From contig JABAQR010000028.1 in assembly GCA_019187485.1 (NCBI GenBank), positions 1 through 64,000 on the forward strand: a stretch of 64,000 bases of DNA, in the 5' to 3' direction. Each line of letters begins with the position of its first letter. Positions within the stretch are counted from its first letter, which is position 1. Origin of the DNA: Lysobacterales bacterium. Its GTDB lineage: Bacteria > Pseudomonadota > Gammaproteobacteria > Xanthomonadales > SZUA-5. The notes beneath the pieces are model-generated. The model was not told the DNA's origin. It saw only the letters and a list, made by a program, of their open reading frames with translations, and did not search any database. Below, piece after piece: positions 1 through 64,000 of this stretch. The position numbers and the translations under genes were made by a program.

Positions 1-100
1 CTCCATTACGCCGATCCTGGAGTGGATCGTTTACGGCGATCCTGAAGTGGCTCCATTACGCCGATCATCGACTGGCTCCATTACGCCGATCCCGAAATGG
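1..100. repeat. 25-bp tandem repeat, four units
   Basis: Four consecutive 25-bp units start at 1, 26, 51 and 76. The best-conserved part of each unit is CTCCATTACGCCGATC, followed by five variable bases and a TGG ending. The second unit is the most diverged (ATCGTTTACGGCGATC). A fifth, truncated start (CTCCATT) follows at 101 before the sequence loses the pattern. The array may continue to the left of the window. Units of this kind can be multiple terminal binding sites of a transposon (IS21-type ends) or a minisatellite; no transposase gene is visible here. Confidence 0.75.
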
Positions 101-227
101 CTCCATTGGGGCGGTCGGTGACAATCCCGGACGGGTCGGGTTCGAGTCGTCTGCGTCCCTGCCGCGAGCGGTTGCACCGACCGTCTCGCGGCGATAGCGT
201 GCCGCGGCCCACTCGATTGTCGCTGTC

Positions 228-848
228 ATGGCCAAGCTCTACTTCTACTACTCGGCGATGAACGCCGGAAAGACCACGGTGCTGTTGCAGAGTGCGCACA
301 ACTACCACGAGCGCGGCATGCGCACGCGCATCTATGTGCCGCGCATCGATGATCGCTACGGCGTCGGCCAGGTGCGCTCGCGCATCGGCCTGTCGGCGCA
401 GGGCCATGTCTTCGACCGCGACGATGACCTCCACCAGCGCGTGCAGGCGGACATCGCCGTACACGGGCCGCTGCACTGCGTGTTGGTCGACGAAGCGCAG
501 TTCCTGTCCAAGGCCCAGGTCTGGCAACTGACCGACATCGTCGACCGGCTGGACGTGCCGGTGCTCGCCTACGGTCTGCGCACGGATTTTCAGGGCGAGC
601 TGTTCGAGGGCAGCCAGTATCTGCTGGCCTGGGCGGACTCGATCAGCGAAATCAAGACCATCTGCCACACCGGCCGCAAGGCGACGATGGTGGTGCGGGT
701 GGATGAACACGGACACGCGATCACCCAGGGCGCACAGGTGGAGATCGGCGGCAACGACCGCTACGTCTCGGTTTCGCGCCTCGAGTTCAAGCGCGTGTTC
801 GCCGGCGAAAGCACGATCCCGCTGAAGCAGGGCACGCTCTTCGAGTGA
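228..848 (+). CDS. tdk: thymidine kinase (type II)
   Basis: Thymidine kinase of the cytosolic type II family phosphorylates thymidine to dTMP in the pyrimidine salvage pathway. The 206-residue product has the full family length. It shows the P-loop near the N-terminus (SAMNAGKTT, about residues 9-17), the DEAQFL switch motif around residues 88-93, and the nucleoside-binding stretch [15 protein letters not shown]. The cysteines that hold zinc in many type II enzymes are partly absent: the usual C-x-C is C-H-T ([10 protein letters not shown]) and the later cysteine is serine (RYVSVSR). The gene stands alone and is transcribed in the same direction as the next two genes. Confidence 0.95.
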
Positions 849-976
849 TTTCCTCGACGGGGCGATCCGTCCCGGCAAGCTCGTGGGCTCAAGCTCGCCG
901 TCCGCCCCGCTGCCGGATAGAGCCCCTGCGCTGTCGGCGCTATGCTGGCCGCTTCCCCCACGCGGAGCGCGACACC

Positions 977-1417
977 ATGGGCATCCTCGATTTCGTCAAG
1001 TCGGCCGGCGAGAAAGTGCTGGGCGCGGCCACCGCCGGCAATACCGCCGGCGCGTTGCTGGACCACCTGAAGTCCAAGGGACTGAAGAGCACGGACGTGA
1101 TGGTCGAGTACGATCCGGCGCGCGCCACCGTCAAGGTCAGCGGCAAGACGTCGAGCCAGGCCGACAAGGAGAAGCTGCTGCTCGCGCTCGGCAATGTCGA
1201 GGGCGTCGAGAAGGTCGACGAGGATCTGGTCGCCGAACAGGCCGACACTGCCGCGTCCTTCTATACCGTCAAGAAAGGCGACACCCTGAGCGCGATCGCC
1301 AAGGCGCACTACGGCAAGGCCGGCGCCTACATGAAGATCTTCGAGGCCAACCAGCCGCTGCTGAAGGATCCCGACAAGATCTATCCCGGGCAGGTGCTGC
1401 GCATCCCGACGACCTGA
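977..1417 (+). CDS. kbp: BON-LysM protein, Kbp/YgaU-like
   Basis: The 146-residue product is collinear with E. coli Kbp (YgaU), a soluble potassium-binding protein with an N-terminal BON domain (about residues 25-85) and a C-terminal LysM domain (about 95-144). The opening MGILDFVKSAGEKVLGA and the closing KIYPGQVLRIP are characteristic. Kbp senses cytoplasmic potassium in E. coli; the same role here is inferred. The longer open frame starts at 845, but the family N-terminus begins at the ATG at 977, which has a GGAG at 964-967. No signal peptide is visible. Confidence 0.9.
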   Translation: MGILDFVKSAGEKVLGAATAGNTAGALLDHLKSKGLKSTDVMVEYDPARATVKVSGKTSSQADKEKLLLALGNVEGVEKVDEDLVAEQADTAASFYTVKKGDTLSAIAKAHYGKAGAYMKIFEANQPLLKDPDKIYPGQVLRIPTT

Positions 1418-1428
1418 AGCACGCGGGC

Positions 1429-2583
1429 ATGCCGCGTCGTGTGCTGCCCGCGCTATTGCTGGCGCTCGCGGCACCGGCGCTGGCCGATGTGGTGTGGGAG
1501 CCTTTTGTCGAACCCTACGGTCAGATCTTTCCGAGCCTGGAACTGGCAACGGCGACGCTGCCCGCCGATCCCGCCGCGGAAGATCCGACTCTGATCGGCG
1601 ACCCGCAGGGCCTGATCGGCGTCTCCCTGGAAGGCGCGCGCCCCGGCGCGCGCTTCGAGCTGGTTGTGCGTGTGCCCGGCTGGGCGCGCGACAGTCGCCT
1701 CGCCGGCCGCATCCCGCAGGGCGACGGAGACATCACGCTGACGCCGACCATCGCCTGGGATTACCCGGCACTCGCCGCCAACCGCCAGCCGCGCCCGGCA
1801 ACGGTCGAGTTCGAACTGCGCCTGGCCGGCGAAGTTGTGGAGACGCGCACCTTGCGGGTGCGCCTGCACTCGGTCAACGATGCGCTGTACTACATCGACG
1901 AGCCGGACGACGCCGAGGATCTCGATTTCAACTGGCTGTTCGCCGCCTATGTCCACGAGGAACACCCGGCGGTCGAGCAGATCCTGAAAGAGGCGCTCGA
2001 CGCCGGCGTCGTGGACGGCTTCAGCGGCTACCAACAGGCTGACCGCGACGCGGTGCTGAAGCAGGCGCACGCGGTCTGGCATGTGCTCCAGCAACGTGGC
2101 ATCCGCTATTCCTCGATCACCCGCACCGCGAGCGAGCACACCAGTGTGCGCAGCCAGCACGTGCGCTTCATCGACGAATCGCTGGCGATGAGCCAGGCGA
2201 ACTGCGTCGACGGCAGCGTGCTGATCGCCTCGGTGTTGCGCAAGATCGACCTCGCGCCGGTGCTGGTGCTGGTGCCCGGGCATATGCTCGTCGGCTTCGC
2301 GCTCGACGCTCGGGGCGAACGGTGGGCCTGGCTCGAGACCACTCTGCTCGGCGTCGCGCCACCCACAAGACTCGCAGGTGGCCCGCGCGCGCAGCATGAG
2401 GGAAAGGCGAAACTCGCGGCTGCCATCGACGCTTCGCTGGCGAGCTTCGAGGCCGCGCTCGATGCCGGCCAACGCCAGATCGACGCTGCCGACGGCGCCT
2501 TCGACGACCCGCACAATCGCGACTACCAACTGATCGACATCCAGGCCGCGCGCGAACTCGGGGTCATGCCGATCGCGCGCTGA
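1429..2583 (+). CDS. exported transglutaminase-like protein
   Basis: Uncharacterised protein of about 384 residues. It begins with a signal peptide (MPRRVLPALLLALAAPALA, cleavage expected after ALA) and is therefore probably periplasmic. The C-terminal half has a transglutaminase-like arrangement: a cysteine in NCVDGS (about C259), followed 26 residues later by a histidine in VPGHMLVGF (about H285). These positions resemble the Cys and His of the transglutaminase/cysteine protease fold. I cannot place the third catalytic residue with confidence. The N-terminal part looks like a beta-sandwich but I do not recognise it. The ATG at 1429 lies only 11 bases after the preceding stop, so the two genes may be co-transcribed. 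Confidence 0.75.
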   Translation: MPRRVLPALLLALAAPALADVVWEPFVEPYGQIFPSLELATATLPADPAAEDPTLIGDPQGLIGVSLEGARPGARFELVVRVPGWARDSRLAGRIPQGDGDITLTPTIAWDYPALAANRQPRPATVEFELRLAGEVVETRTLRVRLHSVNDALYYIDEPDDAEDLDFNWLFAAYVHEEHPAVEQILKEALDAGVVDGFSGYQQADRDAVLKQAHAVWHVLQQRGIRYSSITRTASEHTSVRSQHVRFIDESLAMSQANCVDGSVLIASVLRKIDLAPVLVLVPGHMLVGFALDARGERWAWLETTLLGVAPPTRLAGGPRAQHEGKAKLAAAIDASLASFEAALDAGQRQIDAADGAFDDPHNRDYQLIDIQAARELGVMPIAR

Positions 2584-2627
2584 GCGCGAGACTCATCGCT
2601 CGCCGGACGGAAACTCCGGCGAGGCGC

Positions 2628-2837
2628 TCACGCATCCATCGGTTCGAAGTCGGCTTTGGTGGCACCGCAGTCGGGGCACACCCAGTCTTCCGGCAGGTCC
2701 TCGAAGCGGGTGCCCGGCGCGACGCCGGCAACCGGGTCGCCCTCGGCGGGATCGTAGACGTGCTGGGAAACCATGCAGCGATCCCTGCCTGCGCCAGACT
2801 GTGCGCGCGCGCTGGGGCAGCAGCGGCAGGACCGCAC
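2628..2837 (-). CDS. rubredoxin-like protein, possibly degenerate
   Basis: The C-terminal part matches rubredoxin, a small one-iron electron carrier: [31 protein letters not shown] and KADFEP are all typical, with the second iron-binding C-P-D-C intact. The first motif, normally C-x-x-C-G-x-x-Y, reads C-M-V-S-Q-H-V-Y, so the second cysteine and the glycine are lost. Residues before this are not rubredoxin-like. In another frame just upstream (from a GTG at 2901) the sequence reads [18 protein letters not shown], which looks like a Tat signal peptide. A one-base shift near 2805-2815 would join it to the rubredoxin domain. The gene is either a divergent exported rubredoxin with a sequencing error or a decaying copy. 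Confidence 0.5.
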
Positions 2838-3046
2838 CGAAAGCGAGGGCGAAAGCGGTGCGCAGGAAGGAGCGACGAGGGTGTACGCGGGAGGCGGCCA
2901 CGCGCGTGCTCGGTGGTGGACGATGCAGCCGCCATGTCAGGCCGGCACAGCGGTTCCGGCACCGCGCTGGCCGATCGCCCCGCCATCGCGTGCCCTCGTC
3001 AAACATCCGGGCTAACATCCCTGCACGCCCCCGCCGGAGTGCCGCC

Positions 3047-3343
3047 ATGCGCCGTCGTGTCACCCACGTCGATCCGCTGTCCGCTGCGCGCGTGCTCGCG
3101 CTGCTGCTGTTCGTGCAGGGCTTCGTGCTCGGCGCGCTGGCGCTGTTGCTGCGGGTGGCGGGCATCGACCTGCCGTTGCCACTGACGCCGCCGCCGGGCG
3201 GCAACACGATCACGCTGCTGCTGTGGACACCGCTCAGCTTCGGCGCGGTCGGCGCGATTTCCGGCGGCATCCTCGCGGCGATCTACAACTTCGTCGCCAG
3301 GCGCTTCGGCGGCATCGAGTACGAGATGGAGAAGAGCGTCTGA
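3047..3343 (+). CDS. small inner-membrane protein, two TM segments
   Basis: Small protein of 98 residues with two hydrophobic segments: about residues 14-38 (ALLLFVQGFVLGALALLLRV) and about 52-85 (the stretch ending AISGGILAAIYNFVAR). The ending FGGIEYEME resembles short membrane proteins of the DUF3566-like type, but I cannot confirm the family. The longer open frame starts at 2801; the ATG at 3047 follows a GGAG at 3035-3038 and places the basic MRRR start in front of the first membrane segment. It is followed 26 bases later by the AI-2E-family permease, so they may form an operon. Confidence 0.7.
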   Translation: MRRRVTHVDPLSAARVLALLLFVQGFVLGALALLLRVAGIDLPLPLTPPPGGNTITLLLWTPLSFGAVGAISGGILAAIYNFVARRFGGIEYEMEKSV

Positions 3344-3368
3344 GGCGGCGCGCGATCGCCAGCAGGCA

Positions 3369-4460
3369 ATGGAACGCCAGCGCCTGATCGAATCGCTGTT
3401 CGCGGCTGCCGCGCTGAGTTTTCTCGCGATCGGCTGTTTCCTGGTGCTGCGCCCCTTCCTGTCGGCGCTGATGTGGGCGGTGATCCTGTGCTACGCCAGT
3501 TGGCCGGGCTATCGCTGGCTGGAACCGCGCCTGGGTGGCCGGCGTACGTTGACCGCGGTGCTGATGACCTGCGCGGTGGCCGCAGTGCTGGTGCTGCCCT
3601 TCGTGATCGTCGGCTTCACGCTGGCCGACAATGTCAGCGCCTGGGTGATCGCGGTCAAGGCCTGGGTGGCGGACGGCCTGCCGCCGCCGCCGTCCTGGGT
3701 TTCCGGGCTGCCGCTGATCGGCACCGACCTCGCCGAGAAATGGAACGCCCTCGACACCGGCGCCGGCCTCGCCGACGCCGCGCTGCTGGTGCTCAACCCG
3801 CTGCGCGAGGCGGTGATCGCGGCCGGCGCGGTGATCGCGCGCGGCACCATCGAGATGGGCCTGTCGGTGTTCATCGCCTTCTTCGTGTTCCGCCGCGGCG
3901 ACGAGCTCGCGCTCGGCCTGCGCCAGGCACTGACGCGGCTGATCGGCCCGCGCGCGCGCCAATTCATCGAGGTTGCCGGCGGCACCATCCAGGGCGTGGT
4001 CTACGGCATCCTCGGCACCGCGCTCGCGCAGGGCGTGCTCGCCGGCATCGGCTTCTCCCTGGTCGGCGTGCCCGGCGCGCTGTTCCTCGGCCTGCTGACC
4101 TTCTTCATGTCGCTGATCCCGATGGGGCCGCCCTTCGTGTGGGTGCCGGTGGTGGTCTGGCTGATCTCCGGCGAACACTGGGCGGCCGCGGTGTTCATGG
4201 CCATCTGGGGCTTCTTCGTGATCAGCGGCATCGACAACATCATCAAGCCCTGGCTGATCAGCCGCGGCTCGCAACTGCCCTTCGTGCTGGTCTTCCTCGG
4301 CGTGATCGGCGGCATCGTCGCCTTCGGCTTCCTCGGCGTGTTCCTCGGGCCGGTGCTGCTCGCGGTCGGCTACACCCTGCTGCTCGCATGGAACCGCGGC
4401 GAGCGCATCGAAGGCGAGGGCGCGGGGACCGCGCCGACGGAGCCCGTCGCAGGCGTCTGA
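3369..4460 (+). CDS. AI-2E family permease (PerM/YdiK-like)
   Basis: Integral membrane protein of 363 residues with about eight hydrophobic segments and the AI-2E transporter family layout. A long extracytoplasmic region follows the second segment pair (about residues 90-150). Strongly conserved family stretches appear near the C-terminus: GIDNIIKPWLISRGSQLPF and LGVIGGIVAFGFLGVFLGPVLLA. Members export autoinducer-2 or act as ion-coupled exporters; the substrate here is unknown. The tail ends in a short acidic/proline segment. The next gene is convergent. Confidence 0.88.
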   Translation: MERQRLIESLFAAAALSFLAIGCFLVLRPFLSALMWAVILCYASWPGYRWLEPRLGGRRTLTAVLMTCAVAAVLVLPFVIVGFTLADNVSAWVIAVKAWVADGLPPPPSWVSGLPLIGTDLAEKWNALDTGAGLADAALLVLNPLREAVIAAGAVIARGTIEMGLSVFIAFFVFRRGDELALGLRQALTRLIGPRARQFIEVAGGTIQGVVYGILGTALAQGVLAGIGFSLVGVPGALFLGLLTFFMSLIPMGPPFVWVPVVVWLISGEHWAAAVFMAIWGFFVISGIDNIIKPWLISRGSQLPFVLVFLGVIGGIVAFGFLGVFLGPVLLAVGYTLLLAWNRGERIEGEGAGTAPTEPVAGV

Positions 4461-4545
4461 GCGATCCGACGCGCCGCTGCGCATCGCGCCACGGTTGGCC
4501 CGCGCGTTGCCCCGAAGCCCTGGGCGGAACGAACGATCTGGATCC

Positions 4546-5535
4546 TCAAGCGCCCCGCAGCGCGCGCTCGAGTGCGGCAAAGCCCTGCGCCATCGTCACC
4601 CGCGGGCGCCAGCCGAAGTCGCGCGCGGCGGCGGAAATGTCGTACCAGTGCGCGGTCGCCAGCTGGTCGGCGACGAAACGCGTGAGCGGCGGCTCGCCGG
4701 GCAGGCGCAGGGTGTGCCACGCCAGTTCCATCGCGGCGCCGATCCCGTAGGCGGCGCGCCTGGAGATGCGTGCGCGCGCCGGCGGCAGGCCGGCGCATGC
4801 GAGCAGACGGTTGATCATCTCCTCGATCGCGATCGGCTCGCCGTTGGAGACGAAGTAGGCACGACCGGCCTGGGGTGCGTGCGGTCCCAGCGTGTCCGCG
4901 GCGGCGAGGTGCGCTTCGACCGCGTTGTCGATGTAGGTGGCGTCGATGCGCTTGCCGGGCGCGCCGATGAAGCGCAGGCGGCCGGCGCGGGCGCGCGCGA
5001 CGATGCGCGGCAACAGGTGGTTGTCGCCCGGGCCCCAGATCAGGTGCGGACGCAACGCGACGGTCGCCAGCGCCGGGCCGTTGGCGGCCAGCACCTCGCG
5101 TTCGGCGGCCGCCTTGGTCGCCGGATAGTGCGCGAGGAAGCGCGTCGCGTACGCCAGGCGTTCGTCCTCGCCCTCGATGTCGTGGCCGTCGTGGACCACG
5201 CTCGGCGTCGAGGTGTAGACCAGGCGTGCGATCGCGTGTTCGCGACAGGCATCCAGCACATGTCGCGTGCCGCGCACGTTCGCGCGGTAGTAGTCCTCGT
5301 GCTTGCCCCAGTGCCCGGCCTTGGCGGCGACGTGGAACACGATGTCGCAACCGGCGGCCGCCGGGATCACCGCGTCGGCCTCCGCAATGTCGCCGCAGCG
5401 CACGTCGACGCCGAGCGCCGCCAGCGCCGGCGCCTCGCCGCGCTGCAGCGCGACCACCTCGTCCCCGCGCGCCCGCAAGGCCCGTGCCAGCGCGCCGCCG
5501 AGGAAACCGGAGGCGCCGGTGATCAGGGCGCGCAT
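4546..5535 (-). CDS. oleD: OleD, NAD(P)-dependent 2-alkyl-3-oxoalkanoate reductase
   Basis: Short-chain dehydrogenase/reductase of the extended type, 329 residues. It has the N-terminal nucleotide-binding motif TGASGFLGG, YTSTPSVV with the catalytic serine region (about residues 115-122), and a Y-x-x-x-K pair in HYPATKAA (about 144-148). The sequence follows the Xanthomonas/Stenotrophomonas OleD closely (for example NVRGTRHVLDACREHAIARL and the ending GFAALERAL). OleD reduces the beta-keto acid made by OleA to the beta-hydroxy acid that OleC closes to a beta-lactone. The ATG at 5535 gives MRALITGASG; the longer frame to 5610 would run into the repeat arm at 5571. It lies downstream of oleC on the same strand. 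Confidence 0.9.
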   Translation of the reverse strand: MRALITGASGFLGGALARALRARGDEVVALQRGEAPALAALGVDVRCGDIAEADAVIPAAAGCDIVFHVAAKAGHWGKHEDYYRANVRGTRHVLDACREHAIARLVYTSTPSVVHDGHDIEGEDERLAYATRFLAHYPATKAAAEREVLAANGPALATVALRPHLIWGPGDNHLLPRIVARARAGRLRFIGAPGKRIDATYIDNAVEAHLAAADTLGPHAPQAGRAYFVSNGEPIAIEEMINRLLACAGLPPARARISRRAAYGIGAAMELAWHTLRLPGEPPLTRFVADQLATAHWYDISAAARDFGWRPRVTMAQGFAALERALRGA

Positions 5536-5570
5536 GGCGTGGAGGCACGCGAGCAACTGCTGCACATGCG

Positions 5571-5694
5571 AGGCTGGGGGCTGGGGGCTGGGGCGCGAAA
5601 ATCGTCGCATGCGGCGGCAAGCGGGCTAGTCGACAGAAGCGCGAAGCCTTGCGGACTTGCACCCCAGCTCCCAGCCCCCAGCCCCCAGTCCCGC
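5571..5694. repeat. word-array inverted repeat, word GGCTGGG
   Basis: Between oleC and oleD. The left arm (about 5571-5595) holds three tandem copies of the heptamer GGCTGGG. The right arm (about 5661-5694) holds the reverse complement of the same word, CCCAGCC. The roughly 65-bp spacer is unrelated to either arm. The transcript of the oleC-oleD operon could fold into a long hairpin here. The same word with a different spacer recurs at 60934-61058. Confidence 0.8.
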
Positions 5695-5710
5695 CTTTGC
5701 TGCCTCGTCC

Positions 5711-7423
5711 TCACGCCTGCCGCTCCGTCCCGATCGCCACCTGCGGCACCGGCACGCCGAGTTTCTCGGCGGCCCAGCGCTTCAAGTATTCGCGGCCGAT
5801 CTTGGCGTTGTGGCGGATGTCGACCGGGAAGCGTGGGTAGTAGAGGATCCGCTGGATCGTCCGCGTGTGGCTGTGGCGGGCGGCGAGCGCGCGCAGTTCC
5901 TCGCGGATGCGCTCGTGCTGTTCGCGGCCGACGCCGGGTTCGAGTTCGACGATCAGCACCGGCTCCTCTTCGCCAGGCTGACCGATGCCGACCAGCGCGC
6001 TGCGGAAGACCTGCGGGTGGGTGTTGAAGATCGGCTCGACCTGCTCGGTGCAGATCGGCCCGCCCTGCGCCTGCACGCGCTGGCTGCGGCGGCCGCACAT
6101 CCACAGCCGGCCGGCCTCGTCGAAATAGCCGAGGTCGCCCATGCGGTGCACGGTGCGCGCGCCTTCGCGGATCTTGCCGATGCGGTCGGCATCCGCACGG
6201 TTGTAGTAGCGCTCGGTCGCGGTGGGGCCGGTCACGGTGATCTCGCCGACGGTGCCGGCGGGCACCACCAGCTCATCGCTCCAGTGCTCGATCGGCGCAT
6301 CGCTGATGCGGATCACGCGCACCTGGTTGGGCGCGACCACCTGCCCGACCAGGGTGCCGGCGCCGTGTTCGGTGCGGCCGCGCGCGTGCTCGATCAGCTC
6401 GCGACCCTCGACCACCGCCACCGGCAGGCATTCGGTGGCGCCGTAGGGCGTCCACAGCTTGCCGTCCTCCGGGAGCAGCTTGCGCATGCGCTCGACCACC
6501 GCCACCGGCACCGGCGCGCCGGCCGAGATCACCCGCTTCAGGGTCGGCAGCTTGACCCCGCGCGGCGCGCCCCAGCGCGAGATCGTGTTGACCAGCGCCG
6601 GCGAGGCGAACAGGTTGGTGACGCCGAAATCGTGGATGGTCTGGATCAGCTTGGCGGGATCGGCCATCGCCGGCCGCGTCGGGTCCATCTCCGGGATCAC
6701 CGTGGTCATCCCGAGCGCCGGGTCGAACAAGGCGAAGGGCGGGAAGGTCGGCAGATCGATCTCGCCGGGGCGGATGTCGAAGGCCGCGCGCAGCAGTTCC
6801 ACCTGGGCCATGAAGTGGCGGTGCTGGTAGACCACGCCCTTGGGGATGCCGGTCGAGCCGGAGGTGTACAGGATCGCCGCGGCCTCGTCCTCGCGGGTGT
6901 CGGCGAGCACCGCCGGCGTGCGCTTGCGCGCATCGCTGCCCTCGCGGCCGATCTTCAGCAGTTGCGCGTAGCTGTACCCGCCCCACATCACGCGCGGGCC
7001 GACCGTGACCAGCGTGCGCAGCGTGCGCCGGCCCCAGCCGAGCGCGACGCGCGCCGCGTGCGCCAGCGGGATGCCGATGAAGGCGGCCGGCTCGGCCTCG
7101 GCCAGGCACTGCTTCAACGCCGTGCGCGCGATGCCGGGGTCGATCAGCACCGGCACCGCGCCGGCCTTGAACAACGCGAACATCAGCACGAACAGCTCGA
7201 CGCTGGGGCGCACCATCAGCACCGTGCGCACGCCGCGGCCGATGCCGATGCGCTCGAGCCCGCAGGCGATCGCGTCGGATTCCTCGTCGAGTTGCGCATA
7301 GGTCAGGTGGGTGTGCGCCGGCCTCCCGGCGATGTCGGCACCGCAGGGCACGAAGATCGCGATCTGGTGCGGGCGCTCGCGCGCCATGCGGGTCAGCGCG
7401 GAGGCGATGTTGGCGCTGTCCAT
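5711..7423 (-). CDS. oleC: OleC, beta-lactone synthetase (AMP-dependent synthetase family)
   Basis: ANL-superfamily adenylating enzyme of 570 residues. The ATP-binding motif ILYTSGSTGIPKG lies around residues 180-193, TPYGATECLP around 330-340, MGDLGYFDEAGRLWMCGR near 430, and the C-terminal lysine motif DIRHNAKIGREYLKRW near 550. The whole sequence tracks the Xanthomonas/Stenotrophomonas OleC, which converts beta-hydroxy acids to beta-lactones before OleB decarboxylates them to cis-olefins. The ATG at 7423 gives MDSANIASALTRMARERP, the expected N-terminus; the open frame extends further upstream without homology. It is the first gene of an oleC-oleD unit. oleA and oleB are not adjacent. Confidence 0.92.
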   Translation of the reverse strand: MDSANIASALTRMARERPHQIAIFVPCGADIAGRPAHTHLTYAQLDEESDAIACGLERIGIGRGVRTVLMVRPSVELFVLMFALFKAGAVPVLIDPGIARTALKQCLAEAEPAAFIGIPLAHAARVALGWGRRTLRTLVTVGPRVMWGGYSYAQLLKIGREGSDARKRTPAVLADTREDEAAAILYTSGSTGIPKGVVYQHRHFMAQVELLRAAFDIRPGEIDLPTFPPFALFDPALGMTTVIPEMDPTRPAMADPAKLIQTIHDFGVTNLFASPALVNTISRWGAPRGVKLPTLKRVISAGAPVPVAVVERMRKLLPEDGKLWTPYGATECLPVAVVEGRELIEHARGRTEHGAGTLVGQVVAPNQVRVIRISDAPIEHWSDELVVPAGTVGEITVTGPTATERYYNRADADRIGKIREGARTVHRMGDLGYFDEAGRLWMCGRRSQRVQAQGGPICTEQVEPIFNTHPQVFRSALVGIGQPGEEEPVLIVELEPGVGREQHERIREELRALAARHSHTRTIQRILYYPRFPVDIRHNAKIGREYLKRWAAEKLGVPVPQVAIGTERQA

Positions 7424-7655
7424 GGTGGCGGGGTGACGGAAAAGGGGCGCAAGGGTGCCGCGTGGGCGGCGACGGGTCAACCGTTCCGTCGGCGCCGTGC
7501 GGCTTGGCGGGCGCACACGGGAGCAGCGGCGCAGAAGCGCCGCCCTCCGGATGCTCATCGGGCTGCCCGTGGCCTGCTTGGGCCCGCAGTCAGCGCCGGC
7601 GCGGCAGAATGTGGGTTCCTCCGGGGACCAGGTCGTACCTGCAAGCTCGCAACGC

Positions 7656-9206
7656 ATGCCCATCCGTGTCGCCCTCGCAGCCTTGCTGCTCACAGCACTC
7701 TCCGCCTGCACACCGTTGCAGCTGGAGCATCCGCTGCCGCCGGAAGCCGCGCTCGCCCCGGCCACCACGGGCACGATTGCGCAGACCGTCGCCGCCATCG
7801 GCCTCGCGCCCGGCGAATCCAGCTACCGCCTGATCGAATCCAATACCGACGCGCTGGCCTTGCAGTTGCGCGCGGCGCAACTGGCGACGCGCAGCCTGGA
7901 CTCGATGTACTACATGTGGCTGGACGATGTTTCCGGGCGCCTGCTCGCCTGCGAGCTGATGCGCGCGGCCGACCGCGGCGTGCGCGTGCGCGTGCTGGTG
8001 GACGACATGTACGCGCGCAAGCTGCCGATCGAGCTGGCCGCGCTCGACCGCCACCCGCGCATCGAGCTGCGTGTCTACCACCCGTACCGCACGCGCAATT
8101 CGGCGGTCGGCGCGGTGCTCGAGTTCGTGTTCAGCGGCTTCCGCCTGAACCACCGCATGCACAACAAGGCATGGATCGCCGACGGCCAGATCGCTCTGCT
8201 CGGCGGTCGCAACGTCGGCGATCCGTACTTCGGCCTGCACGAGGGCTTCGATTTCCGCGATCTCGGCGTGCTGCTGGCGGGCGCGGGCGCACGCGAGGTG
8301 AGCGCGATCTTCGATGAGTACTGGAACTCACCGATCGTGCTGCCGCTGGCGGCGGTACCGTCGCGGCAAGCGGTGCCGGAACTGGCCGATGCGCAGCGCA
8401 GACTGGAGGAAGGACGCGCACGCACGCTGGCGATGCCGGAGTTTGCACCGATCCTCGCACCGCGCGCGCTGGACGCCGAAATCCGCAGCGGCGAACGCCG
8501 TTTCCTTGGCCGCGACGTGCATGTGGCCAGCGACCTCCCGGACAAATGGCAGCAGCGTGCCGCCGCCCCGATCGGTGTCGCCGCCGAACTGCGGCGGGTG
8601 ATCGACGGCGCACAGCGCGAAGTGGTGTTGATCTCGCCGTACTTCGTGCCCGGCCGGGAAGGCATCGCCTGGCTGCGCCTACTGGAGGATCGCGGCGTGC
8701 AGGTGCGCGTGCTGACCAACTCCGTCAACGCCACCGACATCCCGGCGGTGCATGGCGGCTATGCCCGCTATCGGCGGCGTCTGCTGCGCGCCGGCATCGA
8801 GATCCACGAGCTGAAACGTTCCTCGCGACTGCGCCGCCTGGAGTCGCCTTTCCACGGTTCCTCGCGCGCGAGCCTGCACACCAAGGCGGTGGTGATCGAC
8901 GGCCGCATCGCCTTCGTCGGCTCCTTCAACCTCGATCCGCGCTCGACCTGGATCAACACCGAGATGGGCGTGTTCATCGACGACCCGCGCTTCGCCGCGC
9001 AGGTGCGTCGCGGCTACGAGCGCAGCCTGGGCGGCGAGCACAGCTACCGACTGGCGCTGGAAGGCGAGCACCGCGAGCGCCTGGTCTGGTACGACCTGCA
9101 GGACGGCCAGCCGCGCCGCCAGACCCGCGAACCGACCTCGAGCTGGAGCCGTCGCCTGGTCGCCCTGCTGGCGCGCGTGGTGCCGACGGTGGAAAGGCAT
9201 TTGTGA
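7656..9206 (+). CDS. phospholipase D-family lipoprotein (ClsC-like)
   Basis: Protein of 516 residues with a lipoprotein signal (MPIRVALAALLLTALSAC, lipobox LSAC), so probably anchored in the envelope. It carries two PLD catalytic motifs: HNKAWIADGQIALLGGRN in the first half (about residues 168-185) and LHTKAVVIDGRIAFVGSFN in the second (about 408-426), both with H-x-K-x4-D. The layout resembles YmdC/ClsC-type cardiolipin synthases, which join phosphatidyl groups, but substrate is not determined by sequence alone. It is divergent from oleC; 7424-7655 is non-coding and should hold both promoters. The stop codon touches the next repeat arm. Confidence 0.88.
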   Translation: MPIRVALAALLLTALSACTPLQLEHPLPPEAALAPATTGTIAQTVAAIGLAPGESSYRLIESNTDALALQLRAAQLATRSLDSMYYMWLDDVSGRLLACELMRAADRGVRVRVLVDDMYARKLPIELAALDRHPRIELRVYHPYRTRNSAVGAVLEFVFSGFRLNHRMHNKAWIADGQIALLGGRNVGDPYFGLHEGFDFRDLGVLLAGAGAREVSAIFDEYWNSPIVLPLAAVPSRQAVPELADAQRRLEEGRARTLAMPEFAPILAPRALDAEIRSGERRFLGRDVHVASDLPDKWQQRAAAPIGVAAELRRVIDGAQREVVLISPYFVPGREGIAWLRLLEDRGVQVRVLTNSVNATDIPAVHGGYARYRRRLLRAGIEIHELKRSSRLRRLESPFHGSSRASLHTKAVVIDGRIAFVGSFNLDPRSTWINTEMGVFIDDPRFAAQVRRGYERSLGGEHSYRLALEGEHRERLVWYDLQDGQPRRQTREPTSSWSRRLVALLARVVPTVERHL

Positions 9207-9208
9207 GT

Positions 9209-9360
9209 GGGCACGAGGGCACGGGGAAAGCCCGCCCCTGGGGGGCGGCGCTCCGGCACCACCGCTTTCGCGGCACGCTGTACGGCGTGCCGTGCAGGAG
9301 CGCGGTCTTCCAGTCGTCGCGACCCCATTCTTTCCCGCACCCTCGTGCCCCATGCCCCGT
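9209..9360. repeat. word-array inverted repeat, word GGGCACGA
   Basis: The left arm (9209-9227) begins four bases after the stop codon of the PLD gene and contains two copies of GGGCACGA/GGGCACGG. The right arm (about 9333-9360) contains ACCCTCGTGCCCC and ATGCCCCG, the reverse complement. The spacer of about 105 bp is unrelated. The same word occurs at 37285-37412. It sits between the PLD gene and the ABC operon, both on the plus strand. Confidence 0.75.
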
Positions 9361-9438
9361 CCTCCCTCCCGCCATTCGCGTCGGGAACTTCGGCGGCCTC
9401 GTCCGCTCCCAGGGCATCCGTTGCAGCTGTACCCCGAC

Positions 9439-10116
9439 ATGATCGAGCTGAGCGCAGTCACCCGCACCTACACCATGGGCGACAACGAAGTGCACGCGCT
9501 GGCGGGCGTGGACCTGCGCATCGACGTCGGCGAATACGTCGCCATCACCGGCCCTTCGGGTTCGGGCAAATCCAGCCTGCTGAACCTGCTCGGTTGCCTC
9601 GATCAGCCCACCTCGGGCAGCTACCGGCTGGATGGCGAGGCGGTATCGCAGCTCGACGACGAGCGCGTCAGCGAGTTGCGCAGCCGCAAGATCGGTTTCG
9701 TGTTCCAGAGCTTCTTCCTGCTGCCGCGGCTGACGGTGCTGGAGAACGTGCTGTTGCCGCTGCGCTACGCGCGTGAGCCCGATCCGCAGGCACCGGCACG
9801 CGCACGCTCTCTGCTGGATCGCGTGGGTCTGTCGGACCGGCTGACGCATCGCCCGAACGAGCTGTCCGGTGGCCAGCAGCAGCGCGCCGCGATCGCGCGC
9901 GCGCTGATCCGTGCGCCGTGCCTGCTGCTCGCCGACGAGCCCACTGGCAACCTCGATTCGAAAAGCAGCGCCGACGTGCTGCGGCTGATCGGCGAGCTGC
10001 ACGCCGAAGGTCAGACCGTGGTGCTGGTCACCCACGACGCCGAGGTCGCCGCGAACGCGCCGCGCCACGTGCGCCTGCGCGATGGCCTGGTCGAAGGAGA
10101 CGATCGTCGTGGCTGA
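9439..10116 (+). CDS. ABC transporter ATPase, MacB/LolD type
   Basis: ATP-binding subunit of 225 residues with Walker A GPSGSGKSS (about residues 37-45), the Q-loop FVFQSFFLLP, the signature LSGGQQQR (about 142-149), Walker B LLLADEPTGNLDS and the H-loop VTHD. The GNLDS ending of Walker B is typical of the MacB/LolD/FtsE group. It supplies energy to the MacB-like permease at 13218-14468. The ATG at 9439 gives MIELSAVTRTY; the open frame runs further upstream through the repeat arm without homology. It overlaps the next gene by eight bases. Confidence 0.93.
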   Translation: MIELSAVTRTYTMGDNEVHALAGVDLRIDVGEYVAITGPSGSGKSSLLNLLGCLDQPTSGSYRLDGEAVSQLDDERVSELRSRKIGFVFQSFFLLPRLTVLENVLLPLRYAREPDPQAPARARSLLDRVGLSDRLTHRPNELSGGQQQRAAIARALIRAPCLLLADEPTGNLDSKSSADVLRLIGELHAEGQTVVLVTHDAEVAANAPRHVRLRDGLVEGDDRRG

Positions 10117-12013
10117 AGCACGCTGGCTGCCCTGCCTGCTGCTGTGCGCGGCGCTCGGTGTCGACGCCGCACCGCTGGTGTCCGGCGAGGTCTATGCGAT
10201 CGGCGCCCAGGTCCTGCGCACGCCGCCCTCGCCGAACTCGCCGGTGGTGCTGCGCCATTACCTGGCGGACGGCACGCGCGTGCGGGCCGGCGATGTGGTG
10301 CTGCGCATCGACGGCGGCGCGGCCGCCAGCAGCATCCGCCAGTTCCGCTCGCAGCGCTTGCAGGCGCAGGCGCGCGCCGACAAGGAGATCGCCGAACTCG
10401 AGGTCAAGGCACTGGACGCCGAGCGCGCGCTGCGCAATGCCGAGCTGGCGCTGACCAGGGCCGAGCTCGACGCCGGCATCCCGAAACGTTTCATCACCGC
10501 GCTCGACCACGACCGCTATCAAGGTGAGTTGCTGCGCGCGCGCGACGACCTCGCGGTCAAGCATGGCGAGTGGCGGGCGGCGCAATCGGCGACGCAGCGC
10601 CGACGCGAGGATGCACGGCTGGAGCTCGACCAGTTGCAGACCCAGATCGACTACTGGCAGACCCAGCTCGACGCCGCCGAGTTGCGCGCGACCCGCGCCG
10701 GCGTGGTCGTGCACGGCTTCGATCCCTGGCGCGGCAACCGCTTCGACGAAGGCTCGCAGTCCCTCCCCGGCAACCGCGTCGGCGAGATCGTCGACGCCGA
10801 GGATGCGCCGCAACTGGGCGTGCGCGCGTGGGTGCTGGAGGTAGACCGCGCCGCGCTGCAACCGGGTCAGGCGGTGGACGTCCGCTTCGATATGCTCGGC
10901 GGACGCAGCCTGCCGGGACGCATCGAGACCATCGCCGGCGCGCCGACCAGCAAGGCCGAGTGGGGCGATGGCCGCTACTTCGAGGCCGAACTGGCGGTCG
11001 AGCTGGACGCGCAGGCCCGGCGTCTGCTGCGCCCCGGCGCCAGTGCGCGGATCGCACCGGCGCGCGGCGGAGTCGGTGCCACCGGTTCGCGCGCGCCGAC
11101 GTCAGCTGCGACGGCGCGCCGTTTCGAGGGCGAGATCATCGCCCGCGACGCCAGCGCGATCGCGCCGCCCGAGGTCGGCGATGTGTGGCTGCTGGCGCTC
11201 ACGCAGTTGCTGCCGGACGGCACCCCGGTGAGCGCGGGCCAGGTGGTCGCCACCTTCGACGGCAATGAACTGACCCGCCAGTCGAACGAGAAGCGCAGCA
11301 GCCTCAACGAGAAGCAGACCCTGCTCGGCAGGCTCGCGCTCGAGCACGCCGAGCGTGCGCGCGCCGAGGCGATCGCCACCGCCGAGGCGCGCGCGAAGCT
11401 CGTCAAGGCACAGCGCAAGGCCTCGCAACCGGCCGAGCTGTACGCCGCCAACGACTACCGCAAACTGGTCGCCGAACGCCGCCTCGCCGAGCTCGAGATG
11501 GCACTGGTCGAGCGCCGCGAAGTCCTCGCCGCGCGCCAGCGGAAGGCCGAGCGCGCGCAGATCCAGGCTGAAGCCGACGACCTCGCCGCGCAGGTCGCGG
11601 AGATCGAGGAGGGCCTGGGCAAGTTGCAGGTGAAGGCGCCGCGGTCGGGCGTGATGCTGCACCTGTCCAACCACCAGGGCGAGAAGTTCGATGTCGGCGA
11701 CCAGATCTTCCGCGGCCAGGCGGTCGCGCAGATCCCGGACATGGAGCGGCTCGCGGTGCGCATGCAGTTGCCGGAGCGCCAGGCCGACGAGGTCCGCATC
11801 GACCAGCCCGCGCGCATCGAGGTCGACGGCGGCGCCGTGCCGACGATGACCGGCAAGGTGGTCGCCATCGGCCGCGTGGTGCGCTCGCGCTCACGGGTCG
11901 TGCCGGTGCCGGTGATCGACGTCGAAATCGAGCTCGACGCGCTGCCGGCCGCTGCGCGACTGAAACCGGGGCTGCCGGTACGCGTGGAGTTGCTGCGTGG
12001 GGAGGATGCATGA
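10109..12013 (+). CDS. exported adaptor protein with two HlyD-type modules
   Basis: Periplasmic adaptor of about 634 residues that appears to contain two complete HlyD/MacA-like units in tandem. The first runs from about residue 20 to 300 and has lipoyl-half HYLADGTRVRAGDVVLRID, a long coiled coil, and a returning half RATRAGVVVHGF. The second starts near 335 (FEGEIIARDASAI) with LLPDGTPVSAGQVVATFDG, another coiled coil, and VKAPRSGVMLHLSNHQGEKF. Single-unit adaptors are usually 350-450 residues, so this is about double. The GTG at 10109 is chosen because AAGGAGA lies just upstream, a signal peptide follows, and it overlaps the ATPase stop. The next gene starts within its last codon (ATGA). 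Confidence 0.82.
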   Translation: MAEARWLPCLLLCAALGVDAAPLVSGEVYAIGAQVLRTPPSPNSPVVLRHYLADGTRVRAGDVVLRIDGGAAASSIRQFRSQRLQAQARADKEIAELEVKALDAERALRNAELALTRAELDAGIPKRFITALDHDRYQGELLRARDDLAVKHGEWRAAQSATQRRREDARLELDQLQTQIDYWQTQLDAAELRATRAGVVVHGFDPWRGNRFDEGSQSLPGNRVGEIVDAEDAPQLGVRAWVLEVDRAALQPGQAVDVRFDMLGGRSLPGRIETIAGAPTSKAEWGDGRYFEAELAVELDAQARRLLRPGASARIAPARGGVGATGSRAPTSAATARRFEGEIIARDASAIAPPEVGDVWLLALTQLLPDGTPVSAGQVVATFDGNELTRQSNEKRSSLNEKQTLLGRLALEHAERARAEAIATAEARAKLVKAQRKASQPAELYAANDYRKLVAERRLAELEMALVERREVLAARQRKAERAQIQAEADDLAAQVAEIEEGLGKLQVKAPRSGVMLHLSNHQGEKFDVGDQIFRGQAVAQIPDMERLAVRMQLPERQADEVRIDQPARIEVDGGAVPTMTGKVVAIGRVVRSRSRVVPVPVIDVEIELDALPAAARLKPGLPVRVELLRGEDA

Positions 12014-13221
12014 AGCGCTTGTCGCTGATCGGTTGCTGCTTGTCGGCAGCACTCGCCGCCTGCTCCGGCGACGCCCCCGAGACCGCGCCGCCGGTGGAAG
12101 TCGTCGCGCCGCGGCCGCTGGAGCTGCGCATCGACACCCAGGGCGAGCTGCGTTCGGCCAAGGCCACGCCGCTGACCGTGCCGGGCAGCAACTGGGCGAC
12201 CCGGCAACTGGTGTGGATGAAGCCCGAGGGCTCGGCGGTGCAGGCGGGCGAGGTGGTCGCACGCTTCTCCGCGGACCGCAGCCTGATCGACCTCGCCGAG
12301 GCGCGCGTGCAACTGTTGCGCAACGCGCTCGCGCGTGCCGCCAAGCAGTCCGAGCTGGTCGGCAGCGAGGCGCGCATCGACGCCGAGATCGCACAGGTCG
12401 ATACCGAGCTCGCGATCGCCGAGCGCTACGCTTCGGCGGAACTGCTGATGATCGCCCGCAACGAGTTGCTGGACGCGATCCAGGACCGCGACTTCCTCGG
12501 CGACAAGCAGGACTTTCTCGGCTGGAAGCGCGCACAGACCGGGCAGCGCGGCTCCGCCGAGCTCGCGGTGCTGGACAGCCAGAAGCAGACCCATGCGCTG
12601 AACGCCAGGATCCGCGAGGAGGATCTGAAAGCGCTGGAACTGGTCGCGCCGCACGCCGGCTTCCTGATGCTGACGCCCGACTGGTCGGGCGAGAAGCCGC
12701 GCGTGGGCGCCAGCATGTGGGCTTCGCAGGAGCTCGGCAGCCTGCCCGACCCGGCCTCGCTGGAGGTGCAGTTCTCGCTGCCCCAGCTCGACGCGGCTGG
12801 AATCAAGGTGGGCGCACGCGTGGAGCTGACCCCGCTCGGACGCAGCGCGCCGACGGTGACGACCACGCTGAGCTGGGTCGCCACCGCGGCGCAGCCGGTC
12901 AGCCGCAACAACCCGATCAAGCATGTGCGCATGAAGGCAGCCGTGGATGCGGCATTGGTCGAACGTCTGGGTCTGGTGCCTGGCCAGTCGCTGGCGCTGC
13001 GGATCTACCCGTTGCGCCTGCCCGAAGGCCTGTCGGTGCCGAATGTCGCGATCATCTCCGGCGATGGCGCCAGCCACGTCGAACTGTGGACCGCCGGTCG
13101 TCGCGAGCGACGTGCGGTGCGCCTGGGTGAACGTGGACTCGCGCGCACCCAGGTGCTCGATGGTCTCACCCCGGGCGACGCCGTGGTGCTGACACCGCAG
13201 CGTGCGGAGAGCTCGACTTGA
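12010..13221 (+). CDS. HlyD-family lipoprotein adaptor
   Basis: Lipoprotein adaptor of 403 residues with signal MKRLSLIGCCLSAALAAC (lipobox LAAC). A biotinyl-lipoyl half (MKPEGSAVQAGEVVARFSAD, about residues 72-91) is followed by a coiled coil (about 95-200) and the second half (LVAPHAGFLML), then a beta-barrel. It should bridge the inner-membrane permease and an outer-membrane channel. It is the second adaptor protein of the operon and the third adaptor module. Start ATG overlaps the previous stop as ATGA and has GGAGG at 12001-12005. Its stop overlaps the next start as TTGA. No TolC-type channel gene is adjacent; the nearest is at 29371. Confidence 0.85.
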   Translation: MKRLSLIGCCLSAALAACSGDAPETAPPVEVVAPRPLELRIDTQGELRSAKATPLTVPGSNWATRQLVWMKPEGSAVQAGEVVARFSADRSLIDLAEARVQLLRNALARAAKQSELVGSEARIDAEIAQVDTELAIAERYASAELLMIARNELLDAIQDRDFLGDKQDFLGWKRAQTGQRGSAELAVLDSQKQTHALNARIREEDLKALELVAPHAGFLMLTPDWSGEKPRVGASMWASQELGSLPDPASLEVQFSLPQLDAAGIKVGARVELTPLGRSAPTVTTTLSWVATAAQPVSRNNPIKHVRMKAAVDAALVERLGLVPGQSLALRIYPLRLPEGLSVPNVAIISGDGASHVELWTAGRRERRAVRLGERGLARTQVLDGLTPGDAVVLTPQRAESST

Positions 13222-14468
13222 GCTCGCCGGATCCCAGCCTCGGCCACATCTGGAAGGAGGCGCTGGCCGAACTCTGGCGGCGCAAGCTGCGCACCGGGCT
13301 GACCCTGCTCGGGCTGATCTTCGGCGTCGGCGCGATCGTCGCGATGCAGGGTGTGGGCGAGGGTTCGCGGCTGGAGGCGCTGGCGCTGGTGGAGGAACTC
13401 GGGCTGCGCAACCTGATCGTGCGCGCCAAGCCGCAGGACAGCGAGTCGCTGCGCGAGATCCGGCTGCGCAGCCTCGGCCTGACGCGCGCCGACGCGCGCG
13501 CCGCACTCGAAGTGGTGCCGGGCGCCGAGCAGGTCGCCGCCGAGAAGGAGATCCGCACACACCAGGTCTACGGCGACGCCGGCGGCGGCGACGTGCAGGC
13601 GAGCGCGGTCGACGCCGCATTCTTCGAGTTGTCGAGCCTGAAGCTGGCGCGCGGCCGCGCGCTGAGCGCGGACGACGAGATCGCGCTGGCCGCGGTTGCG
13701 GTGCTCGGCCACCAGGCGGCGCGCACGCTGTTCGGCGACGCCGACCCGGTCGGCCAACCGGTCAAGGTCAACCACGCGTGGTTCGAGGTGGTCGGCGTGC
13801 TCGCCGACCGCGACCTCGCCAAGGACCAGTTCGAGGGCGTGCAGCTCGGCCTCGAGGCCAACCGCGTGTTCGTGCCGCTGGCGAGTGCGCGCGCACGCCT
13901 GCGCTTCCAGCCGATGGAGGACGAGATCGACCGCTTCTGGCTGCGCCTGGACGACCCCGAGGGCATCGTCGCCGCCTCGCAGGTGCTCGCCGCAGTGCTC
14001 GACCAGCGCCACGGTGGGGTCGAGGACTACAGCCTGATCGTGCCGGCGCAACTGTACCGCCAACACCAGCAGACCCAGCGCATCTTCCGCTTCGTGATGG
14101 CGGCGATCGCCGCGGTCAGCCTGCTGGTCGGCGGCATCGGGATCATGAACATCATGCTCGCGAACGTGCTCGAGCGCCGTCGCGAGATCGGCCTGATGCG
14201 CGCGATCGGCGCGCGCCGTTCCGACATCGTGCAGCAGTTCCTGCGCGAGACCCTGCTGATCTGCGTGATCGGCGCCGGCCTCGGCCTCGCCTTCGGCGCG
14301 CTGCTGGCCTACCTGATCGCCTTCTTCGCCGGCTGGCCGGTGGCCTGGGCGCCGCTGCCGGTGCTGCTGTCGGCCACGATCTGCGCCGCGGTTGGCCTGG
14401 CCTTCGGCGTCTACCCGGCGCGTCAGGCGGCGCAGCTTGATCCGATCACGGCACTGCGCAGCGACTGA
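13218..14468 (+). CDS. MacB-like ABC transporter permease
   Basis: Permease of 416 residues with the MacB/FtsX topology. One membrane helix lies near the N-terminus (about residues 25-45), then a large periplasmic MacB core domain (about 50-280), then three helices. The FtsX motif VSLLVGGIGIMNIMLANVLE (about 297-316) and RRREIGLMRAIGARRSDI are diagnostic. With the ATPase and adaptors it should form a mechanotransmission pump that exports a periplasmic substrate such as a peptide, antibiotic or lipoprotein. The start is the TTG at 13218, overlapping the previous stop (TTGA), with GGAGAG 7 bases upstream. It is the last gene of the four-gene operon. Confidence 0.9.
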   Translation: MSSPDPSLGHIWKEALAELWRRKLRTGLTLLGLIFGVGAIVAMQGVGEGSRLEALALVEELGLRNLIVRAKPQDSESLREIRLRSLGLTRADARAALEVVPGAEQVAAEKEIRTHQVYGDAGGGDVQASAVDAAFFELSSLKLARGRALSADDEIALAAVAVLGHQAARTLFGDADPVGQPVKVNHAWFEVVGVLADRDLAKDQFEGVQLGLEANRVFVPLASARARLRFQPMEDEIDRFWLRLDDPEGIVAASQVLAAVLDQRHGGVEDYSLIVPAQLYRQHQQTQRIFRFVMAAIAAVSLLVGGIGIMNIMLANVLERRREIGLMRAIGARRSDIVQQFLRETLLICVIGAGLGLAFGALLAYLIAFFAGWPVAWAPLPVLLSATICAAVGLAFGVYPARQAAQLDPITALRSD

Positions 14469-14527
14469 GCCTTCGCAAGACGTTTCGCCCCGCGAGGATC
14501 GTCGGGTTGGTCGCCTGCGGCGGTCCT

Positions 14528-15655
<1,128 letters not shown>

Positions 15656-15691
15656 TTATGGTAGATCGGTTGATCGCCCACGGAGACACCG

Positions 15692-16597
<906 letters not shown>

Positions 16598-16608
16598 ACA
16601 TCGCACCG

Positions 16609-16635
16609 GGGCGCCCGACCCGCGAGGGAGGAAAC
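16609..16635 (+). repeat. dispersed 27-bp repeat, copy 1
   Basis: A 27-bp sequence (GGGCGCCCGACCCGCGAGGG and then AGGAAAC) just after the OmpA gene. It recurs in reverse orientation at 35930-35956 with one mismatch (GGGCT for GGGCG). Both copies are intergenic and next to hairpin-forming sequence. Confidence 0.8.
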
Positions 16636-16666
16636 GTGGTCGCTCCGCCCAGGGGTGGGAAGCGCT

Positions 16667-16773
16667 GGACGCAAAGGGGAAAGGAAAGGACGCAAAGAAG
16701 AGCGGAAGCAGAATCTCCCGCCCACTCCTGCCTTTCTTCGCGTCCTTTGCGCCCCTTTGCGTACTTTGCGTCC
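16667..16773. repeat. word-array inverted repeat, word GGACGCAAA
   Basis: The left arm (16667-16700) contains two GGACGCAAAG words separated by GGGAAAGGAAA. The right arm (16731-16773) contains GCGTCCTTTGCG, CCCCTTTGCG and ACTTTGCGTCC, the reverse complement of the same word. Spacer about 30 bp. The word recurs at 20413-20459 and 31939-32065. The element fills much of the 16598-16891 gap between two convergent genes. Confidence 0.8.
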
Positions 16774-16868
16774 ACAAACAGGCGCTGCGATCAGCGCGGG
16801 AACTCGGGGCCGGGGCCAGTTCTTGGTTTCTTCGTGGACCCACGACGCGCGCGTCCAGGCCGGCTTCT

Positions 16869-16901
16869 ACTCACCACTCACTACTCACTACTCACCGCTC
16901 C
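16869..16901 (-). repeat. word array, GTGAGTA heptamer (single arm)
   Basis: On the minus strand this reads as tandem GTGAGTA/GTGAGTG heptamers that begin exactly at the stop codon of the YafK-type gene (stop TGA at 16892-16894). No clear complementary arm was found to the left. The same word forms the long array at 41827-41916. Confidence 0.7.
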
Positions 16902-17608
16902 TCGACACGATACTCGCCGGCGATCACGCGCACGCGTGGCGGGCGCCGGTCGCGCTCGAAGGCCTGGTAGCCGGCCGCCAGTTGCCGCCAGAAGGGCAGC
17001 CATTCGCTGTCGGCGTGCGCCTGCTCCCAGCCGGGGTCCATGCGGAAGGGAAAGGCGTGCACCGGCACCGCGCGCTGGCCGTGCGCGAGCGCGGCCGCGA
17101 CCAGCGAGTAGATCTCCTCGATCGCGGCGTCGCCCATCGCGTAGCAGCCGATCGACACGCAGTTGCCATGCACCATCAGGTAGTCGCCGCTGCGCCCGTG
17201 GTGGCGGTCGTAGGCATTCGGATAGCCAAGGTTGAAGGACAGGTGGTAGCGGCTGGCCGGATTCAACTGCTGTGGCCCGACCTGGTAGTAGCCCTCCGGC
17301 GCCTGAGCGTCGCCCTGGCGGGTCTTCGGTCCGAGTTCGCCGGACCAGTGGCAGATCGGCCAGGTGCGCAGCAGCCGATGGCCGGCGCTGGTATCGACCC
17401 AGACCTCGAGTTCGTCGCTGGCCTTGAAGATGCGCAGGTACAGCGGCGCGCCCCAGTCGGCGCCGAGCGCGCGCAGCTCCTCGGTCAACGCCGCCTGCAC
17501 GCGCGCCTGCGCCTGCGCCGAGCGCGCATTGGCCGGGATCTCGGCGCTCATCGCCGGCGCGGAGAGCGCGAGCAGCAGCAGGGCCAGGGGCAGCATCGGT
17601 GCGCGCAA
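16892..17608 (-). CDS. L,D-transpeptidase-fold protein, YafK/DpaA-like
   Basis: Exported YkuD-fold protein of 238 residues with a signal peptide (MRAPMLPLALLLLALSAPAMSA). The catalytic motif MVHGNCVSIGCYAM (about residues 144-157) has the H-G-x3-S-x-G-C signature. The surrounding LGYPNAYDRHHGRSGDYLMVHG is typical of the YafK subgroup. In E. coli YafK (DpaA) releases Braun lipoprotein from peptidoglycan rather than cross-linking it; the same role is inferred only. The stop codon lies inside the GTGAGTA word array. Transcribed in the same direction as the protease gene upstream of it. Confidence 0.9.
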   Translation of the reverse strand: MRAPMLPLALLLLALSAPAMSAEIPANARSAQAQARVQAALTEELRALGADWGAPLYLRIFKASDELEVWVDTSAGHRLLRTWPICHWSGELGPKTRQGDAQAPEGYYQVGPQQLNPASRYHLSFNLGYPNAYDRHHGRSGDYLMVHGNCVSIGCYAMGDAAIEEIYSLVAAALAHGQRAVPVHAFPFRMDPGWEQAHADSEWLPFWRQLAAGYQAFERDRRPPRVRVIAGEYRVEER

Positions 17609-17643
17609 GGGCGTGTTGGGAGAACCATCCTTCCGGGATGCTA

Positions 17644-17674
17644 GAAGAGGAAAAAGGAAAACGGAAAAAGGAAG
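17644..17674 (+). repeat. word array, GGAAAAA heptamer (single arm)
   Basis: Tandem heptamers GGAAAAA, GGAAAAC, GGAAAAA between the YafK-type gene and the subtilisin gene. No complementary arm was seen nearby. It resembles the GTGAAAA word at 41287. Confidence 0.65.
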
Positions 17675-17689
17675 TGCGACCTGCCCTGA

Positions 17690-20488
17690 TCAGCGCGGTG
17701 CGACGCGGTTCGCCGCAGTACTGAAGCTGCGCCCGGCCGAGGGCGCACCGGCGCCGACGGCGAGATCCTCGAAGCGGTCGGCGAACAGCTCCGGGGCATC
17801 GCAGGCGTTGCGCGCGTAGACCCGCCAGTAATACGTGCTGCCGGCGTCGAGCGGATTCGTCGGCGCCCATTCGCGCGCGCGCACCACCGCGCTGGTCACC
17901 GGAATGGCGAAGCCCGGATCGGCCGCGATCTCGACCCGGTAATCGTAGCCGCTGCCATTCCAGCGCAAGGTCGGCTGCTGCGGCAGGTTGGTCGCGGCAT
18001 CGGGTGGATCCTGGAGTTGCGGTGCGATCGATGGCGAATCGGCGACATACACCGAGAATTGCCGTGTCCGGTGGATCCCGGGCGCATCCGCCGCAACGCT
18101 CAGCGGATACTCGCCACGAGGCACGCCAGCGCTGTTCAACCGGAGCAGGCTGGTGCCGGGCAGTTCCGCAAGCGTCGCCGGATCGAAGCTGACCACGCCG
18201 GGCGAGGGCCAGCCGCCGAGGTCCAGCGTCACCGGCTCCTCGAAGCCGAGCAGCGGCGTCAGCCCGATCTCGCGCTCCAGCGCCTGGCCCGCGCACAGCG
18301 AGGCGGTGCTCAGGTCGAGTGCGAGCGTGAACGCGGGCTCGCTGCTGCAGTTGCTGCACACCAGCGCGAAGTCCTGGTCGGTCTCGTCGCCGCTTCCGGG
18401 GACGCCATCGCCCGGCAGCGCGCGCGCCCGGACCTGCACCTCGACGAGATCGGCGATCCCCGCAGGCAGCAGCACTTGCTCTACATTGTTCAGCGCATCG
18501 GCGACCCCGCCGACCGGGGTGTAACCACCGGCGCGCTGGTTGCCGAGGTAGTCCGCACCATCGACGCGCACGCGCAGGTCGAGGTCGTTGACCAGCGCCG
18601 GATTCGCGCCCGGCGCGCCGGGGGCGTCGCTCCAGGTCACGGTGATGCGCACCGGCTGGCTCGCATCCGCGACCGTCCATTGCGCGTCGAAAGCAGCGCC
18701 GTCCTCATCGAGCACGCTGTCCTGGTCGAGCAGCACGCGCGCGCGACCGGCGCCCAGGCTGCGCTGCAAGTCCACGCGCCCCCAGCCCTCGTCGTGGTTC
18801 GGCACCGGTGGCGCGCCGGCGAGGTCGACCGCACCGTCGACCAACAAGGCCTTCAGCATCGCCGGGCTCGGTGTGGCACCGGCCCGCCGCGCGCGCCAGT
18901 CCTGCACCAGCAGCGCGACGAGGCCGGAGACCTGCGGCGCCGCCATGCTGGTGCCGCTGCACAACGCGTAGTCCGCGTTCGGCCCGCTCGTCGCGAGCGC
19001 GTCGGCGCAGTAGTTGGCGCCGCCCATGCGCCGTACCGAGGCGATCTCGGTACCGGGCGCGACCACGGTCGGCAGGAAACGCCCGTCCAGCGCCGGCCCG
19101 CGCGCGCTCGCGCCGTTGATCTCGTCGATGCGCGGGACCGGCCGCGCCGACAGCGAGTTGCCGACGACGATGACGTTCTTGGCCTCCTTCGGCGCGCTGA
19201 TGGTGCCCGGCTGGGGGCCGCCGTTGCCGGCCGAGAACACCAGCACGAAAGGCTCGCGCGGCTCGCTGTCGAAATCGCCGTCGCGCACGATGAAATCATG
19301 CGTGCGCGCGGACGCGCCGTAACCGAGCCCGAGCAACTCGTTGCTGTGCCAGGAATTGTTGCTGCCGATGGCGCCGAGCAGCAGCGCACGCTGGCTGAGC
19401 GACTGCCAACCACCCAGCGGTGGCCAACTGCCGCCGGGCGCACCACAGATCGGGTTCAAGGCGACCAGTTCCACCGCAGGCGCGATGCCGATGCCGTGGT
19501 GGAAACCGTTCACGTCGAGCGCGCCCGGGATCGCGCCGCTGCCGGCGATGATTCCGGCGACGTGGCTGCCGTGGCCGCCGGTGATGCGGTCGTCGCCGGG
19601 GTTGCCCGGCGCCGAATCGCAACCCGGATAGTCGTGGCCGGCGACGATCCGCGGCGCGAGTTCGGGATGGGCGTAGTCGATGCCGGTGTCGGTGACCGCC
19701 AGGCGCACGCCGCTGCCGTCGAGGCCGAGCGTGCCCAGGAAGTCGAGGTAATCCGGTGGCGGCGGGGCCGATTCGGGATCGAAACGGCCGGCCACGATCT
19801 GGCTCGCGAGTTCGTCGTCGAGGCCAGCGCGCGGCGACTGGTATTCCAGCCACAGCACCGCGGGCCATTGCTGCAGCGCGTCGAGCCGGGCGGCGTCGAT
19901 GCGCAGGTACAGGCTCAGCAGCGCGCGATCCGGTTGCGCCGGCGCGCTGCCGGTCAGCTCGCCGCCGAGCGCGGCGATTTCCGCGAGCAGCCAGGGCAAG
20001 CGACCGTCGTCGTAGGCCAGCAGGTGCAACTGGTCGATGCGGCCGCTGGCGTGGTCGAGTTCGCGGCTGCGCTTCCACGCCGGCGGCAGTTCGCCCTGCC
20101 AGCGCAGGCCGGGGATCTGCGCCGCGCGCTGCGCAGCGGCGCCATCGCCCCAGGCCAGCCAGGCGCGATGCGGGTAGTACTGCAGCGGGCGCAAGCCCGC
20201 GGCGAGCAAGCCGTCGCGCTCGCGCTGGCCGGGGGAGTCCGCGAACTGCAGCAAGCGCAGACGCTCGCCGCCGGCCAGCGGCGCGGCCGGCAGGGCCAGC
20301 GGGTCGACGCGTACACGGCCAAAGGACAGCTCGGGGCCAGCCGCGGCGGACCCGGCGGCGAGCGCCAGGCCCAGGGCCAGCCAGGCGAGGCTCCAAGGAA
20401 GGCCGCTGCAGCGCTCCTTTGCGTCCTCGCTCTTTCGCTTTGCGTCCTTTGCGTCCAACGCCTTCCGCGCCCCCAGCGCAGCGATCAC
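17690..20488 (-). CDS. secreted subtilisin-like serine protease (S8)
   Basis: Large exported peptidase of about 930 residues. The S8 catalytic triad is visible: Asp in LAVTDTGIDYAHPE, His in GGHGSHVAGIIAG, and Ser in SGTSMAAPQVSGLVALL. A P-domain-like/beta-sandwich region follows, then a fibronectin-like segment (PPDAATNLPQQPTLRW) and a C-terminal stretch with LFADRFEDL that resembles the FxxGFE tag of other exported proteins here. The N-terminus is odd: there is no ATG, candidate starts are TTG 20506, GTG 20488 and TTG 20458, and the first 20-30 residues (KALDAKDAKRKSEDAKER) are encoded by the GGACGCAAA word array. The hydrophobic signal segment WLALGLALAAGSAAAG follows. GTG 20488 is a compromise. 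Confidence 0.88.
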   Translation of the reverse strand: MIAALGARKALDAKDAKRKSEDAKERCSGLPWSLAWLALGLALAAGSAAAGPELSFGRVRVDPLALPAAPLAGGERLRLLQFADSPGQRERDGLLAAGLRPLQYYPHRAWLAWGDGAAAQRAAQIPGLRWQGELPPAWKRSRELDHASGRIDQLHLLAYDDGRLPWLLAEIAALGGELTGSAPAQPDRALLSLYLRIDAARLDALQQWPAVLWLEYQSPRAGLDDELASQIVAGRFDPESAPPPPDYLDFLGTLGLDGSGVRLAVTDTGIDYAHPELAPRIVAGHDYPGCDSAPGNPGDDRITGGHGSHVAGIIAGSGAIPGALDVNGFHHGIGIAPAVELVALNPICGAPGGSWPPLGGWQSLSQRALLLGAIGSNNSWHSNELLGLGYGASARTHDFIVRDGDFDSEPREPFVLVFSAGNGGPQPGTISAPKEAKNVIVVGNSLSARPVPRIDEINGASARGPALDGRFLPTVVAPGTEIASVRRMGGANYCADALATSGPNADYALCSGTSMAAPQVSGLVALLVQDWRARRAGATPSPAMLKALLVDGAVDLAGAPPVPNHDEGWGRVDLQRSLGAGRARVLLDQDSVLDEDGAAFDAQWTVADASQPVRITVTWSDAPGAPGANPALVNDLDLRVRVDGADYLGNQRAGGYTPVGGVADALNNVEQVLLPAGIADLVEVQVRARALPGDGVPGSGDETDQDFALVCSNCSSEPAFTLALDLSTASLCAGQALEREIGLTPLLGFEEPVTLDLGGWPSPGVVSFDPATLAELPGTSLLRLNSAGVPRGEYPLSVAADAPGIHRTRQFSVYVADSPSIAPQLQDPPDAATNLPQQPTLRWNGSGYDYRVEIAADPGFAIPVTSAVVRAREWAPTNPLDAGSTYYWRVYARNACDAPELFADRFEDLAVGAGAPSAGRSFSTAANRVAPR
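20413..20459 (-). repeat. word array, GGACGCAAA 9-mer, inside coding sequence
   Basis: On the minus strand this reads GGACGCAAAGGACGCAAAG, then CGAAAGAGCGA, then GGACGCAAAGG. It encodes the charged N-terminal segment of the S8 protease. No complementary arm is visible nearby. The word is identical to those at 16667-16773 and 31939-32065. Confidence 0.75.
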
Positions 20489-20497
20489 GTCATGGGT

Positions 20498-20571
20498 TCG
20501 CTTCAAACGTCCAGCCTCGCCACCCGCAGCGCATTCGCTTCGATGAACTCCCTGCGCGGTTCCACGGCCTC
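20498..20571 (-). repeat. duplicated gyrB 3' end
   Basis: This 74-bp stretch is a direct repeat of 20658-20731, the last codons and stop of gyrB, at an offset of 160 bp. About 70 of 74 positions agree. It still encodes [14 protein letters not shown] followed by ARLDV and a stop, against ANLDV in the true gene. The rest of the 160-bp unit has diverged. Confidence 0.9.
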
Positions 20572-20662
20572 GTCCCGGCCCCTCGGCACAGCCTCGGGGC
20601 GTTCGGCCTTGCGCCGCATGCGGCGCAGAAACCGCGCAGGTTGGCTGGCCGGGCGCATCGCT

Positions 20663-24350
<3,688 letters not shown>

Positions 24351-24411
24351 CCACAACAACGAGGCCGCAAGCGCGGCCCCGACGGTTCGCTTCGTTTCCG
24401 AACGAGCGCCC

Positions 24412-25512
24412 TCACAACCGCAACGGCATCACCACATGCCGCGTCGTCTCATCTCCTGGCGATTCGATCAACGCGCTGCTGGCGCCGTCGCGCAAACGGA
24501 TCCGCACCTCGCTGCTGTCCACCGCCGACAGCGCATCCAGCAGATAGTTGACATTGAAACCCACACTCAGTTTGTCGACCAGGGTCTGCGCCTCAACTTC
24601 CTCCATCGCCTCTTCCTGCTCCGGATTGTGCGCGATCACACGCAACACGCCGGGCTGCACCTCGATCTTCACGCCGCGGTATTTCTCGTTCGACAGGATC
24701 GCCGCGCGCGACAGCGCCTGACGGACGCTCTCGCGATCTACCTGAATGATCTTGTCTGCCCCGATCGGGATCACCGCCTCGTAGTCTGGGAAACGACCAT
24801 CGATCAGTTTCGAGACCACCACGCTGTCGGACAAACGGGCACGCAAATGGTTCTTCGAAAAGGCCAATTCCAGCGACGCATCGCCAACTTCGAGCAGACG
24901 TTGCAACTCCAACACGCCCTTGCGCGGCACGATCACCTGGCGGCGCAACTCGGACTCGCTCACACCTGCTGTTTCCGCCAGCGCCAGCCGATGACCGTCG
25001 GTCGCCACGGTGCGCAAGCCCTTGTTGCGCAGCTCCACCAGCAGTCCATTGAGGTAATAGCGCACATCCTGGAGCGCCATTGCGAAGGTACTGCGCGCGA
25101 GAAGTTTCTTGAAACTGCCCTGATCGATTTCGATGCGCTCCTGCACATCGCCCGCCTCGGTGACCGGAAACTGGCTTGCCGGCAAGCTTGCCAGCGAGTA
25201 GCGGGACCGCGCACTTGCCAGGCGTACGCGCTCACCGTCCTGCTTCAGATCGATCCTCGAACCGTCCGGCAAAGCCTTGACGATGTCGAAGAGCTTGCGC
25301 GCCGACACCGTGGTTTCACCCTCCGCCGCCGTCTCCACCGCAACTTGCGCCGAGAGTTCGACTTCCAGGTCGCTGGTCGTGAATCTTGCGATCCCGTCTT
25401 CGACGCGAATCAACACATTCGCCAGCACCGGCAAGGTCTGGCGTCTTTCGACTACGCCAACCACTTGCTGCAGGGGCCGCAAGAGGGCTTCTCGCTGGAT
25501 GCTGAATCGCAT
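24412..25512 (-). CDS. dnaN: DNA polymerase III beta sliding clamp
   Basis: Beta clamp of 366 residues, the standard length, starting MRFSIQREALLRPLQQVVGVVERRQTLPVL in family-typical fashion (shown here in two overlapping parts: MRFSIQREALLRPLQQ and VVERRQTLPVLANVLI). The three clamp domains are recognisable, with DGHRLA near residue 173 and the C-terminal HVVMPLRL that matches the usual H-V-V-M-P-M-R-L. It encircles DNA and tethers polymerase III. It lies between the origin region and recF, 61 bases upstream of recF. Confidence 0.98.
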   Translation of the reverse strand: MRFSIQREALLRPLQQVVGVVERRQTLPVLANVLIRVEDGIARFTTSDLEVELSAQVAVETAAEGETTVSARKLFDIVKALPDGSRIDLKQDGERVRLASARSRYSLASLPASQFPVTEAGDVQERIEIDQGSFKKLLARSTFAMALQDVRYYLNGLLVELRNKGLRTVATDGHRLALAETAGVSESELRRQVIVPRKGVLELQRLLEVGDASLELAFSKNHLRARLSDSVVVSKLIDGRFPDYEAVIPIGADKIIQVDRESVRQALSRAAILSNEKYRGVKIEVQPGVLRVIAHNPEQEEAMEEVEAQTLVDKLSVGFNVNYLLDALSAVDSSEVRIRLRDGASSALIESPGDETTRHVVMPLRL

Positions 25513-25742
25513 GGTGCCACCGCTCCTTCTTGTTTCTGTTTTTGCATGTCCAAGACGGATGAGGATGATGAGTCCCGTCTGTTCCTGTGAATTTCCGATA
25601 ACTCATTGAACCCGCAAATAAAATAGCCCCGTATGGCTGTGCGTCCCGGCACCTGTGGGCTGGGGACGAATTGTGGACAAAGCGTTGTCCACCGACCAAC
25701 ACGGACTTATCCACAGATTTTCGCAACTCCGCCAGCAGTTGC
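25513..25742. other. probable chromosomal origin oriC
   Basis: The 230-bp dnaA-dnaN gap is markedly less GC-rich than its surroundings, with an AT-rich stretch at about 25590-25632. Three DnaA-box-like sequences cluster at its dnaA end: TTATCCACA (25707-25715, perfect), TTGTCCACA on the minus strand (25672-25680) and TTGTCCACC (25685-25693). An origin at this position is usual in Xanthomonadales and Pseudomonas, and the parS sites close by agree. Confidence 0.8.
25672..25715. promoter_or_regulatory. DnaA-box cluster
   Basis: Three 9-mers in 44 bp: minus-strand TTGTCCACA, plus-strand TTGTCCACC, plus-strand TTATCCACA. The last is the consensus high-affinity box. Confidence 0.8.
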
Positions 25743-27083
25743 TCATACGCTCAGCAACCGAACCAGTTTCTCCCAGTCCTCGCGCATCCGCGCATCGGTG
25801 TCGACCAACTCGCGCATCAGCTTGCAGGCGTGCAACACGGTGGTGTGATCGCGACCGCCGAAGGCCTGCCCGATCTCCGGCAGGCTGTGCGGAGTCAGTT
25901 CCTTGGCCAGCGCCATCGCCATCTGCCGCGGTCGCACCACCATCCGGTTGCGTTTCTTGCCGAGCAGGTCGGACAGCGTCACGCGGTGGTAGTCGGAGAC
26001 CGTCTTCTGGATGTTCGACAGCGAAATCTGCTGCTCGTGTTGTCGCAGCACGTCGCGCAACGTGGACTGCGCGAACGCGAGGTCGACTGCAGCGCGTCCG
26101 AGCAGGTTCGCGTGCGCGTGCAGGGTGTTCAACGCGCCCTCCAGCTCGCGCACGTTCGAGCGCATGCGCCGCGCGATGTACTGCGCGACCTCCTCGTCCA
26201 GGCGCATGCCGGCGACCTGCGCCTTCTGCAGCAGGATCGCAACCCGGGTTTCGAAGTCCGGCGGGTCGACGGCCACGCTGATGCCCCAGCCGAAGCGCGA
26301 CTTCAGCCGCGGCTCGAGCTTGTCGACCTCCTTGGGATAGCGGTCGCAGGTCATCACGATCTGCTGTTTGGCGTCGTAGAGCGCGTTGAACAGGTGGAAG
26401 AACTCCTCCTGCGTGCGGTCCTTGCCGGCGAGGAACTGGATGTCGTCGATCAGCAGCGCGTCGACCGTGCGGTAGATGCGTTTGAACTCGTCCCAGCGGC
26501 CCTGCTGCATCGCATGCATCATCGCCCGGATGAACTCCTCCGAACGCACGTACAGCACTTTCGCGACGGGGTTGTTCTCGACGATCAGGTTGCCGGCGGC
26601 GTGCAGCAGATGGGTCTTTCCCAGGCCCGTGCCGCCGTACAGCAGGAAGGGGTTGTAGGCCTGTCCGGGTTTCAGCGCGACCTGCAGTGCGGTCGCGCGT
26701 GCGAGCTGGTTGGACTTGCCCTCGACGAAGTTGTCGAAGCGGTAACGCGCGTCGAGTTTGCTCTGGAAGCGCTCGCCCGCGCCACCTTGCGGCGCCTGGA
26801 CGGGACGCTCGCCGGGTACCGCCGCCGCTTCCAGCTCGTGTGCCCCGAGTTCCAGGCGCACCTCGATCACGCCCGGATCGAGCAGCGCCACCAACTCACG
26901 GATACGCACAAGGTAGAGTTTGGAAACTTTCTCTGCGACGAAGCGGTTCGGCGCGAGCAGCAACAGGTTGCCGCCCTTGGACCGCGCCTGCAGCGGTTTC
27001 AGCCAAGTTTGCACGTCCTCGGAGGACAACTCCGTGCCGAGGCGGTCGAGCGCCCTTTTCCAAGCCTTGTGCATATCGATCAT
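25743..27083 (-). CDS. dnaA: chromosomal replication initiator DnaA
   Basis: Replication initiator, about 446 residues. Domain I opens with [21 protein letters not shown]; the AAA+ core starts near residue 105 ([15 protein letters not shown]) with Walker [10 protein letters not shown] and Walker [13 protein letters not shown]; the C-terminal DNA-binding domain contains [16 protein letters not shown] (about 410-425). The ATG at 27083 (MIDMHKAW) and the ATG at 27074 (MHKAW) are both possible; the open frame reaches 27176 without homology. It precedes oriC, dnaN, recF and gyrB on the same strand. The rpmH-rnpA-yidC cluster often found on the other side of dnaA is absent. Confidence 0.98.
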
Positions 27084-27188
27084 GAATCGGCGCAGCGTAC
27101 GCGCCCGGATCGTGGAGGATAGGCGGCGCGCGCGGCGCGCGGTAGGAGCATCGTCCGGGACGGAGCCGCGATCCATGGCCGCCCGCGC

Positions 27189-27211
27189 CTCGCCCGAAGC
27201 GGGCGAGTTTT
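27189..27211 (+). terminator. rho-independent terminator-like hairpin, no gene assigned
   Basis: CTCGCCCG-AAG-CGGGCGAG forms an 8-bp stem with a 3-base loop, followed directly by TTTT on the plus strand. No plus-strand gene ends here; dnaA is transcribed away from it. It could end a short unannotated transcript from the 27084-27188 region. Confidence 0.55.
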
Positions 27212-27300
27212 CGTCATCCGGTGGTCAGCCGGGCAGCGGTGCCATGCGTTCTCATGCACGGCATCCGTCGCCAGATCCGGGCTGGACGGAGGAGACCGTC

Positions 27301-27384
27301 ATGCGATTGCTGATCTCGCTGGGAATCGCGATGTTCATGGTTGCGCTGGACTGGGCCTCGACCGGCGTCGAGCGCCAGGTCTGA
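27301..27384 (+). CDS. 27-residue hydrophobic peptide candidate
   Basis: Very short open frame, MRLLISLGIAMFMVALDWAS followed by TGVERQV. It has one potential membrane segment (about residues 3-17). A strong ribosome binding site, GGAGGAGA, lies seven bases before the ATG. It ends 18 bases before the convergent FAH gene. No family is recognised; the support is the ribosome binding site plus the membrane-like composition. Confidence 0.4.
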   Translation: MRLLISLGIAMFMVALDWASTGVERQV

Positions 27385-27402
27385 CGCGGCGTTCACCATG
27401 AT

Positions 27403-28389
27403 TCAGACCGACCAGCGCACGATCTCCTGCTCGATCGCGCCGAAAATGCTGTGGCCGGCCTCATCGAACATCTCGATGCGCACGCGCTGACCGAAGCGCA
27501 GGAAAGGCGTGGTCGGCCTGCCATGGCGGATGGTTTCGAGCATGCGCTTCTCCGCCAGGCAGGAGGCGCCGACCGACTCATCCTGGTTGGCGACGGTGCC
27601 CGAACCGACGATCGTTCCGGCGATCAGGTTGCGGGTCTTCGCGGCGTGCGCGACCAATTGCGCGAAATTGAACTGCATGTCGGTGCCGGCATCGGGCTGG
27701 CCAAAGAGTGTGCCGTCGATGTGGGTGACGAGGCGACGATGCAACACCGAATCTTTCCAGTACCCGGTGAGCTCATCCGGGGTGACCAGCACCGGAGACA
27801 GCGCCGAACGCGGTTTGCTCTGCAGGAAACCGAAGCCCTTGGCGAGCTCGTCTGGGATCAGGTTGCGCAGCGAGACGTCGTTGACCAGGCCGACCAATTG
27901 GATGCGATCTGCGGCCTGCGCCGGCGTCGAAGCCATCGGCACGTCGTCGGTGATCACCACCACCTCGGCCTCGAGGTCGATGCCATAGTCCTCGCTGACC
28001 ACCTGCACCGGATCGCGCGGGCCAAGGAAGGCGGCACTGGTGGCCTGGTACATCAACGGGTCGACGTAGAAGCTCTGCGGCACCTCGGCCTTGCGTGCGC
28101 GCCGCACACGCTCGACGTGCGGCAGGTAGGCGCTGCCATCGACGAATTCATAGGCGCGTGGCAGCGGCGCCGCGAACTCGTCGAAATCGACCGCGAAAGC
28201 GGCATGCGCACGGCCCTGGTCGAGCGCTTCGCAGACCGCGTTCAGGCGCGGTGCGACCTCTGACCAGCCGTCCAGTGCCTGTTGCAGCGTGGCTGCGATC
28301 GAGCCCACCTCGACCGCGTACTTGAGGTCGCGCGAGACCACCACCAGCGTGCCGTCGCGGCCGCCGCGCTTGAGCGAGCCAAGTTTCAT
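27403..28389 (-). CDS. fumarylacetoacetate hydrolase-family enzyme
   Basis: Protein of 328 residues with the FAH fold. Metal-binding and catalytic stretches include YGIDLEAEVVVITDD (about residues 130-144), VNDVSLRNLIPDE and FGFLQSKPRSALSPVLVTPDE (about 175-205), and a C-terminal GSGTVANQDE and IEMFDEAGHSIFGAIEQ. Members cleave carbon-carbon bonds in acylpyruvates or fumarylacetoacetate during aromatic amino acid breakdown. The residues 80-110 stretch (YEFVDGSAYLPHVERVRRARKAE) is typical of the bacterial FAH group that acts in tyrosine catabolism. No homogentisate dioxygenase gene is adjacent. Divergent from tetR. Confidence 0.87.
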   Translation of the reverse strand: MKLGSLKRGGRDGTLVVVSRDLKYAVEVGSIAATLQQALDGWSEVAPRLNAVCEALDQGRAHAAFAVDFDEFAAPLPRAYEFVDGSAYLPHVERVRRARKAEVPQSFYVDPLMYQATSAAFLGPRDPVQVVSEDYGIDLEAEVVVITDDVPMASTPAQAADRIQLVGLVNDVSLRNLIPDELAKGFGFLQSKPRSALSPVLVTPDELTGYWKDSVLHRRLVTHIDGTLFGQPDAGTDMQFNFAQLVAHAAKTRNLIAGTIVGSGTVANQDESVGASCLAEKRMLETIRHGRPTTPFLRFGQRVRIEMFDEAGHSIFGAIEQEIVRWSV

Positions 28390-28514
28390 GGACGGGATCC
28401 ATCATGAGGAGGCCGCAGTCTTGGGGGCAAAGCGGGAGGGCGCAAGGGCCGGAGCGGTGGCCGCATCGGCGGGGCACGGCACTCCCCGGGGAGCGGACGA
28501 CGCACAGAGAGTTG

Positions 28515-28544
28515 TTGACATAGTGTCAGTAAATGACCTATCGT
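28515..28544 (+). promoter_or_regulatory. tetR promoter with overlapping operator
   Basis: A TTGACA (28515-28520) and TATCGT (28539-28544) are separated by 18 bp, nine bases before the tetR start. The perfect palindrome TGACA-TAG-TGTCA (28516-28528) overlaps the -35 box. This is the layout of an autorepressed TetR gene. Confidence 0.7.
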
Positions 28545-28552
28545 ATCAACCC

Positions 28553-29191
28553 ATGAACTACATTGCCGAACGCCGCCAGGAAGAAAAGGAAGCGCGCCGA
28601 CGCCAGATCGTCGACGCCGCCGAGGAAGCCATGCAGGACACGCCGTGGGAGGCGTTGACCATCGACCAGGTGGCGCGCCGGGCGCGCCTGTCTCGGGCGC
28701 TGGTGTACGTCTACTTCAAGGACAAGTTCGACCTGCACTGCGCAATCGCCGAGCGTGCGCTGAAACTGCTGGGCGAACGCTTCGAACAGGCAGCGATGCG
28801 ACCGGGCAGCGGTATCGACAAGGTCGAGTCGCTCGGCCGTTCCTACGTTGCCTTTGCGCACGAATTCCCGCATTACTTCAGCGCGCTGGCCCGTTTCGAG
28901 GCGCACGAGTTCACCGAGGTGCCGCACGAGAGCAACGAGGAAGCCTGCATGGCCGCTGGCCAGGCGGTGCACGAGATCATGGTGCGCTGCATCGAGGCCG
29001 GTGTCGCCGATGGCAGCATCCGCGCCGACCTCGGCAATCCCTACCTGACCAGCGTGACCCTGTGGGGCTTCATGCACGGGATCATCCAGATCGGCCAGAC
29101 CAAGGCCAACATGCTGGCCAAGGACGGCATCAGCACCCAGGCGCTGGTGGCGCACGCGCTGAAGATGGCGATGCTGGGGATGACGCCGTGA
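28553..29191 (+). CDS. TetR-family transcriptional regulator
   Basis: Repressor of 212 residues. The N-terminal helix-turn-helix runs through RRRQIVDAAEEAMQDTPWEALTIDQ in two parts (RRRQIVDAAEEAM; ALTIDQVARRARLSRALVYV) ending in YFKDKFDL, about residues 15-62. The C-terminal ligand domain is unassigned. It is followed on the same strand by a tolC-like, adaptor and RND pump gene, the usual context for a repressor that responds to a pump substrate. Matching palindromes before this gene and before the tolC-like gene suggest that it represses both. The ATG at 28553 fits the promoter; the longer frame from 28289 overlaps the divergent FAH gene. Confidence 0.92.
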   Translation: MNYIAERRQEEKEARRRQIVDAAEEAMQDTPWEALTIDQVARRARLSRALVYVYFKDKFDLHCAIAERALKLLGERFEQAAMRPGSGIDKVESLGRSYVAFAHEFPHYFSALARFEAHEFTEVPHESNEEACMAAGQAVHEIMVRCIEAGVADGSIRADLGNPYLTSVTLWGFMHGIIQIGQTKANMLAKDGISTQALVAHALKMAMLGMTP

Positions 29192-29214
29192 CCGGCGCGC
29201 CGCACCGCACCCGC

Positions 29215-29280
29215 TGTGGGAGCAGGCTTACCCAGCGACCCGAGGCGCCTCGCGGTGGCGGGATGAACCCGTTCCCACGG
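29215..29280. repeat. REP-like palindromic element
   Basis: Imperfect 66-bp palindrome between tetR and the efflux genes. The left end TGTGGGAGCAGGCTTACCC pairs with the right end GGGATGAACCCGTTCCCAC, and the centre is the perfect palindrome CGAGGCGCCTCG (29241-29252). The GTGGGAGC start is typical of REP elements in Pseudomonas and Xanthomonadaceae. The element may act as a transcription attenuator or RNA stabiliser. Confidence 0.7.
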
Positions 29281-29334
29281 TCGGTCTCCGATGATGGTCG
29301 CACCGTGCCCCAACTCTTTTATTTGCCCCGAGTT

Positions 29335-29345
29335 TGACAGGTGTC
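29335..29345 (+). promoter_or_regulatory. probable TetR operator of the efflux operon
   Basis: TGACA-G-GTGTC (TGACAGGTGTC) has the same half-sites as the palindrome at 28516-28528 and also overlaps a TTGACA (29334-29339). It lies 26 bases before the tolC-like start. No convincing -10 box was seen. Confidence 0.55.
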
Positions 29346-29370
29346 TAAGCACTCGACATTTCACCAGATC

Positions 29371-30777
29371 ATGACGATGAGACGATGGCTTGCCGGCTGT
29401 CTGCTCACGCTGGCGGCGGGCACGGCCGCTGCCGGAGATGAATACGCGCGGCATGTGGCCGCCTACATCGAAGCGGGCGTCGAGTCGAATCTGGCGCTGC
29501 AGGGCGCGGCTGCCGATGTCGCCCGCGCCCAGGCGCAGCTCGACGAAGCGCGGGCGCGCTGGCGGCCGACGCTGGCGCTGGCCGCGCGCTACAGCCGCGC
29601 CGAAGGCGGCCGCACCATCGACCTGCCGGTCGGCGAGCTGGTGAACCCGGCCTACCGCACACTCAACCAGTTGCTGCAGGCGCAGGGCCAGCCCGGTCCC
29701 TTCAGCGACATCGGCAACCAGCAGATTTCTTTCCTGCGCGAGCGCGAGCAGGACACGCGCCTCAGCCTTACGATGCCGATCCACGCGCCGGCGATCGTCG
29801 CCGGCGTCGCCGCCGCGGACGCTTCGCTGGCGGGACGCGAGGCGGCGCTCGCGGCCTACCGGCGCGCGCTCGAGCGCGACATCGAGGTCGCCTACCTCGA
29901 CTGGCTGCGCGCGCAGCAGGCGCTGCGCATCGTCGAAGCCAGCCACGAGCTGCTGGCCGAGAACCTGCGCGTCAACCGCGTGCTGCACGAGAACGGCAAG
30001 ATCACGCGCGACCAGGTGCTGCGCGCGCAGGCCGAGATGCTGGCGCTGGAACAGCAGGCGCTGGAGGCCGGCAACGGCGTGCAACTGGCGCGCAACTACT
30101 TCAACTTCCTGTTGAACCGACCCTTCGACGCCGGCATCGAGGCCGCCGAAGTGGCGGACACCCTGGCCTACGCGGATAGGCGTCTTGCCGCGCACGGCGG
30201 GCTCGATCGGCTGACCGACACGCGCCTCGAAGCGGCCGCCGCCAGCACGCGCGGAGAACTCGAGGAGGTCGCTGCGCAGATCCGCGCGGCGCGGGCCGGC
30301 GTCGACGCCGAGCGCGCCGCCTTCCAGCCGACGCTGGTCTTCGCGCTCGACGCCGGCGTGCAGGGCGAGGACTACGGTTTCGGCAGCGGCCGCAATTTCG
30401 CGATGGCCTCGCTGGTGCTCGACTGGAAGCTGTGGGACGGCGGCCAGCGCAAGGCGCGCGTCGCCGCCGCCCGCGCCCAGCTCGAGCGCGCGCAGATCGC
30501 GCACGAGCAGGTCGCCGACCAGATCGGCCTGCAGGTGCGCCAGGCAGCCGACCGCCTGCGCACCGCGCAGGCCTCGCTGGCAACCGCACAGGCGCGCGCC
30601 GAAGCCGCCGCCGAGGCCTTCCGCATCGCCGCCCGCAAGCGCGACGCCGGCTCGATCGCGCAGGTCGAGTTCATCGACGCGCGCAGCGCGCTGACCGGCG
30701 CCGAATTGAACTTGAACCTCACCCGCTTCGACGTGCTCGTGCGCCTCGCCGAGCTGCGCGCGGCGGTGGGGGATTGA
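29371..30777 (+). CDS. TolC-family outer membrane efflux protein
   Basis: Outer-membrane channel of about 468 residues with a signal peptide (RRWLAGCLLTLAAGTAAAG). The two OEP repeats, each with long coiled-coil helices rich in A, E, Q and R, cover about residues 30-240 and 250-460. The internal duplication is visible in LDEARARWRPTLALAARYSR versus VDAERAAFQPTLVFALDAGV. It forms the exit duct of the RND pump encoded downstream. The reading frame opens at a GTG at 29341, but that lies inside the operator; the ATG at 29371 (or 29377) is chosen. No strong ribosome binding site is visible. Confidence 0.88.
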   Translation: MTMRRWLAGCLLTLAAGTAAAGDEYARHVAAYIEAGVESNLALQGAAADVARAQAQLDEARARWRPTLALAARYSRAEGGRTIDLPVGELVNPAYRTLNQLLQAQGQPGPFSDIGNQQISFLREREQDTRLSLTMPIHAPAIVAGVAAADASLAGREAALAAYRRALERDIEVAYLDWLRAQQALRIVEASHELLAENLRVNRVLHENGKITRDQVLRAQAEMLALEQQALEAGNGVQLARNYFNFLLNRPFDAGIEAAEVADTLAYADRRLAAHGGLDRLTDTRLEAAAASTRGELEEVAAQIRAARAGVDAERAAFQPTLVFALDAGVQGEDYGFGSGRNFAMASLVLDWKLWDGGQRKARVAAARAQLERAQIAHEQVADQIGLQVRQAADRLRTAQASLATAQARAEAAAEAFRIAARKRDAGSIAQVEFIDARSALTGAELNLNLTRFDVLVRLAELRAAVGD

Positions 30778-30785
30778 AAAGCGAG

Positions 30786-30829
30786 TGGTCGGTTGTCGGT
30801 CAGAGCGTGCTGCCGACAACCGACAACCC
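30786..30829. repeat. word-array inverted repeat, word GTCGGTT
   Basis: The left arm TGGTCGGTTGTCGGTCAG (30786-30803) and right arm CTGCCGACAACCGACAACCC (30810-30829) pair almost completely around a six-base loop. It lies nine bases after the tolC-like stop and inside the operon, so it would form a stable RNA hairpin between two cistrons. There is no T-run after it. Confidence 0.8.
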
Positions 30830-30862
30830 AAATCCAGGCAGGACAACCAGGAACCTATCGCC

Positions 30863-31912
30863 ATGCTCCGCCCCACCCTGATCCTCACCCTCGGCCTCGC
30901 ACTCGCGGCCTGCGGCGCCGGCAACGGCGCGGTCAACCCGGAGGCCGAGCGCGTGCTGCCGGTGGCGCTGGCGACCGCCGCGCCGGGCCCGGCGGCGCCC
31001 CCGATCCGCACCACCGCGGTGCTCGCGCACAAGGACGAGATGCGGCTGGCCTTCAAGGTCGGCGGCGTGATCGCCGAGATCACGGTCGACGAGGGTGCCG
31101 CGGTCAAGGCCGGCGACGTGCTCGCACGCCTGGAAATGGCCGAGATCGGCAGCCAGGTCGAGCAGACCCGGCAGTGGCTGGCGAAGGCGCAGCGCGACCT
31201 GGAGCGCGGCGAGCGCCTGTACGCCGAGCAGGTGATCCCGCTGGAGGCGCTGCAGGACCTGCGCACGCAACGCGACATCGCCGCGCAGAACGTCAAGGCG
31301 ATGGCCTTCAACCGCGAATACGCGGAGATCGTCGCGCCGGCCGACGGCGTGATCTTGCGCAAGCTGGCGATGGCGCGCGAGACCGTCGCGCCGGGCGCCC
31401 CGGTGCTCGCTTTCGGCAGCGCCACCCAGGGCTATGTGCTGAAGGCCAGCCTGTCCGACCGCGACGTGGTGCAACTGGCGCTCGACGACGTCGCCACGGT
31501 GCGCTTCGACGCGCTGCCGGGCGTGGCCTTCGACGCCGTGGTTTCGCGCCTGCCGGCCGCCGCCGATGCGCGCACCGGCATGTTCGACGTCGAACTCGCA
31601 CTCGGCGCCCGCGACGCGCGCCTGAAGAGCGGCCTGGTCGCACGCGTCGCGCTGATCCCGGCCAGCGCCAGCGATGGCGAACGCGTGCACGTGCCGATCG
31701 CCGCGATCCTCGAAGGCGACCGCGAGCGCGCCTCGGTCTACGTCTACGACGAGGCGCAACAGAGCGTCTCCCGGCGCGCCGTCGAAGTCGCCTTCATCGA
31801 CGGCGACACCGTCGCCCTGGCCCGCGGCCTCGATCCCGGCGCGCGCGTCGTCACCGACGGCGCGGCCTACGTGGTGGATGGGCGGCGGGTGCGGGTGGTG
31901 GAACGCCCTTGA
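30863..31912 (+). CDS. RND efflux periplasmic adaptor lipoprotein
   Basis: Membrane fusion protein of 349 residues with lipoprotein signal MLRPTLILTLGLALAAC (lipobox LAAC). The lipoyl half LAFKVGGVIAEITVDEGAAV (about residues 63-82) and return half IVAPADGVILRKLAMARETV flank a coiled coil (about 95-145). The beta-barrel and membrane-proximal domains follow, with VHVPIAAIL near residue 280. It connects the RND pump to the TolC-like channel. The ATG at 30863 is chosen for the signal peptide; the open frame continues upstream through the hairpin repeat. Confidence 0.92.
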   Translation: MLRPTLILTLGLALAACGAGNGAVNPEAERVLPVALATAAPGPAAPPIRTTAVLAHKDEMRLAFKVGGVIAEITVDEGAAVKAGDVLARLEMAEIGSQVEQTRQWLAKAQRDLERGERLYAEQVIPLEALQDLRTQRDIAAQNVKAMAFNREYAEIVAPADGVILRKLAMARETVAPGAPVLAFGSATQGYVLKASLSDRDVVQLALDDVATVRFDALPGVAFDAVVSRLPAAADARTGMFDVELALGARDARLKSGLVARVALIPASASDGERVHVPIAAILEGDRERASVYVYDEAQQSVSRRAVEVAFIDGDTVALARGLDPGARVVTDGAAYVVDGRRVRVVERP

Positions 31913-31938
31913 CCTGTGGTCGGAAGAGAAGCCTTCTG

Positions 31939-32065
31939 GTCCGCAAAGGACGCAAAGGACGCAAAGGACGCCAAGAAATGCAGGGTTGAGCTCATGGGCT
32001 CGCCTCGCCAGATCTGCCTCCTTCGCTCTTCCTTGCGTCCTTTGCGCCCATTGCGGACAAAGAAA
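31939..32065. repeat. word-array inverted repeat, word GGACGCAAA
   Basis: The left arm (31939-31977) has the 9-mer GGACGCAAA repeated three times, framed by GTCCGCAAA and GGACGCCAA. The right arm (about 32021-32065) carries TTGCGTCCTTTGCGCCC and TTGCGGAC, its reverse complement. It fills the gap between the adaptor and pump genes of one operon. Same word as 16667-16773 and 20413-20459, with a different spacer. Confidence 0.82.
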
Positions 32066-32082
32066 AGAGCCTGCTCGCAACC

Positions 32083-35000
32083 ATGCAATTCCTCGAATTC
32101 CCCATCCGCCGCTACCCCTTCACGCTGGTCGCCTTCCTCGGGCTGATCGCGCTCGGGATCTATTCCTTCAGCTCGATCGCGCGCTCGGAGGATCCCTATT
32201 TCCCGATTCCGGCCTTCGTGATCGCGGTGGTGCTGCCGGGCGGCGATCCGGTCGAGATGGAACGCCTGGTGGCCAAGCCGATCGAGGACCGGCTGGCCGA
32301 GCTCGACGACGTCAAGCGCATCGATTCGACCAGCGCCGACGGCCTCGCCGTGGTGGTGCCCGAGTTCATCGCCGGCGTGGACGTCGCCCGCAAGTACGAG
32401 GAGATCGTCCGCGAGGTCAACGCGCTGCGCCCGGAGTTGCCGGCGCAGATCGTGCAGCTCGACATCCGCAAGGTGAACCCGGGTCTCGTCAACATCGTGC
32501 AGATGGCGCTGGTCAGCGCAGACGCGCCCTACGCAGAGCTGGAGACGCTGGCGCGCGAGCTGAAGGACGAGCTGAAGGCCTTGCCGGGCATCCGCACCGC
32601 CGAATCCTGGGCCTACCCCGAGCGCGAACTGCGGGTCGCGCTGGACCTGAAGCGGCTGGCCGAACTCGGCCTGACCCCGGGTCAGGTGGTGCAGGCCATC
32701 CAGTCCGACAACGCCAACATCCCGGCCGGCAGCATCGACATCGGCCCGCGCAGCTTCGCGCTGAAGACCTCGGGTGCCTACACCTCGCCGGAACAGGTGC
32801 GCGCCACCGTGATCAGCGCCAGCGAAGGCCGCACGGTGCGCGTGCGCGACGTCGCCGAAGTGAGCTGGGACACCGCCGAGCAGCGCTACCTCGGGCGCTA
32901 TTCCGGAAAGCGCGCGGTGTTCGTGACCGCCAACCAGAAGGACGGGGTCAACATTTTCGACATGCAGACGCGCATCGACCGCGTGCTCGAGCGCTTCGAG
33001 GCCAGCCTGCCGGCGCGCGTGCAACTGGAGCGCGGCTTCCGCCAGAGCGAGAACGTCGGCCGCCGGCTCGACCGCCTCGGCTGGGACTTCGTGATCGCGA
33101 TCGGCCTGGTGCTGCTGACGCTGCTGCCGCTCGGCCTGCGCGCGGCCAGCGTGGTGATGATCTCGATCCCGCTGTCGCTGGCGATCGGCCTCGCCGGCCT
33201 GTACGCCATCGGCTACTCGCTGAACCAGTTGTCGATCGCCGGCTTCGTGGTCGCGCTCGGGCTGCTCGTCGACGACTCCATCGTCGTGGTCGAGAACATC
33301 GCGCGCTTCCTGCGCGAGGGACACTCGCGTGAGCGTGCGGCGGTCGCGGCGACCCAGCAGATCTTCGTCGCCATCCTCGGCTGCACCGGCACGCTGCTGT
33401 TCGCCTTCCTGCCGCTGCTGGCACTGCCCGGCACCGCCGGCCAGTTCATCCGCGTGCTGCCGATGGCGGTGGTGTTCACCGTGCTCGCCTCGCTGCTGGT
33501 GGCGCTGACGATCATCCCCTTCCTGGCCTCGCGGATGCTGCCGCGCCACGAGAGCGCGCATGGCAATCGTGCGCTGCAGTGGGTCATGGACGGCATCGGC
33601 CGCTTCTACCGGCCGCTGCTGCATCGGGCGCTGGCGCGCCCGAAGGCGACGGTGGTCGCGGCGATGGCGCTGTTCGTGGCCTCGCTCGGCCTGGTGCCGG
33701 TGGTCGGCTTCAGCCTGTTCCCGAAGGCCGACACGCCGCAGTTCCTGATCACCATCACCACGCCCAACGGCGCCAGCATCGCCGAGACCGACCGCGCGCT
33801 GCGCTTCGTCGAGGACGAGCTGAAGCAGCACGAGGAGATCGAGTTCTGGTTCAGCAACCTCGGCAAGGGCAACCCGAAGATCTACTACAACGTCATCCCG
33901 GCCGAGCAGTCCTCGAACCTCGCCGAGATCTACGCGCAGGTGAAGTCCTACGATCCGGACGAGACGCCGGCCTTCATCGACGAGTTGCGCGGCAAGCTGC
34001 GCGAGTACCCGAACGCGCGCATCGTCATCAAGGAATTCGAGAACGGTCCGCCGATCGACGCGCCGATCGCGATCCGGGTGCTCGGCGCCGACCTCGACGT
34101 GCTCAAGCGCCTGTCCGCCGAAGTCGCCGGGATCATCGAGTCGGTGCCCGGCACGCGCGATGTCGACAATCCGCTGCGGCTGGACCGCACCGACCTGAAG
34201 CTGCGCCTCGACGCCGAGAAGGCGGCCTTGCTCGGCGTGCCGGCGGTGGACTTCGACCGCTCGGTGCGGCTCGCGGTCAGCGGCGTCGACGCCGGCGACT
34301 ACCGCGAGGCCGACGGCGAGAGCTACGACATCGTGGTGCGCACGCCGATCGACGGCCGGCCGACCCTGGAGCAGCTCGACCAGGTGCGCGTGCCCTCGCT
34401 GTCGGGCGCGCTGCTGCCGGCCTCGCAACTGAGCAAGCTCGAGTTCGACCGCTCGCCGCCGCAGATCCAGCGCTACAACCGCGAGCGCACCGCGATCGTC
34501 TCGGCCTACACCCAGACCGGCTTCAACACCGACAAGCTGACCCGCGAGGTGATCGCGCGGCTGGAGGGGATGGACTGGCCACGCGGCTACCGCTGGCAGG
34601 CCGCCGGCGAGGTCGAGAGCCGCGCCGAGAGCTTCGATGGCCTCGGCATCGCCGCGCTGGTCGCGGTGTTCGGCATCCTCGCGGTGCTGGTGCTGGAGTT
34701 CGGCAGCTTCCGCTCCACGCTGATCGTCGCCACCGTGATCCCGCTCGGCGTCACCGGCGGCCTGGTCGCGCTGTTCCTGTCCGGCTACAGTCTGTCGTTC
34801 ACGGCGATGATCGGCTTCATCGCGCTGGTCGGCATCGAGATCAAGAACTCGATCCTGCTGGTCGATTTCACCAATCAGTTGCGCGCGCAGGGCTTGTCGA
34901 TCGACGCCGCGGTCGAACGCGCCGGCGAAGTGCGCTTCCTGCCGATCCTGCTGACCAGCGCGACCGCGATCGGCGGCCTGCTGCCGCTCGCCGTGCAGCA

Positions 35001-35160
35001 GGTCGGCATGTACTCACCGATGGCCTGGGTGATCATCGGCGGCCTGATTTCCTCGACCCTGCTCGCGCGCCTGGTCACGCCGGTGATGTACAAGCTGCTG
35101 CCGCCGCAACTGGAGGAGTGCTGCGAGGCCGCGGAGCTACCGCAGCCGGCGATGGCCTGA
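32083..35160 (+). CDS. RND-family efflux pump (HAE1/AcrB superfamily)
   Basis: Inner-membrane proton-driven exporter of 1025 residues with 12 membrane helices in two repeats and two large periplasmic domains. The proton-relay motif LGLLVDDSIVVVENIARFL on helix 4 (about residues 388-406) contains the paired aspartates. The opening MQFLEFPIRRYPFTLVAF and the IARSEDPYFPIPAFVIAVVL stretch place it in the HAE1-like group that often acts on lipids, solvents or drugs; the substrate is not known. It is the last gene of the TetR-controlled operon with the channel and adaptor. Confidence 0.95.
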   Translation: MQFLEFPIRRYPFTLVAFLGLIALGIYSFSSIARSEDPYFPIPAFVIAVVLPGGDPVEMERLVAKPIEDRLAELDDVKRIDSTSADGLAVVVPEFIAGVDVARKYEEIVREVNALRPELPAQIVQLDIRKVNPGLVNIVQMALVSADAPYAELETLARELKDELKALPGIRTAESWAYPERELRVALDLKRLAELGLTPGQVVQAIQSDNANIPAGSIDIGPRSFALKTSGAYTSPEQVRATVISASEGRTVRVRDVAEVSWDTAEQRYLGRYSGKRAVFVTANQKDGVNIFDMQTRIDRVLERFEASLPARVQLERGFRQSENVGRRLDRLGWDFVIAIGLVLLTLLPLGLRAASVVMISIPLSLAIGLAGLYAIGYSLNQLSIAGFVVALGLLVDDSIVVVENIARFLREGHSRERAAVAATQQIFVAILGCTGTLLFAFLPLLALPGTAGQFIRVLPMAVVFTVLASLLVALTIIPFLASRMLPRHESAHGNRALQWVMDGIGRFYRPLLHRALARPKATVVAAMALFVASLGLVPVVGFSLFPKADTPQFLITITTPNGASIAETDRALRFVEDELKQHEEIEFWFSNLGKGNPKIYYNVIPAEQSSNLAEIYAQVKSYDPDETPAFIDELRGKLREYPNARIVIKEFENGPPIDAPIAIRVLGADLDVLKRLSAEVAGIIESVPGTRDVDNPLRLDRTDLKLRLDAEKAALLGVPAVDFDRSVRLAVSGVDAGDYREADGESYDIVVRTPIDGRPTLEQLDQVRVPSLSGALLPASQLSKLEFDRSPPQIQRYNRERTAIVSAYTQTGFNTDKLTREVIARLEGMDWPRGYRWQAAGEVESRAESFDGLGIAALVAVFGILAVLVLEFGSFRSTLIVATVIPLGVTGGLVALFLSGYSLSFTAMIGFIALVGIEIKNSILLVDFTNQLRAQGLSIDAAVERAGEVRFLPILLTSATAIGGLLPLAVQQVGMYSPMAWVIIGGLISSTLLARLVTPVMYKLLPPQLEECCEAAELPQPAMA

Positions 35161-35325
35161 GGCGATCACTCAGGCGCATGGTCGGGAGCGCCGCACACGC
35201 GTGCGAGCGCGTCGAGGCCGGTCGTGGGGATTCGTGTCGGATCGTCCGGCTCGCGGGCGACGGAATTGAGCTTTTCACGCGCTTGTGGCGATCATCGGGC
35301 GAGTCCTCGTGAGGTAGACCGCATC

Positions 35326-35757
35326 ATGCGTCCAGCCCTGTTCGTATGGTTTCTTGCATCCATCCTCGCAGCCGACCCGTTATCCGCCCAGTCGGGCTGC
35401 GGCTATGTCAGCAGCGCGCGCAAGCCGCCGGAAGAGAAGGGCTACTATCCGGCCCAGATTCGCCAGGTCGACGGCAAGGACGTGTCCCGCAGCCAGTCGC
35501 GTTACCGTCTGGCCGTCGGTCCGCACCGGATCGCGGTCGAGGAGCGTATCGGCGATTCGCGCCGCGGCTCTGCCAAGCTGCGCATGCTGGCCAACAGGGA
35601 CGCCAAGCTGGCGCTGAAGGTGCTGGACCTGGAAGTCAAGGCGGACGGCAGCTACCACATCGGCGCGCGACTCCTGGAGGACCGCAGCGACCCGCAGAAG
35701 CCGCAGGACTACTGGGAGCCGGCGGTGTGGCGAACGCTGGTGGAGAGCTGCCACTGA
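35326..35757 (+). CDS. secreted protein of unknown function
   Basis: Unrecognised protein of 143 residues with a signal peptide (MRPALFVWFLASILAADPLSAQ, cleavage after SAQ or nearby). The mature part carries two cysteines, one just after the signal (SGCGYVSSARKPPEEKG) and one at the end (LVESCH), which could pair. It has a basic middle (YRLAVGPHRIAVEERIGDSRRG) and ends YWEPAVWRTLVESCH. The start at 35326 fits the signal peptide; no ribosome binding site is obvious beyond GAGG at 35311-35314. It is convergent with the amidohydrolase gene. Confidence 0.6.
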   Translation: MRPALFVWFLASILAADPLSAQSGCGYVSSARKPPEEKGYYPAQIRQVDGKDVSRSQSRYRLAVGPHRIAVEERIGDSRRGSAKLRMLANRDAKLALKVLDLEVKADGSYHIGARLLEDRSDPQKPQDYWEPAVWRTLVESCH

Positions 35758-35762
35758 GAGCG

Positions 35763-35905
35763 GACCCGGATGTTTCATGAGATCTCCGGGTCAGGAAGAA
35801 ACGGACTGGGGCTGGACGAGTCCAGACTGGACCCGCCAGCCCGCGCCGAGTCCGGCTCATGTCCGGACTCGGCTGCGCCAAATCGAGCACTTGTGCGCTC
35901 GATTT
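35763..35905. other. cluster of four hairpins in a convergent gap
   Basis: Four stem-loops follow one another: GACCCGGA/TCCGGGTC (35763-35792); GGGCTGG/CCAGCCC (35809-35842) enclosing the palindrome GTCCAG-A-CTGGAC; GCCGAGTCCGG/CCGGACTCGGC (35845-35873, 11 bp perfect, 7-base loop); and AAATCGAGC/GCTCGATTT (35880-35905, 9 bp perfect). They may act together as a bidirectional terminator, although there are no T-runs. Confidence 0.7.
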
Positions 35906-35929
35906 GCGGGTCGGCCGTCCATGGTCGGT

Positions 35930-35956
35930 GTTTCCTCCCTCGCGGGTCGGGAGCCC
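35930..35956 (-). repeat. dispersed 27-bp repeat, copy 2
   Basis: Reverse-complement copy of 16609-16635 with a single mismatch. It follows the hairpin cluster in the same non-coding gap (35758-36009). Confidence 0.8.
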
Positions 35957-36009
35957 GGGCGCAGAACTCTCTCCGATGCGTGGCGGCGCCGCACGTCGCG
36001 AACCGCACA

Positions 36010-37308
36010 TCAACGCGTGCGGTAACGCGGTTGGTGACGATCACGCAGGCGCGAGTGACGGTTTGACAGGTCGACCGGTTGGCCTTCGATCCACGCGGCG
36101 ACGATCCCGCTGCGCACGTCCAGCGGGTCGCCGTCGCTGACGATGAAGCTGGCGTCCTTGCCGGGCTCCAGCGTACCGAGGCGATCGGCGACGCCGAGCA
36201 TGCGTGCCGGTGCCAGGGTGATCGCGCGCAGGCCCTGCTCCCACGCCAGGCCGTGCGCCACCGCCATCCCGGCGGCGTACGGCAGGTTGCGTTCCAGGGC
36301 CGCCGCGAAACTGCTGCCGTCCGAGCCGAGCGCGATCTCGACGCCGGCGGCGGCGAGGCGGGCAGCGTTCGCGTAGGCCGCATCGGGACCTTCGTGGCGG
36401 CGCAAGGGCAGTTCCGAGGGTGGATACAGGATCACCGGAATGCCACGCGCCGCGAGGAGTTCGGCAGCGCGCCAGCCGTCCTGTGCACCGACCAGCGTGA
36501 AGGCCAGTGCGCGGCGCTCGGTGAAGTCCAGTGCTTCGCGGATCTGCTGCAGGTCGAGCGCGTGGATGAACAGGCGAATGCGGCCGTCGAGCACGCCTCT
36601 CAGCGCCTCCCAGCGTGCGTCGATGTCGGTGCTGCCGGCCGCCCGCGCCGTGGCGTAGGCGGCGGCATCGTCGAAGACGCGCTCGATCAGCTCGCGACTG
36701 CGCTGCGCGCCGCGGGCCGCCTCTTCGCGGAGGTTCGGCGGCAGGAAGGGCGGCAGACGTGCGGTCGGCCACATCAGGTGCATGCCGACCGGCGAACGCA
36801 GCGTCATCTCCTCGAAGTTCCAGCCGGCAAGGCGCACCAGCGCCGACTGGCCGGCGATGATGCCGCCCTGCGCCACCTGCGGAACCACCTGCGCGTACAG
36901 CACACCGTTCGCACGCGCCACCGGCAACAACTCGCTGTCGGCGTTGATCGCCACCTGGGCGCGCGCGTTCGGATTGATCGCTCCGGCCTCGGCGAAATCC
37001 ACGGTGCCGCGCACGGACTCGATCTCGGTCAGTCCCATCACCGAATTGGCGACGATGAAAGCCGGCAGCAGCCACTTGCCCGAGTAATCGATGTGTTCGG
37101 CGCCGGCCGCCTGCGCGGAGAGATCGGCGCCGACGGCGACGATCTTGCCGCCATCGACCAACATCTGACCGTTCTCGATCGGCGCGGAGGACACCGGATG
37201 GATGGTCGCACCGGTGAGGAGGGTGGCGGCGGGGGAGGCGGTGGTGAGGAGCAGGGCGAGTGCCGAGCTTGCCAGGAGGTTCGGGAGGGCACGAGGACGC
37301 GAGGGCAC
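36010..37308 (-). CDS. amidohydrolase-superfamily exported protein lacking HxH
   Basis: Exported protein of about 432 residues. A signal peptide (LPNLLASSALALLLTTASPA) precedes the amidohydrolase fold, whose sequence follows the group that includes GTVDFAEAGAINPNARAQVA and DSELLPVARANGVLYAQV. The metal-binding H-x-H that should follow the first strand is replaced by ANS (LLPAFIVANSVMGLTEI). The C-terminal NPA-like motif LAPARMLGVADRLGTLEPGKDA is intact. The start is unclear: the only nearby start in frame is the GTG at 37308, and the first residues (MPSRPRAL) are encoded by a GGGCACGA-type repeat arm. It is paired with the larger amidohydrolase upstream. Confidence 0.85.
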   Translation of the reverse strand: MPSRPRALPNLLASSALALLLTTASPAATLLTGATIHPVSSAPIENGQMLVDGGKIVAVGADLSAQAAGAEHIDYSGKWLLPAFIVANSVMGLTEIESVRGTVDFAEAGAINPNARAQVAINADSELLPVARANGVLYAQVVPQVAQGGIIAGQSALVRLAGWNFEEMTLRSPVGMHLMWPTARLPPFLPPNLREEAARGAQRSRELIERVFDDAAAYATARAAGSTDIDARWEALRGVLDGRIRLFIHALDLQQIREALDFTERRALAFTLVGAQDGWRAAELLAARGIPVILYPPSELPLRRHEGPDAAYANAARLAAAGVEIALGSDGSSFAAALERNLPYAAGMAVAHGLAWEQGLRAITLAPARMLGVADRLGTLEPGKDASFIVSDGDPLDVRSGIVAAWIEGQPVDLSNRHSRLRDRHQPRYRTR

Positions 37309-37412
37309 GCGGAACCGAAAGCGCGCGTTCCATGCCGCCGAGCATGAATGGCCAGTTTGAGCGAGGCAGTCGATCCGTGGACCAGGCCGCTTTTCCGTGC
37401 CCTCGTGCCTTC
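37285..37412. repeat. word-array inverted repeat, word GGGCACGA
   Basis: The left arm (37285-37310) reads GGGCACGA, GGACGCGA, GGGCACGC; the right arm (37394-37412) reads CCGTGCCCTCGTGCC, the reverse complement. The word is the same as at 9209-9360 with an unrelated spacer. The left arm lies within the start region of the amidohydrolase at 36010-37308. Confidence 0.75.
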
Positions 37413-37441
37413 CAGCGAGCCTCGTGATCGCGGACATCATC

Positions 37442-40400
37442 TCAATGCTCTCCCTGGCAGTAATGCACCGCCTCGCCGTTGTGGTAAGCGCCGCGCAACG
37501 CCGCCAGGCGCGAGTCGAGCACGCGGTAGCGAGTGGGGTCGATCGGCGTGCGTGGTTTGCGCCCGGGGCCGTCGGCGCCATCTGGTGGGCCGCTCTTGGC
37601 TGCCTGAGCGAGTGCCGCCTGTATCAGTTCGGCGCGCGCCGCGGCGATGCGCTGCTGTTCGGCGAGGTCGGCTTCGCGGTTGAAATACTCGCGACCGTCG
37701 ATCCAGACCTTCAGTGGCCGCGCGTAGGAGGACAGCGGGTGCTGGCTCCACAACACGAGGTCGGCGTCCTTGCCCGGCTCGATGCTGCCGACGCGCGCGT
37801 CGATGCGCAGCTGTCTGGCCGGGTTCAGCGTCACCATCGCGAGCGCTTCGGTATCAGACAGGCCGCCATAGCGACCGGCCTTGCCGGCTTCGGTGTTGAG
37901 TCGGCGGCCGAGGTCGTTGCTGTCCGAATTGACGCTGGTGAGGACGCCTCGGCGGTGCAGAATCGCGGCGTTGTACGGGATTCCGTCCCAGGTCTCCATC
38001 TTGTAGCCCCACCAGTCGGCGAAGGTGGACGCGCCGGCACCGGTATCGGCCAGGACATCGGCCACCTTGTAGCCCTCGAGGACGTGCTGGAAGGCGGCCA
38101 CCTGGAAGCCCTTGTCGGCCGACAGCCGCGCGAACATCAGGATCTCGTCCTGGCGGTAGGAATGGATGTGCACCAGACGCTCGCCGGCGAGGATTTCGGC
38201 CAGCGCCTGCATGCGCAGGTCGCGGCGCTGCGGCGGACCGCCCTTGCGACCGCGCGCGGCGGCGTAGGCGCGCGCCTGCACGAAAGCGTCGTCGAACACC
38301 TGCTCGACGCCCATGCGTGTCTGCGGGTAGCGCGGTACGGCCACCGCTCCCCAGTTGGACTGCTTGACGTTCTCGCCGAGCGCGAACTTGATGCTTGGCG
38401 TGGCGCCCTCGAACTTCAGACCCTCCGCGTCCGCGCCCCAGCGGTGCTTGACGATCTGCGACTGACCACCGATCGGGTTGGCCGAGCCGTGCATGAGGTG
38501 CGAGGTGGTGGTACCGCCGGCGAGTTCGCGGTAGAGGTTGATGTCGGTGGGGTCGATCACATCGCCGATGCGCACTTCCGAGGTGATCGCATGGCTCGGT
38601 TCGTTGACGTTGCCGCTCACGCCGATGTGCGAATGCGCGTCGATCAAGCCTGGCGTCAGGTGCAGTCCGTGCGCATCGATCTCGACCGCGCCCCGCGGAG
38701 CCTTCAGGCCCGCGCCGAGGGCGCGGATGCGGCCGCGTTCGATGAGCACGTCGGTCGCGGCGAGCGGTTCGGCGGCGCCGGTCATCCACACCGTTGCGCC
38801 ACGAATCGCCAGCGCAGCCGACTGCGCCGGCAGGCCGTCGCGACCGTATTCGCCGGCCGGGTAGCGTGGCCGCACCGGGAACGGCGGAATGTCCTCGGCG
38901 GCCTTCGTCCCGTCCCTGGTTTCTTGCGCGGGCGCCGGACCCACACGTTCGCCGCTCCACGGCCGCGCACGGCCGTCGGCGCCGATCCAACGTCCGGACA
39001 GGTGCGTGCCGAGCAGCGCTGCCTCCAGTGTCGCCTTCTCCTCCGGTGCGCCGCCGAGCGCGGCGGCCGGCAGGGTCAGCAGCAGGCGCCCGTCGGCGAA
39101 TTTGCCGTTGCCTTCGTGCTCGCCAGCCTTGAGCTTGAGCGCTGCGGCTTTGCCTTCCAGGGTCCATTCGGCCGGACCGGCAGCGCCGCTCCACCGCAGC
39201 GACCAACGCCCGGCGATCTCGACGGCATCGGGCGCGACGATCTGGTCGCGCGCGCCGTCCACCCAGACCTCGAAGATGCGCGCGTCCTCGTCGTGGAACA
39301 GGCCAGCGTCGGCGATCACGAAGCTGGCGATGCGCCCAGCCTCCAGCGTGCCAAGGCGCGACTCGCCGAGCAGCGCGGCCGGGGTCGTCGTCAGCGCCGC
39401 GAGCGCCTGGTCCTCGGAAAGCCCGTACTTCACGGCGCGCCGCAGCGCCGGCCAGAAGCCGTCCTCGGGTTTTTCGAGGCCGGCCAGCGTCAACGCGAAG
39501 CGGCGGCCGCTGGCAGCCACCCGCGCCGGGTTGTACGGTGCGTAGCGCCAGTGCTCGAGTTCGGCCAGGCTGAGCTCGAGCGCGGCCTCGGCATCCTCCA
39601 CAGCCGGGGGCCGCGGGAAGTTCAGCGGCAGCACCAGGTCGATGCCGGGCGGCAACTGGTCGAGCACGCGGTACTCGGTGCCGATACCGAGCACCGCCGC
39701 GCGCAGCCCGAACTCGTCGGCGATGCGCGCCGCGCGCACCACGTCGAGTTCGTCGTCGGCATCGAACAGCAGCAGCTGACGACCGGCGAGCACCGGCTGC
39801 AATGCATCCAGCGCCGCATTCGCCTCGGCGCGTTCGCCGCCGTGCAACGCCTGCCAGGCGGCGAGGTCGCGCTGCCAGCCGCTGTCCAGCAAGGCTTGGC
39901 GAATCAGCGCGATGGCGCCCATCTTCGAGCCGGGATAGACCCCGCTGAAGCTGAAATCGGCCTCGAAGGACGCGTGCTGCGCCACCCGCGCCGCAAGCAG
40001 ATTCTGCTGCGGCGTCGGCGCGTCCCGCAGGCTCAGCAGCGCGCCCTGGCCGCGCAGCACGCCGGCGCCGGGCGCCGCATTGCTGGCGCCGAAGCCGATG
40101 CGCCGCAGCGCCTTTGCGCGCTCGCCGTCGAGCGCCAGCGCAGCGCTGACGTCGCGCTCGGGACAGACGCGGTCGTTCCAGTGCAGCGCGGATGGCGCCG
40201 ACGGCGCGGCCTGCGGGGCGCCGATTCCGGCGAAGGGGCCGCGGCGCAGAGCGCCGTTGCCATTCGCGGCGGGCGACTGCCGGCAGCGCGCGGTGGCGTC
40301 GATCCCGAAACTGCCATGCACATCGATGAAGGCCGGCCAGAGGGTCTTGCCGGCGGCCTCGACGACCAGCGCTCCCGGTGCCACGTGGCGGCCACTGCGC

Positions 40401-40606
40401 ACGCCGACCACCAGACCGTCGCGCACCTCCAGGCTGCCGTTTGCGATGACCTCGCCGGGCCGTACGACGATGCGTGCGTCGACGATGCTGGCGTGCCTTG
40501 GCGTGTGCGTGGCCAGGCCCTGCTGTGGGGCGCTCGAGACCTGGGCCGCGACGTCGCCCGCGCAGGCCAGCGCGAGCGCCCATCCGAGCGTTCGGAACGG
40601 ATTCAT
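37442..40606 (-). CDS. tandem amidohydrolase-superfamily exported protein
   Basis: Exported protein of 1054 residues (signal [21 protein letters not shown]). It contains two amidohydrolase modules. The C-terminal module (about residues 600-1010) keeps the metal motif in [13 protein letters not shown], plus [17 protein letters not shown] and VNSDSND, and looks catalytically complete. The N-terminal module (about 30-480) has a degenerate site ([18 protein letters not shown] instead of H-x-H). The two are joined by a beta-sandwich linker (about 480-600). It lies directly upstream of the smaller amidohydrolase on the same strand. Such pairs are known in Xanthomonadales and Shewanella but I know of no defined substrate. 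Confidence 0.87.
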
Positions 40607-40662
40607 GCGGGGCTCCCGAGTGCGGTGCGACCGCTGCTTATCGGTGAGCCGCGAAGCCTGCG

Positions 40663-41238
40663 TCAAGCGGACAGAAGTAATGCCTGCCACTCGTCCGGCG
40701 TGTTCGCGCCGCGCAGTCGCGCGCGCACTCCGGCGTCCGCGGCCAGCGTGTGCACGCGCAGCCGCTCCTGCAGGTACTTCAACGAGGCGCCGCTGCCGGA
40801 GCCATGCAGCGCCTGCTCCATCCACAGGCGGATCTCGGGTCCGGCGACCATCGCCATCGGCAACTGTTCCTCGCCGAAGCGGCACACGCCGCGGCCACGC
40901 TCGATCGCCGCATCGAGTCCGGCACGCAGGGCGCGCAGCATCGCTACATCGACCAGGGGTTGATCGACTGCGAGCACCAGCCAGTGGGGCTCCTCGGCTT
41001 CGGCGGCGACGCTCGCCAGGCCCCCCAACGGCCCGCGCTGCGGCCAAAGGTCGCGCACGTGCGGGAAGGCGCTGTAGCCGCCGCTGACCAGCACCCGCGC
41101 GCATCCGGCCTGCTCGAGCAGGCCGAACTGGTGTTCGAGCAGCGTCCGTCCTTTCCACGGCAGCCGCGCCTTGTCGGCGCCCATCCGCTGCGAGCGACCA
41201 CCCGCGAGAACCACACCGAGGCATGCGCTGCCATCCAT
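40663..41238 (-). CDS. mobA: molybdenum cofactor guanylyltransferase MobA
   Basis: Nucleotidyltransferase of 191 residues that attaches GMP to molybdopterin to make the MGD cofactor used by bacterial molybdoenzymes. The GTP-binding motif [18 protein letters not shown] lies at about residues 11-28, the GPLGGLASV loop near 70 and VLAVDQPLV (D-x-P) near 90. Length is typical. It is transcribed toward the amidohydrolase genes and is divergent from dtd. Other molybdopterin genes are not in the window. Confidence 0.92.
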
Positions 41239-41286
41239 GCGGCATCATGGGCGCAGACCGCCGCCTCGCGCCAGTGTGGGAAGAGC

Positions 41287-41377
41287 AGTGAAAAGTGAAA
41301 AGGGAAACGCGACATGGACGTGCCTGTCGCTTCGTCTTTGCTGTTCACGGTTCACTTCTCACGTCTCGCTTCTCACG
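41287..41377. repeat. word-array inverted repeat, word GTGAAAA
   Basis: The left arm (41287-41308) reads AGTGAAAAGTGAAAAGGGAA; the right arm (41343-41377) reads GTTCACGGTTCACTTCTCAC followed by further CTCAC units, roughly its reverse complement. It lies immediately before the dtd start codon. Confidence 0.7.
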
Positions 41378-41385
41378 GCTTCCCG

Positions 41386-41829
41386 ATGATCGCTCTCATC
41401 CAACGCGTCGCCCGCGCCCATGTCGAAGTGGACGGCACCACCGTCGGTGCCATCGGCTGCGGCGTGCTCGCGCTGGTTGCGGTCGAACGGGACGATGGTG
41501 CGGTGCAGGCGCGGCGCCTGCTCGAACGCATCGTCGGCTATCGCATCTTCGAGGACGCCGCCGGGCGCATGAACCGCTCACTCGACGACATCGGGGGCGA
41601 GCTGCTGCTGGTCTCGCAATTCACCCTCGCTGCGGATACGGGGAAAGGCATGCGCGCCAGTTTCACGCCGGCGGCGGCGCCGGAGGAAGGGCGGCGCTGG
41701 TTCGACCACCTCGTCGAACTTGCGCGCGTGCGCCGCCCCGGTGTCGCAACCGGCTGTTTCGGTGCCCATATGCAGGTGCACCTGGTGAATGACGGACCGG
41801 TGACTTTCTGGTTGCAGGTGAAGCCGTGA
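41386..41829 (+). CDS. dtd: D-aminoacyl-tRNA deacylase
   Basis: Enzyme of 147 residues that removes D-amino acids from mischarged tRNAs. The opening [17 protein letters not shown], the catalytic region [21 protein letters not shown] (about residues 72-92), and the cis-proline loop near the end (NDGPVTFWL) are diagnostic. The ATG at 41386 gives the expected N-terminus; the frame extends upstream into the repeat arm. Its stop codon TGA is the start of the GTGAGTA array. Confidence 0.95.
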
Positions 41830-41964
41830 GTGGTGAGTAGTGAGTAGTGAGTAGTGAGTAGTGAGTAGTGAGTAGTGAGTAGTGAGTAGTGAGTAGTGAG
41901 TAGTGAGTAGTGAGTAGCAGAAGCAGGGTTCTGGCGAGCTCTTGCCACTCACCACTCACCACTG
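41827..41964. repeat. long GTGAGTA heptamer array with complementary arm
   Basis: About 12-13 tandem GTGAGTA heptamers (41827-41916) start within the dtd stop codon. A shorter complementary arm CCACTCACCACTCACCACT lies at 41945-41963 after a 28-bp spacer. The heptamer contains TGA and TAG so that all three frames are closed. The array occupies much of the 302-bp gap between dtd and rpoD. Confidence 0.9.
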
Positions 41965-42084
41965 AGCGCGGCGCAGCCGCGCGGACTACTCACGGCTTCC
42001 CCCAAGCAAACCTCGTTCCATCCTGGGCGCTGAATGCTTGCAAGCACCGTCGAAACTTGCTAGGCGGGAACGCGGTCTTGTGGT

Positions 42085-42090
42085 TATACT
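42085..42090 (+). promoter_or_regulatory. candidate -10 box of rpoD
   Basis: TATACT lies 42 bases before the rpoD start codon in the sequence TGGTTATACTGC. No well-spaced -35 hexamer was seen (a TTGCTA at 42057 is 22 bp away), so this is only a plausible promoter. Confidence 0.4.
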
Positions 42091-42131
42091 GCTCGGTTCT
42101 CCTTACCAACCCTGCTCCCCGGGCCCAGCGC

Positions 42132-44012
<1,881 letters not shown>

Positions 44013-44046
44013 ACGTCCCGCCGGGTCGCGAGTAATGATGAGGGAA

Positions 44047-44065
44047 GTCCGGGCGAGCCCCGGAC
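44047..44065. terminator. possible hairpin terminator after rpoD
   Basis: GTCCGGG-CGAGC-CCCGGAC forms a 7-bp perfect stem 34 bases after the rpoD stop. No T-run follows, and the 44013-44233 gap contains further GC-rich palindromes, so termination is only suggested. Confidence 0.35.
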
Positions 44066-44233
44066 CCGAGGTGGTCGGCGGGCTCAGACCGGGCTCGGCC
44101 GGTCCCCATCCCGGGGTGCGTCATCGAAACAGTAGGCCGGCATCGGACGCCGCGGCAGTCTCGCGGCGCTGATCCTCGCCACCTCGATTACCGCGGCCTA
44201 CAATCGCCGGCTTTTCGCCCCAGGTCCGCCGCC

Positions 44234-45961
44234 ATGCGTCTCACCAAGTTCCACCTTGCAACGGTCAAGGAAACTCCCGCCGATGCGGATGTCGTCAGCC
44301 AGCAACTGATGCTGCGCGCCGGCATGATCCGCAAGATCGCGGCCGGCATCTACACCTGGACCCCGCTCGGACTGCGTGTGCTGCGCAAGGTGGAGGCGAT
44401 CGTGCGCGAGGAAATGGACCGCGCCGGCGCGCTCGAGCTGCTGATGCCCTCGATCCAGCCACGCGAGCTGTGGGAGGAAACCGGGCGCTGGGCGAAGTTC
44501 GGCGGCCAGTTGCTGAAGATCCGCGACCGCAAGGACGCCGAGTTCTGCTACGGCCCCACGCACGAGGAAGTGATCACCGATTTCGCGCGCAACGAGCTGC
44601 GCTCGTACAAGCAGTTGCCGGTCAACTTCTACCAGATCCAGACCAAGTTCCGCGACGAGATCCGCCCGCGCTTCGGCGTGATGCGCGCGCGCGAATTCCT
44701 GATGAAGGACGCCTATTCCTTCCACGTCGACACCGCTTGCATGCAGCGCGAGTACCGCAACATGTACGAGGCCTACACGCGCATCTTCACCCGCCTCGGC
44801 CTGAAATTCCGCGCGGTGGCGGCCGATCCCGGCGCGATCGGCGGCACCGGCTCGCACGAGTTCCACGTGCTCGCCGATTCGGGCGAGGACGCGATCGCCT
44901 TCACCAGCGAGGGCGACTACGCCGCGAACGTGGAACTCGCCGAGGCGGCCGCGCCGGCGGCGCCGCGCGCTGCGCCGTCCGAGGCGCTCGAGCAGGTCGC
45001 CACGCCCACCCAGAAGACCTGCGAGGAAGTGGCCGCGCTGCTCGGCCTGGCGCTCGAGCGCACCGTGAAGTCCTTTGCCGTCATCGGCGAGCAGGGCTTC
45101 ACGCTGGTGCTGGTGCGCGGCGACCACATGGTCAACGAGATCAAGCTCGCCAAGGTCGCCGGTCTTGGCGAGTACCGCCTCGCCAGCGAAGCCGAGATCG
45201 CCGAGCACCTCGGCGCCCCCCCGGGCTTCATCGGGCCGCTCAAACCGGCGAAGAAGATCACCGTCGTCGCCGACCGCACGGTCGCGGCGATGAGCGATTT
45301 CGTGGTCGGCGCGAACGCGGCCGGTTTCCACACCCGCGGCGTCAACTGGGGGCGCGACCTGCCCGAGCCCGACCTCGTCGCCGACGTGCGCAACGTGGTC
45401 GAGGGCGAGCCGGCGCCGGGCGGCATGGGGACCTGGTCGATCGCGCGCGGCATCGAGGTCGGCCATGTGTTCCAGCTCGGCCAGAAGTACGCGCAATCGA
45501 TGGGCGCGCAGGTACTCGACGAGAACGGCAAGGCGCGCACCATGTACATGGGCTGCTACGGCATCGGCGTCAGCCGCATCGTCGCCGCGGCCATCGAGCA
45601 GAACCACGACGCCAGCGGCATCCTCTGGCCGGAAGCCATCGCGCCCTTCCACATCGCAGTGCTGCCGCTCGGCATGGACCGCAGCGAGCGCGTGCGCGAG
45701 GCCGCCGAGAAGCTCTACGGCGAGCTCACCGCGGCCGGCCTCGACGTGCTGCTCGACGACCGCAAGGGCGTGCGCCCCGGCGCGATGTTCGCTGACCAGG
45801 AACTGATCGGCATCCCGCACCGCGTGGTGGTCTCCGAGCGTGGGCTGGAAGCGGGCCAGGTCGAGTACCGCTCGCGGCGCGCCAGCGCGAACGAGATGAA
45901 ACCGTGCGCGGGATTTGCTGCATGGGCGGCTGCGGAAGTGCGCACCCACCTCAGTCCTTGA
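44234..45961 (+). CDS. proS: prolyl-tRNA synthetase
   Basis: Class II aminoacyl-tRNA synthetase of 575 residues, the bacterial type with an editing (INS) domain. Motif 2 appears in [20 protein letters not shown] (about residues 138-157) and motif 3 in [20 protein letters not shown] (about 440-459). The inserted editing domain lies at about 235-380 and the anticodon-binding domain at the C-terminus. Start ATG 44234 gives [20 protein letters not shown], the expected N-terminus. It is transcribed in the same direction as rpoD and the following two genes. Confidence 0.97.
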
Positions 45962-46069
45962 TGGACCTGGCCATGGCGGTACTGCGGCGCACTCCGCAGC
46001 AGGGGCTTGCGCTCGCCCTCCGGGTCGCCCAGTCTGCGTGCCGGTTCCGGTCGGTCCCGCACCGCGCAC

Positions 46070-46756
46070 ATGAGCATGTACCCCTTTCCGCCCGCTCCCA
46101 TCGCCACGGTCCCGATCGCCGGCGGCGCACAGCGCTTCCCGGTGCACCGCATCTACTGCATCGGCCGCAACTACGCCGAGCACGCGAAGGAAATGGGCAG
46201 CGCGCCGGAGAAGGGCACGCCGGTGTTCTTCATGAAGCCGGCCGACGCGGTGGTCTGCGATGGCCGCGATCCACGCTTTCCGCCGGGAACCGGCAACCTG
46301 CACCATGAAGTGGAACTGGTGGTGGCGCTGGGATCGGGTGGCGCCGACATCGCGCTCGCCGATGCGCTCGGCCATGTCTACGGCTACGCGGTCGGCGTCG
46401 ACCTGACCCGGCGCGACCTGCAGGCCGCAGCGAAGGCCAGGGGCAACCCCTGGGACACCGCCAAGGGCTTCGACGACAGTGCGCCGCTCGCGGCGATCGT
46501 GCCGGCGCAGGGCCGGCATCCCCAGGCCGAAGTCCTGACACTGTCGGTCAACGGCGTCGAACGCCAGGCGGCGAGCGTCGCCGACCTGCTGTGGCCGGTG
46601 GCGGAAATCATCCACGAGCTGTCGCGGCTGTACACGCTGTGCGCGGGCGATCTGATCTTCACCGGCACGCCGGCTGGCGTAGGTCCGTTACGGCGCGGCG
46701 ACGTGGTCGAGTGTCGTCTGCAGGGCTGGTCGGACCTGCGTTTCGCGATGGTCTGA
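46070..46756 (+). CDS. FAH-family hydrolase (acylpyruvase-like)
   Basis: Protein of 228 residues with the fumarylacetoacetate-hydrolase fold. It shows YCIGRNYAEHAKEMG (about residues 28-42), the metal-binding LHHEVELVVALG (about 75-86), DLTRRDLQAAAKARGNPWD near 112 and FTGTPAGVGPL near 200. Short members of this family act on acylpyruvates, maleylpyruvate or oxaloacetate. Start ATG 46070 or 46076 (MYPFPPAPI). Its stop overlaps the next start as TGATG, so the two are translationally coupled. Confidence 0.9.
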   Translation: MSMYPFPPAPIATVPIAGGAQRFPVHRIYCIGRNYAEHAKEMGSAPEKGTPVFFMKPADAVVCDGRDPRFPPGTGNLHHEVELVVALGSGGADIALADALGHVYGYAVGVDLTRRDLQAAAKARGNPWDTAKGFDDSAPLAAIVPAQGRHPQAEVLTLSVNGVERQAASVADLLWPVAEIIHELSRLYTLCAGDLIFTGTPAGVGPLRRGDVVECRLQGWSDLRFAMV

Positions 46757-47550
46757 TGGAAGCCTGGCTGCTGGCCCACGAAGGACCGCTGCGGCTGGCG
46801 GTCTTCCTCGGCCTGTTCGCGCTGCTGGCGGGCCTGCAGACCTGGCGACCGCTACGCGGCGTCACCGGTATCTGGCGGCGCTTCGGCCGCCATCTCGCGC
46901 TGGCCGCGCTCGGCACCTTGTTGGTGCGGCTGTGCTTCCCGTGGCTGGCGGTCGCCGCCGGTGCCTGGACGCAGGCCGAAGGCGTCGGGCTGCTGCCGTG
47001 GCTGGGTGCCCCGCCGGCGCTGCAACTGCTGCTCGGGGTGGTCCTGCTGGACCTGTGCATCTACTGGCAGCACCGCATCTTCCACCGCCTGCCGTGGCTG
47101 TGGCGATTGCACCGCATGCACCACAGCGACATCGAGTTCGAGCTGTCGACGGCGATCCGCTTCCATCCGCTCGAGATCGCACTGTCGATGGCGATCAAGC
47201 TCGCTTGCGTCGCCGCGCTCGGCGCGCCGCCCCTTGCGGTCCTGGCCTTCGAGATCCTGCTCAACGCCTGCAGTCTGTTCAGCCACGCCGACCTGCGCCT
47301 GTCGGCCGTCATCGAGCGCCCGCTGCGCGCGCTGCTGGTGACCCCGGACATGCACCGCATCCATCATTCGGTGCGGGCGGATGAGACCCACAGCAACTTC
47401 GGTTTCTGCCTGTCGCTCTGGGACCGGATCTTCGCCAGCTACCGGCCACGGGCGAGCGCCGATGACGCCACCATGGCGATCGGCCTGGAACGCTTCCGCG
47501 GCGCGCGCGAGCAAGGCCTGCGTGCGCTGCTGATGCAACCCCTGCGTTGA
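46756..47550 (+). CDS. fatty acid hydroxylase / sterol desaturase-family protein
   Basis: Membrane protein of 264 residues with four to five hydrophobic segments and the histidine clusters of the sterol desaturase/fatty acid hydroxylase superfamily: a first box in DLCIYWQHRIFHRLPWLWRL and HRMHHSD (about residues 95-125) and a second in PDMHRIHHSVRADETHSNFG (about 197-216). These bind a di-iron centre that oxidises lipid acyl chains. Overlaps the previous gene by one base (TGATG). Confidence 0.9.
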   Translation: MEAWLLAHEGPLRLAVFLGLFALLAGLQTWRPLRGVTGIWRRFGRHLALAALGTLLVRLCFPWLAVAAGAWTQAEGVGLLPWLGAPPALQLLLGVVLLDLCIYWQHRIFHRLPWLWRLHRMHHSDIEFELSTAIRFHPLEIALSMAIKLACVAALGAPPLAVLAFEILLNACSLFSHADLRLSAVIERPLRALLVTPDMHRIHHSVRADETHSNFGFCLSLWDRIFASYRPRASADDATMAIGLERFRGAREQGLRALLMQPLR

Positions 47551-47699
47551 GCACCCGGGAGGTCGACTGGTCGTACCCCGCGGTCAGCCGCGACGGAGCC
47601 TTCTGACGGCATGAGCCCAGCGCATACCCCACCGCATGGCGCACAAAAAGAGTATTGGTTTCTCTATCGTTTGCACGCGGAACGATCGGGAGCGATGCC

Positions 47700-49226
47700 A
47701 TGCGGTTCGTGAGCGCCATGTTCGCGATGGCGGGTTTGCTGGGCGGGATGTCCTGCGGATCGCCGGTTTCGGCGCAGCTCCTGCCGAGTTTTCCGGGCGC
47801 TGAGGGTTTCGGCGCAGTCGCCTCGGGCGGACGGGGCGGGCAGGTGCTGTTCGTCGATACTCTGGCGGCCGACCCGAACGGGAACCTCGGTTCGGGCAAT
47901 CGTGGTTCGCTCAACTGGGCGTTGCGCCAGCCTGGTGCGCGCACCATCGTGTTCGAGGTCAGCGGCGTCATCGACGGTCCCGTGCAGGTGCGCTCGGGCA
48001 ACGTCACCATCGCCGGGCAGACTTCGCCGGGCGGGGTGATCGTGCGCGGCCTGTCCTGTGGCGTGCATTACGGCGGGCAGAACTGCGACAACCTCATCGT
48101 GCGCCACCTGCGCCTGCGTCCGGCCTGCCAGGTCACGCCGGGGAATTGCCCGCACGACGACGCATTGCGTCTGGACGGCGTCCAGCGCGTGATGATCGAC
48201 CACGTTTCCATGGCCAACGCCAACGACGAGGCGTTGCAGTTGAGCTGGGCCTCGGAAGTCACGATCCAGAACTCGATCCTGGCCGAAACCGAAGGCGGCC
48301 ACGCGATCTATGGCGGCATCCTGCTCAACTACGCCAACACCAACTGGCCGCAAGACGGCATCAGCATCGTGCGCAACCTGTTCTACCGCATCAAGGGACG
48401 CCTGCCCGAGATCAACTGCGAGTCGAGCGCGCAGGACGATATCCCGCCGCGCCTCATCGACGCCTGCCAGAACGTGCCGCTGCGGCTGGAGGTGTCGAAT
48501 AACTACTACTTCGATCCGTACTACTACGTCACCTATGCGCGGTGGGTGGACGGGAATTCGGCCAATGGGCCGTACCGCGTGCGGTACAACATGGTCGCAA
48601 ATCACTTCCACGTGCGTCCGGATTTCCCTTACGGCATGGTCGAGATCGCCATGCTGCACAACAGCCAGAACAGCCTGTACGTGAGCGACAACTGGATCGA
48701 CTTGTATCCGGGTCTGCAGGACTACGCGCTGTTCTACTGCTGTAACGATTTTTCCACGACGCTGCCGAGCGGAAACACCGACCTGGGCAGCGCCACGCGC
48801 CACAGCACGCGGCACTCGTTCCCGGCGATCAGCTATGTGCCGACGGGCAACCTGCTGTCCGCCGTCGTGCCGTCAGCCGGCGCGCGTCCGCACGACCCGA
48901 TGGATCGGCGCATCACCGCCTCCGCGCTCGGCGGCACGATCCCGAACATTCCGCACGAACAGCCGCTCGCCAATGATGCGCTGACCCTGGACTTTCCTTC
49001 GGGCAACCCGCCACCGGCGCCGCCCGACGGCGACGAGGACGGCATGCCCGATGCCTTCGAGCTGGCCCACGGCCTCAATCCGAACGCCGCCGACCACAAC
49101 GGTTCCGCGCTGTCGCTGCCACTCCTGGGCGTGGCCGGCTACACCAACCTCGAGGTGTATCTGGAACTGCTTGCGCGCGGCGGGGATCCCGAGCGCGTGT
49201 TCAAGGACGGGTTCGAGGGCGGCTGA
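47700..49226 (+). CDS. secreted pectate-lyase-like beta-helix protein with C-terminal tag
   Basis: Exported protein of 508 residues (signal MRFVSAMFAMAGLLGGMSCG, then SPVSA). It resembles polysaccharide-lyase family 1: the start FPGAEGFGAVASGGRGGQVL, the turn-rich beta-helix with VTIAGQTSPGGVIVRGL, and DHVSMANANDEALQLSW. After a linker comes a calcium-binding type 3 repeat (DGDEDGMPDAFELAHGLNPN, about residues 447-466). It ends VFKDGFEGG, a variant of the C-terminal motif seen in other exported proteins here. Substrate unknown. ATG 47700 follows CGGGAGC. Confidence 0.85.
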   Translation: MRFVSAMFAMAGLLGGMSCGSPVSAQLLPSFPGAEGFGAVASGGRGGQVLFVDTLAADPNGNLGSGNRGSLNWALRQPGARTIVFEVSGVIDGPVQVRSGNVTIAGQTSPGGVIVRGLSCGVHYGGQNCDNLIVRHLRLRPACQVTPGNCPHDDALRLDGVQRVMIDHVSMANANDEALQLSWASEVTIQNSILAETEGGHAIYGGILLNYANTNWPQDGISIVRNLFYRIKGRLPEINCESSAQDDIPPRLIDACQNVPLRLEVSNNYYFDPYYYVTYARWVDGNSANGPYRVRYNMVANHFHVRPDFPYGMVEIAMLHNSQNSLYVSDNWIDLYPGLQDYALFYCCNDFSTTLPSGNTDLGSATRHSTRHSFPAISYVPTGNLLSAVVPSAGARPHDPMDRRITASALGGTIPNIPHEQPLANDALTLDFPSGNPPPAPPDGDEDGMPDAFELAHGLNPNAADHNGSALSLPLLGVAGYTNLEVYLELLARGGDPERVFKDGFEGG

Positions 49227-49427
49227 GCGGTCGCTAGCGCGGGGAACCGGGAAAATGCCACGTCGCCGTAGCGAAGCCCGCGCCGGCTGCTCCCGGCGTG
49301 GCCAAGACCGAAAACACATCGCTGCGCGTGCCGCCCGAAGCTGCGCAGCCTTTGCCTGCTCGACCGCTATCATCGCCCGGTCCCGTGCGCGGCCCGTCCT
49401 GATCCCGATTCCTTGCGACCGCATCCA

Positions 49428-50000
49428 ATGTCCGGGCCAGATTCCAGCGCATCTGCCGATCTGACATCGCAACTGAACGCTGCGCGCGCGGGCGATCGCG
49501 ATGCCGCCGAAAGGGCGCTGGGACAGGTGTACGCGGAGCTCAAGCGCATGGCCGGTGCGCTGCTGCGCGGCAATTCGCTGACGATCAATGCGACTTCGCT
49601 GGTGCACGACGCCTTCCTGCGCCTGATTCCCGAGTCCGAACGCCAGTTTGCGGACCGCCGGCACTTCTTCCGGGTGGCGGCCAAGGCGATGCGCCAGATC
49701 CTGGTCGACCAGGCGCGCGCACGCTCAGCCGACAAGCGCGGCGGCGCCTGGGTGCGCACCCAGCTCACTGACCGGATCGCCGAAACCGGCAACGACCCGG
49801 TGGACCTGCTGGCGCTGGATGCCGCCCTGACCCGATTGCAGGCGCGCGATGCCGAACTGGCGGAAATCGTCGAAGCCTATTTCTTCGCCGGCTTCACTTT
49901 CGAGGAGATCGCCGACATCCGCCAGATGGGCGAGCGCAGCGTGCGCCGCCAATGGGAAGTGGCACGTCTGTTCCTGATGAAGGAACTGGACACGCCGTGA
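49428..50000 (+). CDS. ECF-type RNA polymerase sigma factor
   Basis: Alternative sigma factor of 190 residues. Region 2 contains LGQVYAELKRMAGALLRGNS and SLVHDAFLRLIPESE and a RHFFRVAAKAMRQILVDQAR stretch (about residues 82-101); region 4 is FEEIADIRQMGERSVRRQWE followed by ARLFLMKEL. The family (sometimes called Sig70 ECF of the kinase-linked type) often sits next to a Ser/Thr kinase, as here (kinase starts 64 bases later). No anti-sigma factor of the zinc type is adjacent, so the kinase is the likely regulator. A fragment of a close copy lies at 52909-53000. Confidence 0.9.
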   Translation: MSGPDSSASADLTSQLNAARAGDRDAAERALGQVYAELKRMAGALLRGNSLTINATSLVHDAFLRLIPESERQFADRRHFFRVAAKAMRQILVDQARARSADKRGGAWVRTQLTDRIAETGNDPVDLLALDAALTRLQARDAELAEIVEAYFFAGFTFEEIADIRQMGERSVRRQWEVARLFLMKELDTP

Positions 50001-50063
50001 GGGCTGCCGGATTTCCTGCGGGCCTGCGTTTGTCGGGTGTGCCCAGCTTGCGTATGACTGCCG

Positions 50064-52853
50064 ATGCCCACCTCCCATAACGAACTGCGGGCACTGGTCG
50101 AACAGGTGCTGGAACTTGCGAGCGCGCAGGAGCGCGAAACCCTGCTCGCCGGCTGGCCCGACCCCGCGCTCGCCGCCGAGGCGCGCGCGCTGCTCGGCCT
50201 CGCCGCGCGTGCAGCCGTGCTGGATCGCGGTGCAATCGGATTGGCGCAACTCGCCGAGGCGCCGGAATTGCCCGAGCGCATCGGCCCCTACCGCATCGTC
50301 GGCCTGCTCGGCAGTGGCGGCATGGGCGCGGTCTACCACGGCGTGCGCGACGACGGCAGCTTCCGCAAGGACGTCGCGATCAAGGTGGTGCGCGATGTGT
50401 ACTCGGCCGAACAACGCCAGCGCTTCGAGCGCGAGCGCGAACTCCTGGCCCGGCTGGAACACCCCGGAATCGCCCGCGTGCTCGATGGCGGCAGCACCGC
50501 CGGCGGACAGTCCTGGATGGCGATCGAGCGAGTGGTCGGCCTGCCGCTCGACGAATACGTGCGTGCCCATGGCCTGGGGCTGCGCCAGCGCATCGAATTG
50601 CTGCTCGGGGTGCACGCGGCGGTCCAGTTCGCGCACCAGAACCTGATCGTGCACCGCGACCTGAAACCGGCCAACGTGCTGGTGGATGCCGACGGGCGGC
50701 CGCGGTTGCTGGACTTCGGCGTGGCCAAGCTGCTCGGTGAGGTGGACCACACCCAGACCGCCGGGCGCGCACCGATGACCTTCGCGTACGCGGCGCCGGA
50801 ACAGGTCCGCGGCGAGGCGATCACCACTGCCACCGATGTCTACGCCCTCGGCGTGATGCTGTACGAGCTGCTGACGGGGGACCGGCCGCACAAACCCCGC
50901 GGCGAGAACCCGCTCAGCCTGCTGCAGGCGATCACCGACACCGATGCCACGGCGCCGAGCATTGCGCTGGCCAGGCTCAGTCGCGGCACCGGCGAGGGGA
51001 TCGCCGCCACCCAGCTTCGTGGAGACCTGGACACGATCTGCCTGAAGGCGCTGAGCCGCGATCCGCAGCGGCGCTATGCCAGCGTCCAGGCCTTCGCCGA
51101 CGACTTGCGCGCGTATCTTGAGAGCCGCCCGATCAGCGCGCGCCGCGACAGTGGCAGCTACCGCCTGGGCAAATGGCTGCGGCGCAACCCGATGCTTGCG
51201 GCCAGCCTGATCCTGCTGGCGTTGAGCATCGTGGCCGGCGCCTGGTTCAGTCTCCGCTACGCCCGCGCCGCGAACCAGGAGGCCGAGCGCGCGCTGGCGC
51301 AACTGCGCGCCACCGATGCGTTGAGTCAGGTGCTGACCGGCATGTTCGCCGATGCCAGCCCCTACCGCAGCTCGCGCGCCGGCGTCACCGTGGAAAACCT
51401 GTTGCGCCTGGCCGCGCAGCGCGCGCAGGCCGAGTTGCAGGGCGAGCCCGATCTGCGCCTCAACGTGCAGAGCGATCTTGCCCTGGCGGTGCACTTCGCG
51501 GTGGATTCGGAACAGGGCATCGCCCAGCTCAAGGACTTGTGGGAACAGGCCGAGCGCGATCCGTCGGTGGATCCGGAAGTCCGGCTCCGCGCGCTGCTGA
51601 ATCTCATCGCTGCCTACGACAATGCGGCCAAGACCGGCGACAGCGCGGAACTGCGGCCGCGGGTCGCGGCTTTCCGACCCGAGCCCGAGGCAGGCACCTT
51701 GCTTTGGTATCGGCGCCAGCGCGCGTTACTCGATACCACCGATTACGGGCCCGATTCGATCGCCGCGCTGCGCGAATTTGGGCAAAAGGCCGGCAGATTC
51801 CGCGAGAGCTGGAAGTGGGAGACGCAGGCGATGGTTGCGCGCTACCTGCGCCGCGCCGGTCGCTTCGAGGAGTCCGACCCGCTGCACGAGCAGTTGATCG
51901 CCCACTACCGGGCATCCGGCGAACGCCTGGCGCTGGCCTCGGTGCTGCGCACCTCGGTGTACAAGGCGGCCTCCAGCCGCCACAAGGTCGCGCGGATCCA
52001 GGAGGCGCTCGACATCACCGTCGCCGAACTGGGGGCGGATCACCCGGATACCCTGCTGACGCGGATGAACCTGATCGAGGCGCGGCTCGCGACCGGCGAA
52101 GTCGATCAGGTCGATGGCGAGTTTCTTGCGCTGATCGAGCAGCAGCGGCGCTACCGCAGCGAGGTCACGGTCGCGACCCTGGTCAACTATGTGCGTTACC
52201 TGATCGACCGGCGCGATTTCCGCCGCGCGGCGCCCTTCACCGAGGAGGCACTGGCGCTCGCACCGGGCCTGAAGCTGAACAAGGACGCGCCGATGGCACT
52301 GGCCCCAAGGCTGTACGCCCTGCAGGTGGAACTTGGGCTGGGCAACATCGCATCGGTGGCTGCGGACCTGCCGGCCCTGATCGAGGACGCCCGCCATGCG
52401 CCGCCGGCTTACTGGCGGATGCTGCTGCTGTCGGCCGAGCTGCAGCAGCGCCAGGGCGCTCACCGCGAGGCCCTGGCGACGGCGATGCAGGCGCTGGATG
52501 CGCTGCCGCCACGGCCGGCCGAGGCGCCGCCGACCACCCATGAGGGACGCGTGCAGCTGCTGCTCGGAGAGCTGCAGTTGATGCTGGGCGACCGGGTGCA
52601 GGCGCGCGCCAGCCTGGAGCGCGCGCTGGCGGTCGATGCAGCCGTGCCCGAACCCTGGGTCGTGTGGCCAGCCCGCGCGCAGTGGCTGCTGGCGGAGGCA
52701 CTCGCGGGGGAGCCAGGCCAGGATGCGCGTGTGGCCGCACTGCGCGAACAGGCGATCGCTCGCATCGCCCGGCTGACGCCGCCGGACGATCCCTGGCGCC
52801 GCGAAGCTGCGCAGGTCGAAGCTGCCGCCCTGCGCCAAGCCGATCGGCCCTGA
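50064..52853 (+). CDS. membrane Ser/Thr protein kinase with TPR-like C-terminal region
   Basis: Protein of 929 residues. The cytoplasmic kinase domain (about residues 75-355) has the glycine loop GSGGMGAVY, the lysine in VAIKVV (about K107), HRDLKPANVL (about D199), DFG (about 217-219) and APEQVRGEAITTATDVYALG. A single membrane helix follows (about 374-395, MLAASLILLALSIVAGAWFSL in two parts MLAASLILLALS/IVAGAWF). The remainder is alpha-helical with tetratricopeptide-like repeats and probably lies outside the membrane or in the periplasm. Kinases of this plan are partners of ECF sigma factors. The downstream genes encode surface proteins, suggesting that this pair controls them; this is inference. 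Confidence 0.9.
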   Translation: MPTSHNELRALVEQVLELASAQERETLLAGWPDPALAAEARALLGLAARAAVLDRGAIGLAQLAEAPELPERIGPYRIVGLLGSGGMGAVYHGVRDDGSFRKDVAIKVVRDVYSAEQRQRFERERELLARLEHPGIARVLDGGSTAGGQSWMAIERVVGLPLDEYVRAHGLGLRQRIELLLGVHAAVQFAHQNLIVHRDLKPANVLVDADGRPRLLDFGVAKLLGEVDHTQTAGRAPMTFAYAAPEQVRGEAITTATDVYALGVMLYELLTGDRPHKPRGENPLSLLQAITDTDATAPSIALARLSRGTGEGIAATQLRGDLDTICLKALSRDPQRRYASVQAFADDLRAYLESRPISARRDSGSYRLGKWLRRNPMLAASLILLALSIVAGAWFSLRYARAANQEAERALAQLRATDALSQVLTGMFADASPYRSSRAGVTVENLLRLAAQRAQAELQGEPDLRLNVQSDLALAVHFAVDSEQGIAQLKDLWEQAERDPSVDPEVRLRALLNLIAAYDNAAKTGDSAELRPRVAAFRPEPEAGTLLWYRRQRALLDTTDYGPDSIAALREFGQKAGRFRESWKWETQAMVARYLRRAGRFEESDPLHEQLIAHYRASGERLALASVLRTSVYKAASSRHKVARIQEALDITVAELGADHPDTLLTRMNLIEARLATGEVDQVDGEFLALIEQQRRYRSEVTVATLVNYVRYLIDRRDFRRAAPFTEEALALAPGLKLNKDAPMALAPRLYALQVELGLGNIASVAADLPALIEDARHAPPAYWRMLLLSAELQQRQGAHREALATAMQALDALPPRPAEAPPTTHEGRVQLLLGELQLMLGDRVQARASLERALAVDAAVPEPWVVWPARAQWLLAEALAGEPGQDARVAALREQAIARIARLTPPDDPWRREAAQVEAAALRQADRP

Positions 52854-52908
52854 GGCCACTCGGTCAGTCAGAATCGTTCAGCGGTGCACCCCCTGCCTGG
52901 CGCCAAGC

Positions 52909-53000
52909 GTGTCCAGCAATCCCGCCGACCTCACGTCGCAACCGAACGCCGCGCGCGCTGGGACAGGTTTACGCGGAGCTCAAGCGCATGGCCGGCGTGT
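52909..53000 (+). pseudogene. fragment of an ECF sigma gene
   Basis: The stretch aligns with the 5' part of the ECF gene at 49428: CGACCTCACGTCGCAACCGA against the corresponding codons for ADLTSQ, then an internal gap of about 20-25 bases, then TACGCGGAGCTCAAGCGCAT, identical to the functional gene. The 3' end is lost and the reading frame is broken (no start-to-stop frame of the sigma type). It lies in the 297-bp gap between the kinase and the first S74 protein. Confidence 0.8.
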
Positions 53001-53150
53001 CCGTTGGTGGCCGCAAGGCAGGTGTTCGTGTGCTCGCGTCCTGGTGCAAAGCCTGGCGTATTTGCTGCCGGTTTTTCCGGCGCGCTACGTCTGTGGGTTT
53101 GACCGGCGCTTCAGCCGCCGGTCGGTCGCCCACCCCGCACGGAGTCCGCC

Positions 53151-54938
53151 ATGCACCGCCTCGCTCGCAGTATCGCCCTGAGCCTGTCGCTCGCCACATC
53201 CGCCACCGTCGGCGCCGCGCCCTGGACCTACCGCGGCACCCTGAACGACGGCGGCGCGCCCGCCAATGGTCGCTACGACATCCGGCTCAGCGTGCTGGAT
53301 GCCGGCGGCGTGAAGTCGCTGGCCTACCCGTTGACCTTCAGCCATGTCGACGTCCGAGATGGCGCCTTCGCGGTCGATGTCGACTTCGGCGTCGACCTCA
53401 CGCTGCTCGGCGCGGTCAAGCTCAGGACCGAGGTGGCGCAGGGCGGCAGCGCCTTCGTCGCGCTCGGCGAGCCGCAGGCCTTCGATGCCAAGGCGGCGCT
53501 GGCGGGCGTGTGCTGGGATACGCAGGGAAACGCCGGGACCGATCCCGCCACCAACTTCATCGGGACCACCGACCTGCGAAGTCTGGTGTTCCGTGTCGGC
53601 AATCTGCCGGCACTGGCGCTCACGCCATTCGCGGGTAATCAACCGGCCCTGTTCGTTCCCGGCAATTCGGTCTCATCGCTGGCCAGTGCGGGAGTTGCAC
53701 TCGGGGGCGGTAGCCCGGCGGCGGCACAGCACACGCTGTCGGGCGACTACGCTTCGATCACCGGCGGCTACAGCAATTCCGCTACAGGAGACCGCAGCCA
53801 TGTCGGTGGCGGAGACGACAATTCAGCCAGCGGCTACGCCAGCGTCGTCGCGGGTGGCGGCAACAATGGTGCATCGGGCATCTACAGCACCGTGGGCGGT
53901 GGTCAAAGCAATTTCGCGACTGGAACCAGCGGAATTGAAGCGTGGACGACCGTCGGTGGCGGATACGGCAACAAGGCCAGCGGGGATTCCAGCACAGTGG
54001 CTGGAGGCAACTCGAACGATTCGTCCGGCATTTACAGCACGGTTCCGGGAGGCAGGCTGAACTGTGCAGGGGGAGATATGTCGTTCGCGGCAGGATTTCG
54101 TGCCGTGACCAGGGCAGGGAACCAGGCGGGCGACGAGCAGTGTTTCCAGGTGGCCGGGTCCGGGGATGCCAACGGCGACGAAGGTACCTTCATCTGGGCG
54201 GATTCGCAGAACGCCAACTTCATCTCCACTGGCCCCAACCAGTTCCTGGTCCGCAGCGAGGGTGGCGTCGGCATCAACGGCACACCGGCCGCGGCCGGCC
54301 TCGAAATGAGCATCTTCGGCGCCACGCCCTTCGATGGCTTCGTCGAATTCGGCCTGATCCCCAAACCTTCCCTCAACGGCAACACCGGCGAGCGCGTCGA
54401 GTTCGGGGTCGGCAAGGGCGGCGTGGGCGCCAACGACGCCGACCTGCGCATCGTGCACCGCAACGACAGCAGCGCCTTCTTCGAACACCTGAGCATCGAT
54501 GGCGACGGCAGCGTGATCGTCCGCTCCAACCCGGCCAACACCAACCAGGGCGTGCAACTGGCGATCGGTGCGGGCGCCTGGTCCACCCTGTCCGACCGCA
54601 ACCTCAAGACCGACATCCAGTCGATCCTGCCGCTCGACGTGCTGGAACGACTGGTCGCGATGCCGATCCAGCAGTGGCGCTACATCGGACAGCCCGGCGA
54701 GGTGCAGCACATCGGCCCGATGGCGCAGGACTTCGCCGCGGCCTTCGGCGTCGGCGAGAACGACACCACGATCTCCACCGTGGACGCCGACGGCGTGGCG
54801 CTGGCGGCGATCCAGGGATTGAACCAGAAGCTCGAAACCGAGCTCGAGCAGGCGCGCGCGGAAAACGCCGGGCTGCAGGCGCAACTGCAGCAACTGGCGG
54901 CACGGCTGGCGGCGCTCGAAGCCGCCGGGGGGCGCTGA
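53151..54938 (+). CDS. exported YadA-head/S74 chaperone-domain protein 1
   Basis: Protein of 595 residues with a signal peptide (MHRLARSIALSLSLATSATVGA). The N-terminal domain (about 25-120) starts WTYRGTLNDGGAPANGRYDI, a motif shared with the protein at 55735. The middle (about 195-310) has about eight YadA-type head repeats (pattern GGG-x-N-x-A-x-G-x-x-S-x-V-x-GG). The C-terminal domain (about 475-560) is a peptidase S74 intramolecular chaperone: LSDRNLKTDI carries the S-x4-K catalytic pair (about S481, K486) that cleaves itself off after trimer folding. The last 35 residues form a coiled coil. It probably builds a trimeric surface fibre. Confidence 0.85.
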   Translation: MHRLARSIALSLSLATSATVGAAPWTYRGTLNDGGAPANGRYDIRLSVLDAGGVKSLAYPLTFSHVDVRDGAFAVDVDFGVDLTLLGAVKLRTEVAQGGSAFVALGEPQAFDAKAALAGVCWDTQGNAGTDPATNFIGTTDLRSLVFRVGNLPALALTPFAGNQPALFVPGNSVSSLASAGVALGGGSPAAAQHTLSGDYASITGGYSNSATGDRSHVGGGDDNSASGYASVVAGGGNNGASGIYSTVGGGQSNFATGTSGIEAWTTVGGGYGNKASGDSSTVAGGNSNDSSGIYSTVPGGRLNCAGGDMSFAAGFRAVTRAGNQAGDEQCFQVAGSGDANGDEGTFIWADSQNANFISTGPNQFLVRSEGGVGINGTPAAAGLEMSIFGATPFDGFVEFGLIPKPSLNGNTGERVEFGVGKGGVGANDADLRIVHRNDSSAFFEHLSIDGDGSVIVRSNPANTNQGVQLAIGAGAWSTLSDRNLKTDIQSILPLDVLERLVAMPIQQWRYIGQPGEVQHIGPMAQDFAAAFGVGENDTTISTVDADGVALAAIQGLNQKLETELEQARAENAGLQAQLQQLAARLAALEAAGGR

Positions 54939-54939
54939 G

Positions 54940-55215
54940 ATGCGCGCCACCGCACTGCTCTTGCTGCTGGTCTTCCCCGCGCCGGGCGTCACGGCGCCGG
55001 CGCCGCGATTCAGCGGCTCGGGCACCCTGGTCGAAGGCGCCGCGGAAAGCGCGGACGGACGTTATCGGCTGGCGGCCGATCTGAAACGCCGCGACGACCG
55101 CCAGCAGGGCGGCCGCTTCAGCATCGATGCCCGGCTCACGGTCAGCGATGCGCTCAAGTCGGCGAATACCGCGTGCAACGCGGGGGGCGACATCTTTCGC
55201 AACGGGTTCGAGTGA
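54940..55215 (+). CDS. small exported protein with C-terminal FRNGFE tag
   Basis: Protein of 91 residues with a signal peptide (MRATALLLLLVFPAPGVTAP). The mature region (FSGSGTLVEGAAESADGRYR, about residues 24-43) is beta-rich. It ends DIFRNGFE, the same motif as the protein at 55361 (LFRNGFE). It starts two bases after the stop of the S74 protein, so it is almost certainly co-transcribed with it. No family is recognised. Confidence 0.6.
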   Translation: MRATALLLLLVFPAPGVTAPAPRFSGSGTLVEGAAESADGRYRLAADLKRRDDRQQGGRFSIDARLTVSDALKSANTACNAGGDIFRNGFE

Positions 55216-55360
55216 GTTTTCACCGGATTGCAGCCCGAACCGCGAGAGATGAAACCCCCTCGCCCCACCGGTGACGCATGCCGGTTGCCGGGAATCCTGC
55301 CGGTTCTGGCGTCGGATTGCGTCTGTGAGGTCAAGCCCATCACGAAGGCGACACGCTGCC

Positions 55361-55723
55361 ATGCCTGCTCCCAGAGTCTGTAGCCCTCCGTCCGGTCCCC
55401 ACGACCTTCCGTGGGCGCCACCAGCGCCCACTTCGACCTCCGCGCTGGCCGCCGCCGCCGCCGCCGCGGGCGCTGGCGCGCTGTTGCTTGCCGCAGCGCT
55501 CGCCGCGCAGGTACCCACCGGCGGCCCCTACAGCCTGCCGCGCCAGGTGATCGGCGCGGGTGGCGCGCGCGCCAGCGGCGGCAGCTACGTGCTGGTCGGC
55601 ACCATCGGCCAGGCGGCCACGGGGCCGGCGAGCGGGTCCGGCTACGCCATCCAACAGGGTTTCCATGCCGCAGCGCCCGCCGGGCCGCTGCCGGATCAGT
55701 TGTTTCGTAACGGTTTCGAATGA
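55361..55723 (+). CDS. small exported protein with C-terminal FRNGFE tag
   Basis: Protein of about 120 residues. The N-terminus is proline-rich, then an alanine-rich hydrophobic stretch (ALAAAAAAAGAGALLLAAAL) that could be a late signal or anchor. The mature domain QVIGAGGARASGGSYVLVG, then TIGQAATGPASGSGYAIQQGFHA resembles small beta-structured domains found in secreted proteins, and the last residues are LPDQLFRNGFE. Its stop overlaps an ATG four bases upstream of the next gene's ribosome binding site, so it is coupled to 55735. Alternative starts exist upstream at 55271. Confidence 0.6.
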   Translation: MPAPRVCSPPSGPHDLPWAPPAPTSTSALAAAAAAAGAGALLLAAALAAQVPTGGPYSLPRQVIGAGGARASGGSYVLVGTIGQAATGPASGSGYAIQQGFHAAAPAGPLPDQLFRNGFE

Positions 55724-55734
55724 GGGGAATCGCC

Positions 55735-58008
55735 ATGATCAAACGACTTGCGGCCGCCATCCTGCTGGCCCTTCCGATGTCCGCCTTCGCGCTGAGCAAT
55801 AGCTTCAGCTACCAGGGCAGCCTCAACGATGGCGGCACGCCCGCCAGCGGCAGCTACGACCTGCAGTTCCAGTTGCAGACCAGCGCCGGCGTCAACGTCG
55901 GCGCGCCGCTGGTGCGCGAGGATGTGGCCGTTGCGGCCGGACTGTTCTCGGTGGAGCTGGATTTCGGCGCCGCCATCACCAGCGCCGACTTCCGGCTGCA
56001 GATCGGCGTCCGTCCAGGCGCCTCGGTCGGGGCGTTCACCACGCTCTCGCCGACCACCAACCTGCGGCCCGCGCCGCAGGCGCAGGTGGCGGGCATCGCC
56101 TCGGAGGCGGTAACGGTCAGTCCCAATGCCGTCAACAGCGCCAGCGTGGCCAATGAATCGCTGTCGGGCGTGGATATCCAGGACGGCACCCTGAGTGGCG
56201 CCGACATCCAGGATGGCGAGATCCGGACGGCCGATATCGCCGACGGCACCATCCTGGCGCTCGACGTCGATACGACCGTGATCCAGGCGCGCGTCAACAA
56301 CAGTTGCCTGGCCGGTTCGGCGATCCGCGCCATCGGCCAGGGCGGGGCGGTGACCTGCGAGACCATCCCGGCGGGCGGCAGCGGCACCGTGACCAGCGTG
56401 GCCAGTGGCGCCGGCCTGACCGGCGGCCCGATCACCACCAGCGGCACGTTGTCGATCGCCACCGGCGGCGTGACCAGCGCGATGATCTTCGATGGTACGG
56501 TCGCCAATGCCGACCTGGCGACGAACGCGGTCAATGCCGGCAACATCGTCGACGGCAGCATCGGCAGCGCCGACGTCAACACCGCCCAGGTGCAGGCGCG
56601 CGTCTCCGGCACCTGCCTCGCGGGCAGCAGCATCCGCCAGGTGAATGCCGACGGCACGGTCAGCTGCGAGAGCGATGACATCGGCTGGAGCCTCGGCGGC
56701 AACCTCGGCACCAATCCGGCCACCCAGTACCTCGGCACCTTCGATGCGCAGCCGCTGGAGATCCGCACCGCGAACGCGCGCAGCCTGCGCATCGAACCGA
56801 GCGCGGAGACCTTCGGCGCGCCGGCGCTGCCGATCACCCGCAACCTGATCGCCGGCAGCCACGCGAATACGGTCAGCGCCGGGACGCGTGGCGCGACCAT
56901 CGCCGGCGGCGGCCTGCCGAGCGGCGAAAGCGATCCCTTCTTCAACAGCGAGGCGCCCAACCAGGTGACCGGGCATTTCGGCACGGTCGGAGGCGGTTTC
57001 GCCAACATCGCGGCACTGGGAGGCACGGTCGCCGGCGGCCTGCAGAATGAAGCCACCGGCTCGTCGTCCAGCACGGTCGGCGGCGGCGTCGACAACGTGG
57101 CCAGCGGTGGCTTGAGCACCGTGGCGGGCGGCTTCACCAACCTCGCCAGCGGGCTCGCCAGCAGCGTGGCCGGAGGTGAGGTGGTCAGCGCCACCGGCCG
57201 CAACAGCATGGCCAGCGGCGGCCGCTTGAATTGCGCCGGTGGCGACTACTCCTGGGTGGGCGGGCGGCGCGCCAAGGCACGGGTTGGCAACGAGGCCGGC
57301 GACGGCAGCTGCGCGACCGGTTCCGGCGATGCCGACGGCGACAACGGCAGCTTCGTCTGGGCCGACAGCCAGGATGCGGACTTCGTGTCCTCCGGCGCCA
57401 ACCAGTTCCTGGTGCGCGCGGACGGCGGCTTCCTGTTCAACACCAGCAGCCTGCCGAATCCGATCGACGACTTCGTGATCCGCAGCCGCAACGGCGTGGG
57501 CGACCCGAACATCGACCTGACGCTGCTGACCGCATCCGGCAAGGCGGCGCGCTTCGAAGTGGCGGACACCTCGGGTTCCATCTACCTGGTGCCCGGCAAC
57601 GTCGGCGCCGGTGAAGCGCGCCTGGTGGTCACCGGTGGCACCGGCGGCGTGGCCACGCTCAGCAACGGCGGCACCTGGACCAATGCCTCCAGCCGCAGCT
57701 ACAAGACCGGCTTCGGCGCGGTCGACCCGGTGGCGATCCTCGATCGTCTGGTGGCGCTGCCGATCAGCACCTGGACCTACCGTGGCTCGCAGGAAGGCAC
57801 CCACCTCGGCCCCATGGCCGAGGACTTCAAGGCGGCTTTCGACCTCGCCGGCGATGGCAAGTCGATCTCCACCGTGGATGCCGACGGCGTCGCGCTGGCG
57901 GCGATCCAGGGCCTCAACCGCAAGCTCGAATCGGAAAACGCGGCACTGCGCGCAGAACTGGCGGAACTGCGCCGGCTGGTGCTGGAGCGGCTGCGCGGGG
58001 AATCCTGA
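55735..58008 (+). CDS. exported YadA-head/S74 chaperone-domain protein 2
   Basis: Protein of 757 residues with a signal peptide (MIKRLAAAILLALPMSAFA). It shares the N-terminal domain (SYQGSLNDGGTPASGSYDL) with the protein at 53151. A DG-rich segment (VDIQDGTLSGADIQDGEI, about residues 145-165, and a second set) follows. YadA-type head repeats (GGGFANIAALGGTVAGG, GGGVDNVASGGLSTVAGG) occupy about 410-500. The DSQDADFVSSGANQFLVRAD motif is also shared. The C-terminal S74 domain has its S-x4-K pair in SSRSYK (about S652, K657), then the DADGVALAAIQGLNRKLE chaperone helix. GAGGGGA precedes the ATG at 55735. It probably forms a trimeric fibre like protein 1. Confidence 0.87.
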   Translation: MIKRLAAAILLALPMSAFALSNSFSYQGSLNDGGTPASGSYDLQFQLQTSAGVNVGAPLVREDVAVAAGLFSVELDFGAAITSADFRLQIGVRPGASVGAFTTLSPTTNLRPAPQAQVAGIASEAVTVSPNAVNSASVANESLSGVDIQDGTLSGADIQDGEIRTADIADGTILALDVDTTVIQARVNNSCLAGSAIRAIGQGGAVTCETIPAGGSGTVTSVASGAGLTGGPITTSGTLSIATGGVTSAMIFDGTVANADLATNAVNAGNIVDGSIGSADVNTAQVQARVSGTCLAGSSIRQVNADGTVSCESDDIGWSLGGNLGTNPATQYLGTFDAQPLEIRTANARSLRIEPSAETFGAPALPITRNLIAGSHANTVSAGTRGATIAGGGLPSGESDPFFNSEAPNQVTGHFGTVGGGFANIAALGGTVAGGLQNEATGSSSSTVGGGVDNVASGGLSTVAGGFTNLASGLASSVAGGEVVSATGRNSMASGGRLNCAGGDYSWVGGRRAKARVGNEAGDGSCATGSGDADGDNGSFVWADSQDADFVSSGANQFLVRADGGFLFNTSSLPNPIDDFVIRSRNGVGDPNIDLTLLTASGKAARFEVADTSGSIYLVPGNVGAGEARLVVTGGTGGVATLSNGGTWTNASSRSYKTGFGAVDPVAILDRLVALPISTWTYRGSQEGTHLGPMAEDFKAAFDLAGDGKSISTVDADGVALAAIQGLNRKLESENAALRAELAELRRLVLERLRGES

Positions 58009-58116
58009 GGCGCCCGCCGCCGGCCCGGGGGTGCGCCAGCACGGCGCACCTCTCCCCCGCTGGCCGTCCGTCGGCACTCGGCATATCCTGATCCTCCGCG
58101 TCCCGGAGGCTGGCTC

Positions 58117-59055
58117 ATGAGCGAGAGCACGCGTTACCGTCTGGTCACCCGCAGCGACTTCGATGGCCTGGTCTGCGCGGTGCTGCTCAAGCAGCGCGGA
58201 ATCATCGACGACATCGCCTTCGTGCATCCGAAGGACATGCAGGACGGCAAGGTGCCGATCGGGCCGGGCGACATCACCACCAACCTGCCCTATGTGGCCG
58301 GCTGCCACCTGGCCTTCGATCATCACGCCAGCGAGACCCTGCGGCTGCGCGAGGAACGCCCCGCCAACCTCGTCATCGACGCTGACGCGCCGTCGGCGGC
58401 GCGCGTGGTCTGGCGCCACTACGGCGGCAGCGAGGCCTTTCCGCTGATCTCCGACGAGATGATGGACGCGGTCGATCGCGCCGACTCGGCCCAGTACAGC
58501 ATCGACGACATCCTCAACCCGAGTGGCTGGGTGCTGCTCAACTACCTGATGGACGCGCGTACCGGGCTCGGGCGCTTCCGCGAGTTCCGCGTCTCCAACT
58601 ACCAGTTGATGATGGAACTGATCGATTACTGCGCGACCCATTCGATCGACGAGATCCTCGCGCTGCCGGACGTCAAGGAGCGCTCCGACCTGTACTTCGC
58701 GCACCAGCAGCCCGCGCAGGAGCAGATCCGGCGCTGCGCGAGGGTGCACGACAACCTGGTCGTGCTCGACCTGCGCGACGAGGACCTGATCTTCGCGACC
58801 AACCGCTTCACGGTCTATGCGCTGTTCCCGCAGTGCAACATCTCGGTGCACGTGCTGTGGGGCCTGCGCCGTCAGAACACCGCCTTCGCGATCGGCAAGT
58901 CGATCATCGACCGCAGCTCGAAGACCGACGTCGGCGCCCTGTGCCTGAAGTACGGCGGCGGCGGCCATCATGCCGCCGGCACCTGTCAGGTCGATCTCGG
59001 TGCCACCGCGCTGGTGCTGGACGAGCTGATCACGGCGATCATCGCGGACGGTTGA
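58117..59055 (+). CDS. DHH-family phosphoesterase
   Basis: Soluble enzyme of 312 residues in the DHH superfamily. The metal-binding motifs are TRSDFDGLVCAVLLK (about residues 10-24), LAFDHHASE (about 67-75) and the C-terminal DHHA1 glycine motif YGGGGHHAAGTC (about 284-295). Members hydrolyse cyclic dinucleotides (c-di-AMP), nanoRNA or polyphosphate; the sequence does not settle which. GGAGG lies nine bases before the ATG at 58117. It stands alone between the surface-protein block and the cytochrome-like gene. Confidence 0.88.
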   Translation: MSESTRYRLVTRSDFDGLVCAVLLKQRGIIDDIAFVHPKDMQDGKVPIGPGDITTNLPYVAGCHLAFDHHASETLRLREERPANLVIDADAPSAARVVWRHYGGSEAFPLISDEMMDAVDRADSAQYSIDDILNPSGWVLLNYLMDARTGLGRFREFRVSNYQLMMELIDYCATHSIDEILALPDVKERSDLYFAHQQPAQEQIRRCARVHDNLVVLDLRDEDLIFATNRFTVYALFPQCNISVHVLWGLRRQNTAFAIGKSIIDRSSKTDVGALCLKYGGGGHHAAGTCQVDLGATALVLDELITAIIADG

Positions 59056-59166
59056 GGCCGCGACCTCGTCGAGGAAGCAGGAGGCTTGCTCGGCAGGACG
59101 GGGTCTGTGCACTGTTGGCTTGCGCCTGCGTTACAGCCGGTCATCGGATCGGGGGAGGAGTTTCCC

Positions 59167-59733
59167 ATGCGGGTGCGCGCGATCATGTGGATGGCGGCGC
59201 TGCTGTGCGCGGGGCCGGTGCAGGCGGCGCGCGGCTGCGCCGACCTCGGCAGCGAGCCGATCAACCCGATGGTGCAATGGCAGGACGTGTGGTCGGCGCT
59301 GGATACGCAATCCTCGTGCACCCAGAACTGCCATCTGGGCAGCATGCCGACGGCCGAGCTCGATCTCGGCAACCGCGAGCTCGCCATCTATTTCCTGGTC
59401 GGCCAGAGCAGCAGCCAGGACAGTGGGACCATGCGCGTCGTGCCGGGCAATCCGCTCGCCAGCCTGTTCTACCAGAAGATCGCCTGCACCCATCCGGACG
59501 TAGGCAGGCGCATGCCGCCCGGCGGAGCGATCCCGCTGAGCGTGCAGGCGCTGGTGTGGGACTGGATCGCCCAGGGAGCCCATGGCGAGGATCCGGAGGA
59601 TCCGATTCCACGCGAGTTCGTCTTCGACACGCCGCTCGACCGTCAGGCCTGCATCCCGGACGAGCGCGTTCCGCGGGTGCGCACGAGTTCGCTGTACTGC
59701 CTACTGGAACTGAATAGCCCCCTCGATCCGTAG
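59167..59733 (+). CDS. exported cytochrome c-like protein with CX3CH site
   Basis: Protein of 188 residues with a signal peptide (MRVRAIMWMAALLCAGPVQA). The mature region resembles the single-heme domain used by planctomycete-type cytochromes: a site CTQNCH (C-x3-C-H, one residue longer than the usual C-x2-C-H), then LDLGNRELAIYFLVGQSSSQ, RVVPGNPLASLFYQKI, a MPPGGAIPLS methionine motif and WDWIAQGAHGEDPE. The longer open frame starts at 59086, but the signal peptide starts at 59167. It overlaps the 3' end of the convergent CoA-transferase gene by 33 bases. Confidence 0.7.
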   Translation: MRVRAIMWMAALLCAGPVQAARGCADLGSEPINPMVQWQDVWSALDTQSSCTQNCHLGSMPTAELDLGNRELAIYFLVGQSSSQDSGTMRVVPGNPLASLFYQKIACTHPDVGRRMPPGGAIPLSVQALVWDWIAQGAHGEDPEDPIPREFVFDTPLDRQACIPDERVPRVRTSSLYCLLELNSPLDP

Positions 59734-60918
59734 CCGATCCAGGGTCTCCGGACCGTATCCCAGCACCTCGCGCAGTACCGCTGCGGTGTCCGCGCCGAGC
59801 GCTGGTGGCGCGTACCGGTATGCGACCGGCGTGGCCGACAGGCGCAGCGGATTGGCCACCTGCGGCAACGGGATCCCGTGCGCACCGTTCAGCTCGAAGC
59901 GCAGGCCGCGCGCGCGCACCTGCGGATCGGCAAACACCTGGGCCAGGGAGTGGACCGGTGCGCAGGGTACGCCGGCCGCCTGCAGCCGATCCAGCCAGTA
60001 CGCCATCGGCCGTGCCGCCAGTCGTGGCGCCAGCTCGGTGAGCAGCGCCGTACGCGACGCAACGCGCGCGGCGTTGTCGGAAAAACGTGGGTCGGCGGCC
60101 AGCGCGGGGGCGTCGATCACCTCGCAGAGGCGCCGGAACTGGGAATCGTTGCCGACCGCCAGCATGAAATACCCGTCGGCAGCGGCGAAGGTCTGGTAGG
60201 GCACGATGTTCGGGTGTGCGCTGCCCAGCCTGGGCGGTGCCTCACCCGACACCAGATAGTTCAGGGCCTGGTTCGCGAGCGCAGCGACCTGGGTGTCGAG
60301 CAGCGCGAGATCGATCCGCTGGCCTTGCCCGGTGACCTGGGCATGCCGCAGCGCGGCGAGGATGCCGGTGGCCGCGTACATGCCGGTCATCAGGTCGGTG
60401 ACCGCGACACCGACTTTCTGCGGGCCGGCACCGGGTTCGCCGTCGGCCACGCCGGTCAGGCTCATCAGTCCGCCCTGCGCCTGGATCGCCGCGTCGTAGC
60501 CGGCGCGTTGCGCGTACGGCCCGTCCTGGCCGTAGCCGGTGATCGAGCAGTAGACCAGGCGTGGGTTCAGGGCTTGCAGCGCGGGCCAGTCGAGGCCATG
60601 GCGGGCGAGCCCGCCGACCTTGAAGTTCTCGACCAGCACATCCGCCTTGCCCGCGAGCGCGCGCACCAGCGCGGCGCCGGCCGGGACGGTGAAGTCGATC
60701 GCCAGCGAGCGCTTGCCGCGGTTGCAGGACAGGAAATAGGCCGACTCACCGCCCTCGCCCCCGAGCCACGGCGGACCCCAGGCGCGGGTGTCGTCGCCGG
60801 TACCGGGTTTCTCGATCTTCCACACCTCCGCGCCAAGGTCCGCCAGCAACTGCGTCGCCCAAGGTCCGGCGAGGATGCGCGAGAGGTCAAGGATGCGGAG
60901 GCCGTGGAGAGGGGGCAT
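59701..60918 (-). CDS. CaiB/BaiF-family (class III) CoA-transferase
   Basis: Enzyme of 405 residues that transfers CoA between acyl groups. It has the family opening PLHGLRILDLSRILAGPWAT and GAEVWKIEKPGTGDDTRAWG, the catalytic aspartate region in VAVTDLMTGMYAATGILAAL (about residue 168) and GVPCAPVHSLAQVFADPQV near 320. The ATG at 60918 gives MPPLHGLRILDL; the open frame to 61458 is not homologous and crosses the repeat array. Likely substrates are succinyl-, formyl- or carnitine-type CoA esters; not determined here. Confidence 0.93.
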   Translation of the reverse strand: MPPLHGLRILDLSRILAGPWATQLLADLGAEVWKIEKPGTGDDTRAWGPPWLGGEGGESAYFLSCNRGKRSLAIDFTVPAGAALVRALAGKADVLVENFKVGGLARHGLDWPALQALNPRLVYCSITGYGQDGPYAQRAGYDAAIQAQGGLMSLTGVADGEPGAGPQKVGVAVTDLMTGMYAATGILAALRHAQVTGQGQRIDLALLDTQVAALANQALNYLVSGEAPPRLGSAHPNIVPYQTFAAADGYFMLAVGNDSQFRRLCEVIDAPALAADPRFSDNAARVASRTALLTELAPRLAARPMAYWLDRLQAAGVPCAPVHSLAQVFADPQVRARGLRFELNGAHGIPLPQVANPLRLSATPVAYRYAPPALGADTAAVLREVLGYGPETLDRLRIEGAIQFQ

Positions 60919-60933
60919 GGGAAGCAGCAGCAG

Positions 60934-61058
60934 GGCTGGGGGCTGGGAGCTGGGGCGCATCTTGCGGTCCACGGCACCTTTGCGGGCGAGCGCACATCGG
61001 GCGGCCGTCTGGTCCTCGACACCTGGGCGCACTCGCCCCAATCCCCAGTCCCGCCTTT
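60934..61058. repeat. word-array inverted repeat, word GGCTGGG
   Basis: The left arm (60934-60957) reads GGCTGGGGGCTGGGAGCTGG; the right arm (61034-61058) reads CGCCCCAATCCCCAGTCCCG, the reverse complement of the same word family. The spacer differs from that of the copy at 5571-5694 even though the arms match. It separates the divergent CoA-transferase and amidotransferase genes. Confidence 0.75.
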
Positions 61059-61102
61059 CGCATCCAGAATAGGCCGCACCGTCACGCCACCGCCATCGCT
61101 CC

Positions 61103-61849
61103 ATGTCCCGCCTGCTGGTCTTCCAACACGTCGCGGCCGAGCCGCTCGGGACGCTCGATCCGCTGATCCGGGTGCGCGGGCACCGCGTGCGATTCGTCAA
61201 TTTCGAGCGCGATCCGGATGCGCAGCCGGAGGTCGCGAAGTATCGCGGACTGGTGGTGCTCGGCGGACCGATGAATGTCGAGGACCGTGTCCATCGCGCG
61301 CACCTCGTCACCGAGCTGAAGGCGATCGAGCGCGCGCTGGAGCTCGGGCGGCCGGTGTTCGGCATCTGCCTTGGCGCGCAACTGCTGGCGCATGTGCTGG
61401 GAGCGCCGGTGCGGCGGCACACGCAACCCGAGATCGGCTGGTACGAACTGCACAGCACCGAGCCTGGACGCGCCGATCCGGTGTTCGCCGCGCTCGGCGA
61501 ATGCAGCCCGGTGTTCCAGTGGCACAGCTACACCTTCGATCTGCCGATTGGCGCGGTGCAGCTCGCGCGCACCGCGAGTTGCGAGCAGCAGGCCTTCCGC
61601 TACGGCGAGAGCGCCTACGGCGTGCAATTCCATCCGGAGGTCGACGCCGCGCTGATCCGTCGCTGGCTTGCCAACGCTGGCTATCGCGCGGAACTGGCAT
61701 GCGCCGGCCTCGCGCACGACGCCGAGATGATCGCCGCGCACACCAGAGAACACGCGGAGCCGCTGCGCGCGCGCGCCGAGCCGCTGTTCAACGCGTTTCT
61801 CGACTTGATTGGCCGGCCGGCGCGGCGAACCGTGCTGCCCTCGCGCTGA
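61103..61849 (+). CDS. class I glutamine amidotransferase-like protein
   Basis: Protein of 248 residues with a class I glutaminase domain: LVVLGGPMNVED (about residues 50-61), nucleophile GICLGAQLLAHVLG (about Cys90) and the histidine motif YGVQFHPEVD (about 172-181). The rest, including the C-terminal helical tail, resembles GMP-synthase-like amidotransferases that detoxify or modify small molecules rather than a biosynthetic synthase; no partner synthase domain is fused. The 3' end overlaps the convergent MFS gene by 62 bases. Confidence 0.88.
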   Translation: MSRLLVFQHVAAEPLGTLDPLIRVRGHRVRFVNFERDPDAQPEVAKYRGLVVLGGPMNVEDRVHRAHLVTELKAIERALELGRPVFGICLGAQLLAHVLGAPVRRHTQPEIGWYELHSTEPGRADPVFAALGECSPVFQWHSYTFDLPIGAVQLARTASCEQQAFRYGESAYGVQFHPEVDAALIRRWLANAGYRAELACAGLAHDAEMIAAHTREHAEPLRARAEPLFNAFLDLIGRPARRTVLPSR

Positions 61850-63008
61850 GGATCGCGACCAGCAAAGCGCAGGCGACCAGGGTTGCGATCAGCTGGTAGG
61901 CGCACTGGTAGCCGCCCGCCGCGCCCGCGTGCAGGCGGTTGGTCAGCCAGGCGCCGAGGCCGCCGGCGCTGGCGTCGATCAGCGTGATCACACCCATCAG
62001 CTTGCCGGCGTGGGTGAGTCCGAACCGGTCGACCGCGCGCAACTGCACGAGCGTGAACAACCCGCCCCAGCCGAGGCCGAGCAGGGTCGCGGCCGGCGTC
62101 GTCCAGTCCGGGCTGCTGGCGGCCAGCAGCAGGCAGCCCGTCAGCATCACCGCGAGGTTCAGCACCAGCACGCGCTCGTCGCGCCAGCGGTCGGCGAGCG
62201 CGCCGAAGGCAAACTTGCCGCACAGCGCCATCGCCATCAGCCAGGCGAATCCGGCGCTCGCCTGCGCGGGTGTGGCGCCGAGGTCGATCAGGTGCAGCCG
62301 CAGCGAGGCGATCACGCCGAGCATCGCGTAGAAGCCGAGCGCGGCGATCGCGGCGAGCGTCCAGAAAGCGCGCGTGCGCAGCGCCGCGTGCCAGCGCCCG
62401 TCGACCACTGCGGTCGCGCGCGCGGCGAAGGCGGCTGGCGGCCGCGCCAGCCAGGCGGCGATCGGCCACAGCAGCAGCGCCAGCGCCGCGGCAAGGTGGA
62501 AGGCCTCGCGCCAACCGTGCGCGGCGATCAGCGCGGTCAGCAGCGGAGTCAGCAGCATGCCGCCGACGCTGGTGCCGGTGACGACGATGCCAATCGCGAG
62601 CCCGCGGCGCACGTCGAACCAGCGCGCGACCATGATCACGGCGACGTTGACGCCGCAGCAGACCAGCGCCAGCGCGAAGCCCGCGTGGATCGCGTAGACC
62701 TGCCACAGCGCCGTCGCCTGCGCATACCCGAGGCAACCCGCGGCCAGCAGCAGGCTGCCGACGACCAGCAGCGGGCGCACGCCGAAGCGGTCGACGATCG
62801 CCCCGCCGAAGGGTGCGAACAGACCGGTCAGCAAGAGCGTGATCAGGTCGCGCAGCTTGAGCTCGCCGCGCGCCCACCCGAATTCGCCGAGCAAGGCCTC
62901 GTCGAAGGCGGTGATCCCGGAAATCACCAGGCCGTTGGAGACGCACAGCACGGCCAGGCCACCGACGGCGACCAGCCAGGGCCACCACCTCCCAGCGCGC
63001 TGGCTCAC
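61788..63008 (-). CDS. MFS transporter
   Basis: Major facilitator superfamily protein of 406 residues with 12 membrane segments. It shows the loop 2-3 signature in GAIVDRFGVRPLLVVGS (about residues 69-85) and the matching GALADRWRDERVLVLN in the second half (about 268-283). Motifs resemble monocarboxylate/oxalate-type transporters (MCT-like) that import or export small organic anions; the substrate is unknown. The start is a GTG at 63008 that overlaps the stop of the Uma2-like gene (GTGA), so the two are translationally coupled. Confidence 0.9.
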   Translation of the reverse strand: MSQRAGRWWPWLVAVGGLAVLCVSNGLVISGITAFDEALLGEFGWARGELKLRDLITLLLTGLFAPFGGAIVDRFGVRPLLVVGSLLLAAGCLGYAQATALWQVYAIHAGFALALVCCGVNVAVIMVARWFDVRRGLAIGIVVTGTSVGGMLLTPLLTALIAAHGWREAFHLAAALALLLWPIAAWLARPPAAFAARATAVVDGRWHAALRTRAFWTLAAIAALGFYAMLGVIASLRLHLIDLGATPAQASAGFAWLMAMALCGKFAFGALADRWRDERVLVLNLAVMLTGCLLLAASSPDWTTPAATLLGLGWGGLFTLVQLRAVDRFGLTHAGKLMGVITLIDASAGGLGAWLTNRLHAGAAGGYQCAYQLIATLVACALLVAILSARAARFAAPAGQSSRETR

Positions 63009-63586
63009 CAGGCCTGGTATCCAGCCTCGGGCTCGCGCACCGAAGGCGGATCGAACGCGAGCCCGGCATACACCTCGTCGAGCGTCAGCGGGCGCTGCGT
63101 GCAGGGCAGCGTGATGGCCCGCCCGTCGCTGATCGCCTCATAAGTCCACAACTCACCCGCCCGGCGGTAGACCTCGATCAGCGGTTCGTCCTGCGAGACC
63201 AGCACATAGGCCTGCAGGCTCGCGACCTGCTGGTAGGCACGCAGCTTGGCGCCGCGGTCGATCGCCTCGGTCGTTGGGCTCAGCACTTCGGCGACCAGGC
63301 ATGGCGCGGATTCGATCGATTCGTCGGTCTGCCCTGCGCAGCTCAACATCACGTCCGGGTAGTAGTAGGCGCGGCGAGTCCGCAACTTCACGTCCGCGAT
63401 CGTCACCCTGCAGTCGCTGTGCTGTCGCCACAGCAGGTAGAGGTTGCCGGCGATTCGGTTGTGCCGGATCGACGCCCCCGACATCGCAAACACCTGCCCG
63501 TCGACGTACTCGTGCTTCTCCGACGCTTGCGCTTCCCGCGCCAGGTACTCGGCTTCGCTCAGGTATTCGTGCTTGACGCGGGGCAT
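63005..63586 (-). CDS. Uma2-family putative endonuclease (DUF820)
   Basis: Protein of 193 residues with the Uma2 (PD-(D/E)XK superfamily) pattern: YLSEAEYLAREAQASEKHEY followed by VDGQVFAMSG, YYYPDVMLSC with the catalytic aspartate region, and PCLVAEVLSPTTEAIDRGAK with a candidate glutamate, then LRAYQQVASLQAYVLV. Such proteins are numerous in cyanobacteria and scattered in other bacteria; no biological role is established. The ATG at 63586 (MPRVKHEYLSEAEYL) matches the usual family start. Upstream of the MFS gene and overlapping it. Confidence 0.85.
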   Translation of the reverse strand: MPRVKHEYLSEAEYLAREAQASEKHEYVDGQVFAMSGASIRHNRIAGNLYLLWRQHSDCRVTIADVKLRTRRAYYYPDVMLSCAGQTDESIESAPCLVAEVLSPTTEAIDRGAKLRAYQQVASLQAYVLVSQDEPLIEVYRRAGELWTYEAISDGRAITLPCTQRPLTLDEVYAGLAFDPPSVREPEAGYQAW

Positions 63587-63638
63587 GCCGGCGCGATCCA
63601 GGCTCACACCCGAACAGTGTATCCCCGCCCCCACAAAC

Positions 63639-63668
63639 GGCGAAGGGCGCCTCACGGCGCCCTTCGCC
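63639..63668 (-). terminator. rho-independent terminator of nirS
   Basis: GGCGAAGGGCGCC-TCAC-GGCGCCCTTCGCC is a perfect 13-bp stem with a 4-base loop, 29 bases downstream of the nirS stop. On the minus strand it is followed by GTTTGTG, a weak U-rich tail. It would also protect the Uma2/MFS genes downstream from read-through. Confidence 0.75.
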
Positions 63669-63697
63669 TCGACCTTTCACTTTCTACCGTCTTCGGC

Positions 63698-64000
<303 letters not shown>

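What the first reader, a model, noticed from the sequence alone, without database searches (positions are those of the whole stretch)
49428..58008. ECF sigma, membrane Ser/Thr kinase and self-cleaving trimeric surface fibres in one block
The kinase-linked sigma pair is followed by two proteins that combine a shared N-terminal domain, YadA-type head repeats and an S74 chaperone domain with S-x4-K, separated by two tagged small proteins. S74 domains are best known from phage tail spikes, while YadA heads are adhesin parts. The combination suggests a signal-controlled system that builds surface fibres.
Basis: partly seen in the sequence, partly recalled or inferred. Interest (0 to 1): 0.62.

Follow-up and report, generated by a model that had tools for sequence, protein, structure and literature searches.

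The report
Kinase-linked self-cleaving surface fibre cassette
A bacterium of the order Lysobacterales carries a gene block in which a membrane kinase and its partner sigma factor sit next to genes for probably three-stranded, self-trimming surface fibres and small tagged helper proteins; the same grouping recurs in many relatives far more often than chance, which suggests that these bacteria switch surface fibres on in response to an outside signal.

Summary
ECF sigma factor, transmembrane Ser/Thr kinase, two secreted S74 fibres with the exact S481/K486 and S652/K657 dyads, and two small proteins ending FRNGFE are all there. The head repeats are UspA1-type rather than YadA-type, and there is no YadA anchor.

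In 75 S74 loci from 48 genomes, chosen without regard to sigma factors, an ECF gene of the same family lies within 5 kb 18 times; 2.4 are expected from each genome's own ECF density (P about 1e-10). In several loci the order is identical: ECF, kinase, fibre, small tagged protein. The small protein is often translationally coupled to the fibre gene (24 of 90 S74 genes against 12 of 475 controls). The linked sigma factors are not one clade, so the association arose repeatedly. All 47 sigma factors keep the threonine that kinases phosphorylate in EcfK and EcfP.

Most likely it is a kinase-gated surface-fibre cassette: the fibre resembles Bdellovibrio MAT fibres, the switch resembles PknS-EcfK. 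Regulation itself is inferred. The FxN/DGFE C-terminal tag is specific to this order within its class and I found no description of it.

The parts
47700..49226 (+). Secreted pectate-lyase-like protein ending VFKDGFEGG (variant of the C-terminal tag); neighbour, probably not part of the cassette
   Evidence: PF00544 only weak (E 0.008, below cut-off), NCBIfam PelZ E 1e-14 but below cut-off; translation
49428..50000 (+). ECF sigma factor, TIGR02999 (Sig-70_X6); region 2.2 reads N-A-T56-S instead of an acidic DAED-like motif
   Evidence: 173.7 bits; T56 aligned with EcfK T51, 47/47 ECFs keep this Thr
50064..52853 (+). Transmembrane Hanks-type Ser/Thr kinase with a C-terminal extracytoplasmic TPR-like region
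   Evidence: Pkinase E 1e-38, TPR_12 below cut-off; TM 377-395 and active-site motifs
52924..52995 (+). Decayed duplicate of the 5' end of the sigma gene, between kinase and first fibre gene
   Evidence: 40/41 nt (49515-49555 vs 52955-52995) and 30/35 nt (49455-49489 vs 52924-52958) identical
53151..54938 (+). S74 fibre 1: Sec-type N-terminus, N-terminal beta domain (about 24-112), UspA1-type GG repeats, S74 chaperone/protease domain S481/K486, C-terminal coiled coil
54940..55215 (+). Small secreted partner, type A, ending IFRNGFE; starts 1 nt after the fibre stop codon
   Evidence: family alignment A3; coupling test
55271..55723 (+). Small secreted partner, type B, ending LFRNGFE; start codon uncertain; sits 11 nt upstream of the second fibre gene
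   Evidence: homologues next to S74 genes in many loci
55735..58008 (+). S74 fibre 2: signal peptide, N-terminal beta domain, repeat stalk, UspA1-type GG repeats, S74 domain S652/K657

Best explanation
A chromosomal, kinase-gated surface-fibre cassette. Shown: the anatomy, the invariant S74 dyad, the recurring linkage of ECF-kinase pairs with S74 fibre genes, and the tight coupling of fibre genes to small tagged secreted proteins. Inferred: the kinase's extracytoplasmic region senses an envelope or external signal; the kinase phosphorylates the sigma factor at T56, supplying the negative charge that region 2.2 lacks; the sigma factor transcribes the fibre genes, in the same run of genes (52853 to 53151 is the only long gap). 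The fibre chains are exported by Sec, trimerise with the help of the S74 domain, which then cuts itself off at S481 or S652, leaving a UspA1-like head on a stalk whose conserved N-terminal beta domain is the likely attachment end. The small coupled proteins are co-exported partners, possibly anchors or adaptors, sorted by the GFE tag.
For: ECF within 5 kb of S74 genes: 18 seen against 2.37 expected, 15 of 75 loci in 14 genomes (densities). Same-strand order ECF-STK-S74 in L099, L117, L120, L122, L147, L155 and, with intervening ORFs, L100; divergent versions in L091 (twice) and L160. In two further genomes not used before, 3 of 8 fibre loci have an ECF within about 1.2 kb: G054 92 nt and 190 nt, G112 1.2 kb. 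Coupled small GFE protein: 24/90 S74 genes against 12/475 control genes, Fisher P 1e-12, gaps often +1 or -4. Phospho-acceptor Thr in 47/47 ECFs; phosphorylation at that position activates EcfK and EcfP (PMC13147305, PMC8999054). S-x4-K invariant. Head like UspA1 and S74 like MyRF ICA by profile and by fold. A Bdellovibrio S74 fibre with signal peptide and N-terminal beta domain self-cleaves at its Ser.
Against: About 80% of S74 loci have no ECF within 5 kb. In this genome the C5 fibre has a divergent kinase but no ECF nearby, and the C34 fibre was found with neither. In G004 the orthologous fibre, small protein and kinase are together but in another order and without a nearby ECF. The sigma factors are not one clade, so a shared promoter was not sought. 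No promoter was identified. A terminator-like stem lies at 53053-53071 between kinase and fibre, though such sites are no commoner than in shuffles.
Confidence: 0.6

Rival explanations
1. The linkage reflects a shared genomic neighbourhood for accessory secreted proteins; the ECF-kinase pair controls other genes and the fibre genes have their own regulation.
For: Most S74 loci lack the pair; linked ECFs are scattered over the ECF tree; ECF-kinase pairs also lie beside other secreted proteins in this genome.
Against: 7.6-fold enrichment against each genome's own ECF density; repeated identical order and strand with tight spacing.
Confidence: 0.22
2. The fibre or its small partner is the input rather than the output: the secreted proteins are bound by the kinase's outer domain and the pair monitors fibre assembly or envelope state.
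For: The kinase often lies beside a fibre gene without any ECF (L031 divergent, L041, L045).
Against: No interaction evidence; the PknS-EcfK and PknT-EcfP precedents are output switches.
Confidence: 0.12
3. The fibre genes are remnants of a prophage or tail-spike locus.
For: S74 domains are common in phage tail proteins; PHROG tail-fibre hit E 2.5e-10.
Against: In annotated phages only the 15% C-terminal S74 part matches; one related viral contig in 2.9 million; signal peptides; fibres of this type in 85 of 151 genomes of the order.
Confidence: 0.03

Closest known systems
Bdellovibrio mosaic adhesive trimeric (MAT) fibres, S74 subgroup (PMC10769870)
   Same: Signal peptide, conserved N-terminal beta domain, repeat fibre, C-terminal S74 with S-x4-K; several paralogues per genome
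   Different: Here a UspA1-type GG-repeat head, a coupled tagged small protein and a linked ECF-kinase pair; homology of the N-terminal domains could not be tested
PknS-EcfK of Xanthomonas citri and PknT-EcfP of Vibrio parahaemolyticus (ECF43)
   Same: Transmembrane Hanks kinase beside an ECF sigma factor whose region 2.2 lacks the acidic motif but keeps the phosphorylated Thr
   Different: Known outputs are a T6SS and polymyxin resistance; here the neighbours are surface fibres
Moraxella UspA1 head (trimeric autotransporter adhesins)
   Same: GG-repeat beta-roll head (3pr7, profile E 3e-27; top Foldseek match)
   Different: No YadA-type membrane anchor; an S74 domain sits at the C-terminus instead
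Phage S74 tail spikes / MyRF ICA domain
   Same: S74 intramolecular chaperone with Ser-Lys dyad
   Different: Chromosomal, secreted, not next to virion genes

Membership tests
STPK-activated ECF sigma factors (ECF43-like) | ECF fold, adjacent Hanks kinase, no anti-sigma gene seen | tested here: met
STPK-activated ECF sigma factors (ECF43-like) | Uncharged region 2.2 motif with Thr at the EcfK T51 position | tested here: met
   NATS with T56; Thr in 47/47 ECFs
STPK-activated ECF sigma factors (ECF43-like) | Direct phosphorylation by the kinase | not testable with these tools
   needs a kinase assay
STPK-activated ECF sigma factors (ECF43-like) | Placement in the ECF43 phylogenetic group | not tested
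   no ECF group models were at hand; TIGR02999 is broader
MAT fibres (S74 subgroup) | Signal peptide and C-terminal S74 with S-x4-K | tested here: met
   (S74b hydrophobic core); fibre 1 has a weaker core but the Sec-like N-terminus MHRLARSIALSLSLATSATVGAA
MAT fibres (S74 subgroup) | N-terminal beta domain homologous to that of MAT proteins | tested here: inconclusive
   a confident beta fold of about 90 aa without a close PDB match, but no Bdellovibrio sequence could be reached
MAT fibres (S74 subgroup) | Demonstrated trimer and autocleavage | not testable with these tools
   needs protein
Trimeric autotransporter adhesins | TAA-type head repeats | tested here: met
   UspA1 3pr7 E 3e-27
Trimeric autotransporter adhesins | C-terminal YadA membrane anchor | tested here: not met
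   no anchor family in the Pfam scan; the C-terminus is S74 plus coiled coil
Phage tail spikes | Relatives over the whole length in phages; virion genes nearby | tested here: not met
   gene list

The most novel reading that the evidence does not exclude
The cassette is a signal-gated fibre-display system in which the small translationally coupled protein, carrying an order-specific C-terminal F-x-(N/D)-G-F-E tag, anchors or delivers the S74 fibre, and the tag is an undescribed sorting or anchoring signal used by dozens of secreted proteins in Lysobacterales.
Probability: 0.25. Interest if true: 0.78.

Novelty: new variant of a known kind. Interest (0 to 1): 0.6.

Why it matters
It gives kinase-activated ECF sigma factors, which are numerous and mostly without known outputs in these bacteria, a testable class of targets, and it ties phage-like S74 fibres to bacterial signal transduction outside predatory bacteria. 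The coupled tagged protein is a direct lead to how such anchor-less fibres are held on the cell, and the tag itself may mark a protein-sorting route confined to one bacterial order.

Tried and rejected
Dedicated sigma clade: rejected, 13 label changes against 15.8 in shuffles. Prophage origin: rejected. YadA head by Pfam: not found; UspA1 fits better. A known family or CTERM model for the tag or for the small proteins: none; only a sub-cut-off PamT hit for type B and a weak choice-of-anchor Q hit for one tagged protein. Literature on the tag, searched by motif letters: nothing relevant. Structure of the small protein: model too weak to use (pLDDT 58). Sigma-70 promoter or terminator scan: nothing above shuffles. 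A general link of ECF genes with tagged proteins: in this genome, among the ECF matches over cut-off, only the window's own ECF was seen with a strict tag nearby, judged by eye from the lists.

Full report
What is there. The window lies in a 3.83 Mb genome whose nearest named relatives are Lysobacterales MAGs. On the plus strand run an ECF sigma factor (49428-50000), a transmembrane Ser/Thr kinase (50064-52853), an S74 fibre (53151-54938), two small proteins ending FRNGFE (54940-55215, 55271-55723) and a second S74 fibre (55735-58008).

The fibres. Both have a Sec-type N-terminus, a shared beta domain, a repeat region and a C-terminal S74 domain followed by a coiled coil. A profile of the family matches the UspA1 head (3pr7, E 3e-27), the MyRF S74 (ICA) domain (E 2e-5) and, weakly, a phage neck appendage protein. 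The model of fibre 1 (mean pLDDT 74, N-domain around 90) has UspA1 and MyRF ICA among its best PDB matches, although no Foldseek match passes E 0.001. The nearest described system is the MAT fibre family of Bdellovibrio, whose S74 members have a signal peptide, a conserved N-terminal beta domain and proven self-cleavage at the S74 serine. Whether the N-terminal domains are homologous could not be tested. Fibres of this type occur in 85 of 151 sampled genomes of the order. Phages match only over the S74 domain.

The switch. The kinase has the active-site motifs, one TM helix at 377-395 and about 530 residues beyond it. In kinase-activated ECF sigma factors region 2.2 lacks the acidic motif, and phosphorylation of a threonine there supplies the charge (EcfK T51; second Thr of QTTA in EcfP). 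The window's sigma factor has N-A-T56-S at this place, and all 47 related sigma factors from linked and unlinked loci keep this threonine.

Is the linkage real? S74 fibre loci were collected by fibre sequence alone, and sigma genes of the same family were then sought around them. Using each genome's own count of TIGR02999 sigma genes, 18 lie within 5 kb of a fibre gene where 2.37 are expected; 15 of 75 loci in 14 genomes are affected (at the level of loci P about 3e-8). The same order and strand as in the window is seen in seven loci, including Rudaea (L117) and Chiayiivirga (L155), and divergent pairs occur elsewhere, including Phycisphaerae (L160). Two genomes not used for the first test (G054, G112) add three fibre loci of eight with an ECF within about 1.2 kb; reading the lists side by side, roughly 0.5 would be expected within 5 kb. 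The linked sigma factors are spread over the sigma tree, so different pairs have joined fibre genes repeatedly, or pairs have been exchanged. Most fibre loci have no pair nearby, so the association is a strong tendency, not a rule.

The small proteins. In 24 of 90 S74 genes the next gene encodes a small protein with the GFE tag whose start lies between -50 and +3 nt of the fibre stop, most often +1 or -4; only 12 of 475 other genes in the same loci have this. There are two sequence families (type A alignment) with no Pfam match. In this genome tagA sits 1 nt after the first fibre gene, and tagB lies directly upstream of the second one. The type B neighbour recurs beside S74 genes in many relatives.

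The tag. The pattern F-x-(D/N)-G-F-E-stop occurs 27 times in this genome and never reversed; 20 of 22 examined carriers have a Sec-like N-terminus. Counts reach 56 per genome in some families of the order and are zero in others. Among genomes of other orders of the class there were at most two, about the control rate. I found no family model and no paper on it; the library is open-access only, so a description elsewhere is possible.

Signs of rearrangement. A decayed copy of the sigma gene's start lies between the kinase and the first fibre gene (52924-52995). In G004 the orthologous fibre, small protein and kinase (about 65, 57 and 65% identical) are still together, but the kinase is downstream. 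The neighbourhood was kept while the order changed.

Verdict. Known parts in a recurrent combination that I did not find described: a kinase-gated S74 fibre cassette with a coupled tagged partner. Linkage, coupling and catalytic residues are shown; regulation, trimerisation, cleavage and surface display are inferred.

Noticed in passing
window 55195-55215, 55703-55723 and 25 other places in the genome: C-terminal tag F-x-(N/D)-G-F-E-stop on secreted proteins: 27 in this genome, up to 56 in relatives, absent from some families of the order and at control level in the rest of the class; no family model or paper found.
   Followed up: partly
window 52924-52995: Decayed duplicate of the sigma gene's 5' end between kinase and fibre gene.
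   Followed up: partly
L091 (JAJTHZ010000034.1) 1-19511: Array of several S74 fibres with type B tagged proteins and two divergent ECF-kinase pairs in 19 kb.
   Followed up: no
L031 (own genome C5), about 5165-5321: A second kinase of the genome is divergently adjacent to another S74 fibre, without an ECF gene nearby.
   Followed up: no
window 41826-41917 and 16867-16900: Short tandem repeat array with an inverted similar stretch 25 kb away (self-comparison).
   Followed up: no
window 20498-20731 and 23216-23310: A 74-nt direct repeat (95% identical) and a 95-nt imperfect palindrome.
   Followed up: no
L186 (IMGVR_UViG_3300028462_000071): The only contig of the viral collection with a relative of these fibres; may be a misassigned bacterial contig.
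   Followed up: no
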